Assembly (NCBI RefSeq): GCF_000189635.1
Contig: NW_002476405.1
Location: 186,001 to 250,000, forward strand
Direction: 5' to 3'
Source: Tetrahymena thermophila SB210
Taxonomy: Eukaryota > Ciliophora > Oligohymenophorea > Hymenostomatida > Tetrahymenidae
DNA: 64,000 bases
In this document: positions 1 through 64,000 of the stretch, one piece after another
Numbering within the stretch: the first letter of the stretch is position 1
Layout of the letters: every line of letters begins with the position of its first letter
Translations under genes and position numbers: made by a program
Notes under the pieces: model-generated
What the model was told of the DNA's origin: nothing
What the model saw: only the letters and a program-made list of their open reading frames with translations
Databases searched by the model: none

Positions 1-662
1 TATTAAATTAAATAAATTATAAAAGAATAGAATTTCTATTATGTCTTTTATAAATTAATTTATTTTTAAAAATAAAATGATTTTGATAAATTAAAGTAGT
101 CAAGCAAGAAAACACTTTTATAAAGAAAAAATCATCCTTGATTAAATCAAATTTCAAATATTCTAAAAAGGAGCCTTAATTAATCTTTCAAGCTAAAACA
201 AAAAATTCCTAAATTTTAGTTTGCTGTCATTTTACTTTGTTCAAAATAATGTTTTACTGAATAATTTATTGCTAAAAATCTAATCTAGTATTATCATTTA
301 TTATATTTATAATCAAAAATATCATGGAATTTAAAAAAAAATATTTATTACAATTTCGCTAGATAGATGAATAGCTTTGAATTTAAATCTTGATCTCTCA
401 AATAATAATTTAAAAATGATATTGATCTATATCTAAATAAATAATATACATAGTAAATAAAATATAATCTTATTTTTTATTCATGATATATTTTTATTTT
501 AAAAATTTGAATTCCTTGAAAAAAATAATTATTGTCACTCTATTTTTAGGAATCAATATATTTTATTATTTTTATAAGTTAAAGGAAAAATAAAAGAAAC
601 AATATGAATAATGCAATTAAAATTGTGACTGTGAGTAAAATACTTACTGATTCTCAGATTTA
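1..662. other. AT-rich intergenic DNA, no gene seen
   Basis: No frame with ciliate-like codon use or a recognisable domain was found on either strand. The region does not resemble the 3' flank found after the helicase genes, so the left edge of the tandem array lies at its right end, near 660. Confidence 0.6.
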
Positions 663-1330
663 CCATAAATGCCATAGCAGTTTTATTAATTAAGGAGAAA
701 AATATTAAAAAATACACTATAATAATTTGGAAAATCATCAAATTTCTATGAAAATTTATTACAAACACATTTATTGATAATGACTTAAATAGTAATTATC
801 ATATATTTTCTAATGTTAGTTTATAGTTTCTATGAGACCTAAATAGTATTCAGTATTAATAATTCATAATCTTTTTAATTTTTTTCTGCTGTTTTATTTA
901 ATCTTCAATGACACTTAATTTATGTAGTTAATTTTATTGTTGGATAGTCAGTGATAAAAAATATTTTTTAGTTTTCTACATTTTAACACAGTTTATTTTC
1001 TTTGCAATATTTTTTATTTAATCTTAATAAAAGAGAGAGAGTTTTTGTTTTAAAAAATACCAAATATTTATGGAGATATTGAATTTAAGATGAGAGCAAG
1101 CAAATAATACTTTATAGTTTCGTTAACTAAGAAGTACATCCTTGTGATATTATTTTTTTGTTTGTTATATTACCCAATCATATGTTCAATTTTCACTTGT
1201 ATCAGTTTTGCAATAAATGGTTTTTACCTTTTGTATTTTAGATTTTTTAAAGATAAAATAATTACTATCATAAAGATGTTTTAAGTTTTTTTTTTTAACT
1301 ATTCTCAACTATATCTTTTACCATAAAATT
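663..1330 (+). pseudogene. broken 3' fragment of the Cys-rich multipass membrane protein gene, copy A
   Basis: The segment aligns with the membrane-spanning C-terminal part of the intact gene at 12506-16370, roughly from that gene's base 15445 to 16075. In copy A the frame breaks: an in-frame TGA occurs around 890, and the alignment shifts frame near 1300. The N-terminal signal peptide, all Cys-rich repeats and the extreme C-terminus are absent. A piece starting at ATG 1091 remains open and still reads as hydrophobic segments, but it lacks what a functional protein would need. This is a relic carried along with the tandem unit. Confidence 0.8.
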
Positions 1331-1383
1331 CACAAAGACTCTTAATAAATAAGGAAATATCATTGTTGAATTCGTTGAAAGGG

Positions 1384-1690
1384 TACTTTGTTTATAAAAA
1401 TTTGGAGCGAATTTGAAAAATTTTAATTTTGTCAGATTTAAACTTCTAATCATCAGAAAATAAAATGTCACCTTCAACAATTAGAAAATATTTATTGATT
1501 TAATTTATACTGAATGAGATAAAACTCTTTTTAGTACTTTGTTTATAATATAATTTGGAACGAATTTGAAAATTTTGAATTTTGTCAGATTAAAACATCT
1601 TATCATCAGAAAAATTAAATGTCACCTTCAACAATTAGAAAATATTTATTGATTTAATTTATACTGACTGAGATAAAACTCTTTTAATAC
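1384..1690 (+). repeat. two tandem copies of a ~151-bp repeat upstream of helicase A
   Basis: The string TTTGGAGCGAATTTGAAAA recurs with small changes 153 bp later, followed in both copies by the same block containing CACCTTCAACAATTAGAAAA. The repeat fills most of the gap between the broken membrane gene and the helicase start. It has no convincing reading frame. The same doubling is present in unit B, so it predates the A/B duplication. Whether it has a promoter role cannot be seen from sequence alone. Confidence 0.85.
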
Positions 1691-1920
1691 AATAAAAACT
1701 TTTATTTTGTATTATTTATATTCAAGTAGTTGCTAAATGTATTGTTTTAATTAAATTAAGCAAATTAAATTGTACCTTTAAATTTAGAATAGATTTGATG
1801 CATTTTTTAATAATTAATTTTAAGCTGATTAAATAATAATTATAAAGAGAGAGTAAAAGAATAACAAAATACTTAACTTAATCAGATAGAATAAAATAGT
1901 AATATCTCAAATTCTTTGAA

Positions 1921-4900
1921 ATGGAAATAGAAAAATAATCAAATCTAAATTCTAATAAGAAGGCTGAGTTCAGATTGACAGATGAACAACTAAAATTCAT
2001 TTTGGCTCCTAAAAACAGGGATATCAAGGTTACTGCTTGTGCTGGATCAGGAAAGACAGAATGTGCGCTTTAATTCATCAAGAGTGCTATTGACGAAGGA
2101 TAAGACCCTAGAAGTATAAGTATAACAACTTTCAACATTTAAGCTAGTGTTGATATGAAAAAAAGAGCAATACAATTAATGGGAAAAGAAAATGCTAACA
2201 AAATTGAAATAATTAATTTTGATAAAATAATTTTCAAGCTTTATAAACAAATTAAAAAAATAAAAAGCGCCATTAATAATGAATTGATTAATAATAACAA
2301 AAATAATAAATAAGTAATAGACATTACTTTAGTTGAAAAGTAGTATGAAGTTTATCTCAATTTACAAGACTTGTCTTTTACTAAATACTTTTAAAGTAAG
2401 AAACTCGTTGTTTTTGATGAATTTTAAGATATTAATTAATTGCATTATGACATCTTAATGCTATTTAAAAAAGTTGGAAACTCAGTTCTAGTAGTCCTTG
2501 GTAAAAAATTTATTACTATTCAAATAATAAAATGTTTATATTTATTTTATAAAAATAGGAGATGAAGCTTAGAATATTTACGAATTTAGAGGATCAAATT
2601 TTAAATACTTGAATTAAATTGTTGAAGATGTAAACAGAGAAAATAAAAAAATTTATGGTAACGAGGATTACAACATGCTGGAATTCAAACTTACTACTAA
2701 TTTTAGATGCTCTTCTAAAATTACTGACTTTGCTAATGATATTATAAGATATTTTAATTTTAAGGATTTTAACTAAAATACTATGATCAGTTTTGAAGGT
2801 AAAGTTTATAAGTTTTATTATTTTTAATATAAAATCAAATTTATTAAATAAATAACTAAGATTTGAATTATGGAAAAGAAATTAAAAAATGTGATGTTAA
2901 ACCTAGTTTGATAGCCTATCCAAATTACAATAACTTAGTATAAGATATTATAATCTAAATCAATGTATTAATAAAAAACTATGGTTTTTCTTACAAAGAT
3001 TTTGCTATAATTTCTCCAACTACTTTTACTCTATATTAAGTAGAACTATTTTTGCAAAAGTATAATTATTTTGAACCTGAAACAGAAATTCCGTTTTGGA
3101 GTTTTATTGGAAAAAGTAAAGAATTTGGTTACAAATATGAGTATTAAGCAGATAAAATCATGATTTTGACAGGTCATAAATCTAAAGGATTGCAATGGAA
3201 AGTAGTATTTGAAGTTGGGATGGAAGATAATTTGTTTCCGCTTTCATTTTTAAGAAAGACCGAGCATGATCTTGATGAGTTCAATAAAGTAGAAGAATTA
3301 AAGCGCTTGTTTTATGTTATGTCTACAAGAACTTCTTAATTTCTTTACATAAGCTATATATCTCATAATAATAATGATTAATTAAATGTATTTTAAATTT
3401 ACAATAAAATTATTATTAAATCTATCTATCTATTTTTTTTAAGTATCAAGCATGTAGATTTTTGAATGCAATAGACAAAAATAAAATAAATATAATTGGT
3501 TAAGCTAGAATTTATCCTGACACAAAAGATAGCATTTACATAAATGAATAATAACTTTAATCACTCTATTTGCTATTTGAAGTAATGGTTAACATTTAAC
3601 ATATCAATGAGCTGCACTATTCATAGAGATACATCTAACCAGAATACATTTCAATAGAAAAATAAACACAATTACACAAAAGATTATTCTCAAAATAATA
3701 CATCGAATAAATCTATTTCAATTAATCAGAAGAGATATTGTTTACTTATTTTGAAGTGTAATTTTAATTATTTTATTTTTATCACAAAAATTTACCCCCC
3801 TCTCATTATTGAAATAAATAGCAGTTAAATACTTCAAAATTCTTTGCTATGATAATTTTAATTTTAAAATTAAACATCCTCTTATTATAAAATAAATAAA
3901 CTTTCATCTTTTTTTTAATTTTGTCTTTTAAATGAAATCCTTTCCATCCTAAGTTTAAAAGGGCAGGGTTTGATAATACCTAAATAATTTTCTCCTTTTA
4001 ATCTAATATAAATGGGTCTCTTTTGTGAATCCCCTCCCCTGAAAGTTGAGATTGTGATTTTTTGAAGTTGAAAAAAATAATAATAAAAAAACTTACAAAA
4101 TAATTTTGGCAATTATAAATGTTTTAAGGTTTACCCTTCAACTTATTTGGTAAATGCAAAAATCAAATTTTTTTATTATAAATTTAGTACGAGAGTTATT
4201 ATTAATAATTTTAAAATACTTTAAATTGAATAAATAAGTAAAATATGAAGATGATATTGAAATTTATTTTTAAATTAAATTAGGATTATTTTTAGAATTT
4301 TGATAGAGAAAACTTAAATGAATTTTAATAAAAACATACTTCAATATTCATTACTGAATTTAAAAAAAAAATAAAATAAATATCAACTTACCAATTAATT
4401 TATAAAAACATTTGAATTAGCTTTAGATTAATTCCTTGATAAAGATTTAAAAATAAATAGTAACAAATTCTAAATTTAATCACTTTATAAGGTATCCTGT
4501 TTGTATCAATCATTTAAATCTAGAAATATGATTTACAGATGTTTTTTATGTAAGAATCCATTTTATTCCATGACAAAGGTGATAATTAAAAATTTAGAAT
4601 TATTTGTAGACTATATATTGAGATAAAATAATGGTTAATTGTTAGTACTTGATAGTATTGAGTATAATAAACAGTAAGCAAAAATTTTTGATATGTTTTT
4701 AATTTCAACAGAAGACACTATTTTTGAGATCAATCAGTCATTTAAAAAAAACTAGACAATAGAAAAACAAAACTTTCTAAAAGTAAATATTTCAATCTTC
4801 ATTTTATTTAATAATTTTTTATTTTATTTAGGTTTTAAGTAAAGTTGCTATTCTTAAATTAAAATATGGCAGAGATATCAAAAAAATTGAGTTCTATAAC

Positions 4901-5431
4901 CCTATCAAAGGAACTATTTTACAAATCTATCTTTAAAATTGGACATTTCATAAGGATATTATCAATTTTATATTTTAATTTTAATCTAAACTAAAAGACT
5001 CCGATTAAAATATATCTTAAGATATTTAAACTTAAAATTGCACATAATAGACATTATAAACAGTTCTTGTTGATTAAGGAGATATTTCTTAAACCTTAGG
5101 AAATTCTTTAAAAATTTAAGAAAAAACTTTGAAAAGCTAAAAAGATAATTTAAATATTAAAGAAGAGAACTCATCAGAAATCTTAAGAATATCCCAATAA
5201 TATCAAAATTAATTAATTAACTAACTAAAATAATAATCTTCATAATCTAGTTTTGAAGATAAAATGAATTTTGATGCTCATATGACAAAATAAAATTAAA
5301 ACTTACACATTGAAAATGCCAAAACCAGCAACAAATAACAAATTCTTATAAACTCTAAAAAAAATTAAAAGAGTTATGATTCTTAATAAATAGATGAGAA
5401 AAATAATAAATTTCTAAATAAATTAATATGA
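1921..5431 (+). CDS. UvrD/Rep-like superfamily 1A helicase, copy A
   Basis: I traced six exons (1921-2500, 2559-2798, 2861-3387, 3444-3757, 4296-4782, 4832-5431) giving 915 residues. SF1A motifs appear in order: Walker A ACAGSGKT (about 39-46), DEFQD (about 165-169), GDEAQNIYEFRGS (193-205), LTTNFRCSS, GHKSKGLQW (about 378-386) and KRLFYVMSTRT (421-431). The family couples ATP hydrolysis to 3'-5' strand unwinding in repair and recombination. Residues 450-915 are a C-terminal extension I do not recognise. It contains KNPFYSM and GRDIKKIEFYNP, both conserved in copies B and C, and ends in a Gln/Asn/Ser-rich tail. Intron 4 is unusually long (538 bp). Exon-length differences from copy B are all multiples of three, so both copies look selected. 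The substrate in vivo is unknown. Confidence 0.9.
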
Positions 5432-5910
5432 AAAATGAAAAAAATATCTAGATGCTTTTATAATGCTTCTTTTTTTATTTTTAATTAGTAAAAAATAAAT
5501 AATATATTACAATTTTGTTGCTCTTTATGTCTTTATGTATTAATGTAGTATTATTTTTTTTAATTGTTTTTACTAATTTTATTTATTAACTTCATTTTTG
5601 ATTGATTTTTATAAATTATTTTTTTCTTATTCTTATTTGAAAGAGGAAGTCTTAAAAAATCTAAATTCTAATTGAGCTTTTTATGAAATAGTTTATAAAT
5701 AAAAAAAGAGGAGTTATTCTGAAATTATTAGGAATTCAATTTAAATACCGTATTACCTTTTCACTTGGTTCTCTTTTTGATATTTTTAAGATATTTTTGA
5801 TGATATTTAAAAAATAAATTCAATAATATTTCCAGCTTATGGGAAAATAGAAGTTTAAAGTAGACTATATTATATAATAAAAATTTTTTTTTTTTTTTTA
5901 ATATTATATC
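5432..5910 (+). other. helicase 3' flank, AT-rich, duplicated sequence
   Basis: This non-coding stretch follows helicase A. Related sequence follows helicase B (10650-10850) and, tellingly, also lies upstream of helicase C (about 16777-17130), including a GAGGAG-containing block. No gene was found in it. It ends in a long T-run just before the copy B membrane-gene relic. Confidence 0.7.
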
Positions 5911-6545
5911 ATAAATGCGAAAGCAGTTTTATTAATTAAGGAGAAAAATATTAAAAAAACACTATAATAATTTGGAATATCATCAAATTTCTATTAAAAT
6001 TTATTACTAGTACATTTATTGATAACGATTTCGATAGTAATTATCATATATTTTCTAATGTTTAGAGTTTCTATAAGAGGAAAAAAGTATTCAGTATTGA
6101 TAATTCATACTCTTTTTAATTTTTTTATACTGTTTTATTTAATCTTCAAAAACTGTTAGTTTATTTTGTAAATTTTATTGTTGGATTTTAACACAGGTTA
6201 TTTTCTTTGCAATTTTGTTTTATTTAATCTTAATAAAAGAGAGAGAGTTTTTGTTTTAAAAAATACTAAATATTTATAGAGATATTGAATTTAAGATGAG
6301 AGGAAGCAAATGATACTTTATTGTTTTGTTAACTAAAAAGTACACCCTTTGTGATATTGTTTCATTTTTTGTTCTATTACCCTATTGTATGTGTAATTTT
6401 CACTTGTATCAGTTTTGCAATAAATGGTTTTTAACTTTTGTATTTTAGATTTTTTTATAATAAAATAATTACTATCATAAAGATATATATTTTAAGAATT
6501 TATAATTTCAACACTATTCTCAATCATATCTTATACCATATAATT
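5911..6545 (+). pseudogene. broken 3' fragment of the Cys-rich multipass membrane protein gene, copy B
   Basis: This is the unit B counterpart of the relic at 663-1330, homologous to the C-terminal membrane region of the gene at 12506-16370. It is more decayed than copy A. Among other breaks, codon 6 after the conserved ATG (6296) is TGA at 6311-6313 where the intact gene has TCA. No product is expected. Confidence 0.8.
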
Positions 6546-6602
6546 CACAAAGATTCTTAATAAATAAGGAAATATAGTTGTTGATTGAATTCGTTGAAAT
6601 GG

Positions 6603-6905
6603 TACTTTGTTTTTAATAATTTGGAGCGAATTTAAAAAATTTAAATTTTGTCAGATAAAAACATCTAATCATGAGAAAATGAAATGCCACCTTCAACAAT
6701 TAGAAAATATTTATTGATTTAATTTATACTGATTGAGGAGATAAAGATCTTTTTATTATTTTTTTTATAATTTGGAGCGAATTTGAAAATTTTGAATTTT
6801 GTCAGATTAAAACATCTTAATCATCAGTAAAATAAATGTCACCTTCAACAATTAGAAAATATGTACTGATTTATTTTGCACTTAATGAGATAAAACACTT
6901 TTAAA
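6603..6905 (+). repeat. two tandem copies of a ~151-bp repeat upstream of helicase B
   Basis: TTGGAGCGAATTT starts at 6621 and again at 6772, exactly 151 bp apart, and each is followed by the CACCTTCAACAATTAGAAAA block. It matches the doubling upstream of helicase A. Confidence 0.85.
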
Positions 6906-7131
6906 ATAATAAAAACTTTTATTTTTGTATTATTTATATTCAAGTAGTTGCTAAAAGTACTACTTTAATTAGATTAAGCAAATTAAATCATACCTTTAAA
7001 TTACGATTAGATTGTTCTAATAATTGATTTTAAGATGATTAAATAGTAAAATATAAAGAGATAGTAAAAGAATAACAAAATACTTAATTTAATCAGATAG
7101 AATAAAATAGTAATATCTCAAATTCTTTGAA

Positions 7132-10100
7132 ATGCAAATAGAAAAATAAGCAATTCTAAATTCTAATAAAAAGGCTGAGTTCAGTTTGACAGATGAACAA
7201 CTAAAATTCATTTTGGCTCCTAAAAACAGGGATATCAAGGTTACTGCTTGTGCTGGATCAGGAAAGACAGAATGTGCGCTTTAATTCATAAAGAGTGCTA
7301 TTGACGAAGGATAAGACCCTAGAAATATATGCATAACAACTTTCAACATTTAAGCCAGTGTTGATATGAAAAAAAGAGCAATTCAGCTATTGGGAAAAAA
7401 AAATGCTAACAAAATTGAAATAATTAATTTTGATAAAATAATTTTCAAGCTTTATAAACAAATTAAAAAAATAAAAAGCAACATTAATAATGAATTTATT
7501 AATAATAACAAAAATAATTATTAGAAATAAGTAATAGACATTACTTTAGTTGAAAAGTAGTTTGAAGTTTATATCAATTTACAAGACTTGTCTTTTACTA
7601 AATATTTTTAAAGTAAAAAGCTTGTTGTTTTTGATGAATTTTAAGATATTAATTAATTGCATTATGACATCTTAATGCTATTTAAAAAAGTTGGAAACTC
7701 AGTTCTAGTAGTCCTTGGTAAAAAATTTATTACTATTCAAATAATAAAATGGTTATATTTATTTAATAAAAATAGGAGATGAAGCTTAGAATATTTACGA
7801 ATTTAGAGGATCAAATTTTAAATACTTGAATTAAATTGTTGAAGATGTAAACAGAGAAAATAAAAAAATTTACAGTAACGAGGATTACAACATGCTGGAA
7901 TTCAAACTTACTACTAATTTTAGATGCTCTTCTAAAATTACTGACTTTGCTAATGATATTATAAGATATTTTAAGACTATTAAGTCAAATAATATGATCA
8001 GTTTTGAAGGTAAATTTTACTAGTCTTATTATTTTTAATATAAAATCAAATTTTTTAAATAAATAACTAAGATTTGAATTCTGGTAAAGAAATTAAAAAA
8101 TGCGATATTAAACCTAGTTTGATAGCCTATCCAAAACCTTTTAACTTAGTATAAGATATTATAATCTAAATCAGAGAATTAATAAAAAATAATAGCTTTT
8201 CTTACAAAGATTTTGCTATAATTTCCCCAACTACCTTTACTCTTTTTTAAGTAGAACTTTTCTTACAAAGGCATAATTATTTTGAACCTGAAACAGAAAT
8301 TCCATTTTGGAGTTTTATAGGAAAAAGTAGAGATTTTGGTTACAAATATGAATATCAAGCAGATAAAATTATGATTTTGACAGGTCATAAATCAAAAGGA
8401 TTGCAATGGAAGGTAGTATTTGAAGTTGGGATGGAAGATAATTTGTTTCCGCTTTCATTTACAAGAAAGGTTGAAGATGGTCAAGATTATTTGAATAAAG
8501 TAGAAGAATCAAAGCGCTTATTTTATGTTATGTCTACAAGGGCTTCTTAATTTCTTTACATAAGCTATATATCTCATAATAATAAAGATTAATTATAGGT
8601 ATTTTAAATTTACAATGATATTATTATTAAATCTATCTATTTATTTTTTTAAGTATTATGCATGTAGATTTTTGAATGCGATAGACAAAAATAAAATAAA
8701 TTTTATTGGTTACGCTGGAATTTAACCTGACATGGAAAATAGCACAAGCATTAATACATAAGAACTTTAATCCCTCTATTAGATATTCGAAGTATTGGTT
8801 AATATTAAACATATTGATGAGCTTTTCTAATCATAGAAATACATTTTACCAGAATATATTTCTATATAAAAATAAACCCAACTACACAAAAGATTATTCT
8901 CAAAAAAATACATTGAATAAATCTATTTCTATTAATCAGAAGAGATACTCTTTACTTATTTTGAAGTGTAATTTTAATTAATTATTTTATTTATATCACA
9001 AAAATTTACCTTCTATTTTTAGAATTATTTATCATAAAATACTTCAAAAAAGTTACTTTGCCATGATAATTCTAACTTTAAAATTAACAATCCTCCTTAT
9101 TATTAAATAAATCATCTTTCATCTTATTTTTTTTAATTTTGTCTACAAAGTTAAACCCTTTCCTTCCAAAAATTTGATAGGGTATGGAATGTGATTTTTT
9201 GAATTTGAAAAAAATATTAATAGTAAAAAGCTTACAAGATCATAGCTTTTGTATTTTAAACCATTCAATTTCTTTGGTAAATACAAATAGAAAAAGTATT
9301 AATAGTAAAAAGCTTACAAGATCATAACTTTTGTATTTTAAACCATTCAATTTGTTTGGTAAATACAAAAAGTAAAAATTTTTTAATTTAAATTTAGTAA
9401 TATGACTAATTTTAATAGATTTAAAACTAATTTTAAAATATTTTAAATTTAATGAGTAAGTAAAACATGAAGATATAATTTAAATTTCTTTTTAACTTTA
9501 AATTAGGATTATATTAAGAATTTTAATAGAGAAAACTTAAATAAATTTTAAATCAGACATACTTCGAGATTCATTATAGAAATTAAAATAAAAATAAAAT
9601 GAGTATCTACTTGCGAATTCATTTATCAAAACATTTGAATAATCTATAAATAAATTCCTTGATAAAGATTTATAAATAAAAAGTAACTAATTCTAGATTT
9701 AATGGCTTTATAAGGTATCCTGTTTGTATCAATTATTTAAATCTAGAAATATGATTTACAGATATTTTTTATCTAAGAATCCATTCTATTCCATGACATA
9801 GGTGATAATTAAAAACTTAGAATTGTTTGTAGATTATATAATGAAATAAAATCCTAGTTAATTGTTAGTACATGATATGATTAATTATAAAAAATAATTC
9901 AATATCTTTGATGAGTTTTTAATATCAACAGAAGACACTATTTACGAGATCAATCAGTCATTTAAAAAAAATAATACAATAGAAAAACAAAACTTTCTTA
10001 GAGTAAATATTTAAATCCTAATTTAATAATAATTTTTTATTTTATTTAGGTTTTAAGTAAAATTGCTATTCTTAAATTAAAATATGGCAGAGATATCAAA

Positions 10101-10649
10101 AAAATTGAGTTCTATAACCCTGTCTAAGGAACTATTTTATAAATTTATCTTTAAAATTGGACATTTCATTAGGATATTATCAATTTTATTTTTTAATTTA
10201 TACTTAAGCTCAATTGTTCTAGTTAAAATTTATCTCAAGATATTTAAAATTAAAATTGCTCTTAATAGGCACTATAAAAAGCTTTTGTTGATTAAGGAAT
10301 TATTTCTTAGACCTTAGGAAATGCTTTAAAAACAGAAGAAAAAGTTGTGAAAAACTAAAAAATTAATTCAAATGTAAAAGAAGATAATTCATCAACTATC
10401 TTAGGAGTATCACAACAATATCAAAATAAATTAATTTATTAATTTAAATAATAATTTTCATAACCTAGTGTTGAAGCTAAAATGAATTTAGATGCTCACA
10501 TAACATAATAAAATTAAAATTTACAAAAAGAAAATGCCAAAACTAGCAAAAAAGAACAATTTGTTAATAACTCCAATGAATATTAAAAGAATTATGATTC
10601 TTAATAAGTAGATGAGAAAAATAATAAATTTCTAAATAATTTAATATGA
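7132..10649 (+). CDS. UvrD/Rep-like superfamily 1A helicase, copy B
   Basis: Six exons (7132-7717, 7776-8009, 8072-8598, 8654-8967, 9519-10002, 10050-10649) give 914 residues, with the same splice positions as copy A. All SF1A motifs are intact: ACAGSGKT, DEFQD, GDEAQNIYEFRGS, LTTNFRCSS, GHKSKGLQW and KRLFYVMSTRA. Compared with copy A, exon lengths differ by +6, -6, 0, 0, -3 and 0 bases, while introns vary freely. That pattern indicates a working gene. Amino-acid differences concentrate in the glutamine-rich tail and around the exon 2-3 junction. Intron 4 (8968-9518, 551 bp) carries an 82-bp tandem duplication not present in copy A. A 3'-5' DNA helicase role is known for the family; the specific process is unknown. 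Confidence 0.9.
9215..9378 (+). repeat. 82-bp tandem duplication inside intron 4 of helicase B
   Basis: TATTAATAGTAAAAAGCTTA begins at 9215 and again at 9297. The following bases, including ATTTTAAACCATTCAATTT and TTTGGTAAATACAAA, repeat with few changes. Helicase A has a single, diverged copy in the same intron, so the duplication arose after the A/B split. Confidence 0.9.
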
Positions 10650-12505
10650 AAAATGAAAATATCTATATTTTTTTATATTTTTAATGAGTAAAAAATAAAT
10701 AATATAATACAATATTGCTACTCTTTATGTCTTTATGTATTAATGTCATGTCATTTAATTTAAATTTTTTACTAATTTTATTTATTTACTTCATTTTTTT
10801 GATTTCTATAAATTTTTTTTTTTTCATTCTTTTTTTATAATATTTGTAAAAAAATTTAAAAATCATAGATTGATATAAATTAAAAATAAATATTATTAAT
10901 TAATTATACGTTAAAGTAAAAGTAAGTAGGTATTTGGTTTATATATTGATTTAAATATCTTTTCTATTCAAAGAATTAAAAAATCTTAATCAGCCTTTTA
11001 ACTTTTAATATAATTTTCTCTCTGCTTGTTTGTGTATTTTTTTATTTAATTAACACAAATTTAACCTGATTCAAAAATAAGTATCAAATGAGAAAAAATA
11101 AATTCATAATTTATCATCTAATTAATCTACTTTTAAAATAAATACTTAATATTAATATGGAACTAATTATAAAATTTCAAAAATTTTATTTGTTTATGTA
11201 AAATGGAGCTTAAAATTATAAAGTTACTTTACAATTCTTAATAATAATAAAGTCTACTTTAACAAATTTACTATTTTACTGTGAATTTTGTTAGCACCAC
11301 AAATAATTAACTAGCTGTGTCCACTAATTAATTTGAAATTTTGTATTCATGTGTTAGAAAAAATTAACTAATTTAGATTAAATTTTTAGTAATCTTGGAA
11401 TTTAAAAAACTGAGGAAATTAATAAGCAATATTACACATATCTGTGTTGTAATTAACTAATATAGAGATTTTTAATATTGTAAATTAATAGTTATCATCC
11501 ATTGTTTTTTCCTTTACATAAATAATTAATTTCTTATTTCTAAAGCAATTTTAGAATACTTAATAAAAAAGTATCTTTCTATTAGATAATATACCATATT
11601 GAGTATTATTTTTAAGCCAAATATTGATAATAACTTTTTTATTGTCGAATTGATTTAAACAGATAAATCAGTAAAAACTTTAGACGCTTATTGGCCTTAA
11701 GTAATTTAGTATCTAAAGTACCTTATATTTGCTCTTTTATTATGAGTTTAGATTTCAGTAACTTAAATACCTATTATAAAATTGTATTTATAAAATATAT
11801 GACTGCAGTGTATTAAATTTCTAGAATAAATATAATAAGATTTTATAAAATACTTCAAATATCTTGTGAAAGAAAGAGTTATTAAATGTTAAGCATTTTA
11901 TTCATTAATATTTATACTTTTAGAAAAAACAATTAGTTATTTAACCTGATTATTAATTTCAGGTTTTCATAAATGTGCTTCTTGAAGTCGATGAATTGCG
12001 AATACTTAGTAAAATCTATAGCTTTATAGGAATTCAGGAATTTAATTAAAAATATCAAATATTAACTATTTATTAATAGTAAACCAGCCAAGAAAGATAC
12101 TAAATATTAATATGATATGACATGATATACTTTTATAAAAAAGTGATGCTAAAGTTAATTTTCAAGTATTTTTTATTATTGGTAAAAAAATATGTTTAAA
12201 TGTCAATTTCTTTTGGCGGAAAAAATTCTTTCAGTCTTTCATTTCTATATTATTTTCTAACTTAATAAATTAGGATAAAAATTTGTATTATATTGATTAT
12301 TGTAAAAGTAGTTTTTATCGTATTTTTTTATTTTATATTAGTGCAAAAATATAAATAATAAAGGTAATTATTATCCTTTATCTGTTTGTTTGTTTGCTTA
12401 CTTATTTTCAATTCTTTTGTTTTTGATTCTGTTTTAATTAATTTTCGTTTACCTTAGTAATTAAAAAAATTTTATATTAATTAAATTTTGTAAAAATAGA
12501 AACAG
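10650..12505. other. long AT-rich intergenic region
   Basis: The first ~200 bases are the helicase 3' flank. From about 10850 to 12505 I see no gene, RNA or repeat structure on either strand. It must contain the 5' region of the membrane-protein gene starting at 12506. Confidence 0.6.
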
Positions 12506-15500
12506 ATGATATTTCTTTTAATAGTTTTGAATCTTATTGCTTATACTTTGCAAGACAAAAATGTTTCATTGAGATCAAACGCAATTGTCCAAGTGACTAG
12601 CTCTAAACAGTAAAAATTATTCATTTTAAAATTAAATATTTAATAAACATCTAAATTTTTTAAATGATTCAAGAAATTAAAAAAATAATTATTTGATTGA
12701 AAATAACGAATATATTTTTTATAAAATAATTTTAATATTTTAATTTAAAATACATTAATGAAAAATTTTTAAGTAAAAATTAATAAATCCATGTTTGGAT
12801 CCTCCCCTACACTCGCAAATCCATAATATTTTTATGTTATTTTTAAATAAAAGGTAAACTAAAAGTAGAAAACTTGCTTCTCTTTGCAATTAAAATTGTA
12901 CTTGTGGTCCTGGATTTGCATATCCATAATGTGGTTATTGCCAAAATGGCTTAATTTATTATCCTACTAACAATACCTGTTAAAATTCTAATATCTGTAG
13001 AAGTACTCCTGGTATGTTAATAGACAATAATAACGGGTATATGTGTTGTATTAATAATTGCTAATAGTGTAATTATTATAATACTAGTGGTACCTAAACA
13101 TGTACATAATGTATTACAGGATATTAGTTAATAGGAAGTCTATGTTATCAGAATTGTCCATCAGGAACTTATAGGTACCCTGACTTAAGTTGCAAATCAT
13201 GTAATACTTCAAATAAATAATATATAGATGGTTAAAATTATTGTTAGTAATGTGACTCTTCTTGCTAGACTTGTAATGGATCTAGTTAAAATAATTGCTA
13301 AAGCTGTCCTTTTGGCACTAGTTTGTATCCAGATGGTTCATGTAAAATATGTAATTTAGATAATAAATAATACCTTGATTCATCTTAAATCTGCTAAAAC
13401 TGTAATTCGTCTTGTTAAACTTGTGATGGATCTAGCCAAAACCAATGCTTATCATGCCCTTCTGGTACTAATTTGTATCCAGATAGAAGTTGTAAATTTT
13501 GCGATTTAACAAATAAGTAGTTTTTGGATACTCATCATATCTGTTAATCTTGTGATAGCTCTTGTTAGTAATGTAGTGGTCCCAGCTCTATTTAATGTAT
13601 AAGTTGTCCTTCAGGAACTAATTTATTTCCAGATAATAGTTGCAGATTTTGCGATAAAGCAAATAAAAAATATTTAGATAGTTCAAATGTTTGTAGGGAT
13701 TGTGATTAAACTTGTTAAACATGCAGTGGACCTACTACTACTTAATGCTTAACCTGCACTTCAGGGACTAATTTTTATCCAGACAAAACTTGTAGATTTT
13801 GTGATATAGCAAATAAATAATACTTAGATAGCTCAAATATATGTTAATAATGTGATGTTACTTGTTAAACATGCAATGGATCTGCTCCGACTTCATGTTT
13901 AACATGTCCAAATGGAACATCACTTTATCCAGATCGCTCTTGTAAAGTATGTAATACAAGCAATAAATAATATATTGACTCATAATAATCTTGTTAGTAC
14001 TGTGATAGCAGTTGTTAAACTTGTGATGGATCATCTCCTGATAATTGTTTATCTTGCCCTTCAGGATATTTTAAATAAGGAAACAAATGCATATAATGTA
14101 ATGCTGCTTGTAAAGAATGCATTGGTACAAGTGATTAAGATTGTATAGAATGCAATTAATTATATTTTTAATTTGATAAAAACACTAAGATTTGTTAGAA
14201 ATGTCCAAACGATTAATATCTCAAATATTCTAACTAATCCTGTTCTAATTGTGATTATCAGTGTATTCCTTGCAATTCTATACCTTTAACTTTTAGCATG
14301 TTTTAAATAGATTCAAATTTATCTTCAAGCTAAGATTATTGCTTAGTTTGTAGTTGTAAATAATGCTTAAGTGGGTATGTAAAATTTAATGACCAGTAGT
14401 GTATAGCTAGTTGTGATGAAATAGGCAGCAATTATCAATACGATTCTTCCACAAATAGTTGCTAATGTTAGCCTGGATATAATTATTAAGTTAAAAACCC
14501 TATCAAAAATAATTTTGACTGTGCTCAAGGGTATGGTTAAGGATATTATTGCAACGATTCAAATAAATGCTTTTAGTGTAGTTAGAATTGTAGCCAATGT
14601 TCTGACATCTAAACTTGTTAGAAATGTGGCAAAGGGTTTTATCTATGGAAAAATAATTGCTATTCAAGCTGTTTTCCAGATTTAAATATTGTACCTAATG
14701 AAAATTCTGGAGAATGCGAGTGCACTTAAGGGTATTTTTTGCAAAAACTTTCAACTCCAATCTAAAATTAATTTGATTCTTGTTAACTTGTTTTAGCTTT
14801 GTAAGAAATACAAATTCACAATAAATTAATGGAGAGCTAAGATTAAACTCTTTCATCAAACTTTTATGATAACTTGATTGTGTTTTAATATAATCGTGAG
14901 CTAACCAAGGAAGAGTATCAATCATTTTAATTTTAGATAGATGATGAAATTTTAAATTAAGGCTCAGATTTTTAAATTATAAGCACTAGTTAATAAATGT
15001 AAAATATTTTGTGCACTGTTAGATCTGCACAAAATAGAAAAATAAAATAATTGAGAATATAATTATTAAATTCTATTTAAAACTACTAAATTTAAAACAC
15101 AATTCTTGTTTCTAATGAATATTCAAAGTAATCTTCTGATGCTTTATCATCTAAATAAATATCATAATCCTTTGAATCTATGAGTTAAACTTTCTCAGGA
15201 GACTAAAACAGCGCTACAGGAAAAACTATTTCTTTTCTCAAACAATTCTAAGTTCTATGCTATATTTCAAATTTTGTTTAGATTTTACCTTTGATATATC
15301 TAATTAGAGATAAATTACCTGATAAAATAAAATTTTCCTCTTTATTTGGAGTTTCAATAATATTTAATAAGACACCTCCACCTTCATAAATAACAATATC
15401 TTCTTTAGAAATATCTACAAATGATTACACTGAATAACTAAAAAATACACTATAATAATTTGGGATATCATCTAATTTCTATGAAAATTTCTTACAAGCA

Positions 15501-16370
15501 CATTTACTGATAACAATTTCAATAGTAATTATCGTATATTTTCTAATATTTAGAGTTTGTATGAGAGGAAAATAGTATTCGATATTGGTAATTCATACTC
15601 TTTTTAATTTTTTATGCGGCTTTGTCTAATCTTCAATAACAGCTAGTTTATTTTGTTAATTTTATTGTTGGATAGTCAGTGATAAGAAATATTTTTTAGT
15701 ATTCTACATTTTAACACAGATTGTTTTCTTTGCATTATTGTTTTATTTAATCTTAACAAAAGAGGGAGAGTTTTTGTTTTAAAAAATACCAAATATTTAT
15801 GGAGATATTGAATTTACTATGAGAGGAAGTAAATCATACTTGATAATTTCATTAATTAAGAAGTACACTCTTGTAATGTTGTTTCTTAGTTTGTTTAAAA
15901 ACCCAATGGTATGTGCAATTTTCGCTTGTATTAGTTTTGCAATAAATGGCTTTTACCTTTTGTATTTTAGATTTTTTAAAAATAAAATAATTACTATTAT
16001 AAAGATATTTTAAGAATTTATAATTTCAACACTATTCGCAACCATATCTTATACCATAAAATTTACAGAGGATGAGCTTAGCTAGGATACAATTTCAAAT
16101 GAAATTATTTAATAATCAGAATATTTAGGAAGTGCTATTATGATAATATCAATTGTCTGCTTATTTATTAGCTCCTTAATTTATTTTATTAGATTAGGAT
16201 ATTTTTTTATATCTTCAATTAAACTATATAAATAAAATAAAAAAATCAAATAATAAAAATAAATTGAATTAGAAAATCTTTTAAGCCCTATCAATCAAAC
16301 ATCATTTTAATTAAGTTTAGATCCTGAAATAATAAAAAGATAATCAAAATGTGCTCTTATTAATGAATGA
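12506..16370 (+). CDS. Cys-rich (furin-like repeat) multipass membrane protein, intact parent of the two relics
   Basis: A small first exon (12506-12609) encodes a signal peptide (MIFLLIVLNLIAYTL). One intron (12610-12853) follows, and then a single exon runs to TGA at 16368-16370, giving 1206 residues. Residues about 45-690 are CxxC-rich repeats of about 50 residues with recurring CPSGTNLYPD and CxxCxxxCxTC patterns, typical of the furin-like/growth-factor-receptor Cys-rich families expanded in ciliates. Residues about 910-1155 hold seven or eight hydrophobic segments, followed by a Lys/Gln-rich tail. It is probably a surface or secretory-pathway membrane protein; ligand and role are unknown. 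Differences between this gene and the two relics around 15820-16010 fall mainly at third codon positions of this plus-strand frame, confirming the strand. Confidence 0.85.
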
Positions 16371-17191
16371 ATATTTTTAATAAAATTGATTGCATTTAAA
16401 TTTATTTTATCAAAATATCTTTATCAAATTAAAGAAAATAATAAAAATTATTTTCAATATTATGAATAATTATTTCAAAAATTTTAAGCAAATATTTAAT
16501 TAAAATAAGTATATAAAAAGATCAAAACAAACATTACCTTTTTTGTTGTTTAAAATTAAAATAAAAAAAATATTTAGTACTTAAGTTTAACAAAAAAAAC
16601 TATAACTTAAAATATTTTTGATATTTTCAGATGACTAAAATATTTTTAAATATTTAAATTAATATGTTTAGAGAACCATAATTTTTATTTTTTTCCAAAA
16701 TCAAATTAAAAAGATTGATTATTATTCTTAATTAGTAGATGAGAAAAATAATAAATTCTTAAAGAATTTAATATGAAAAATAAAAAAATACTTATATAAT
16801 ATTTCTTTTTTATTTTTAATAAGTAAATCATAAATAATATATATTTATGCCTTTACAGTTTTATGTGTTAATATTTTTAAAAAGTTGTTTTCTTATTTTA
16901 CAATTCAGTTTATTTATTTATTTGCTTCATCTGTTTGATTTCTATAAACTTTCATTCTTATTTGATAATATTTATAAAAAAGAGGGAGGTCTTTCAAAAC
17001 AAAAAGTCTAATTGAATTTTTTATCAAATTATTTAAAAACAAAAAAGGGGGAGGAGTCAATCTGATATGAAAGAATTATTGGGATTTTAAATTAAAATAT
17101 TACCTCCATTCATATTATATTGAATTATTTATAATTATAATAAATTACATTATATTTTGTTTCGGAAATAGAGGAAGAAAATAATATAAAT
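16371..17191 (+). other. intergenic spacer built from helicase 3'-end sequence
   Basis: The first ~330 bases hold nothing recognisable. From about 16700 the sequence resembles the end and 3' flank of helicases A and B, although the next gene downstream is the start of helicase C. The 5' region of helicase C is therefore derived from the 3' region of another helicase copy. Confidence 0.75.
16703..16776 (+). pseudogene. 3'-terminal scrap of a helicase gene
   Basis: The last 14 or so codons of helicases A and B (reading QVDEKNNKFL..LI then TGA) are recognisable here, as GTAGATGAGAAAAATAATAA and onward, ending in TGA at 16774-16776. Upstream of them the match fades within about 30 bases. It is a leftover of a helicase copy removed or truncated by recombination between tandem units. 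Confidence 0.8.
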
Positions 17192-20100
17192 ATGGAACTT
17201 GGTAATTAATAATAAAAGCATGGGTAGTAATAAAATAACATTTTAAAGTATACAAATGAGTAGCTAGAATTCATTCATGCTCCTAAAAACAGAGATATTA
17301 AGATAACTGCTTGTGCTGGTTCTGGAAAAACATAATGTGTGCTAGAGTTTACAAAGTAAGCATTAAAGGAGGGATTTAATCCTAAAGAAATTTGCATAAC
17401 AACTTTCAATATTTAAGCAAGCAATGATATGAAAAAAAGAGCTATTGAGTTGATGGGAAAATTTTAGGCTGATTAAATTGAAATCCTTAACTTTGATAAA
17501 ATAATAACAAAATTTTTTAAAATGATTTAAAAATCTAAAAGCTAAAAAGAATTGAACAAATAAAATTAGAAAGAAAATAAAAATTAACAATCGATTGAAC
17601 TGACTTTGGCTGAAAAATAATTTCAGCTATATCAAGACTTATAAGACGAATCTCTTAGCAAGCATATCTTCGAAAGCTATAAACTGATCATATTTGACGA
17701 ATTTTAAGATATCAACTAATTGCAGTATGAAATCTTAATGTTATTTAAGAGAATTGGAAAATCAATCATAGTCGTTGTTGGTATAAATAAAAATATTATT
17801 AAATTAATTAATTAATTAATTTTTTTGTGATTTTATAGGAGATGATCTTTAGAATATATATGAGTTTAGAGGATCAGATTATAAATTTTTAAAGTCCTAA
17901 ATTATTGAAGATATTAATAAAGAAAACAAAAAATTTTATGGAAATGAGAACTTCAACATGTTGGAATATAATCTTACAACTAACTTTAGATGCTCCTCGA
18001 AAATCACTGCTTTCGCAAATGATATAATTAGGTCATTCTAATATATTAATTAAAACCCAATGCAGAGTTTTGAAGGTAAAATTTAAAATAATTTTATATT
18101 TTAGAAATTGAATTAAATAATAAATATAAAGATTTGAAATGTTACTAGAATAAAAAATGTGATATAAAGCCAACTCTTGAACCATATAAAAGTTATAACG
18201 ATATGTTCAAAGACATTTACAATTTTATAACATCCAAAGTGTAAAACGAAGGCTTTTCTTACTCAGATATAGCAATAATAAGTGCAACAAGTTTTCCTTT
18301 AAGGTAAATAGAATTGAAATTAGAATAGCACAATTTTAACCAGCCTGAAAAAGAAATACCATTTTGGAGCTTCGTTGGCAAAAACAAAGATTTTGATTAC
18401 AGTTTTGAATATAAAGGTAATAAAGTCACTTTATTAACAGCTCATAAGTCGAAAGGGTTGGAATGGAAAGCTTTATTTTTCATTGGAATAAATGATGATT
18501 AATTTCCAGAGGTATTTATAAGATAAGTAGGAAACTACAATCAAAAAATTGAAGAGATGAGGCGTTTATTTTATGTTGGATCAACAAGAGCAGCTTAAAT
18601 TTTGAAATTGAGTTATTTTTCAAACAATAACAGAAAAGTAATAAAATAAATAAATACTATTTAATTTATCTATCTATTTATTTATTTATTTATCTATCTA
18701 TTTATTTATTAATTTTAAAATAATTTTAAGGCTTGTAGGTTTTTAGGTGCAATTGATAAAAATAATATTTAATTTAAAGGTTAAACTTAAATTGCTTAAG
18801 AAAAAAATACCACAAATGCTAATCAAAAATAACTGTTAGATAAATAAGTGAGAGAAATATTTGAAGAGATGTGTAATCCTTAGTATATTGTTTAACTTTA
18901 AAAAACTGAAAAGTTTCTTTAAGAAGAATAATTTTATTTAGAAGAAATTTAATACATTCACAAGCCTATGTTTTCAAGAAATTAAATCTAAAAAATATTT
19001 TTCAATTAATCTGAAGAAATCCTTTTTTCTTACATTGAAACGTAATTTTCTTATCCTATAATGAATTTTCTAATTTTTAAATAATTAATACTCAATTTAA
19101 CATTTTATCAATAAATCTAATAAAATATTATTTATAAATGAATTAAATAAATAATTGATATACTTAAATTTTATTTTAATACAAAATTTTTATATTTATT
19201 GCAAACAAAATATTTTCAATACGAATGAGTTTTTTTATTTTCTTTATATTAAAGTTTTTTAAAGTTAAGAATTAATTTTTGAATTTTATTAATAAATAGT
19301 ATCATTTTAAGAATTCTGTTAGAGAAGACCTAATTAGTTTACAAGCCTGTAATTGTTGAAGAATAATTATAATTACTAACTAAAAATAAATATTTATTAT
19401 AAGTAAATGATAATTTCATCAATTCTTATTAATAATCTAAAGATTAGTTTCTAAAAAAAGATTTTTCGATAAGTAAAAACAAAGAACTTATTTTATCAAT
19501 TTACAAAACTTCCATTTTATTTGAAATTTCTAAAAGTAAAGTTTACAAATATCTTTTCCAAAAGAATCCATTTTATTCGATGACAAATAATATAGTTTAA
19601 TGCTTGAATAGCTTTGTAGAATAAATATCGAATGAAGAAAAAAATGAATTATTTGTGGCTGATAGAATTTTGTATTCTAATGACCCCATTAACGTTTATG
19701 AAAACTTTATCATATCAAGCAAAGAAACTCTTTACGAAATAACTTATTCATTCAAAAAAACGAAGATAGTAGAAAAATAAGCTATGCTCAGTGTAATTAT
19801 TGTTTTTAATAACTTTTTTATTATATTTACTTTTATTTAGGTTTTAGGGAAAATCTCTATACTTAAAATGTAATATGGAAGAGATATCAAAAAAATTAAA
19901 TTCTATAACCCAGTAAAAGGAACAGTTTTTTCAGTCATCCTAAAAAATTGGATATTTCACAAATAATTTGTCAATTTTATGGAAGATTTTTTCTATAAGC
20001 CAACAATTTCTTAAGACAGCAGTTAAAATTTCTCTTAGAACAGCTAAAATTAAACACAATCTCAATCTCAAGAAAATACAGTCTATTGTCAACAATAAAA

Positions 20101-20323
20101 TGAGAATAACAAAGAAGAAAAAGAAATTTATCAAGAAAATAAAATGGTCTAAAATTCATCATAAACTCAGCAATAGGATTAAATGTTTTCTAAAATATCT
20201 TTCTCAAAAGTGTAACTAAATGATCTAGCAAATTAACTTCCTTTTACTAAAAAACAATAACTATTACATCCGCCTATGCAACTTTAGTAACAAAAAGAGG
20301 TCTAAAAAAAATTTAAAAAGTGA
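17192..20323 (+). CDS. UvrD/Rep-like superfamily 1A helicase, diverged copy C
   Basis: Six exons (17192-17780, 17839-18075, 18105-18637, 18731-19041, 19312-19792, 19841-20323) give 877 residues and use the same five intron positions as copies A and B. Motifs are intact: ACAGSGKT, DEFQD, GDDLQNIYEFRGS, LTTNFRCSS, AHKSKGLEW and RRLFYVGSTRA. Motifs V and VI are closer to the canonical UvrD consensus than in A and B. Intron 2 is only 29 bases and intron 4 is 270, half the length in A and B. The C-terminal extension keeps KNPFYSM and GRDIKKIKFYNP and ends in a Gln-rich tail (for example SQSQENTVYCQQQNENN). It is the oldest member of the local family and may be closest to the ancestral gene (inference). 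Confidence 0.9.
18661..18712 (+). repeat. simple (ATTT/ATCT)n tract in helicase C intron 3
   Basis: Tetranucleotide units ATTT and ATCT alternate through the middle of the intron between the motif VI exon and the C-terminal exons. Shorter ATCT runs sit in the same intron of copies A and B. It is ordinary microsatellite sequence. Confidence 0.8.
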
Positions 20324-20865
20324 GAATAATATTTTAACTTAAAAAATGTTAAATTTTTTATTTGTTTTATTTTTGTTTCTTTGTTTTATTATTTTAGATT
20401 TAATTTTTTAATTCAAAATTGTAGGAAATAGAATATTAATAATACTTTTATAATTAACTTAGATTAATTTATTTATTTAATGAAACCTTTATTTTAAAAT
20501 AATTGATTAATATTTTCAAGAATTTAATTATCTTAATGTAATATTCTCAAAGAAAAATAATGCTTACATAATTTATTAGTTAATTTCAAATAATAAATAT
20601 TTTAAATTTTAATTAAATGAAGGGTTTTATTTTAGAATGCTATTAAAGATTAAAATATATACAAATGAATAAGATGTATTAAATGAGAAATATATTTTAT
20701 AGTTATATTTAATTAATTTTATTTTATTGAATTTTTTGAATGCTTAATGTTTGTTAATTTTTAATTAAGTAATTTAAAATCTAATTTAAATTATAATAAT
20801 TATACAAAATTGTTATTTAAAATCACTATTGAAATATCTTTATTTATTTCTATTTGATAACTTTC
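20324..20865. other. convergent intergenic region
   Basis: This AT-rich stretch lies between the 3' end of helicase C and the 3' end of the minus-strand coiled-coil gene. No gene or RNA was recognised, and both transcripts must terminate in it. Confidence 0.6.
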
Positions 20866-23800
20866 TCAACTTTAACTATTGTCATAGTGATCTGATGCTA
20901 ATCTAAAAAGCTTACCAAATTCCTTGTTTTCTTTTGCTTACTGCTTTAATTTCTTTGCAACTTAACTTTAAATATATAAATTTAGAATGAATGATAAATA
21001 TTTTTTAATAAAATAATACCCTTGAATAAATTTGGAATGATCTTATGTAAGTCTATATGCACCTCCAGTGTAATGAGTCTATGCGGGTTTTTTCTAGTTT
21101 GAGAATTAATTAGTCTAATGCTACTGTTAAAAGGCATTAGAATCTGCATCTGAAAATGTTCTGTTGTTGTAGTTTGTAGAATAGTTAATTCTTGCAAAAT
21201 CTGATAAATGATAAGGAACAAATTGTTGATTAGTAGAATCGAATATGTTTTCAGATGCAAGTCTTAAATTATAGCTTTCATTATTATTATTTGGAAATAT
21301 ACTACCATTAACTGGTTAGTATTATTATTGATCCTCAACTGAATAGCTAAAAGAGTTATTTTATTGAATCTTGTTTATTTTATCTTTTTATTGTTTAGAA
21401 ATATTCTACTATTCTCCTAAATAATTTTATTTTAATTGCCTTTGTTGTTACTGTAATTATTATTATAAAGCATCTAGTTATTGATTATTTTATAATCTAG
21501 CTTACTTCTAATCAGTCTAATTAAACTAATTCTAATTATTCATCTAATTGTCTTTTGCTTAATTTGCCTCTGACTAATAAATATTTTATCCCTAAAAATA
21601 AATTATAAAATTATTAATAATTACTCAAAATGATATTAAATTTATTAAAGAAAATTTTGTTGAAAATCCAAATTAATAAAAATCCAAAAATTTTATTAAT
21701 CTTTTATCATTTTGATAAAATAAAAATAAATTTATATTTCTTAAAATTAATTTAAAATCAAAGAACTTTCAATTATTTAAATAATTTTTGTTTAATAATT
21801 TGGATTTTATTCAATAATTTTATAAAATTTCCATGAAAATTTATTGAAATAATTTAAAATTACTTTTTAAGCTTAATTTATCACTTTGTTTTATGGTTCT
21901 AATTTTGTTTTATCTTTTATTAAATCTTATTATAAATTTGGTAGTTGATTTGGTTTTAATGGAGGTTATTGTTGCAATTAATTTTGCTAATTTTATTAAA
22001 ATTATTATGGTATTTATGTTTAATTTAATTTTTAATCAATAAAATTATTTTTTTAAATGTCTTCTGTGGGGACATTCAACAAATTTTATTGTTAAAAGTT
22101 AGCTGATTAGTTAATTTACTAGCTATTAACTTATTATTATTTAAATTATGTTTATTGTTAATCAGTTATTCCAAGTTGATTCTAAACTCCAAAAGAGTTT
22201 CTTAATTCATCTATTTATTGCTTTTGTTGCATTTAAACCTAATTAATTGCAGCTAATGACTTTCTTTATTCATTAGTTAAAGGTTTCTACATCATTTATT
22301 ACATCTACTATTGCTGCTAGGCTTTCATTTATTCAATTAATTGCATGGATTCTTAAAGTTGTTTTATTTACTCAAGCTTCTAATTAACCAAATTTTCCAT
22401 TTCTTTAATATCTTTTTTATATTAATTAATTTCTGCTTTTAATTTGTTTTCTGTTGTTTCACTTAACTTAACTAACAATTCTCTGTCTTATTTGTACTAT
22501 TTTTCATTTCTATTTTATTTAAAATAAATTATTAAAACAAACTTTTAACATAAAAATTACTAAGCCAGCTTGGTTTTAGTTTCTCTTAGCTATTTATCAA
22601 GTTAGTCAGCTTTTCTATCAGAGTTAATGTAATTAGTTAACAATTATAGAGAGAATTTCTTTACTCTAGATAAAATTTATCTGGTTTATTCCAATGTTTT
22701 TGTTTTTAGATCGAATTTTTCACATAAATCTTTAAACTCTTCTTGTATTTACAACAAATCTTTCTCCAATTAAATATTATATTGTTCTATCCTGATTTTT
22801 TCTTGTTCCATCATAGAAAATCTGCTTAAAACATCTTCATATGTCATCTGATGTATTTTATATTCAATATTAACATACCTGTCCATTTCTTTTTTGTGTC
22901 TATTAATAATAATTAAAACAATAAATTATTTAAAAATTTTTTAATTTCATTTAAAAATAGCATTCATTGATTATTTTTATTAATGATTTTGAAATACTTA
23001 CAAAATCTTTAATTATTCAATATCTGTTGCATGATTGTCTTGAAGCTCTCTGATAACTACTTTTTGACTTTTTGTCTCTCTTTATAGATTCTCATTTGTC
23101 GAAGTTAATGAAGTCACCTACCTGATTAAATCAGTATTTCTAGACTTTTCAGATTCAATTACACTTGTCATTTGATTAATCTAATTTGACTGATTGTTAA
23201 GCGCAAATTTATCATCTCTTTGCTAAGCCGTAATTTCAAGAATATTTTTTCTTAATTACTCTAATTATTCATTGCTTTGTTCTATTTTCTAATTACTAAA
23301 TTCGTTTTGTTTCTTTTCAACTTCCAATTCATGCACTTTTTACTTGAGTTCTCTTTCTAACTTACTAATCTTTTACTTTAAATTATCTTGTTCCTTTGTT
23401 GCCATATTTTGGTATGTTTAAAATTCAACAGTTAATTTCAAGTGATTTTATTCATATGTTTCCATTTTAATCTATTAAATATTTTTTTAAAGTGTTTAAA
23501 TATTGTAGTTACTCATTAATTACAAGAATTTATTTGAAAAATATCAACATCAAATAAATTTAACTATAAATAAAATAATTTATTACCTCTAAATCTTTAC
23601 ATAGCTCATTTTTAGCTTTTATGGTATCTAATGAATTATTCAATCTTAATTTACATTTAATATATTCCTCTTCTAACTCAATTCTTCCTACCTTCATGTC
23701 TTTTATTAGTTTCTATAAAGCTTCTAGATCTGTGGTTAAGAGCTCATTTCTATTAATACAATATTCATATTCTTATTCAACTTTCTTCTTTTCACCTCTT

Positions 23801-25982
23801 TATATAAATATATTATGTAAAACATATTATTCATTTATAATTGTTACTGAATTTCTAAGATTTGGTTTTCATATTGCTCACACTATGCTTTTATCTAAGC
23901 ATAGCTTTCTTACTGCAACTAAACAGTGGATTTTTAATCAATAATTTGTTTTTCTAAGTCATATACTTTTTATTGTAACTTTTCAAACTGCTCACTTCGA
24001 TCATCAATCTACTTATTAAAATATTTCTGCTCTCCTTTCAGCTCTTCTATTCTTCTTTTGTAAATGTCTTCATTTTTTTGCTATAAATCTATTTTTTCTT
24101 GCATATTTTTAATCTAGAATCTCAAGTCTTCATTGATTCTTTATTCTTCCTATTTTATTTAAAAAATTACTATGATAAAAAATCAATACCCTTTTAACAA
24201 ATAAATAATTTACATTCAAAAGACCTTCATATTTATCAGCTCCTCTATTTTTATGCTAAAGCTCACTCTCAGCTTGAACTGCTCTTTCTTTGAGCTTCTC
24301 AAATTGCACTGTAATTTCATTGACTTTTCTCTAAAAATCCCTACATTCATCACTTTTTTTTTGTTCTAATACTTTAAGAGTGTTAATCAGTTTATTATTG
24401 TTTTCATTATCATTCTTTAGAATTTCATGATCAATTTTAAGAGAATCGTAATCGTCTATCAACCTGTTGTGTTTCATCAACAATTCTCTATGAATACTAT
24501 GTAATTCATTTATTTTATGTTCGAATTATAATCTTAAGCCAACTTCTTCATTAAAAGCCTGATCAGCCTATTTAAAGTCTTCTTCTAATTAAAATTTTTC
24601 TGTCAGTATGTTTTGCTTTAATTCAATTAAAAAAATATATTAAATTTCTAAAATTTTTTTAAACTTCTTTTTTTTGCTCTGAATCAAATAAAAATGTTTT
24701 TTGATTTATACTTAAAAGCTGTTATGCCAAATTTAAATTTAATTTTTCGAATAATTTTATTTAAAGAATTGAATACTTTTTCTTGCTTAAGAGATAGAAT
24801 TTACTGTTCCAAGATTTCCCTTTTTTCTTTTTCAATAACTTCTAGTTCATCAAATTACTTTTGTTTTGACTCAATTTATTCTTCGAGATTATCTACAATT
24901 GCTGTCTTCTCTTTTTCTAATTAGGTAACAGTGTTTACAAAATCCGTTCTTGAGCAATATTCAAGTAAAATTCCATATATTTTCCAAACACTTGCTATTG
25001 TTTAGGCAGAATCTTAAATGTGAGCAAAAATATCCTATATCATTTCATAGAAACCAAAACTATAAACAAATAGAGATCTGTATATTCTGTCTATATTTTC
25101 TTTTGAAACTCCTTTATTTTGCAAAGATTTTCTATCAAGTCCAAAATTTTTTAAAATTTCTTTTTAGTCATTTTGCTTTTTTTATGGTGAATTTAACTTA
25201 GTTTGGTTAGGTTGAACTTCGCTCTCGGCTTCACAAATAGTATCGTTGATCCACATTTCAACTACTTTTATATTAACTCCTTGAGGCCCTCTAATTCTTT
25301 GTCTTTTGAGAATGAAATCTTTGTGATTCTTTAAACTATTTGGTTATGGCTATTATTGTTACTCTTGAATTATAACAGATTTTTAAAGATTGTTGGATTT
25401 TTATTGCTTTTAGTTAGATGTAAAACTTCTTTGTTATTCCTTTATCTTTTTATTTTAACTCTGCTCTTTCTTATTTGCTCCAAGAATATCATTTTTGATT
25501 GAGCCCTTAAGCTTTTCAATATTTGTTGGGACAAATAGACCTATCTCATCTGAATTTAGATCAATATTTTAGTAATTTTGCATATTTTGGTTGTTTTACT
25601 AATTTATATTCAGTCTTCCAACTCCAGAACTTTCTGACAAATTTCTTGGCTTATGTTAGGCATTAGGGATTACCTTTTTAAAGTGCTTTTCTATGTTTCT
25701 TGCTGCCCTTTATTCTTATTAAGCTTATATCTACATTAGATCATTAATTTCTTCTTAAAATTATTAATCTTTTATATTGCCTAATGATAACTTTTGACCA
25801 TTCTTCATGGAGGAAGATTGAAATTCGTCTATTTTAAGTTGTTTAGATTGCGATGGATAATTAAAATTCTTCTAAGCTTACCTTTAAGGTTAATAACTAC
25901 TTTAAGGTTTAATATCATTTATTATTTTATTTTGAAATCCAATTAAACTTTGATTCTTTATTTCAGGTAAAATATTCTACAT
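20866..25982 (-). CDS. long coiled-coil protein, possibly ciliary or cytoskeletal
   Basis: Nine exons on the minus strand, with introns at 24679-24776, 24150-24213, 23798-23823, 23472-23586, 22900-23001, 22510-22560, 21592-21863 and 20966-21019, give 1444 residues. The N-terminal quarter is Gln/Asn-rich. It is followed by a globular-looking block (RIYRSLFVYSFGFYEMIQ then VWKIYGILLEYCS, around residue 300). Residues about 390-1050 are heptad-rich coiled coil, and the C-terminal quarter is very Gln-rich. The globular block followed by a long coiled coil is reminiscent of the N-terminal domain of TSNAXIP1-type ciliary proteins, but I am unsure of that. The 26-base intron 23798-23823 is notably short. 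The function is not established. Confidence 0.8.
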
Positions 25983-26926
25983 TATAATCTAGTAAATGCT
26001 CCTACAAAGAAGTAAAACAGTGAATTCAGTTATAATCAATCTTATATTTTAAAATATTTGTTAAAATAACTCTAGCTGATACAAATAGCACACAAATACT
26101 TACTTTATATTTGGTAAAATCTGTAAATAATTATTTTGTATGTATGTATCTGTTATTAATCTATTGATTATTTTTTAATAAAATAATTGAATTTGATTAT
26201 TTAAGATACTAAAACACTATATTAACAGATCTCTTAAAATATATAGTAACTATAAATCATTAATTAACATATAAATGTTCTTTGTCAAATTATCAGTTTA
26301 ATAAAAAAATTTATAAATAATTCAATGACCATAAATATATTTTTGTCAAAACTTTAGTTATTCTAAATGAATGATACATATGTTCACTCTTAATAAAATA
26401 TTGGTTGGATTTTAATCATCAAGCAAATTGAATTAATTTTTGATTTAAAGCTAAATTATTCATATCTATCTATTTCATACTTATTTAGAAATTTATGATA
26501 TCAAATTCAACAAAAACAAACATCAAATAATTGCATAATTTTACACTATTTTAAATTCATTTTAATTGATTACTAAAAAAATAATTTTTTTATGAAAATA
26601 GGTAAAAACTTAATAAAATATAAAAAATTGTTTTCACCCTCTTTTTAAACAATATATTGTAAAAATAAATTAAATCAATATAATTTCCAGACTTGTAGCT
26701 ATACTAATTTTTTTTGGGTTTTTTAATACAAATAAACAATTTACATAAAATAATATGTTCTGGTTTATTGATTATTAAAAAGAGTATTGAAATATAGATA
26801 AAAAAATCATACCTTAATTAGGTTTAATAAAATGTACTAAATATACTTATTATAAAAGAAATTATTTGAATTAATTAATAAAGATTTGACTAAAAAATAA
26901 TTAAATTTATTTTTAAGTAGAAAAAA
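25983..26926. other. divergent intergenic region
   Basis: It lies between the starts of the minus-strand coiled-coil gene and the plus-strand LRR gene, so it should carry both promoters. A TTTGTAG-type possible acceptor lies about 20 bases upstream of the coiled-coil ATG, hinting at a spliced 5' leader. Nothing else was recognised. Confidence 0.55.
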
Positions 26927-29640
26927 ATGATAAAATAAACTTAATATTTTAATAGCCTAGAATAAGTAATTCTTAATTTCTTTCTTTGTGAATAAAAAAA
27001 TAAGTTTATAAAATAAAAAAAGTTTTTAAGTTCGTTATTATCATCTCACACCAACCTTGATATAATACTATAGTAAAAATTTTTCTTAATATGCTGCCTA
27101 ATTTATCAATCTTAATAAAAGAAATTAATAGCTATCTGAAAAAAAAATATCAGATTTAAGCTCAGCATTCGCAAAGTGTAGTCAACTCTCAAATTTGATA
27201 ATTGATGTCTAGTAAAATTACTCTAACTGTTCGATTTAATAAATTACTTAAAGATAACTATGATAAAAGATTTTATGATTGTTATTATACATTAACATAC
27301 TTTATTGCTTTAATAATTTTCAACTTAAACTTTTTAAAATAAATTTTACTAATTGATAATTTTTAAAATGAGTTAAAATTAATTTATAAAGATTTAATGA
27401 AATTGATGGATTTCTTGCATCTTGTTTAGGTTCTGCATTAACAAGTATTAAGAGCCTGTAATATTTAAGTCTGGACATTTGGTATAGAATTTATTTTTTT
27501 TATTTTATATTTTAATAAATTGTTAAAGTAAAGATACAAAAGAAGTAAGTAAGTAAGTAGGTAATTAAGCTTGCTCTTTGAATAATTTTAATTAATATGA
27601 TATTGAATTTCTTATATCTTAATCCTCAAATAAACTTTTTTATATTTAATTGAAAAAATGTTATATTGTTTATTAAAAGTGCCAATAACCTTGGTGAAGA
27701 GGGTGCTTTAGCTCTAGGTTCTTCTTTAGCAAGATGTTAATCTCTCTAAAAATTAATAATTAACCTTTCGTAAAAATATTTTTTTTATTTTCATTTACTC
27801 TAAATTTTTGGATTAGGAAAATTAAAAAATAAATAGTCCTAATCTTTCTTTTGTTGCTATTTATTTTATTTTTGATTAAATTTAACAATATATTTAAAAG
27901 TAATAATAAATTGTGTGAAAAAGGTGCACAAGCCTTTGTTTTTGCATTAGCAAAATGCAAAAGTCTTCTTCATTTAGAAATTTTCTTTAGGTAAAAGATT
28001 TTGATAAAGTTTAAGAAAAATATAATGAAAATAGATAGATTAATTTTTTTTGATTTTAATTAATAGAATTATATTAATATAATAATAGATATAATTAAAT
28101 GGGAGCAAAGGGAGCATCTAATTTTAAGAATGCTATAGAATAGCTCACTAATATCTAAACTTTAAACCTAAACCTCTTGTAATAACAAAATAATTATTTA
28201 TTAATGCTTTATGCAAATAATTAAGCAAGAGTATATATAAACATATTTATTTATTTATTTTTTTCCTTCTTCAATTTTTCTTCTTTTTCATTCATTGATA
28301 AATAAGTTTGGGTTCTATATACTGTAAATGCTCATTAATTAAGGCATTCCCTAAGTATCTTTTGCCCAAAAAAAAGTGCCATATAAAAAATTTAAGAAAA
28401 AAATGCCATAATTAAAATATGCCTTAATTAACGAGCATTTACTGTATATATTTTTTCCATATTTTTCTTTTTATTTTAAATCTATAAATAAAATTACATT
28501 AATTTATTAATTTTAAAAGTGGGAATCAAATTGGAGAATAGGGTGTTATAGATATGTGCTCTGGATTGCAAAATTTAGCTAATCTCTCAAAATTAGAAAT
28601 ATACCTGTATTTTATATATATTTATTTTATTAATTTTTTATTTTCAATTAAAAAACAAAAAGATAACAAGAGTTGATTGGTGATAAAGGTGCTTAAGGTA
28701 TGGGTTTAGCATTATCAAAATGCGCTAATCTCTAAAGTTTGAAACTCTATCTATAGTAATAACTATGTTATTTAAGTTATATTTAACATTTTAAATTTAC
28801 TCTTAATATGAGAAATAAAGAAGATTAAAATAATTTAAACACACACACATATAAAAATTAATTTACTTTCTTTCAAACAATAATTTTATGATTTAAATTA
28901 AATTAATTTTTTTAACTCTTTATTGTATTTTATTTATTTTAAATACATTTAAAAGTGGCAATTAAATTACTGATTTTGGAGCATAAAATTTAATTTCTTG
29001 TTTAGCAAAAAGCAGCAGTATCTATAGTTTATCACTTGACTTATCGTAAAATATTATTATATTTATTGGTTTTAAAAATTCAAATAATAAATAAATATTA
29101 CTAAATCATTCAAAAAATTATGTATACTTTTTTATTTTTTAAAATGCTTATTAATACCTTTAGTTTATGAATTTATTGTAAATTGTTGATTCTTCTTTAA
29201 TATTATTTTTCTTTATTTTCACATTTTTATTTATATATTTCAAGAAAAAACGAAATTAGTAATGATGAAATAACAAATTTTATAGCAGCTTTGAAAAATT
29301 TAATTAATCTCTAATGTTTTGAACTCAATTTATGGTAAATATTTACTTAATATTTTGTATTAATTATTTTAAATAGAAAGTAAAATGATTTTTATTTTAA
29401 ACATCTTTTTTTAATTTGCTTGTATAAATTTTTTAATTTATGAAAATATTAAAAGGAAAAATTATATTAATTAAAAGTCAGAATCAAAATTAAGAAGTAA
29501 TATGCTCAAAATTAACAGATTAGTTTTTTAAAATATCTCTTTTTGATAGATTAAAATTATCTAAAAATATTAAAAATAGAAAAATATAGTAGCCAAATAC
29601 TTTTCTAAGAATTATTGATATTAAAAAAACACAAAATTGA
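26927..29640 (+). CDS. leucine-rich-repeat protein with one repeat per exon
   Basis: Eleven exons (26927-27072, 27122-27211, 27392-27481, 27680-27769, 27901-27990, 28089-28178, 28520-28606, 28663-28755, 28956-29045, 29245-29334, 29478-29640) give 372 residues. Every intron is in phase 2. The nine internal exons are 90 bases, except one of 87 and one of 93, and each encodes one 29-31-residue repeat of the pattern N.IGDEGA..L..AL.KC..L..L.L.L. This matches the RI-like/NLRC-type LRR class, which mediates protein-protein contacts. No kinase or other catalytic domain is attached. The first exon's ATG is the least certain part; its codons only become repeat-like near SSHTNLDIIL. Confidence 0.8.
28317..28450. 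repeat. 134-bp terminal-inverted-repeat element (MITE-like) in an LRR-gene intron
   Basis: The left arm (ATACTGTAAATGCTCATTAA, continuing into TTAAGGCAT) and the right arm (ATGCCTTAATTAACGAGCAT, continuing into TTACTGTAT) are inverted copies over about 33 bases with only two or three mismatches. They flank a ~65-base centre with no coding potential. The element sits in intron 28179-28519, which is much longer than the neighbouring introns, and is flanked by TA-rich sequence. It looks like a miniature non-autonomous DNA transposon or a large hairpin. No transposase was found. Confidence 0.75.
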
Positions 29641-30423
29641 TAAGCTTAAATAAAATTATTTAGTAATTAAAAATTAACATAATTATTTAAAAAATAATTT
29701 TATTTATTTAGAAATTATATGGTTTAATAAGATTAAATTTTTCACTATTAATTCTTTAATTTTTAATTTTAATTTTTTTACTAATATTGAGAAAAAGTAA
29801 GTTAGTATCATAATAAAAAATCTAATTCAGTTTTTTATTAAGTTTCTAAAAATCTGTCTGATTCAACTTTTTTATTTTTTGAGTTTCAATAAAAACATAA
29901 AGCATAAATAATCATATATATGTTCCAGGATATCCAATAAAATAATTAAAAAATAAATAATTTAGTTGTATATAATGTAATGTCTGATTATTTTTTAGTG
30001 TGTGCTAATATAATAGAATTTATGGCATATAAAACATTAATAATTTCATAAAAGAGTTCTTTTTTCAAAAAGTGTTTTTTGCAATTCAAAAAAATCTTTT
30101 GTTTGATAGATGATTTTTAAATGAATCAGGCTTTTTAGGAATATTATTGGAAATTAATTTTTTGTTTATTAGTTTGATTTTTTCAAAGGATAACATTCTT
30201 ATTTTTTACTTATTTGTTTTTTAATTGATATTATTAATCTATTTTTAAGTAGAAAAATAAAAAAAAAGAATATATTTTTGATTTGAAAAGTTAATTAGTT
30301 ATTTAGTAGTTTAGTTTTAAGCAAAGTTGTATAAAATAGATTTATTCATTTATAATTTAGCTTAAGTAGTTAAAATAGGCAAGGAGACATTTTAGGTGTT
30401 TAATTTAGTAAGCTTGAGAAAGT
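29641..30423. other. intergenic region, no gene seen
   Basis: AT-rich with long T and A runs. No frame, RNA or repeat stood out. It precedes the membrane-protein gene at 30424. Confidence 0.6.
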
Positions 30424-32382
30424 ATGAATCCTAATTATCAAATGAATTAACAGAGAAACTAGTAATAATAACAATAACAATAGTAGTAGATAGAGAATTA
30501 TTCTCAGGATGGAGGAAGTTTGTATAGTGAATAGTAGGAAAATGGGGATTAATCAGAGGAGTAAGGGTAATAAGATTAAGGAAATTTTGTCTAATAAAAT
30601 GTAGCTCCACCTCCTTTGACAGAACAATAATTAAAAGAAGAAATAAGCTTATTTTTTAATATATTCGTAAATCCGCCACTTATTTTTGGTTGTCTGACAG
30701 CAATAGCATTTGAAAATAACCAGATAATTTACTAAAATTAGAACATTTAACAAGCATTTACTTATTCTTCGCTATTATTTTACTCTGTTATGTCTTTATG
30801 CTATTGTTTTCAGTTCTTCAAAGCTCTAAGATACTCAAAATTTAATTGGAAATAGCTAAGATTCATAAACTACTTTGGGTTTTTTTCAATTTCATTACTG
30901 ATGATTATTTTTATTATTAATGGCATCTTATAAAAGAGATATTTTGATCTAAGATGGTCTAGAATGGCAGTAACTCTTCTCATGCTTAGCTAATATGTCC
31001 ATTTTACTATAAAAAGGTTTTATGGGGAGTTTGATATCACACTTCCTGCTGTTTTTAATAGAATTTACTTTTTAGTAATTCCCCTAAACGATCATGAAAA
31101 GGAAAATGCATTTGTTTCTCTTACTGAAATATATGTAAAACTTAAATAATGCTGTTAACCTCTTACACTCATTTATTTCTTAATTTAAATTGTCTACCAC
31201 ATGAAAATGTACAAGTGGGCACCACCTTTTTAGTAATTATCACCACCATCCCTTGATGTAGAATACGGACATGAATAGTACTTATGGATAGCAATTGACT
31301 AATAAAGAACACTTTAGATGTTTAGCTTATTTATAATTCTCGCTTTGCTCACTCTTGGCTGCTCTCCTTATTTTGGGATATCCCATGAACATCAGAGCAG
31401 ACTTCCATATATTTTTATATTCTTACACTACACAACTTATATTATGACATACAAATTCTATCTAACTGGCCAGCTTTTGACTGGTGATTCTACTAACATA
31501 GAAAAAATATTGACTCCAATAATTATAATCACAATTATTCCACTATTTTGCACTCTTTTTATAAAAAGAGCACTCACGAAACTTTATCGATTACCATCTA
31601 CAGATTAATAGTAAATGTAACAACATTAAATAGAGTTATTTTCTTAATATAAACTAGATTTCCCAAGAAACTATCCAGATCCACCAGAATATGTGTCTTC
31701 GATTTAACAAAAATAATAGCAAACGTATCAGCTAGTAACAGCTGAGCAAATTGGAATATGTTTTGTATTATTTATCTACCAATTTGTAAATCTAAATTAG
31801 TTATACTCTACTCATTAGCAAGAAACAATAGGACCATAAATACAAGGATTTTACGATTTGATGGTAGATATCAATGTTTACATATTTATAATTCACACAT
31901 TTATCTATCAAGTATTAACCCAAACAGCCGAAAATATATTGAATTAAACAGAATATGGAATTTTTAGTTTCTTATTTTTAGCAAATTATGTCTTAACGCT
32001 ATAGTGGACATTAATTTGTTTCTTAACACTAATCATTCTTACCTCATACATCATGAATTTTACTGAATAAGATACAGTATTTCATATAGGGCCAGCCATT
32101 TCCATATTATGGATGCTCTTAATTTATTCTATCAAGCAAGGTGCAGTCCCAAAAATGATTTATGAGTACGCTAAATTTGTTAAGATACAGTTTTTCTAAG
32201 GTTAGTTACTCCAAAGACTAGACATTCATAATAATATAATGGAAAATTTAAACAACATGAATGCTAATAACTAATAAAACTAATAACAAAATATCAACAG
32301 CAATAGCAATTTAATTATCAATCTAATTAACAATAATAACAACAACAACAATAATAATAATGTAAACATAGTTTTTTTATGA
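30424..32382 (+). CDS. polytopic membrane protein of unknown family
   Basis: A single uninterrupted exon gives 652 residues. Residues 1-75 are Asn/Gln-rich and hydrophilic. From about residue 78 to 595 there are roughly nine or ten hydrophobic segments (for example LIILALLTLG-type stretches near 31318-31380 and the FLTLIILTSYIM segment near 32015). The C-terminus is an Asn/Gln run encoded by AAC/AAT/CAA/TAA repeats. I see no transporter, channel-pore or GPCR signature. The low-complexity ends are typical of this genome and say nothing about function. Confidence 0.8.
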
Positions 32383-33596
32383 AAGATTAAAAAAAAGTTT
32401 TGCTTTTTATATTTAATTAAATAAAAATAAAGATAAATTTAAAAAAATATTGATTTTATTTTTTAGTTAGTGTAAATCAATTAATCAATCAATTCATCCA
32501 TCAATTTATGCATACATCTGATTTGAATATAATTGTTTGAAATTTATTTAAGATGTCATTTATTTTATGATAACTTTAAACTTAAAATTACTTTTTAAGA
32601 TTATTTTAATGTCTAAAACATGAATTTGTCAGTTTTATCAAGATTTAGATAAAATATTTATCTTTTTATAAATTAAAAAATTAAATTAAAATTTTTTTAA
32701 ATAAAACAAATAAATTTTTGTTTACATTTTTATTAAAATGGAAAATATAATTTAACAGTATTTCATTTTTTCAGAATAATTTTTTTGAAAATTTTAAAAT
32801 TTAATTTATTTATTTATTTTCTATTTTTGAAATCAAAATAATAAACATATTTATTTAAGTATTTTTTGAAATTAATTTAAAAAAATTAGTTTAATTGAAG
32901 ACTCATTATTTTTGGTAAAATATGATGGTAAACAAAATTTAACTTTAATTTACTATAAAAAGAATTAAAAAAGATTGGTCCAAATTAATTATCCTAAATT
33001 AGTTAGTGATTACAAGCGTAATTGTAATTTTGATAAATTAAACTATTGATAGATATATAGATAAATGCTTTTAAAAGTCCATTCATATTTTTATATATTT
33101 TTATGGATAAAGTTACAGAAAAATTAAATTAGTCGTAGAACTAAACTTATTCACAGTGTTTGATAGCTCTTTTTTATCAAGAAACTGGTATTCATTTAAT
33201 TACATAAGGATTTCTAAAAAATAAGCTTATTTTTATGAGGAGATTTAACAGTTTTGTAAGGTATTTTCAAAATTGGAATTAGGTTTTTTTAAAGATTTTC
33301 ATATTAAAAGATAAATAAATAATTTAGATTGATTGAATGGTTTTTTCTAACAAAGATAATATTTATCTGTATTTGTTTTAGTAAACTACTATGCAATGAA
33401 TAGGTATATTTATTGACAAATAAATACTGTCTTTTTTGTTTTTTTTGGAATAGAACTAGCAAACAAACTATTAATTGTTAATTAATATTCACTATTATTA
33501 AATTGCTTTTAAAAAAATTAAAAATCTTAGCTTATTTACTTTTTGTTTGGTAATTAATTAAAAAAGATTTAAGGAATAACTTCAAATTACAGTGGC
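32383..33596. other. intergenic region, no gene seen
   Basis: Twelve hundred bases of AT-rich sequence with short ATT/AATC runs and no coding frame on either strand. Confidence 0.6.
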
Positions 33597-36396
33597 ATGC
33601 AAAATCATGCTTTTTAGCATGGAGTATCTGGAAACGGAGACTCTAACAATATCCCAGCATCTCTTTAGAAAAATACTTAATAGGATAAAAGGATTTCGCA
33701 ATAGGATATTTATATGCTCCAAAGAAAAGAATCTAAACCTAGTAATTACTCAGTAGCTAATGGAAATACAATTAATAGCAATTAAAACAGTTCCAAATCA
33801 CTGTCACTAAATAAGACAGAAATTAAATTTAGACTTTAAAAGAGCGTTGATGCTTACCATGGTCATTCAAACTTATAAGAGAACAATTCTCCCAATTAAA
33901 AATTTAATTAGACAAATGAGAGATTGTACACAAAGTAAACAAGTAGAGAGGGTAGCAACAATAACCAAAACATGAAGGATCTAAGTTAAAGGCCAATGAC
34001 TTAATAAGGAGGAATAACTCATAAGTATATTGGAAATAACTCTCCAAACTCTAATGTATGATTTAATTTAAATACAAAAACATTATATTTAGCAATGCTT
34101 CATAAAATATTTACAATATATATTCTTTTTTGAAATAATAGCAGCTACCTATGATAAGCAAAGATAAAAAAGATAACAAAATTGGCAATTAAGTTGACTA
34201 AAATAACGAAATCATATAGAAAATTCTTTAGCAGAGTAAGTAATAGGGTTGTAGCACACCATAAAAGAATGCTTCTTCAAACTAGAGTTTTCTCCCTAGC
34301 TAAAAAACATTACAAATACTCACGAAAGAAGAGCTCAATTAAGTGAAACATTATGATGATTTGCAGAATAAGTTCAATAATAAGTCGTATTCGTAAAGTA
34401 AGAGTTAATTGCCACACTTTCAATCTTAGATGAAACTTAGTGCTAGAGAATCAATTGATAATATAGCATAAACTGTAGGAATAACTTAAACAACTTCAAA
34501 TTTGGGAAGTAATTCAAAGCAGTAACTCAGTTTATAATTATAGACGAATCACATATAATAGCACGTAGCTTTCACGTAGAGTAACCTCTTAAAGCACTTG
34601 AACAATCACCACAACTCATTACAATAAAATTCTATTTCATGTAATTCTCCTTAAATTCTGAACAAGTAAAATCAAACCTAGCTAGCAAGCGAATATTCTT
34701 ACTAGACTAGCGCTCTTAAAAACTAATCAGTTTAAGAGATTACAGAGAGTCCTAGAAAAATGGCTTTTATCAGTCAAAAGGATTTAAAAAGTCCTCAAGA
34801 TCAAAATAACAAAATAGCTAACTTTTTCTTCCCTAATGGTAGCCATAATATTGATGAAGTAAAATCTGAATAGCACTAGAACGATTACTAATTTGATTAG
34901 AATTAATTAGAAAATCAAGCTACTAATTTGGAAACATCAAATAATAATGAGTATTACTCCAAGATTAAAGATAAACAGATGTCTCTCAGACAGCTAAATA
35001 CCAACTTTGTTCATAGAAAAGGTAGTTAGGTCTAAAGTGATGCTACCTAATCCCCAATAGTAACTCCAACAGAAACGACTATGAAACTCATTCAGCAAAA
35101 TTAACTTAAAGTGAAAGTATTGTTGGATAGTTCTAAAGCTAGAAAGTCATATGGAGAGCTTCAAGAAATACTCTAGCCTGATAAAATTAAGCCTTTCAAT
35201 ACTTACATATCTAAAAGTAAACTTTTCTAAGAACTCAAAGACAGTTCCGAGTCTTCTTCTTCTAAGTCTGTGGCAGCTGCTAACAATTAAAGTTTTCATA
35301 GAGCTTATACAGCTACATAAACAAATTAATAAAACTCCACAATTTAAACTTAAAATTTACTTACGAGAGGCTCATAAAAACCTAATTCTCCATTAAAAAC
35401 TTCTACTATTTCTTCTCCAGTATCTCAGTAAATTCAAAATTAAAAGACACACAGCAATTAAACATGGATTGAAAACATAAGAAAAATGCAAAATCCACTA
35501 TACATTTAGGGAATTGAAGAAATAGAGGAGTCACTCAAAAAGGAGCTGCCAAACATAAATTCTGATGTACCATCAAACAGAAACGAAGTTGTCACACTTT
35601 AAAAGTGGTTCGAATCAGGATTAAAAAGCTTTTAATAAAGCGACAGCAAAAAATAATTTAAATATCTGTATATTACTTTCAATGAGTTAATAAGATAAAT
35701 TACACTCGATTGTGCTGAAAGAGGGTATTTTTTAAAAGTAATTAAAATAACAAACACATTCTTTATTTTTCTATATTTATTAATTTACTTTAATTTTTAA
35801 TGAAAGTAACTTAATTTGAACTTAAAAAGTTAAATTGTAAGTTATATTTTGATAAAAATAAAAAAATACTTTGTTATTAAGACAGTTTAAAATATTTTAA
35901 AATAATTCTAAAATTATTAATTTATAAAACAATCTAGGAAATTGTTTTCAAGATCGTAGAACATTACTAAAAGTAAATTTCAGAAGTTAATGAAGAAATA
36001 TTAGTTGAAAAATCTAAGAGTAAAGATGAGGTTATAAACACCAGAAGAGTATACGAAGGAATTTTCTTAAAAAAGGAAGCAGAATTTGCAGAAATTAAGA
36101 AGCTCAACGAAGAATACCTAGCTAGTTAGGCTGATGTAAATAAAACAATAACCTCACTTCAAAATAGAGAAAAGGATCTTAATGAACAATTAAATAACCT
36201 CAAATCAATTTCATAGTTCCTAAAAGTTCAACTTAAAAAGTTAAGTGAAGACAATCTCAAATTAAGAATGAAGCTCAAAAAAAGAAAATACAATTTAGAT
36301 GGAAAGATAGTCAAATAAATTGAGAGCGATCCTCAATTTGCCTAAGAAATTATGTAATTTTTTTAAAATTTAAATAAAAAAGCCAAATAAAAATGA
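33597..36396 (+). CDS. axonemal dynein light-chain (p28/AXDND1-like) domain protein
   Basis: Three exons (33597-34055, 34142-35737, 35938-36396) give 837 residues. The first ~550 residues are Ser/Asn/Gln-rich and disordered-looking. Towards the end of exon 2 the protein contains NELIRQITLDCAERGYFLK (ending at residue 685). This matches the hallmark of the axonemal dynein light-chain family, whose members read DELIRQVTINCAERGLLL. A coiled coil of about 140 residues follows, as in p28. p28 is about 250 residues, so this protein is a long-N-terminus variant like AXDND1 rather than the p28 subunit itself. The expected location is the cilium, associated with inner-arm dyneins (family inference). 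Confidence 0.8.
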
Positions 36397-36607
36397 AATT
36401 TATCTTTTAAAAATGTAAAAAAGAAATTTTATTAATAAAAAATAATTTTTTTCCCTAAATTTTAAAATTATAATTTTGTTAATACTTTATTTTAAAAAAT
36501 AGACAATAAAATTAGGGCATATAAAATTTGATTAAGAAAGGTGAATAGCAGTAATCAGACAAGAAATTAAATTCAAAAAAATAAATAAAAAAGTAATTAA
36601 ATAAAAT

Positions 36608-39600
36608 ATGGAAATTTAATTAAATTTTATGGTTTTTTTATATAAAAATAATAGTTAAAGAAATTCAACTGCAAGTTATATAGAAGCTCCTTCATTCACT
36701 AGTTTAGTTAGATTAAATAAAAACAACAAAGAAGTTTCTAATTTTAGTAGTGATTCAGATACTTCTTTTGATGAATTTAAAAAAGGTAAGAATGCAAAAG
36801 ACGAATTTTCTTTATTATAGCCATATATTCGTAAACATACCATTGAGTAATCAACTCCTTAACTTAACCACCTCTATTTACAGAGCTCAGCTAGTAAATA
36901 AAAATCTCGTAGAAATAGCTCAGCAAGTAATAGAAGCTCTAATTAATTTACTGTGAAAGATTTTAAAAGAAATAGTGTTACCTCATAATCAGGAATTCAA
37001 GGAGTAACATAGAATGTGGATATTAATAAAAAAATATTGTAAATTGCTATTTAGGAGCAGATAGAAGAAAATGAAATTAGTAGTTTCTCTTCAGAAGATA
37101 GCAAATTAATAATTGATGAAGCTTAAAACGATATGGTCGATATAAATCATTTAAATGCAATCGGATTCTAAGATATAGATTCTGTTGTTAAAAAGGAATG
37201 TGCAGAGACTTAGGTGAATGCTTCTCTAATCTAATTTGGTTGTGAAAGTGTTGAAATTTAGACAGATTTAATGAATTTGACGGAATAAAAATATGATGAG
37301 TTTTTGATAAATTCTGAAGAAATCGATTCACTGATTGATTTCAGAATTTCTGGAATAAAACAATTTTAGATAATGTTAGAATAAGAAGGCAAGGCAATCA
37401 ATATAGTGGATTTGCAAAAAGATATTGTTCCTACTGGATTCAAGCCACTTAAAATGCCTGCTAATATTTACAAGGGAAAATTCAATAAATTCGAAAGACT
37501 TTATGAAGAAAGTTTGCAAGAAGTAGCCTTAGTCAATTAGCAGTTAGAAAAAATGAATATTGAAAAAAATCAACTTTTTATTAGAGAAAAAGAACTTTTA
37601 GAAGAAATTAGTCAAATAAAAATTTAGTTAAAAAAAGAAAAGGAGGAAGAGCAAAAAAGGTTGCAAGAACTTGAGAGAAAAAGGAAGGAAGAAGAGGAAG
37701 AAGAAAAAAAGAGAAAAAAGAAAGCCCAAGAAATACCTGACAAGTGGAAAAATTACCAGCATCTTGTTTATAAAAAGAAATTTAATCAAGGTAATTTATT
37801 CAAAAAATAAATATTTATTTGTTATTAAAATTATAAAATGTAATTTTTTATTAAAGTTACTGAATGATATCATTAATCATTTAATTATTCATATAAAAAA
37901 TAGATGGAAGTCCTAATAATTACATTCAATCAAATGCTCCAAAGCTTGGATAAAGAGCAATTATTGATTTCGATAAATAATATTAGACAGATCTTGGATA
38001 AATTATTATTGATAAACTTTAGAATAAAAAATACAACAAATTTAAGAATTTCATGCCTGTTTCTACAATTCTCAAGCAGATCAATTTGATCTATTAGGAT
38101 CGTATTAAATAAGTATAAGAAAACCCTAGATTTAAGGAAATTTCTTGTTCTAACTTTTCTTATATCTTCCTCACTAAGATTTTCGGTCTCAAGAAAATAG
38201 TTGATCAGAAATTTATTATATTTATTCTTAGTTTAAAAAGATACATGCAAATATTTAGGATAAACATGTTTGCTCGTTTCCTAGGAATTCTAGAGTAAAA
38301 AAACTTAAATTTCACTTTAGACGAATTCAATAAATACATAGAAACTTTAGATTACATCTAGAACTAGTGTAATATAGGAAAGGATCTAGAAATTTCTGAA
38401 TCTGAAACTAAATACTACGTTCCCTACATCAAAGTTGCTGCTTTTGTTGGTAATTTTTTTTACTACTTTAAATTTATATTTCATATTCTTATTTTTTTTT
38501 TTTGGATGATGAAAATAAATTCATTCATTTAAAGCTCATTAGTCATTTCTTTAAGTTCTATTCATTTAAAATAATTTATTTCTAATTTCTAATTTCTAAA
38601 TTAAATTTATTGCTTTTTTAACAAAAGATTTTTTAAAATTAACATTTAAAAAACTTATTTAAAATTTAAAGTTTTTTTATTGATTTTTAAAAATGGTAAT
38701 TTTGATTCATCTTTGAAATATTTTAGTTGTCATTAATTTATTTTAATCTATATATATAATTACATTTTTTTAAATAATTAAAATAAAATTCTTTTTATTT
38801 TAGGAAACTTTGCTGATGCCAGATTCACAACAGAGGAAACTACTGAATTTAAGAAAGAGGTAGATCAGTTGAAAGAAAATGATCCTAGATATCCAAATGT
38901 TCAAGTTACAGATTTTGATGTTTTTGTTCACAAAATGCTAAGTAAGTATAGAATGCTAGTAAACAGAGCCAAGACTTATGTCATTAATGCTTTCAGTATA
39001 AAAATTTATTTTATTAATTAATTTTTAAATAACATGTTACTTTTAATAACCAGATGCTAGTGATTTGGATGGTAATGGAATTTGTAATTTAGAGGAATTC
39101 TTGATTCTTAACAGAAACATTGAAGCCGATAATTACAATGAGGAGATTTTGACAGAAATATTTAATGAAAATGCTGACATCTTTGAGGAAGGAGAGCCCA
39201 ATTTAACTTTCAATAAATTTGCTGTGGTTTGTGTAGACTTTAACCTTTTCTCTGATGAAGCTCAAGACAAATTTTTGAATATTAGACTTAAGAGGGAAAT
39301 AGACCTTAAGTTTGAAGACTTGAAGAAAGCATGGCCTTAGAAAAAGGAAAATTATGAGAGAAAAATTAATTCATTTAAATTCACTGATGAAAAAATAAAG
39401 GAAAAATGGATGGAAATTACTTAAGTCTTAAATGAAAGATTAACAAGCAATGAAACTCAAGAGCTTAAGCCATTGTTGATTGCTGAGAAAATCTTGGAAA
39501 AAGAATTAGAATTCCTAGAAATATTTGAGTAGGAAGGATTTGAAGACGAAGAAGCATTAAATAAGTATATGACAACGGATGAAGTAAAAACAAAAATAAC

Positions 39601-40024
39601 TCACTTACCTGAAAATGCACAATAGTAAGCTATAGAAAAAATTAAAAATTCTCTAACTAGAAAGTCAACATTCAGTCTTTCTTAAACATAAATAACAGAA
39701 GAATAAACGTAGATAAAAGCCTTCTTATAAAGTATAACTTAGAATACTGAAAAAGACCTTAAAAAAGCCAAAGCCTAAATCAAAACAGCTTTGCAAGAAA
39801 AATTAGAATAATGTGATGAAGATTAATTACTAAAATAAATTGATCTTTTACTTGCCCAAAATCAGAATCAAAATCAAACTCCTAGAGATATCGTAAAAAG
39901 GTAGGATAGCTTTAGACTAATAAAAAATAACAGTGAAATTTCAATTCCTGAATAGCTTAACAAATAATAAATAGAATTGCTAATATTTGCAAAATAAGAA
40001 GTTGAAAATTCTGCAAAAAAATGA
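36608..40024 (+). CDS. EF-hand protein with N-terminal coiled coil
   Basis: Four exons (36608-37790, 37904-38449, 38804-38995, 39054-40024) give 963 residues. A disordered Ser/Asn-rich N-terminus (1-130) is followed by an acidic region and a charged coiled coil (about 310-375, rich in Glu, Lys and Arg). A predominantly helical region comes next, with one clear calcium-binding loop DLDGNGICNLEE (about 644-655). The loop has side-chain ligands at positions 1, 3, 5, 9 and 12, and lies immediately after the exon 3-4 junction. The C-terminal third is helical and Gln-rich. It is likely a calcium-responsive structural protein; I cannot name the family. The first exon may include 5' untranslated sequence, since a second in-frame ATG lies at 36629. 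Confidence 0.8.
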
Positions 40025-41003
40025 AAAATAAATTATGATTGTAGATTAAAAAAAATTTAAAAAAATAATTAATTCATTAATTAAATAATTCACTTCAAAA
40101 TTAAAATAAAAAAATTAATTTAGTTAAATTATAAAAGCTATCTATTAAAATAAATAAATAAATAATTCTATTCATATTAATTAATTTAAGATATACAAAA
40201 TCTAATCAAAATCTAACATCCTATTTAGTTTGCTTTCAAATATTATAAAAGAATTCATACTAAATTTCAAATAAATTTATTTTGAATTTTCTAAAAAGTA
40301 AAAAAAATATTTACATTCAAATGTATTCAATAAAATTACATCAATAAATAATTATTCGAATTTTAAAAAATTATCATAAAAAGTAAACAACTACTCAATT
40401 TTCATTATTAATAATTAATATCTAGTGAAAATAATTATTTATATATTAAATGCAAATGTTTCCTATACAGTTATGCTTAATAATATACCATATTATTTAT
40501 TTTAATTTAAAAGTTTAAGATATTTAAAAATAAAATTTGTTATTTTATTGATTGACTAATTAGCTTAATTTATTATATAAATTAAAAATAAATATTAAAA
40601 CTAATATTTTTGTAATATTAAAATAAATTTAAATTATGATAAAAATTAATTTCAAAATGTATGATTTTTTCTTTAGATTTGATGATAGAAGGAAGAAAGA
40701 TAATGAATTACATATATTCAATAAATTTTAATGGTTTTTTTTACATAAATTGTGTAATTTAGAATCTTTAATTAATTTCATAATCTCTTTAGCTAATTTT
40801 ACTGTAAATCTAGTTATCTGTCTTTATATCTATTTATTAATTAATAGATTAATCAAACAATTTATTTATTTATTTGTCAGTCTTTCTTTTTTTGAAAAAT
40901 TTGATGATTGATATTAATACTAAATGAAAGTCATAAATTTAATTATATTTAATAAATTTAACATAGTAAATCTTAAATATATTTTAGGAAGTAGAAAAGA
41001 GGA
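40025..41003. other. intergenic region, no gene seen
   Basis: AT-rich with no supported frame on either strand. It includes the 5' flank of the small gene at 41004, with an A-rich start context (AAAGAGGAATGG). Confidence 0.6.
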
Positions 41004-41399
41004 ATGGTTAAAATAGATCCTACAAATAAGTGGTCTACCACAAAATTATTAAAGGAGACTGATACACATGTATTTTATAGAGACAATTTGGGCAAAGTGA
41101 GAAGCTTTAGGAAAGACACGCCCTCCTCTAAGGATTTTGTTAGATTAAGATTTATGGAAAATTTTTGGAGATGGTGGAGATTTAAAACTCCTGATCTCAG
41201 AATGGCTCTTACACCTGTAGCTTTAAGTTTAGTTTCTGGTCTAATTATTTATAATTTATCAATATGGGTATCAGAGCATGATGTTATGATATAAGAGAGA
41301 GCAAAATTGCCAAAAGAATTTACAAAAGAAAATGTAGAAGCTTTCAAAAAGGAGAGATAATAAAAGTAAAGCGAAGTTTAAGGCAACACTTAGAGCTGA
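41004..41399 (+). CDS. small single-pass membrane protein, 131 residues
   Basis: One exon. The N-terminal 55 residues are basic and soluble and include RFMENFWRWWRFKTPDLRM. One transmembrane segment follows (about 71-92, PVALSLVSGLIIYNLSIWV), then a charged tail ending in Gln/Ser-rich residues. GC content and codon choice are higher than the surroundings, as in well-expressed genes. Size and topology resemble accessory subunits of mitochondrial respiratory complexes, many of which are ciliate-specific, but no motif proves this. Confidence 0.8.
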
Positions 41400-41986
41400 T
41401 AAAAATATCTATCTAAATATTCACTCAAAAACTGACAACAAACAAAGCCAATTTTAATTTAAAAGAAAGTTAATTAAAGTATTTATTATATATCCATCTT
41501 CACTTGTCTGTAATCATTTTAGCTTCGCATTTTGCCATCATTCAACCTATTTTCATTTATATTTTCTGGCATTTTTCAACAGAAACTTTTGTATCTGATG
41601 CTTGCTTATAAATGAACTTTAACCAGTCTAATAGAATATTCTTTTTGTCCTCAAAACATAATTTTATTAAATTAAAAAAAGTTAAAAGTATTTAATAAAT
41701 TTAAATTGTTTTAATGAAAATGTTTAAAATCTTAAAATAAATTTATTAAAAATCTAAAAAATGATAAAATGATAAAATTAACTCTTTAAATCACAATTTA
41801 TTAGAAAGTTAACCATAATTTATAACATAACTCAAGACTTATTTTGTTTAATTTATATTTTAAGGAAATTAAAACAACAAGCAAAAAAGCTATTAAATAA
41901 ATAGTTCGGGTATTACTTGCTTACTTTTTTTAATAAACACACTAAAATAAATTAGCATAAAATTTAACAGTCTAAAAAAAAGCGAA
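41400..41986. other. intergenic region, no gene seen
   Basis: AT-rich. No coding frame was found between the 131-residue gene and the doubtful short gene downstream. Confidence 0.55.
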
Positions 41987-42378
41987 ATGTAAAAAAAGTG
42001 TATTAAAATAACTGAAAAAAGGAATAAAAACTTAAATTAAATAATACATTTGAATTAATAATTGTTGATAGCTTTGATAAATTAGCTAGAGAAATTATTC
42101 AAAAAAACTAAACTGAATATTTGTTATAAAACTTCTCTATCTATTACATGAATTTACACCAATCAGTTGTAACTGAAATTGCCTTGAAAGGAGTACAGAA
42201 TACTTAAAAATAGTATCTGTTTTACATTGCTCTAGTAAAAAAAATACTTGAATTTAATTTGACTCAGCTTCTTTTATAGGTTATTTACAAAAAATAAATA
42301 GTTAAAGGTAAATTCAAAAATATTATATAAAAATTTAAGCAATAAACTAGCTATTCAACTTCATGTATCTATGAATGA
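41987..42378 (+). CDS. possible small protein, unrecognised
   Basis: The second segment (from 42072) reads FDKLAREIIQKNQTEYLLQN and onward for about 80 residues with protein-like composition, unlike the neighbouring DNA, and ends at TGA 42376-42378. It lacks its own upstream ATG. Joining it to ATG 41987 through a GT-AG intron (41998-42071) keeps the frame and gives 105 residues, mostly helical. The last ~20 codons, after a GTAAATTC that could be another splice donor, look less convincing. It could also be an exon of a longer gene. Confidence 0.35.
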
Positions 42379-42750
42379 GTGAAAAAAAAATGAATTAAGT
42401 TAAAATCAAAGAGTGAATTGATGTAAATTTTACATGTTTTTTTTTGCTTTATATCTTTAGTTTCTGTTGATTTTTCTTTAGAGAATTGAGTAATTTAACT
42501 TTATTTACATAGGAATTTAATGGTTTAATTGATTTTTAAAAGAAAATTGTTCTTGTCAATCTTGTTAATAAATAAATAAAATCAAATTAATTAATTAATA
42601 TTAACAAAAAAGCTTATTCATTCATTTATTTTAAACAAACAATTAAACAAAAAGATTGAAAGCTTAATAAATTACATAATAAATAGATAGATCAATCAAT
42701 CATTTTATCTACAAATTACTGTTAGCAAAACATTAAAATAGCGAAGAATA
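42379..42750. other. intergenic region, no gene seen
   Basis: AT-rich spacer with several ATTA/AATC repeats. Nothing was recognised. Confidence 0.55.
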
Positions 42751-44557
42751 ATGCAAGGCTTAAAATTACCGTATTAAAAGCATGCAGATGAGGATGAAGA
42801 AACAAGTCCTCAAAGTAAATTTTTCTATTGCTTTCAACCATTCTTATAAATAATCTCATTTCCTCCTACTCATTGTACTCTTATAAATGAAGTTCAAAAT
42901 TTTATAATTTTTCTCAACAATTTGATCTAATTTAAAAATTATTACTTAACTCACAAAAATTCTTATCAAGAACCTAAGGAAAGCTATAAATTTAGATCAT
43001 TTTTGCAAAATTAACTGCAGTTAGCTTGAATTTTTAGCTATTTATAAAAATATTACCAAAATATTTAATATAGAATTTGTTAATAAATTGATAGTTAGAT
43101 TAATCAATTTTTTATAATTAGATGCATAGATTGTTAACAATGAGAATCATGAAACAAATAGGTCTTGTATTATTGAGGATAATTCTAAAAAAATGGAAAC
43201 ATAATTTAATTAAAGCTATATGGTTACCTACACACAAGGCAATATGACTACTAATTCAAACAATATAAGCATTTCGAAAGTAGATCTTAATTCTATTTAG
43301 GGAAGGTATAAATCAGCCAATAAATAGCAGAGTTAAGACATGTAGGAATTCGTTATGGATAATAATAGCTTGCAAAATAATGAAGATAATAGAAATGACA
43401 ACAATTAAATTATTCCTTTGGAAATTTAAAACGAAATGATTGATTACCATATGAAGAATTAGAATGGCAAATAGCAACAAAACTCAAAGAAAACTGCAAA
43501 GTAGCTTTAATATAAAAAGAGATAGGCAGATTTGCATATTGAAATACCCAATTCGGATGAAGAGAGAAAAGCTAAGCAAGATGCTTATAACAAAATGGTT
43601 GCCTAATAATAAATGATAATGTAGAATGGAAATGGTAATAGTAGTAATAGACGTTAATTAAACCAAGACAGAGAAAAGAAAGGAGAAGGTATGGAAAATT
43701 AAGAAAGTGCTAGAGTTAATGATATCATAAAAAATAACTAAATTGATGTAGAAAATTTAGAAACTATTTAAATTGATTATGATTTCGAAACAATTGAAGG
43801 TCTCACTGATGACTAGTGCTTAGAACTTTACTGCGAAGGAAGTGTCAAACTGAAAAATTAGTCACGTTTGTTTTGCAAATTAGCTTATGAGCACTTGCTT
43901 GTAGAGAAAATACGCTCAACAACAAGATTAGTTTACACAAATTTAGGAATTGTGAACAACGGCAATTTGAATTCTAGCGATTTTATTTCTGAATACATAG
44001 TAGGACCATTAAAAAGAGAAAACACTAAATTTAGAACATAAGATATTAGTGAAGCATTTACAGTTTAATGCTCTGATTACATACATTTCAACATTAAAAA
44101 ATAAATAAGCAGAGCAGTTAGATTGTTTATTGTTTTATCTGTTATAATGCTTGTCTCTTTCATCCTTAAAATTTAAGATTCTGCATATGAAAAAGACGTC
44201 ACACTTTAAATATGTTTTATCCTATTGGGACTAAGTTAATTTGCTTCAACTTACTTTTATGTATCAGGGATATATGCGTGTAGCAATGAATATATAAGGA
44301 AAGGTATCTTCTTAAATTAACTCTACTTCTTTGCCAGCATTGGCCAATTTATATTTGAAAGCATAGCTCTCAATTATTTTAGCCAAATAGCAAATAACAC
44401 TATTCAAACAAGAACCAACTTTAAGCAAGTCATATTTTATTATTTCAGCTTCATCATTACTTTTATCGTCTGCCCTTATTTGTATAAAATTAATAAAAAT
44501 ACTACCTCTGCCGTCCGCAGAATAATTAAAATTGTCTCCGACGAATACATTGATTGA
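42751..44557 (+). CDS. Asn-rich protein with C-terminal membrane domain
   Basis: Two exons (42751-42814, 43122-44557) give 499 residues. The 307-base intron is TGA-free for a stretch, so partial retention cannot be excluded, but the splice keeps the frame. Residues 20-250 are Asn/Gln/Lys-rich and hydrophilic. Residues about 250-350 form a mixed, better-ordered region, including LFCKLAYEHLLVEK. Residues about 350-490 contain four hydrophobic segments, for example LFIVLSVIMLVSFIL and FYYFSFIITFIVCPYLY. No family was recognised. The arrangement suggests a membrane-anchored cytoplasmic protein. Confidence 0.75.
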
Positions 44558-45326
44558 AATTATTTTATAATTTAACCAATAAAATTTATTCTAACTCTTT
44601 GCTTAAAAATCAACTTATCCTTCCAATAAACCACCTATAATATTATTTATCCATCTAGCCTTTATCTATATTTAAGCTATTAATATTCCTTGTATTAATT
44701 ACTATTATTATTCATTCATTAATTAGTTCTTATAAATTATATAAATCTATATTTATTTTCTTTTAACTCTTTTTTCATTTTTCTTTCCAATATTTATCAA
44801 AAAATAAACTTCTAAGTCTCATTTTTTTAAGAAACCAATATATAAAATAGTAAATAATTTATCATATATTTAAAAAAATTGCTTTGTTAAAATGAAACTA
44901 TATTTTAAAGTCTTATTAATAATAATTATTTTAATTTTTTAAATTAAAAGAATCAATAAATTAATGGAGAAAAAAAATGTTTATAAATCTATATCTAAGT
45001 TTTAACTTAAATTGGTAATTTATTTTAAATAAGTAATAAAATAAATTTTCAAATATTTAAATAAAAATGTTAAACATTAAACATAAACTTGATTTTACAA
45101 ATTATTATTTTTTTAAATGAATTTTGTAAAATATAATTTTTGAGAATATTTTTTAATAACAACTCTGAAATATTGAAAATGTGTTTTTACTATTTCAGAA
45201 TCTTCCTGTTTTTCAAATCTATTATTCATCTTTAATTTTTAATAAACTAAAATAAAATTTTTTTATTTAATTAATTTACTCATAAATTCGTAATTATTTT
45301 GATCTATATTCTAGCTTTTTTTGTAA
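44558..45326. other. convergent intergenic region
   Basis: AT-rich, lying between a plus-strand and a minus-strand gene 3' end. No gene was seen. Confidence 0.6.
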
Positions 45327-45601
45327 TCAAAATGATTAAAAATTTTCACTTTCATAAAAATATTCTACTGAGACTGTATGCTGTTAAGGAATATTACCAA
45401 ATCCAAATGCTAATTTATAACTACAATTTTATATTAAGCTTAAATTACATTAATTAACATTCTCATAAGAAGGATAATCTGAAATACTTAAGTAATTTTT
45501 TTCAATATTAACTCTCATCTCTAAATATTAAGGAATATTTCTTTCTTAAATAAAATTTCCTCGAATTTTATTGCTTTAGTTATTGGATGTACTTATTGAT
45601 C

Positions 45602-45640
<39 letters not shown>

Positions 45641-47060
45641 TTTAATTAAAAAGGCTGTTTTATTATTAAAGAGATTTATTTTATTAATTATAATCAAGTA
45701 GTCCAAAAACAAGAGATTAAGAATTTTTAAATGTATGAATTTTAAATACTATAAAATAAGTTTTTTTTTTATTAATTTAGAGGTCAAAATAAACTTATCC
45801 TTCGTTACAAGAGGAAACTAGAAGACCTTAAACAATAGGTAATGTAGCATATTTAGATGGTTATAATTTTAGATAAAAATTTTAATTACTATTAAATTAT
45901 TCTATAAAATTTGTAAATACAGCTTCAAAAGGCCTCATTGTATTTGAATTTTAAAGTTATTTACTTTAAAATAGCTTTACTATTTTAGAATCTTAAAAAT
46001 AAATATTCTAAACTTATCTTAGCAATTAAAAATATTTTATTTATGAAAAACAATCTTCTTGATCTTCTTATTAAAGCTCATAATCTTCATCAAGACTTTT
46101 TAATTAATTTTCAAGTTTCTAAATAATGTCGATTTTTGCAGAAGTAATTTCTTCAGTAAAATTATCTTCCTATACTTCGTTAATAATATCTTGGATATCA
46201 GAGAAAAGATATAAATTTAATATATTTTAAAATTTGTATTCCGCTTATTCTTTTCTATAATCAAGAATTTCATCATATTAAGAGATTATATGCTGAGTCT
46301 TGCAACTCTGATTTATTAGATTCAACACTTATTCTGCTAATAAAGAATTAAAATCTGTTATATTATTTTCTTTTAAAATCAATTCGTCATAATTAGGTAT
46401 AATTGATCTAATTTCTTCATTTTCAAAAAAATCTATATTTTAGATAAGTAAATTTACTGTATTTAAGATTTCCTGAGGTTGCTAAAATACTTATTTCTCA
46501 AAAATATCAGCTATTTATCTTCTTTTTTCTAAATATTCTAAGTTTTACATTTTATTTTCTTCAATTTGACTAAGCAGCTCATTAAATTCATCATTTGAAT
46601 ATGATTCTTTTTGAATTATACTAAACAGTTTCTCTCTTTAAAAGAACTAATTGTAATATACATGCTGTTGATCTAACTCATCATATAAAGCATTTAAAAC
46701 TTTCAACATTTTCTATTGCTATTAATCAATAGATTCATAAATATAGGTTTGAAGCGACTTGAAATAGTTTGATATCTTTTCAATCATCTAATTTCTGCAC
46801 TAAGATCTATCTAATAGTAGATGATTCATTAGATTAGAAGAAATATCTTTAGGCCAATTCTGAACGGGCTACTTTTCATTATTTTCTAGAACTTCTTTAA
46901 CTGAAATGAAGTATTTAACATTTTAATAACTCTTTAAAACGCAAGCTAAACACATAAATTTTTATTACTATTTTAAGTCAATACATATGCATTCTACTTA
47001 TTTTCCTTTATGCTATTAACATTCATTTTGCTAAACAGCTATGACTGGTTACTACTCCAT
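45327..47060 (-). CDS. B-box-like zinc protein with coiled coil and poly-Asn tract
   Basis: A single minus-strand exon runs from ATG at 47060 to TGA at 45327 and encodes 577 residues. The first 45 residues carry a B-box-like zinc pattern (CQQHKGKQVECICID then CLACVLK). About 300 residues of helical or coiled-coil sequence follow (for example ENKMQNLEYLEKRRQIADIF). The C-terminal third looks globular: YFIVFKIHTFKNSQSLVFGL comes before a run of 13 asparagines, and YKLAFGFGNIPQQHTVSVEY comes after it. B-box, coiled coil and a terminal beta domain resemble TRIM-like architecture without a RING. The identity of the C-terminal domain (SPRY-like?) is a guess. Ubiquitin-ligase activity should not be assumed. 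Confidence 0.8.
45602..45640. repeat. (AAT)13 microsatellite encoding poly-Asn
   Basis: About thirteen perfect AAT triplets on the minus strand lie in frame within the B-box-like gene. The use of a single codon suggests recent slippage rather than selected sequence. Confidence 0.9.
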
Positions 47061-47396
47061 ATCTTATTTCAATTATTTCTTTTATTATTTTTTCAACTTA
47101 ATTAATAAAAAAATATTAAATATTTCCCCTCTCAAAATTTTAATTCAATTTATATTAGCACTAAATTTGAATAACATTTTAGAGTAGGGTCTTTTTTTAG
47201 AAAGAAGTAAAAATATTTGTATTTATTTTTGATAAATCACATACTCAATATTTTAGATAAGAATAAAATTGTTTAATTATAATATTTATAAGAAAGTAAA
47301 TAAAATTTTAAAAAATAAGTAAGTAAGCAAGCAAACAAACAAACCAATTTTTAGAGTGATGTGTAGTATGTATAAATAATTTACAAATAAATAGTT
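47061..47396. other. spacer between two same-strand genes
   Basis: AT-rich and only 336 bases long, holding the promoter of the B-box-like gene and the 3' end of the Med27-like gene. It includes a short (AAGT)(AAGC)(AAAC) run at about 47316-47345. Confidence 0.6.
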
Positions 47397-48403
47397 TCAA
47401 TAAAATTCTTTCTCTTTAAAGCATTATGTATGATAGAATTTATTATTATATTGAATAGTAGGAGGAATAAATCCTTCTTTAGGGGATTTAAGTTTCATGT
47501 AATTTTTGCAGTAGTCACAAAGAGTTGAAGATTAAAATACTTTTGAGAAGTAATCAATTTTATTAGTTTTCATTTATGGGAAGAACATGTCGAATAATAC
47601 ATTTGTATCTAATTTTTTCTAAGCTATTCTAACAAACACAGATATTTCTTTGAATACTTCAGGGATTTTATCTGGGATTTCAATTTTTTCTGGTTCATTA
47701 CTAAGAATGCTTTAGTTAGACTATTAGCTTTGTAATCTCTTAGGGATTGGGCAAACAATAAGATCTTATACAATATATATAGTTTAGTAAGTGTTATTTT
47801 ACATATGGAATTTTGCTTCGCGCACAAAAATGACTATTTAATAATTAGAAAGAGGCTGACCAGGTAAATTAGGTCTGCGTATTGAAATCATTCCTGGCTC
47901 AATAAGAATTCCTATACTTGACTCAATTCTTTTAAAATACTAAATATCCTTAGTGTTAAGTTTCTTTTCAAGCTAGAAATATTGATTTTGTATTATCACC
48001 TCTTCAAATCCATCCTTAATCTATTAGTTCTTTTCGAAATTTTTTTAGTCCTCCACTTCTTTATAATTTGCCAAAAACATTTCCAAGGACTTCTCTAAAT
48101 TAGTCTTTTTCTTATCAACATTCCTTGAATTTTATTTAATTAAATTGAAAGTTAATTTAAATTTTTTAATCATTTCTATCAATCAATCATTTAGTTATTT
48201 TTTATTATAAATGTATATATTTATCATGATTCTATTTTTTACTGAGGAGTTTATCTTTAATTGGGTGGAAGCTAAGGATTATTTATGGTTGATTGTAAAT
48301 TCTTTATCGCTTCTAAGTAATTGATCAAATTCTTTTTTACTGCTGATAATAGATTTATATTATGGTCTATCTTCACTAAATATTTTTGCTTATTCTTATT
48401 CAT
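47397..48403 (-). CDS. probable Mediator complex subunit 27
   Basis: Two exons on the minus strand (48403-48243 and 48123-47397, intron 48124-48242) give 295 residues. The N-terminal half is helical and Lys/Gln-rich. A beta-rich centre precedes the C-terminus. The last 40 residues carry a zinc-type pattern: CDYC at 256-259, a Pro-Pro containing link (EGFIPPTIQYNNKFYH), and H285...C288. This CxxC-(PP)-HxxC arrangement and its place at the very C-terminus match the Med27 family. Med27 sits in the Mediator tail and links activators to RNA polymerase II. The assignment rests on the C-terminal motif and the size (about 300 residues in animals); the N-terminal half alone would not identify it. Confidence 0.6.
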
Positions 48404-50631
48404 TTCTAACCTAACTAAAATTAAAGATATTTATTTGATTTAATACTATCAATTATATTAGCTAGACATAAAATCCTAAACAAATTATCAATAGAATCTT
48501 GTACGCTAATTTATTTTATAACAAAAAATATATGTAGATAGTTAGTTAAATATATATAAATAAAGGATCATTACATTTTAATTTTTTGCCTACTTAGCTT
48601 CAAGCTAATACCATTTATTTTATAATAAACCAATGAAGGATAAAAAGAAAGAGATTCATATTATTTTCAAAAAATTTGTTAATCAAATTTAAAAAATAAA
48701 TTATGAAATATAATAAAAACTAATATTTTAAATATATTCATTCAAAAACAAAATTAATTGTTAATTGGAACTTGAATTTAATTAAATTGTATTTATTCAT
48801 TTATTGATTTTTATTAAATTTACCAAGATAAATATCTGATTTGATTAATTGAGTTCAATTCACAAAAAAATAATTAATTTAAAAATCTGCTAATAAAAAT
48901 TATATAATAGAAGAGCTATAAAAAAAATTTGATTTAGTTAGAAAATTTATTTTAATGCTAAATATTAATCTAAATAAATAACTATAAATTATTATATCAT
49001 ATTTTAGTTTATAATTTATAAAATTATATTTAGAAAAAAGCAAACTGAGTTTATTTTTTGAATTGATTTGTTATCAGAATATTTGATTGTAACTAAATTA
49101 ATTAATAAAAATATGATCGATCTTTAAGCAAATATTTTTAATTAGATTAGATACCTACAGAATATAAATTTTGTAAATATTATAAATAGTAAATCAATTT
49201 AGTTAAAATGTTAATTAATTATGTCAAAAACATTTATATCTTTTAGTTTTCTTTTGAAATGTTTGTAAGATAAAAATAAATTTTAAGATTTTAATTGGAC
49301 TCAAATATTTTATTGGCAGTACAAACAAAACTGTTTCTGCATATTTATGAAAATATTAATCTTTCAATCTAAGCAGAATCAATTAACCTGTTTTTTGCTA
49401 TAATAAATATAAAAAATAAAAAGTTTTTTAGTTTTAAATCTCTCAAATTTAAATATATTCCATGTTAATATTTTTTGTTTGAATAAATTTTTAAAAATAT
49501 GAAAGAGTAAAATTTAATATTGCAAAATACTTTATCATACAAATTTTGTATTACAAATTCTTTATCACAATAATCATAAAAAATGTATCCAAGTTAATAA
49601 TTAGAAGGTAAGAAAAATTCTTATTATTTTCTGCCAAACCTATTTTTTTTATTTTATTGATTGAAAAAAATTTACTTAAAATCAATAAATATGTTTTTTT
49701 CTGCCAAAACAAAATTTATAAATATAAAAATAGGAAGGAAAAATATATATTTTTATCTAATAATTTTATATATTTAGCACATATCTTCATTTATACTTGA
49801 TTTTTTAAATGAAAAAAATATCAGCTACCATTTTCAAAAATTTTTTGCAAGTTACATAGATTAGGCTTTCAGATACTTCTGATAAATGATATATCGTGGT
49901 GTATTAATAATAAACCAGATATAATTTTGTAACACTTCTTAATTAATAAAAATTAAAACTATTAGTAATCTTTAAAGAGTAAATTCCTAGATTTGCTGTT
50001 GTGAATTTTAGAAAAATTTAACAAGATCTAATTTTACAAGTAATTTGTAAATTGGATTTTTAATTCAAAATCAGATTTTGCATATTTTCAAAATATTAAA
50101 TATGTTAAAGAATGGATATACAGAAAATCCTTTTTAATTATCTAATTAATTTACTTATGTAGATTTTCGAAATATCATTAAAAATATATTTGTCCTACCT
50201 AATTTAATTTATTAATTAATTAAGATAACAAATTGATTACTAATTACATATTATAGAGAAAATAATGTTAAAATTAAATATCATCTAAAAATTATTTACT
50301 TTCTTTCTATTTTTTACTTGGAATAAAAATTTGATAAAAAATTTGATTACTCATTTCGAGGAGAGTGTAATAGAAAAGATGATGACAGAAGTGGATGATT
50401 TAAAAAAAGGTATTTATTTGGCTAAGCTTATTTATGCATTTGAGTGAGCAGAAAAAATACATAAGAAATATTATTAAATATCTAGATTAATGTATTTTCC
50501 TGAACCACTTATTGTTAATCAATTTGGATGGTACTTAATTATACTGTTTATATAGCAAACAAACCAAAGTAATTTGAGTAAATAAAAAACAAGAAAATTA
50601 AAAAGTAGTAAATAAGCAGATTAAAAACTTA
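48404..50631. other. long intergenic region with one exon-like fragment
   Basis: About 2.2 kb, mostly uninterpretable AT-rich DNA. An isolated G-richer stretch at about 50330-50410 reads as LITHFEESVIEKMMTEVDDL followed by KK and a GTATTT donor-like site, which looks like a single exon. I could not find partner exons, so I do not call a gene. Confidence 0.5.
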
Positions 50632-53006
50632 ATGAAATACCTAACAATAATAACCATATTTATATCTTTCTTCAAGGCATTTGCTAATAATTACCTCAGT
50701 AAAAATATTACTCTTATTAAAAAAAACCATACTTTTAGTGATTAAGCAAGTGCATGCCCTTAAAAAATAAAAAAATTAGAGTTTCCTGCTTCTACTTAAA
50801 ACATCTTCTAAATGAAAAATATATACCTTCAAGATGAATAGTTTGCAACAATAGTAGTCTATAGTTAAACATAACCAGTTTAGATCATTTTATGGGATCT
50901 TTAAAAAGTAAATTATTAAGTTGTAACATTATAAATCAATGGGTCACCTTTATTGAAAGCATCAGATATAATTGTTTATGACACTGATTTAAGACTACTG
51001 ATTTTGATAATATAAGCAGATACGTTTGTGGTCTTTTAAAGACCTTTAAACACATTTTAATTCAACTTAGTCTAAGTAGTTAATATACCTAATTATTCAT
51101 CATCGATGACTCCTTTAATTACTGATATGTTTATAATAAAGGGATTGAATCAGCTTGTTATATTAGACTTCAATAACTTTAATCTTTTATTTTATGATCT
51201 TATTAGTTTTACAGGAGTTCCAGTTAAAGTTATAACAATTGGTATTCCAAATGAGGTTACTCCTGTATAATCTGCATTTTATGCAAGAAATATTCCTAAT
51301 ACAAATTATATTGCTTTGGTTGACTTTAGTTATGCATTAATTAGAGTCATTAATTACAAAACTAAAGAAATAGTTTTTACATCGAATGATAATATATCAA
51401 ACAGACCTTTGAATTATTCAATCCTAGGCGTTTATGCGAAAGATTCCCTCGTTATTTTTTACAATGATCACTATAATTCTTTGAACCTCAAATAAAGATA
51501 ATCCAACTTCCAGGTCTTCTCAGTGGATTAAAATCTTTAATTAATTAGTTAATTTTATGTAAAAATATTTTAAATTATTTCTATTCAGCAAAATTATTTT
51601 AAAAATACTTTGTTTAAGATTTTCTTTTCTTTTACTTTAAAAGGTAGTTTGTTAGAAGAAAAAATTTAATTTTTCTCTAACTTGATTTACTGAAAAATTT
51701 AACAAAAATTTAAAGATTAAATTTTTCAACTAAAAATTAAAGACATACGCATTTACTGTATAATTCAACTAAAATTGATTTTTTTAAATTATTTTTTTAA
51801 TAAGTTATTTTAAAATAAACATTTTCTAAAAATGAAAAAATATTTTTATAAACTTTTTTTAATTATTTATGTATTTTCATTATATAAAAATAGATAGACA
51901 ATCCTCAACCTCTTCAAAATTAACTAAAATCGATGTATATTTTATAAAACACTCCTCATGTTGTAACAACCCATAATTTAGGTGATGTATATATTTTCAG
52001 CCTTTATTCTGGTGAGTAGATAAGACACTATAAATTCGATAACTATACAACTTATGATGCTTAGTACCTTTAAGATTATTTAATGTTTTCTTCTTTTGAT
52101 AGAGATAAAAATTTAATCATCAGCTATTTTTTAGAATGGGACCAAGTTCTTTATCCTCAAGACAGAGATACCTCCACATAGGGAGTATGCGTAAGTTAAT
52201 GTGGAGATAAACAAGGCTACAATTAAGATTTACTTGCTTGTAGTACATGTGACCCAACTCTAAATTGTAAAACTTGTAGATTTCCTTCTGGTTATTGCGA
52301 CTAGTGCTATGAAGAGTTTTATCTTTCTTAGGGGTAGTGCTTGCCCTATTGCAAAGGAGAAACAGGATGTAATAAATAAATATAAAATTTCTAAAATTAG
52401 TTTCAATACTTAAAATTTTTGTAAAAGAAATATTCCTTTAACACAGGAAAAATCATCACCCATTAAAATCTTACCAGTGTTATATAAAAATTAACTATAT
52501 TCTTTTATTATATATATCATGTTTAAACTCAAGAAAATATTATTATTATTTCAAAAAAAGCTGCGACATTAGATAGCGATGGTAAATGCTAGTGTACTCA
52601 AGGGTATTATATGATTCATAACGATATATGCATCCCAAATCCTTGCAAGTAATGGGAATAGCCATAATATAATTATGAGTATTAATAAACTAGCTGTATA
52701 GATATTTGCGAAGAAGACTTATACTATGATATTGAAAATAAAGAATGTAGCTGTATATCAGGATATATTAAAATAGGTAGCTCTTGTAAATTAGATGTAA
52801 CAGGCATCTGTTTAATCATAGTTTTTATAATTATCCTCACTATAGCAATATACAAATACAGATTATCTTTAATATTTTAAAAATCAAAGGTTTTCTTTGA
52901 AGTTGATAATATCTAACAAGGTATCAAACTTAAGAAGTTTTTTGAGAGTAATAGTTAAAAAGTTTAATCAAAAAAGAATAAATAAAAGCAAAAACTAGAA
53001 GTTTGA
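50632..53006 (+). CDS. secreted/single-pass Cys-rich surface protein
   Basis: Two exons (50632-51558, 51894-53006) give 679 residues. A signal peptide (MKYLTIITIFISFFKAFA) opens the protein. Residues about 30-400 are beta-rich, with repeated strands suggesting a propeller-like fold. They are followed by two CxxC-type Cys-rich patches (CSTCDPTLNCKTCRF near 425-440 and CKCQC-like motifs near 530-610). One transmembrane segment (GICLIIVFIIILTIAIY, about 610-627) and a basic tail close it, so this is a type I membrane protein. It shares layout and local sequence style with the next gene downstream, suggesting a duplicated family. Its ligand is unknown. Confidence 0.8.
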
Positions 53007-54094
53007 AGTTAATTTTTAAACTTCTGTAAATTTCTTAAGATTGATTTAACGGAAATAAAGCTAATTTATATTTATTTTATATTAATAAATTCTTCTAAAA
53101 AAACCAAGTCTTCTTTTTAATGCAATATAAATTTATTCAAGCAATAAAAGATAAAAATATTCAAAATAAAAATTAAATACTTAATAGAAATATCAGTATT
53201 ATACATATTTAAATTTGGTATTGCTAAATAAAAAAGTAAAAAAATAAATGCCATTTAATTATTAATATTTCCTTCTTTTTTAACTGTAATAAGACTTATT
53301 CATTTCTTTCAAAATGTGTCTATTTCTTAATTAAAATTTTGACGTACCTCACAAAATTATCTTCTAATCTCGTTCTCTATTTCTTCTTAATTACAATAAA
53401 TATTTTCCCTCTCTTTTAAATTTAATAAAATAAATGTATTTTAACAGAATGCATGATACATTACTTAACAATTTACAATTTTATTAATCGCCTCAATTTT
53501 TTTTATATTAACAAGTTATTTTAAGAAGAATAAATAAGAAAGCTTATAAATATGAAAATTATAAAATAAAAATAAAAATATGATTTCCCAATCGAATTTT
53601 GAGTGACTGTAATAAAAAAAGATTCAATTTTTTAGCTAAATAGAAATACAAATCAGAAAAGTTAAAAATAAAAATATCTTTTTTTATTTATCAAAAATTA
53701 AATTAATTAATTAAAAAGTCAAATTGTCTTATTAGTAGTCTATCAAATGACAAATTTTCGCGCAATAAATAAATTAACTTTCTTTCTTACAAAAGTAATA
53801 TATAAGTTTAAATATAATTAAAAATAATATTGTTTTATATCACTTTTGAATAAAATTGATCAATTTGATAAAACAATATAATGAAAAATAAAAATTTGAT
53901 AGAATTGAGATGAATTTATAATTATATTTATTATTGTTGAGTGAAGTTAATCGAAATTAAATTATGTATCTGTAAAAAATATGATGAATTAAATTATAAT
54001 CGAGTAATCTTGGTACCGTATTAGTACTTTATGTATTAGTTTTCACTTATCTTTTTTTCAAGTAGATTGTCTATATAAATAAAAAAACCTTTAA
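53007..54094. other. intergenic region, no gene seen
   Basis: AT-rich. No frame or RNA was supported between the two related surface-protein genes. Confidence 0.6.
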
Positions 54095-57000
54095 ATGAGA
54101 GCCATAAAACTTAAGTTTCCATCAAAGACTGATATAATTTTGATTTTATTCTTTTTTAATCAATTAGTAAAAACAAATTCTGCATAAAATTTTTTGATTG
54201 ATCTTTGCTTTTTTTAATTAACACAAGCAAAAAAAATATTGCAAAAAGATTCAATTAAAGTAAAAGAAAGTAAAAAAGTATATCAATACATAAAGGACTT
54301 ACTCACTCTATAGAAAATAATTTTGAGTCATTTTAAAGAGATATTTTTAGTCATAAAAACAGCGAAAATAGTATAAAAATTATTAAAATCTTATAAAAAT
54401 GATACTGCATTTAGTCTTGTTAAAAATCCTTTGGGTTTTTATGTAATACGCCCAACAAATTTAAGGACAAACATCATTAGCTATATAATCAAATTCTTTA
54501 TCAACCACATCTTCTTCGTCAAATATTTTAACAAATGACACAGTTTTTTATAACAGCACTCAATTCTTAAGTACTTGTCCTAAGCTAAAAAATACATATT
54601 TGAATGGTAGACAAAATGTGGTAGCCTCTTAGCTATTTTAACTGGATGATTAAACTGTATTTGATGTTAGTCAGGAAACGAATCCTTATCAAATCACAAT
54701 TACAATATGGAAAAGCAGCGGAAAAGTTATTTAACAATTAACAGAAGTTAATAACTGTATTAATTTTTAATATGATAACCAAAGAAAAGTTCTATTGCTT
54801 CTTTGTTCTTCTACTGATGTGTATCTGTATTAATACAGCTCAGGGACCTTTGTTTTATTTTAGATATTTCAGAATCTAAATACACTATTAGTAACAGACG
54901 TTTAATTATAACCACAAACATCTCAAACTTAGTTTGCTACCCTTTGTTTCTAGGAAAGTGAGCTAAGATTTTGGTCTGTTGGTTCAGTATTACCTATTAA
55001 AACTCTATATTTGCATATACCAAATGCAAATTTAATACTTCCAAGTGCATTTAATTTTATTTTCATACCATACACAAAATATGTTGCAGTTTTTGACATT
55101 AACAGGTCAATAATTAGACTCATCGATACAGATACAGGAGATATTTTTAAAACATCTAACAGATATCTAAAATATGTTGTGGCTCATCCATTTAAAAACT
55201 TTATCCAATATAACTATCTTTGGAAATTGATAGTAGTATTAACATAAGAAAAATTAACAAAGACTCCTGCTTAGCGTATAACTACATTTTTCGCTAATGA
55301 TACCACACAGTATAATTCATTTAAAGTAATATCTTATTTTCATATAAATTTTACTTTTTAATTTTTTAGATTTAATATTATTTTGCAATACTTACTTCTT
55401 TTAAATTTTAAGCATTCTAATTTTAACATTAAAAAAAATATACTTTATTATTTAAATTCTCAAACAATTAAAAAAAAATTTGTAAATATCAGATATTTTT
55501 AATTTTTGATACTTTAAATCTTATTTTTTTACTAAAATAAAAAATTGTAGATTATAAATAAAATGCATTACATAAAACTATTAAAATTTTATTGATTACA
55601 AATAAATAATAAAATCAGTATTACTTGTCTGTCTTTCTGTTTTCTTTTGAATTTATATTTTTAATATTTACAAAAATAGATCGATTTCTAAAATGATTTC
55701 TAAAATAGAGTCACTTGCATGCACGTTCTTTAGGGTTCTGAAATGGTAGCCTTAGGTAACAAGGATGGTTCTATGTTTATTTATAACTTGATTACTGGGA
55801 AAAAGGTTCGTACGATTCAAGTAAGCAGCAATGAAGTACTTGATATCCTTCTTGAAGATAATGTTTTATATGTTTTAGCCAAAGATTAGAATGATGAAAC
55901 CCTCTTGCAATAATATGACTGGTTTAACAATTATTATGTAGAAACACGAATTACAAATCAGCCAGTTTGTGTTAATTAATGCAACAGCATTTAATATTAA
56001 TCTTCTGCATGGCTTGCCTGCAGATAATGCAATGCAGCTTTTAAATGTGCAAGTTGTAATGATTAAGGATGTGTGACTTGTATAAGTGGATTATATATTG
56101 ATTAAATAGTATTATCAAATGGAAAAACTCAAAATGTTTGCACATCTATTTGCTCATCAAATCAGTTTGGTAATTATTTTAAATATTTTTAACAATAAAT
56201 ATTAAAAAATATTTATATTAGGACTTGGTTTTGATAACTCTTCTAATACTTAATGTGTTGAAATATGTCCTAGTAATGTTTATGATTTTGATAATAAAGT
56301 GTGCAGTCTCAGTACTTCTATTGAAAATTCTTCTTAAGTATAAATACAATTAAATACTAACCTTTGATTAATTATTATTTATTTTAAATAGGAATATGGC
56401 ATAACAGCAAGTTTAAAAATATCACCAACTAATGATTAAATTATTATGATAGATTTCTCTAAAGCTATCTAATTCAACAAACAACACATACTTTCAGCTA
56501 CAAATTAAGTAGTATCAAATATGCAACAATGTGTTTTAGTTGACCTTTAAAAAATAAAGCCAACTGATTATTCTTACTCTGTTACCTTAGACGCCACAGA
56601 CAATACTTACATTTAGCTTTAACTTAAGTAATTCAAAATACAAATTCATATTTAATAATAAATTTAAATGGGAGCTAAAAATCTTTAAAATTCTTTAAAT
56701 TTTCTAAAAATATTGCTATTAAATTCAAAAGTTTTTTTTAATTAATATTTTTGGAAAATATTTAGAAAACCCACTTTATTTATTTACTTACTTAATTACT
56801 TACTTACTTAATTATTAACTTAATTTGTGAGTTGGTTTTTGATAATTAAATTTTTACAAATGATAGGTATTTAGGTTCAGGAGGTGTTAAAAATCCTATA
56901 TTAACAGTAACATTTGAAGGATAAACATGCTTTAAAGACTTAAATTATGTTCCTCTTGGACCTTCTATGATAAATCCAGGAATATAACTCACTTTACCAT

Positions 57001-58589
57001 GGAATTTAGTAAACTATGATCCAGGAACGAAATAAACTTCTTAAACAATCTCGTAGACAACAAAAGGAGTTAGTACAGCTGTAGCTTCTGCCACTATACC
57101 TCTTGCTTTAATGAATATAATGTATATCTTTTGGCTATTAATAAATGTGTTTTAACTTGTCAGCTTTTTGCTTTACTTAAATGTGCTTTATCCCATAAAC
57201 GTTACAGATTTCTTTAGGTCTTTCAAATCTTTTAATATGAATTTTTTACCAACTTTTGGTTTAAAATTTGATAGTGCAACATAAAAATACACATTTTTAG
57301 GAGAGACAATATCAGATTAAACTCCAGCTGCTCCATTTGTTAGAGAAGGAATGACTTCATCATTTTTCCTAAATGGATTGAAATTCATTTAAACATTTTT
57401 TATTTTATATGCAGTATTATTTATTGTTAGAATTGTGGCAAGACACATGAAGGTAAACTGCAGAAAAGTTCCTGAAGATGCTGGCTTTTTCCATAAACTA
57501 ACTGCTTTAGCATAACAAAAACTTGAATTTACTATGATTATAACATCTCATCAATCTACTTTGCTTTCGTTTTCTGTTAGTATTTTTTTATAGTTTATGG
57601 GATTTTCATCTTAAAATGCTATGAATGTGATTTCATTTATTGTTGCAATATTTGCTTTTATTTACCTCATATTTTTCTTGAAAAATTGCTACTAAAAAGT
57701 GAATTTACATGAAATGGTTGTAGGCTCTAAGATTTCTGATAAGCTTGTTGATGAAAAACTGAAAGATAAGTACGAGAAATATAAAATGCAGTACGGTATT
57801 CTATATTGGAGTGTGAATTTTATATTCTATGGAAGAAGAAATTACCATGTTTTTATGATGTTTAGATAAGTTTTAGTGCCTTTTGTTGTAGTTTTTTTTA
57901 ATAAATTTACCTTTGTATCTATATTTATCCTCATAGGAATATACGGATTGACAACTATTTTCTTGATACTCTATCGTCCTTTCGATAGAAAGTTAGTAGG
58001 CTATTTAAATGCTTTTAATGATATGGTGATGACTTTGATTTTGTGTTTGATTTTTTATATTCATTCAATAAATGAAAGCTCTGGCTAAACTCTGAGTAAA
58101 TCAGATGTGGAAAAGCAAGTAAATGTAGGATGGGTGATCATTTCTCTTTTGCTTCTTCTTTTCTTAATAAATGTAATAAGTGGTATTGTTCTGGAGTGGG
58201 AAAGTATAGTAGAAGCCTTCAACAATCTGAAGTAAAAGCTTCGTGAATATACCAAAAGCCACTCAGTAGAGTTAAAAGATAACGAAGAAAAAATTGGATT
58301 GAATAAATCTTAGTCATTCCAATAAGACGAAGAAAAAATTAATAGTATTTTCAAAGACTCTCTTAAAAAGAAAAATAAAAATGTAAATTTAAACCAAGAA
58401 AAAGTAAAATAGGCATAAGAAATATCATTACAAGATGCAGAGCTCAGTGAAGTAAATATTTCATAAACTTCTAAACCTTTAAATAAATAATCTCCCTCTC
58501 CAAAGAAAGGAAATAAGAGATTTGCTAAAAACCCTGACTTGCAAGACTCATAAAATAAATAATTGAAAATATAAGAGTTTGATCTATGA
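54095..58589 (+). CDS. Cys-rich multipass membrane protein with beta-propeller-like ectodomain
   Basis: Six exons (54095-54434, 54466-55325, 55734-56169, 56222-56337, 56392-56627, 56867-58589) give 1236 residues. A signal peptide (ILILFFFNQLVKTNSA) is followed by a beta-rich ectodomain. That contains repeats such as IPYTKYVAVFDINRSIIRL and VALGNKDGSMFIYN, which read like WD/PQQ-type blades. A compact Cys-rich patch follows (CNAAFKCASCNDQGCVTC, near 490). About nine transmembrane segments lie between residues 745 and 1105, then a charged Lys/Gln tail. The first exon beyond the signal peptide has weak coding character, so it may contain a missed intron. The ectodomain plus multipass architecture parallels the gene at 12506-16370. 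It is probably a surface receptor or channel-like protein, with function unknown. Confidence 0.8.
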
Positions 58590-59457
58590 TAAAAAAATTT
58601 AAATTTAATATTTTTATTTATTAATAAAATTTCTCATTTTGATTTAATAAATTTGATAAATTATTTGTTATTTTATTTATTATTTTATCTATATTTAGCT
58701 CGTATATTATCTTATTTATTAAATATTAATTTAGTAACAAAATCAAAAATTAAAACAACTACTCGAATAAAAAAAATAATTATCTGTAAATAAGAAAATT
58801 TTATAAATCAGTAAAGTTGTAAACAAAAATGATTAATAAACTTTTAAGTATTTTTTTAAGTATTTAAAAGTATAATAAATAGGTATTTTATAATCTAAAT
58901 AAATTCAAATTAAAAAATACTAAGATTTTGATGAGCTAAACAGAAATCACAAAAATCAGTTAAAAAAATTAGATTAGCATTTTAAATTCAATAATCTATT
59001 TATTTATTATCTAAAAATATTTTTATTTTTCTAGCATTTTTAATATTTTAGAATTGTTTGTTGTCTAACCTTTTTTTCTTTTTCATTTGAATGCTGAAGT
59101 ATTTAGTTTTGAATTTAATAATTTATTTTTATCAAATTAAAATTTATTATTGGAAACGATGGTAAATTATTAATTATTTGTCAAAAATTAATTTAGAAAT
59201 AGAAAAATTAACAATTAATGAAATAATACTTAGTTAATTACCTCATTTCTTAATTATTAAGCATAATACTATTTTGAATTTTCATAAATTGATTAAATTT
59301 ACTTTCATCTTTTAAAATATTCCTACTAATTTTATTTTGGAAGAAAGAAAATTTGAATTAGCAAATAAAACGATTAAAGAAGTGTTTATAGTAAAATTTT
59401 AATTAGTAAAGATGCTTTAAAATTTAGCTTTGAAAAATATGATTTTGGATTATAAAC
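58590..59457. other. intergenic region, no gene seen
   Basis: AT-rich with no supported frame. It contains the promoter of the 5-phosphatase gene. Confidence 0.6.
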
Positions 59458-62295
59458 ATGATCAGAAAAAAATCAAAAAGGTATAAATTATTTCCTAATT
59501 TATTTTATTATTTCAAAGTTACGGAAACACTAATGAACAAAAAATTATCACTGACTGTAATCTAATAAATGCATAAAAGAACATAATTAAACTTTAATAT
59601 TTTTGCTTTATTTTTATTTTTCATTTTGCAATATTTATGCATGAATGAATGAATCAATTAATTAATTATCAAATAAATAAATATATTATTAGTCTTTGCT
59701 TGGTTGTTTATATACTAAATGTATTTATTTATTATCCAATATCACTTGAAATTTAATTTTTATCATCAAAAAACTTTGATTTTGTTTATTCAAGCAAAGA
59801 CTATAATTTAACAAAAACTAGGAAACGATATTCTAACACCAATAGGTTATAAAAATTATACCGATTAGCATTTAGAGAGATTGAAAAGAGGCAGTTGATT
59901 TGGATGGAAACTAGATCTAAGTCAGAATTTTCCAACTACAATGGAGTTTAAGGCAATCAAGAATATGAAAATAATGATATCATAAATGATCGAATTAACA
60001 AAAAGATAACGCAAGAAATTTAATAGAATTTTGGATCATTTTAGTATAAAGAGCTAAAGGATGAAAGTTAGTTAGGAACGGAAAGACCCAATTTACCTAC
60101 GAACATAGATCCTATTTTTCACAGCTATTCATGCAACTATCTAACTGATAAAGTAGAAGATGAAAAGTAGATTACTGATGAAGCGTTCTAGCATTCAATT
60201 GAATTCTATGCAAAAAATAATAAAGAACAAAACAAAATAAATAATAAATCTGATAATTCTTCTAATAATAGCCTAAAAAAAAGCAATAGCATTATCGATG
60301 AGCAGCATCCTTAAATGAATTTCTAAATAATACGCCAAATTTTATAAGATTTAGTCAAAGATGAGTAATAAAATAATGGAGTTTAGATCAAAGAAAATGA
60401 ATATAGAAAGAAATTTAGTTATGGAAGAGAATCAGCTCTCTAATGGAAAAACTAGTCTTTACCTCATCCATCTCAAACTAAATACCTAAGAATTGCAACA
60501 TTAACATGTAACAACTTCATATAAATTTTAAATTCAATTTTCCAATAAAACTCATAAAATGAAATTTTAATAAAGAGTTAAGAAAGTACTCAGAAATATC
60601 TCAGCAATTATTTATTTAATTAAAAATTTATAAAACAAAGAGAATTTCAACACCTAAAAAATTAATGCATCTGCACTAATACAAATCAAATCAAATACCA
60701 ATAAAAAAAATTAACTTTACAATCACCAAAAGCTTGATTGACATGAATTGATTAATCTATTTCTTTATTGGCCAAATAAACATATATTTTTTCTTTTAAA
60801 TCTGGTTTCAATTTGATTCAACTTACATGTAAAAAATATAAAGTAATTGTAGCCAAATTACTGATATAGAATTCATTCTGAAACGAAAAAGATAATTTTG
60901 TGCTAATAATAATAGCTACTTTAATAATTCATGATATAGCCAGTAAAAAATTTAATAGAAAAGCTGGATGATATTTAAAAATTTTAATAAATCTAAAATA
61001 TGACTAAGTTATTTTATCTCCTTTAAACTATTTAATCATCTATAAAATTTGTTTAGATATATTATGAAATATATTTTTAATATAATCATGGCAAGTTATA
61101 AAAATTAAAAACATTAGACTATTATAAAAGATCAAATAAAAGCATAAAAGAGTAAATCAAGTATAAATAAATACCAAAAAAACTCAAAAATACAAAAATA
61201 GAATAGATATATTTAATCAAAATTAAAGCAAACTAAATAAAAAATGATAAAAAATAAATCAATTAATTTTAACAAAATAATTTAAATATGATTTTTGCTA
61301 TTATAAAGCTACTTAAGCAAATTTTTTAATCAACAAATTTTATAGTTTGATAGAACAATTATATTCTTATCAATTTTATTTTTGAGATAGGGAATTTGCA
61401 TGGGAGCTGTCCAACAGACAATTTAGCTGAAATTTTAGCTTTTTTGAATTAGGCAAGTCACCATTTAGTTGTAATAGGTACTTAAGAATGTGAGAGATCG
61501 ATTGCTGCTTCATTTTTTAATTCTTCTAAAAGCAAATGGGAACAAGCAATTTTAGATAATATGTCAAATAGTTATGTTAAAGTACACTCTTTAAAAATGA
61601 ATGCTTTGCATTTGATCGTCTTAAGTCACAAAATACTTAGACCATACATAAAGAATATTTAAAGCGATAAAAGAGCTACAGGAATAGCGAATTACTTAGG
61701 AAATAAAGGGGGACTAGGAATAAGTTTTGATATTGGAAAAAGAAGTTATTTATTTGTTAATTTGCATCTTTCTTCTGGAAAAGAAAATAAAGAACGAAGA
61801 AACAAAGATTTCTTATCTGTAGAAAATTATTTAAATTTAGGCAAGCAAATTTCGAATATGGAAAGAAGTAGCCAAGATCGAGTGTCAAATAGATTTGATT
61901 ATGTTTTTTTTATTGGAGATATGAATTATAGAATTAATATAGATATTGGAAATAAAGATATTCATGAACATAATTATATATAACTGCTTTTACACGATTA
62001 GCTCATTCAAGAAATCGAACTAATAGCTTCTGATTTCAAAGAAGGGATGATCACCTTCCCTCCTACTTACAAATTGGATCTCACTTATAACAGATTTTAC
62101 ACAGGCAAAAAAAAAAGATAACCAGCCTGGACTGACAGAATTCTTTACAAATCGTATAAATAAAATACTATGTTTTAAATAAGCTACGACAGTAATACTA
62201 ACATCATGGGGTCTGATCATAGACCTGTTTATGCATAATTTTTAGTACAGCATATCTTTTAAAGTAAGGACGATTAAACCATAAAATACTTTTGA
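59458..62295 (+). CDS. inositol polyphosphate 5-phosphatase
   Basis: Three exons (59458-59480, 59795-60507, 61391-62295) give 546 residues. A Gln/Asn-rich N-terminus of about 235 residues precedes the catalytic domain. Its signatures are in order: TWNLHGSCPTDN (the W codon spans the 883-base intron), GTQE, GNKGG (~350), FVNLHL, FIGDMNYRI (~420), FPPTYK (~468), RQPAWTDRIL (~489) and GSDHRPVYA (~520). These are the Mg-dependent DNase I-like catalytic residues of the family, which removes the 5-phosphate from phosphoinositides such as PI(4,5)P2 or from soluble inositol phosphates. No Sac, SH2, PH or CaaX element is visible. The 23-base first exon is inferred from frame continuity, because the open frame upstream of ATG 59904 clearly continues as coding sequence (REIEKRQLIW). 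Confidence 0.9.
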
Positions 62296-63228
62296 ATAAA
62301 AAACTAATAAAACACTCACCTATTCCACTTATTAAAAAATAAAATCATCAAAAAATCAACCAATCTATCAATCAATCAATAATCAATTAAAGTATTTAAT
62401 TAATTATAACATTATTTATTTATTAACTCATTTTCCTATTAAATAAAGTATACAAAAATATATTTATTTTAAATTAAATTTTTAAATTAAAAATTAATTA
62501 AATTTACATAATTATTTATTTGTTTATCCTGTGTGCATTCATTCATTTAAACAAATATTTAATTAATAGTTTTGAGTTTGATAATTATTTTTTATCCACC
62601 TTGATTTCTTACAATATTAAATTAAGAATTCAATTTTACAAAATGTTTTTGGTTTAATTTAATTTTTTTATTTTTTGAACATTAAAATTAAGGTTATTTA
62701 GTTAGATCTTTAGTAAAAACTGTATTATTTTCAAAAAATATTTTAGATTTTAATTTATTTTGAGATCAATAATTATATATCGGGATTAATTAAATTTAAA
62801 AAATTGTATTTTTACCAAAATTATAATTTAACAGAATTATCATTTTTACTATTTGTTCATTCATTTTAGATAAAAATAAACAATTTCTACTTAGAATTTA
62901 AGAAATTAAGTAAAATTTTCAAGTTAAGTTAATAAGTCTAATTGTTCGTTGATAGATGCTTAGCCAATTTTATAATAATTCTTCTTTAAGATGAATTAAC
63001 ACATTTAAAGCAAGCAAGCAACATTTTAATTTTTAACAAAGATAAATTCTTTTTAAGACAAAATAGAGAGACATATAGACAAAGAATGTTTGTGTTATTA
63101 AATTTATTAGACTTTATAATATTTAATTAATTAATTTGATTTTTAGAGAGAAGGTTTAGCTCTTTTTATAGCTTAAGTAGAAAAAGCAAAAGATATTTAT
63201 AAACAAAGGAAAGTTTAAATTTTGAAAA
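62296..63228. other. intergenic region, no gene seen
   Basis: AT-rich, with an ATCA/ATTA simple-repeat cluster near 62350-62400. No gene was recognised. Confidence 0.6.
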
Positions 63229-64000
63229 ATGAAGACTTGCTATTATGAGCTTCTAGGTGTTGACAGGAAGGCAACAGATGAAGAAATTAAAAAGGTAAAT
63301 AAAAAAATTTAAGCAGCTCATTTATTTTAAAGGCTGAGTTAGCTAGAAAATTTGTTTATTAATGCAATGAGAAAACAAAATCTAAAAGGATTATTTTTAA
63401 TTAGGCATATAAAAAAATGGCTTTAAAGTATCACCCAGATAAGAATAGAGAAACAGATACAAAGGAAATCTTTTAAAGTAAATATTAAATGGTTATTTGC
63501 TTTTAGAAAATGATTATAATTGTAAATAAATAGATCTTATAGAAGCTTATGAAGTGTTGAGTGATCCAAATGAAAGAGCCTGGTATGATTCACACAGAGA
63601 ATAAATTTTGAAAGGTACAGGGGGAGATGACATGAGTAAAGAGGAAATGGAATAAGCAACATATGGTTTTAACATTTGGCCATATTTTAGTCATTCATGT
63701 TACAAAGGTTTTGATGAATCACAAGAAAATAATTTTTACTAAGTTTATACTGAAGTTTTTGATAAAATAAAAAATGAAGAATATACTGCTTATCGTTTCT
63801 AGTAGGATTTCAATGATGAAGAGGAAAAAGTAGAAGAATATGTTGCTCCTCCAGGTAATTAATTATCTTTTAAAATGTTTTATATAAAATTAAGGTTAAA
63901 AATTCAAGATATTACTTTAAAAGAGGAATCTTTTATGATTCAAAAAAAGCAAATAGGGATATTTTCCAAAAGCTTAAAATGGCTTTAAAAAATATTATTT
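63229..64000 (+). CDS. DNAJC21/JJJ1-type J-domain protein, 5' part
   Basis: Exons 63229-63294, 63405-63477 and 63534-63854 are followed by a fourth that runs out of the window. The protein opens directly with the J domain: CYYELLGVDRKATDEEIKK, then YKKMALKYHPDKN with the HPD triad at 32-34, and LIEAYEVLSDPNERAWYDSH. After it comes the run typical of DNAJC21/JJJ1: an IL-G linker, then YFSHSCYKGFDE and NNFYQVYTEVFDKIKNEE. These proteins recruit Hsp70 to recycle the export factor Arx1 from late 60S ribosomal particles. The zinc fingers that would complete the assignment lie beyond the window. The splice after 63854 leads to two possible frames that I cannot decide between. Confidence 0.85.

Follow-up and report, generated by a model that had tools for sequence, protein, structure and literature searches.

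Gene content and repeat structure of the array

The window (i.e., the whole 64,000-nucleotide stretch of Tetrahymena thermophila SB210 DNA that was analyzed) contains an array with three complete UvrD-type helicase genes, H1, H2, and H3, which are products of local duplication. Positions are those of the window, and all genes, units, and fragments lie on the + strand. H1 (1921 to 5431; 919 aa) comprises exons 1921-2500, 2559-2798, 2861-3387, 3444-3757, 4284-4782, and 4832-5431; H2 (7132 to 10649; 918 aa) comprises exons 7132-7717, 7776-8009, 8072-8598, 8654-8967, 9507-10002, and 10050-10649; and H3 (17192 to 20323; 872 aa) comprises exons 17192-17780, 17839-18075, 18132-18637, 18731-19041, 19300-19792, and 19841-20323. 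The intron places coincide in the three genes (those of H1 were modeled as GT-AG), and the splice models, with six exons each, contain neither stops nor frameshifts; gene intactness is claimed for H1 to H3 only, and models of the remote paralogues vary with the query. The H2 protein shares 82.4% identity with H1 across 916 aa, and H3 is approximately 51% identical to both (for DNA, 69.0% between 17252-18793 and 1978-3512 of H1 by self-BLASTN).

In H1, the UvrD core (with motif I at aa 42 and motif VI at aa 421) matches the Pfam models UvrD-helicase (68.8 bits; cut-off, 23) and UvrD_C (51.9 bits; cut-off, 25.6), the latter split into two segments, of which the better covers profile positions 284 to 349. 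Because the spacing between motifs IV and V is approximately 138 residues (241 to 379), the 2B insertion in domain 2A looks short. The core is followed by a nuclease-like domain (approximately aa 616 to 772) that lacks the catalytic residues, and then by a Q-rich tail.

H1 and H2 lie within two duplicated units (661 to 5638 and 5907 to 10835) that share one order of parts, i.e., a membrane-gene fragment, a spacer, a helicase, and a 3' flank, and that are 85.7% identical over 5,042 columns of a self-BLASTN alignment. Two direct repeats of approximately 150 bp each (1383 to 1685, no strand assigned; 92.1% identical) separate the membrane fragment from H1. Beside the units lie an intact gene for a Cys-rich membrane protein (open reading frame, 12762 to 16370; 1,202 aa from stop to stop), then a helicase scrap (16703 to 17096), and the older helicase copy H3. 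The scrap consists of the end of a helicase last exon and its 3' flank; it is 71.5% identical to its counterpart in H1 (5362-5745, the last-exon end plus 3' flank), and a part of it (16709-16981) is 74.8% identical to 10585-10853. Self-BLASTN thus agrees with the inventory drawn up in the sequence-only reading, i.e., three helicase genes, one helicase scrap, and the membrane gene in one intact and two broken copies. No further helicase matches were detected in the 20 kb upstream of the window (read as two stretches, with one 100-N gap inside), and no H1 matches were detected in the window 3' of H3 among the best candidates listed.

The self-comparison, in a window that contains no N, also shows that the array is real. 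An assembly artefact, in which the units would be alleles, collapsed copies, or mis-joins, is scarcely credible: neither end read of the contig (C140) is telomeric and, 6 kb upstream of the window, there is a 100-N gap (C140:179856), but the units differ by 14%, and the indel columns of the H1/H2 exons (6, 6, 0, 0, 3, and 0) are multiples of three only, so that collapsed or mis-joined reads are unlikely. Similar clusters also occur elsewhere, and the contigs of two of them (C123 and C134) each have one telomeric end.

As such, the array is ordinary for Tetrahymena. The cluster had previously been called unusual for a eukaryote, which does not agree with passages of PMC6564038 describing the species-specific genes of Tetrahymena as frequent tandem duplicates; P-loop NTPase and cysteine-rich GFR are named there as two of the seven domains carried mainly by such genes.

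The Cys-rich membrane gene and its fragments

The membrane protein consists of Cys-rich repeats followed by several hydrophobic segments, and its Pfam matches (VSP and Furin-like_2) were both weak and under cut-off. Frameshift-tolerant alignment revealed five frameshifts in the fragment of unit 1 (706 to 1337; residues ~893 to 1103 of 1,202) and three frameshifts plus one stop in that of unit 2 (5953 to 6552). By self-BLASTN, the former is 86.2% identical to 15439-16070 of the membrane gene and the latter 82.2% identical to the same gene from 15441. Both broken copies span only residues ~891 to 1103, with nearly equal start and end points; thus, the truncation is older than the unit duplication. 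The proposal that the membrane gene decayed separately in each unit while the helicase stayed open therefore holds only in its second half: one truncated fragment was copied, and H1 and H2 are free of disablement. Nor was loss confined to the membrane gene, given that the scrap at 16703 to 17096 marks a helicase that was lost as well.

We searched for the membrane protein in 20 fetched stretches of DNA (L009 to L028) surrounding the other helicase loci and the upstream region, including five around weak hits outside the family and one (L012, beside C193) in which 4,316 of 8,001 positions are N. There were no matches at an E value of ≤1e-3, with or without the low-complexity filter, whereas the same search recovers both window fragments. 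In the stretches read, the membrane gene was accordingly found at none of the seven other helicase loci, and its linkage to the helicases looks like local hitch-hiking; we rejected the idea of a functional pair on the same result. A genome-wide search missed both window fragments and hence is no test of absence.

A UvrD-type helicase family in the genome

The genome contains at least 14 UvrD-family genes at eight loci, four of which are local clusters, consistent with the expectation that this clade is expanded. The clusters differ in age; the longest blocks are 92 to 97% (C123), 79 to 83% (C300), 80 to 83% (C134), and 86% (C140) identical. Helicase motifs I to VI are present in all 14 aligned genes, although in C123a motif IV is obscured by a run of N, and a common C-terminal domain follows the UvrD core across the family. 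Kept out of the 14 were weak hits at C174 and C327, which we take from their motifs to be TRANK1-like, C65 (presumably UPF1-like), and C184 (presumably SETX-like).

The ratio dN/dS between H1 and H2 was 0.457 (bootstrap interval, 0.359 to 0.593), indicating that the helicases are constrained; together with the undisabled models of H1 to H3, this value upholds the earlier suggestion that the helicase is what is kept. The ratio was 0.336 for the helicase core and 0.491 for the C-terminal domain, with overlapping intervals (i.e., the faster change of the latter is not significant). Not every copy in the family is clearly constrained, since C134a/b had a ratio of 0.84 (0.67 to 1.1). For C300a/b and C123a/b, one model in each pair has a frameshift (an earlier model of C300a had none, and C123a carries a run of N).

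The dispersal of the family over eight loci, the presence of the membrane gene only as fragments in the two units, and the fact that helicases do occur in mobile elements might suggest that the helicase is cargo or a remnant of such an element and that the unit spread as an element, not by crossing-over. We regard this as very unlikely: the between-unit repeats above 60 bits are all direct and none is inverted, the Pfam scan of H1 detected helicase domains only and no integrase or transposase, H1, H2, and H3 have introns at equal places, and the other clusters are local too, the membrane gene not having been found with them.

A nuclease-like C-terminal domain

The C-terminal domain is what the earlier reading of the array had missed. 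The catalytic residues D, E, and K are all present in only 2 of the 14 genes, C405 and C134c, both outside the window, and the GxxD, ExK, and QxxxY motifs are complete in the same two only. At least one of D, E, and K is missing from the other 12, H1 to H3 among them, while the helicase motifs are kept. At the motif sites of H1, H2, and H3, respectively, D is replaced by L, L, and I, K by N, N, and T, and Q by K, R, and S; Y is replaced by K, and E is retained. In the gene models, the number of Cys residues after the motif is zero in C405, three (far apart) in C134c, and one, two, and one in H1, H2, and H3.

The C terminus of C405 matched TIGR00372 cas4 (NCBIfam; E = 2.6e-6) and phrog_1706, annotated as CRISPR/Cas system associated (PHROGs; 2.1e-6); a second of the 13 domains scanned matched phrog_1706 at 1.8e-6, and C134c matched cas4 at 8.6e-4 (NCBIfam). 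All of these Cas4-type hits are under the curated cut-offs, where such exist. Since chance-looking hits in the same scans reached 0.0016 and 0.0019 (PHROGs) and 0.009 and 0.015 (NCBIfam), the weaker matches (Pfam Cas_Cas4, 0.0013; PDDEXK_1, 0.023; RecE-like, 0.0058 at best in PHROGs), and even that of C134c, add little. When full-length C405 was scanned against Pfam, no nuclease family was among the matches listed, and profile A2 had no hits in PDB up to E = 10. The C terminus of H1 itself matched no NCBIfam model; that it derives from a nuclease is therefore inferred from its alignment with C405 and C134c.

HMM-HMM comparison with a five-part set gave weak results, i.e., P = 0.032 for C405 plus C134c (2 of 100 column shuffles scored equally high), P = 0.051 for all 13 domains, and P = 0.25, in different columns, for the other 11. 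Against four fusion nuclease domains (see below), the motif columns lined up with a weak score, which we did not rely on. An AlphaFold model of the H3 C terminus (window positions 19301-20035 plus H1/H2 exon pieces) had a mean pLDDT of only 41.6.

Judged by sequence, C405 and C134c carry a Cas4/RecB-type PD-(D/E)XK signature, and the shared domain is very likely a nuclease by descent. The family probably couples a UvrD motor with a DNA-cutting domain; in H1 to H3, the cutting part looks dead and the motor kept. A less probable reading, to which we nevertheless give some weight, is a neutral birth-and-death array, generated by unequal crossing-over, of UvrD/Srs2-like motors that serve general repair without any special role and have a merely diverged C-terminal tail. 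Frequent tandem duplication among the species-specific genes of the genus (stated in passages of PMC6564038), clusters of unequal age at four of the eight loci, the near-unity dN/dS of C134a/b, and a nuclease case that depends on two relatives and a small number of strong hits are all compatible with it. It accounts less well for the whole-protein H1/H2 ratio, which is clearly below 1 (core, 0.34), and for the Cas4-type signature of C405 and C134c, which lies where the whole family can be aligned and reaches an E value of ~2e-6 in two libraries.

Comparison with known helicase-nuclease systems

AddA and RecB of the bacterial AddAB and RecBCD machines combine an SF1A motor and, at the C terminus, a RecB-type nuclease. 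The helicase part of C405 matched NCBIfam recB (1.2e-18) and addA (3.2e-11), but UvrD, PcrA, and Rep models matched better (7.7e-46 to 1.1e-25), and the ciliate protein is shorter than the 1,175-position recB model. With UvrD, PcrA, and Rep, the ciliate proteins have in common motifs I to VI and UvrD-helicase and UvrD_C matches over the Pfam cut-offs; they differ in that UvrD_C is matched only in pieces and in the extra C-terminal domain. C405 shares ~26% identity with Salmonella DNA helicase II across the matched 40 to 43%. It also matched the PADLOC models RTasHel (DRT-associated UvrD-like helicases; 2.3e-37) and GajB (Gabija; 9e-37), with scores no better than those of generic UvrD models, and to our knowledge GajB has no C-terminal domain of this type. 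In DNA2, the nuclease comes first and the helicase is SF1B, whereas in the ciliate proteins the nuclease-like domain comes last and the helicase is UvrD-like. The nuclease of DNA2, a eukaryotic protein, is a Cas4 homolog, and fusions of UvrD with a Cas4-like domain (pfam12705) are known in bacteria and archaea (both from passages of PMC5704561).

These fusions resemble C405 and C134c in joining a UvrD-type SF1 helicase to a Cas4/RecB-type nuclease domain. We compared five fusion open reading frames, identified by motifs and not by a family scan: four from viral-collection contigs (L033, which stops early at the contig end, L034, L035, and L042) and one from a prokaryote genome (L115). The four with a complete C terminus have a C-terminal Cys cluster, which is absent in C405, and, in contrast to the fusions, 12 of the 14 ciliate genes, among them H1 to H3, are missing at least one of D, E, and K. 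In a midpoint-rooted tree of 23 rows (13 of the 14 ciliate genes, the five fusions, and five other prokaryotic or viral rows), the ciliate helicase domains formed a clade of their own outside the fusion clade, with support of 100/100 for each; a quick 64-row tree gave the same two clades. A search for more fusions with L042 retrieved only L042 itself in the viral collection, and among 299 genomes of one phylum (three candidates scored per genome), one had a match at E ≤ 1e-80; in four genomes searched at 1e-20, UvrD-type matches were obtained.

Best-segment identities were 21 to 43% across 28 viral loci and 21 to 55% across 37 prokaryote loci, and of 50,697 phage records, 90 had a match, which in no case spanned 80% of the query. 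With no close source at such identities, we rejected recent transfer from bacteria or viruses.

Proposed history and possible function of the family

On balance, we think it likely that the array arose by unit copying and that the family consists of UvrD helicases with a nuclease-derived domain, H1 to H3 being nuclease-dead motors. The ancestral order would have been membrane gene and then helicase, with one neighboring unit losing its helicase. A 5-kb unit (truncated membrane gene followed by helicase) was copied head to tail into units 1 and 2; the copies presumably arose in the germline nucleus through unequal crossing-over. H1 to H3 are best read as DNA motors carrying a pseudonuclease domain: they would be ATP-driven motors on single-strand DNA that have lost the ability to cut, and the retained domain may hold DNA or a partner, perhaps jointly with C405 or C134c. 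Inactive domains play such a holding role in RecBCD-type machines.

The new point is the C terminus, i.e., a family with a predicted nuclease signature in which catalytic residues were lost and the motor was retained. We found no published account of a Tetrahymena UvrD-like helicase-nuclease family in a literature search that excluded most subscription papers. The two apparently active and 12 nuclease-dead members provide a concrete gene list for study in Tetrahymena, and a family in which catalysis was lost and the motor retained allows the role of pseudonuclease domains to be tested.

How ciliates resect or degrade DNA once thousands of germline segments have been excised is only partly understood. 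A speculative and rather improbable extension of our reading is that these ciliates possess an AddA/RecB-like family of their own that arose independently of the bacterial UvrD-Cas4 fusions. One or two cutters (C405 and C134c) and motor-competent, nuclease-dead paralogues such as H1 to H3 would jointly process or degrade DNA in conjugation and programmed genome rearrangement, in the manner of the active and inactive domains combined in RecBCD; the tandem arrays would, on this view, supply an expanding reserve of pseudonuclease subunits. A use in conjugation is suggested only by TTHERM_00829440, a T. thermophila "UvrD/REP helicase family protein" that may correspond to one of the 14 genes and whose expression is correlated with that of TWI1 (R = 0.93; Table 5 of PMC2636879).

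Structure and duplication history of the array

Comparison of the window with itself by BLASTN confirmed that the 20-kb array proposed in the sequence-only reading is real. It consists of three genes for UvrD-like helicases, a helicase scrap, and three copies of a gene for a Cys-rich membrane protein, of which one is intact and two are broken. The array contains a single 5-kb direct duplication (661 to 5638 versus 5907 to 10835; 85.7% identity), each unit of which carries a membrane-gene fragment, a spacer, a helicase gene (H1, 1921 to 5431; H2, 7132 to 10649), and a 3′ flank. An older helicase copy (1978 to 3512 versus 17252 to 18793; 69.0% identity) lies in the third gene, H3 (17192 to 20323). 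Models based on GT-AG introns yielded proteins of 919 (H1), 918 (H2), and 872 (H3) aa with zero stops, zero frameshifts, and introns at matching places, the splicing being predicted from the sequence. H1 and H2 are 82.4% identical across 916 residues, and H3 is about 51% identical to either.

Between the two units, identity was 95.9% and 96.6% for exons 1 and 2, 85 to 90% for exons 3 to 6 (85 to 87% for exons 4 to 6), 89.8% for the membrane fragment, and 72.0% for the long intron 4. Exons 1 to 6 of H1/H2 contained 6, 6, 0, 0, 3, and 0 indel columns, respectively (each a multiple of three), and the two membrane fragments differed by 51 gap columns. Exons 1 and 2 are the most alike (96 to 97%), a pattern that resembles homogenisation of the 5′ part through gene conversion. 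Self-BLASTN also detected, in both units, two ~150-bp direct repeats in the stretch that separates the membrane fragment from the start of the helicase gene (1383 to 1685 and 6602 to 6902). Intron 4 of H2 includes an 87-bp tandem repeat (9209 to 9377; 94% identity), for which H1 had no counterpart among the self-BLASTN matches listed.

Both membrane fragments (706 to 1337 and 5953 to 6552) span residues ~891 to 1103 of the intact ORF (12762 to 16370; 1,202 aa), and both are disabled, one by five frameshifts and the other by three frameshifts and one stop. Their equal limits indicate a single truncation followed by duplication, rather than separate decay in each unit as originally supposed. The scrap (16703 to 17096) matched the end of the last exon of H1 and its 3′ flank by self-BLASTN; thus, a helicase has been lost here too. 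The proposal that the helicase is what is kept is supported by the undisabled models of all three genes and by constraint on H1 and H2 (dN/dS, 0.457; bootstrap, 0.359 to 0.593). Ratios by part were 0.336 (helicase core), 0.456 (linker), 0.491 (C-terminal domain), and 0.666 (tail), with overlapping intervals. The H1/H3 values (overall, 0.307; core, 0.196; C-terminal domain, 0.655) are rough, the overall dS being >1. As judged from these ratios, the array is constrained.

A helicase family with tandem clusters

The H1 protein and the profiles PF00580 and PF13361 served as queries in six-frame searches of the genome (101 Mb; 445 contigs), and the fetched stretches were examined by spliced alignment. 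The family comprises at least 14 genes at eight loci, named here by contig: C140 (the window; three genes), C193, C123 (two), C300 (two), C405, C134 (three), C341, and C111. Weak matches on C174, C327, C65, and C184 were taken for helicases of other kinds and left out of the 14. Those on C174 and C327 (stretches L025 to L027) are large proteins of a separate UvrD-related group, apparently with two on C327; by motif, we take them to be TRANK1-like.

Tandem clusters were present at four of the eight loci, and the longest duplicated blocks were 92 to 97% (C123), 79 to 83% (C300), and 80 to 83% (C134) identical in self-comparisons. PMC6564038, in whose main text the word helicase does not appear, describes in general terms both tandem duplication in Tetrahymena and species-specific proteins of the P-loop NTPase and cysteine-rich GFR types. 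A local UvrD-type cluster was initially considered unusual; the array as such is nothing out of the ordinary in Tetrahymena. The C134a/C134b pair (L018 and L019), in contrast to H1/H2, has a near-neutral dN/dS of 0.84 (0.67 to 1.1).

The membrane protein had no matches in 20 stretches covering the other family loci and upstream DNA, in a search that recovered both window fragments. Its relatives sit elsewhere in the genome, with large arrays of consecutive matches on C81 (547489 to 622681) and C156 (235133 to 318465). Clustering is thus a trait of the helicase family, and the membrane gene looks like a passenger at the window locus only.

A probable Cas4/RecB-type C-terminal domain

A domain following the helicase is common to all 14 aligned proteins. 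It reads GEIDLLADDTIYEIKAS and then ILQVLAYA in C405, and GEIDFIADDTIFEIKSS and then IIQCLAYA in C134c, the only two proteins in which D, E, and K are complete. Overall, D is kept in 8, E in 9, and K in 3 of the 14 (C341 has K without E), and QxxxY is complete in 5. Scanned by itself, the C405 domain matched TIGR00372 cas4 (E = 2.6e-6) and phrog_1706 ("CRISPR/Cas system associated"; 2.1e-6), and more weakly Pfam Cas_Cas4 (0.0013) and PDDEXK_1 (0.023). A second family domain matched phrog_1706 (1.8e-6), the C134c domain matched cas4 more weakly (8.6e-4), and two matched a RecE-like exonuclease (best, 0.0058). Among the 13 domains scanned (all but C123a), cas4 matched two, Cas_Cas4 three, and phrog_1706 two. 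Because chance-looking single matches in the same scans lay at 0.0016 to 0.015, only nuclease matches near 2e-6 carry weight; every Pfam and NCBIfam nuclease match fell below its curated cut-off. By itself, the H1 domain matched no NCBIfam model, a PDB search with the C-terminal domain gave zero matches, HMM-HMM comparison with fusion nuclease domains was weak, and structure prediction for the H3 domain gave no usable fold.

On the basis of profile matches and motif pattern, we consider it likely that the C405/C134c domain is of the Cas4/RecB type. If so, H1 to H3 very likely lack catalysis, because D, K, and both QxxxY residues are replaced. Since motifs I to VI are intact in every family gene where readable, the motor would be expected to move along single-stranded DNA, driven by ATP. 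With the domain retained and its catalytic residues gone, the C terminus of H1 to H3 would be expected to serve in binding or as a partner. What is new here is a probable family of ciliate helicase-nucleases, most of whose members, H1 to H3 among them, look nuclease-dead. We hold this overall reading to be probable, with confidence lowered slightly by the chance matches reaching 0.0016.

Relationship to known systems

Bacterial UvrD-Cas4-like fusions are described as monophyletic and as lying most commonly beside Type III restriction-modification genes (PMC5704561); the order of parts is the same as in the ciliate genes. A tree of 23 rows was built from 13 ciliate genes (without C123a), five fusion ORFs (taken from a prokaryote genome and from contigs of a viral collection), and five other prokaryotic/viral UvrD ORFs. 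The ciliate genes formed one clade and the fusions a second, separate clade (both 100/100); H1, H2, H3, C193, and C123b grouped together (100/100), and the branching of C405, C134c, and C341 was not resolved. A Cys cluster ends four of the five fusion ORFs, namely, those with a complete C terminus, and is lacking in C405. Given the separate clade, the missing cysteines, and the mostly missing nuclease residues, these data do not establish membership of the ciliate genes among the fusions. If the ancestor had the nuclease residues, losses would have occurred in the window clade, the C134a/b-C300a/b clade, C341, and C111; the least number of changes on the tree is two, and the loss count is therefore not pressed.

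The expression of TTHERM_00829440, a published T. thermophila gene annotated as a UvrD/REP helicase that may or may not be among the 14, tracks that of TWI1, which encodes the Argonaute acting in DNA elimination (R = 0.93; PMC2636879).

Genomic setting

The window covers positions 186001 to 250000 of contig C140, and its frames are open under the ciliate code (TAA/TAG = Q). CCCCAA/GGGGTT repeats were found at 6 of the 16 ends of eight contigs (both ends of C405 and C341, one each of C123 and C134) and at neither end of C140. Telomere-type ends and the ciliate code look like a macronuclear genome of the Tetrahymena type. Elsewhere in the window, a second Cys-rich ORF (51468 to 53006) matched Furin-like_2 weakly, under the Pfam cut-off, and an ORF at 33920 to 35803 contains an axonemal dynein light chain domain barely above its cut-off (28 versus 26.4 bits).
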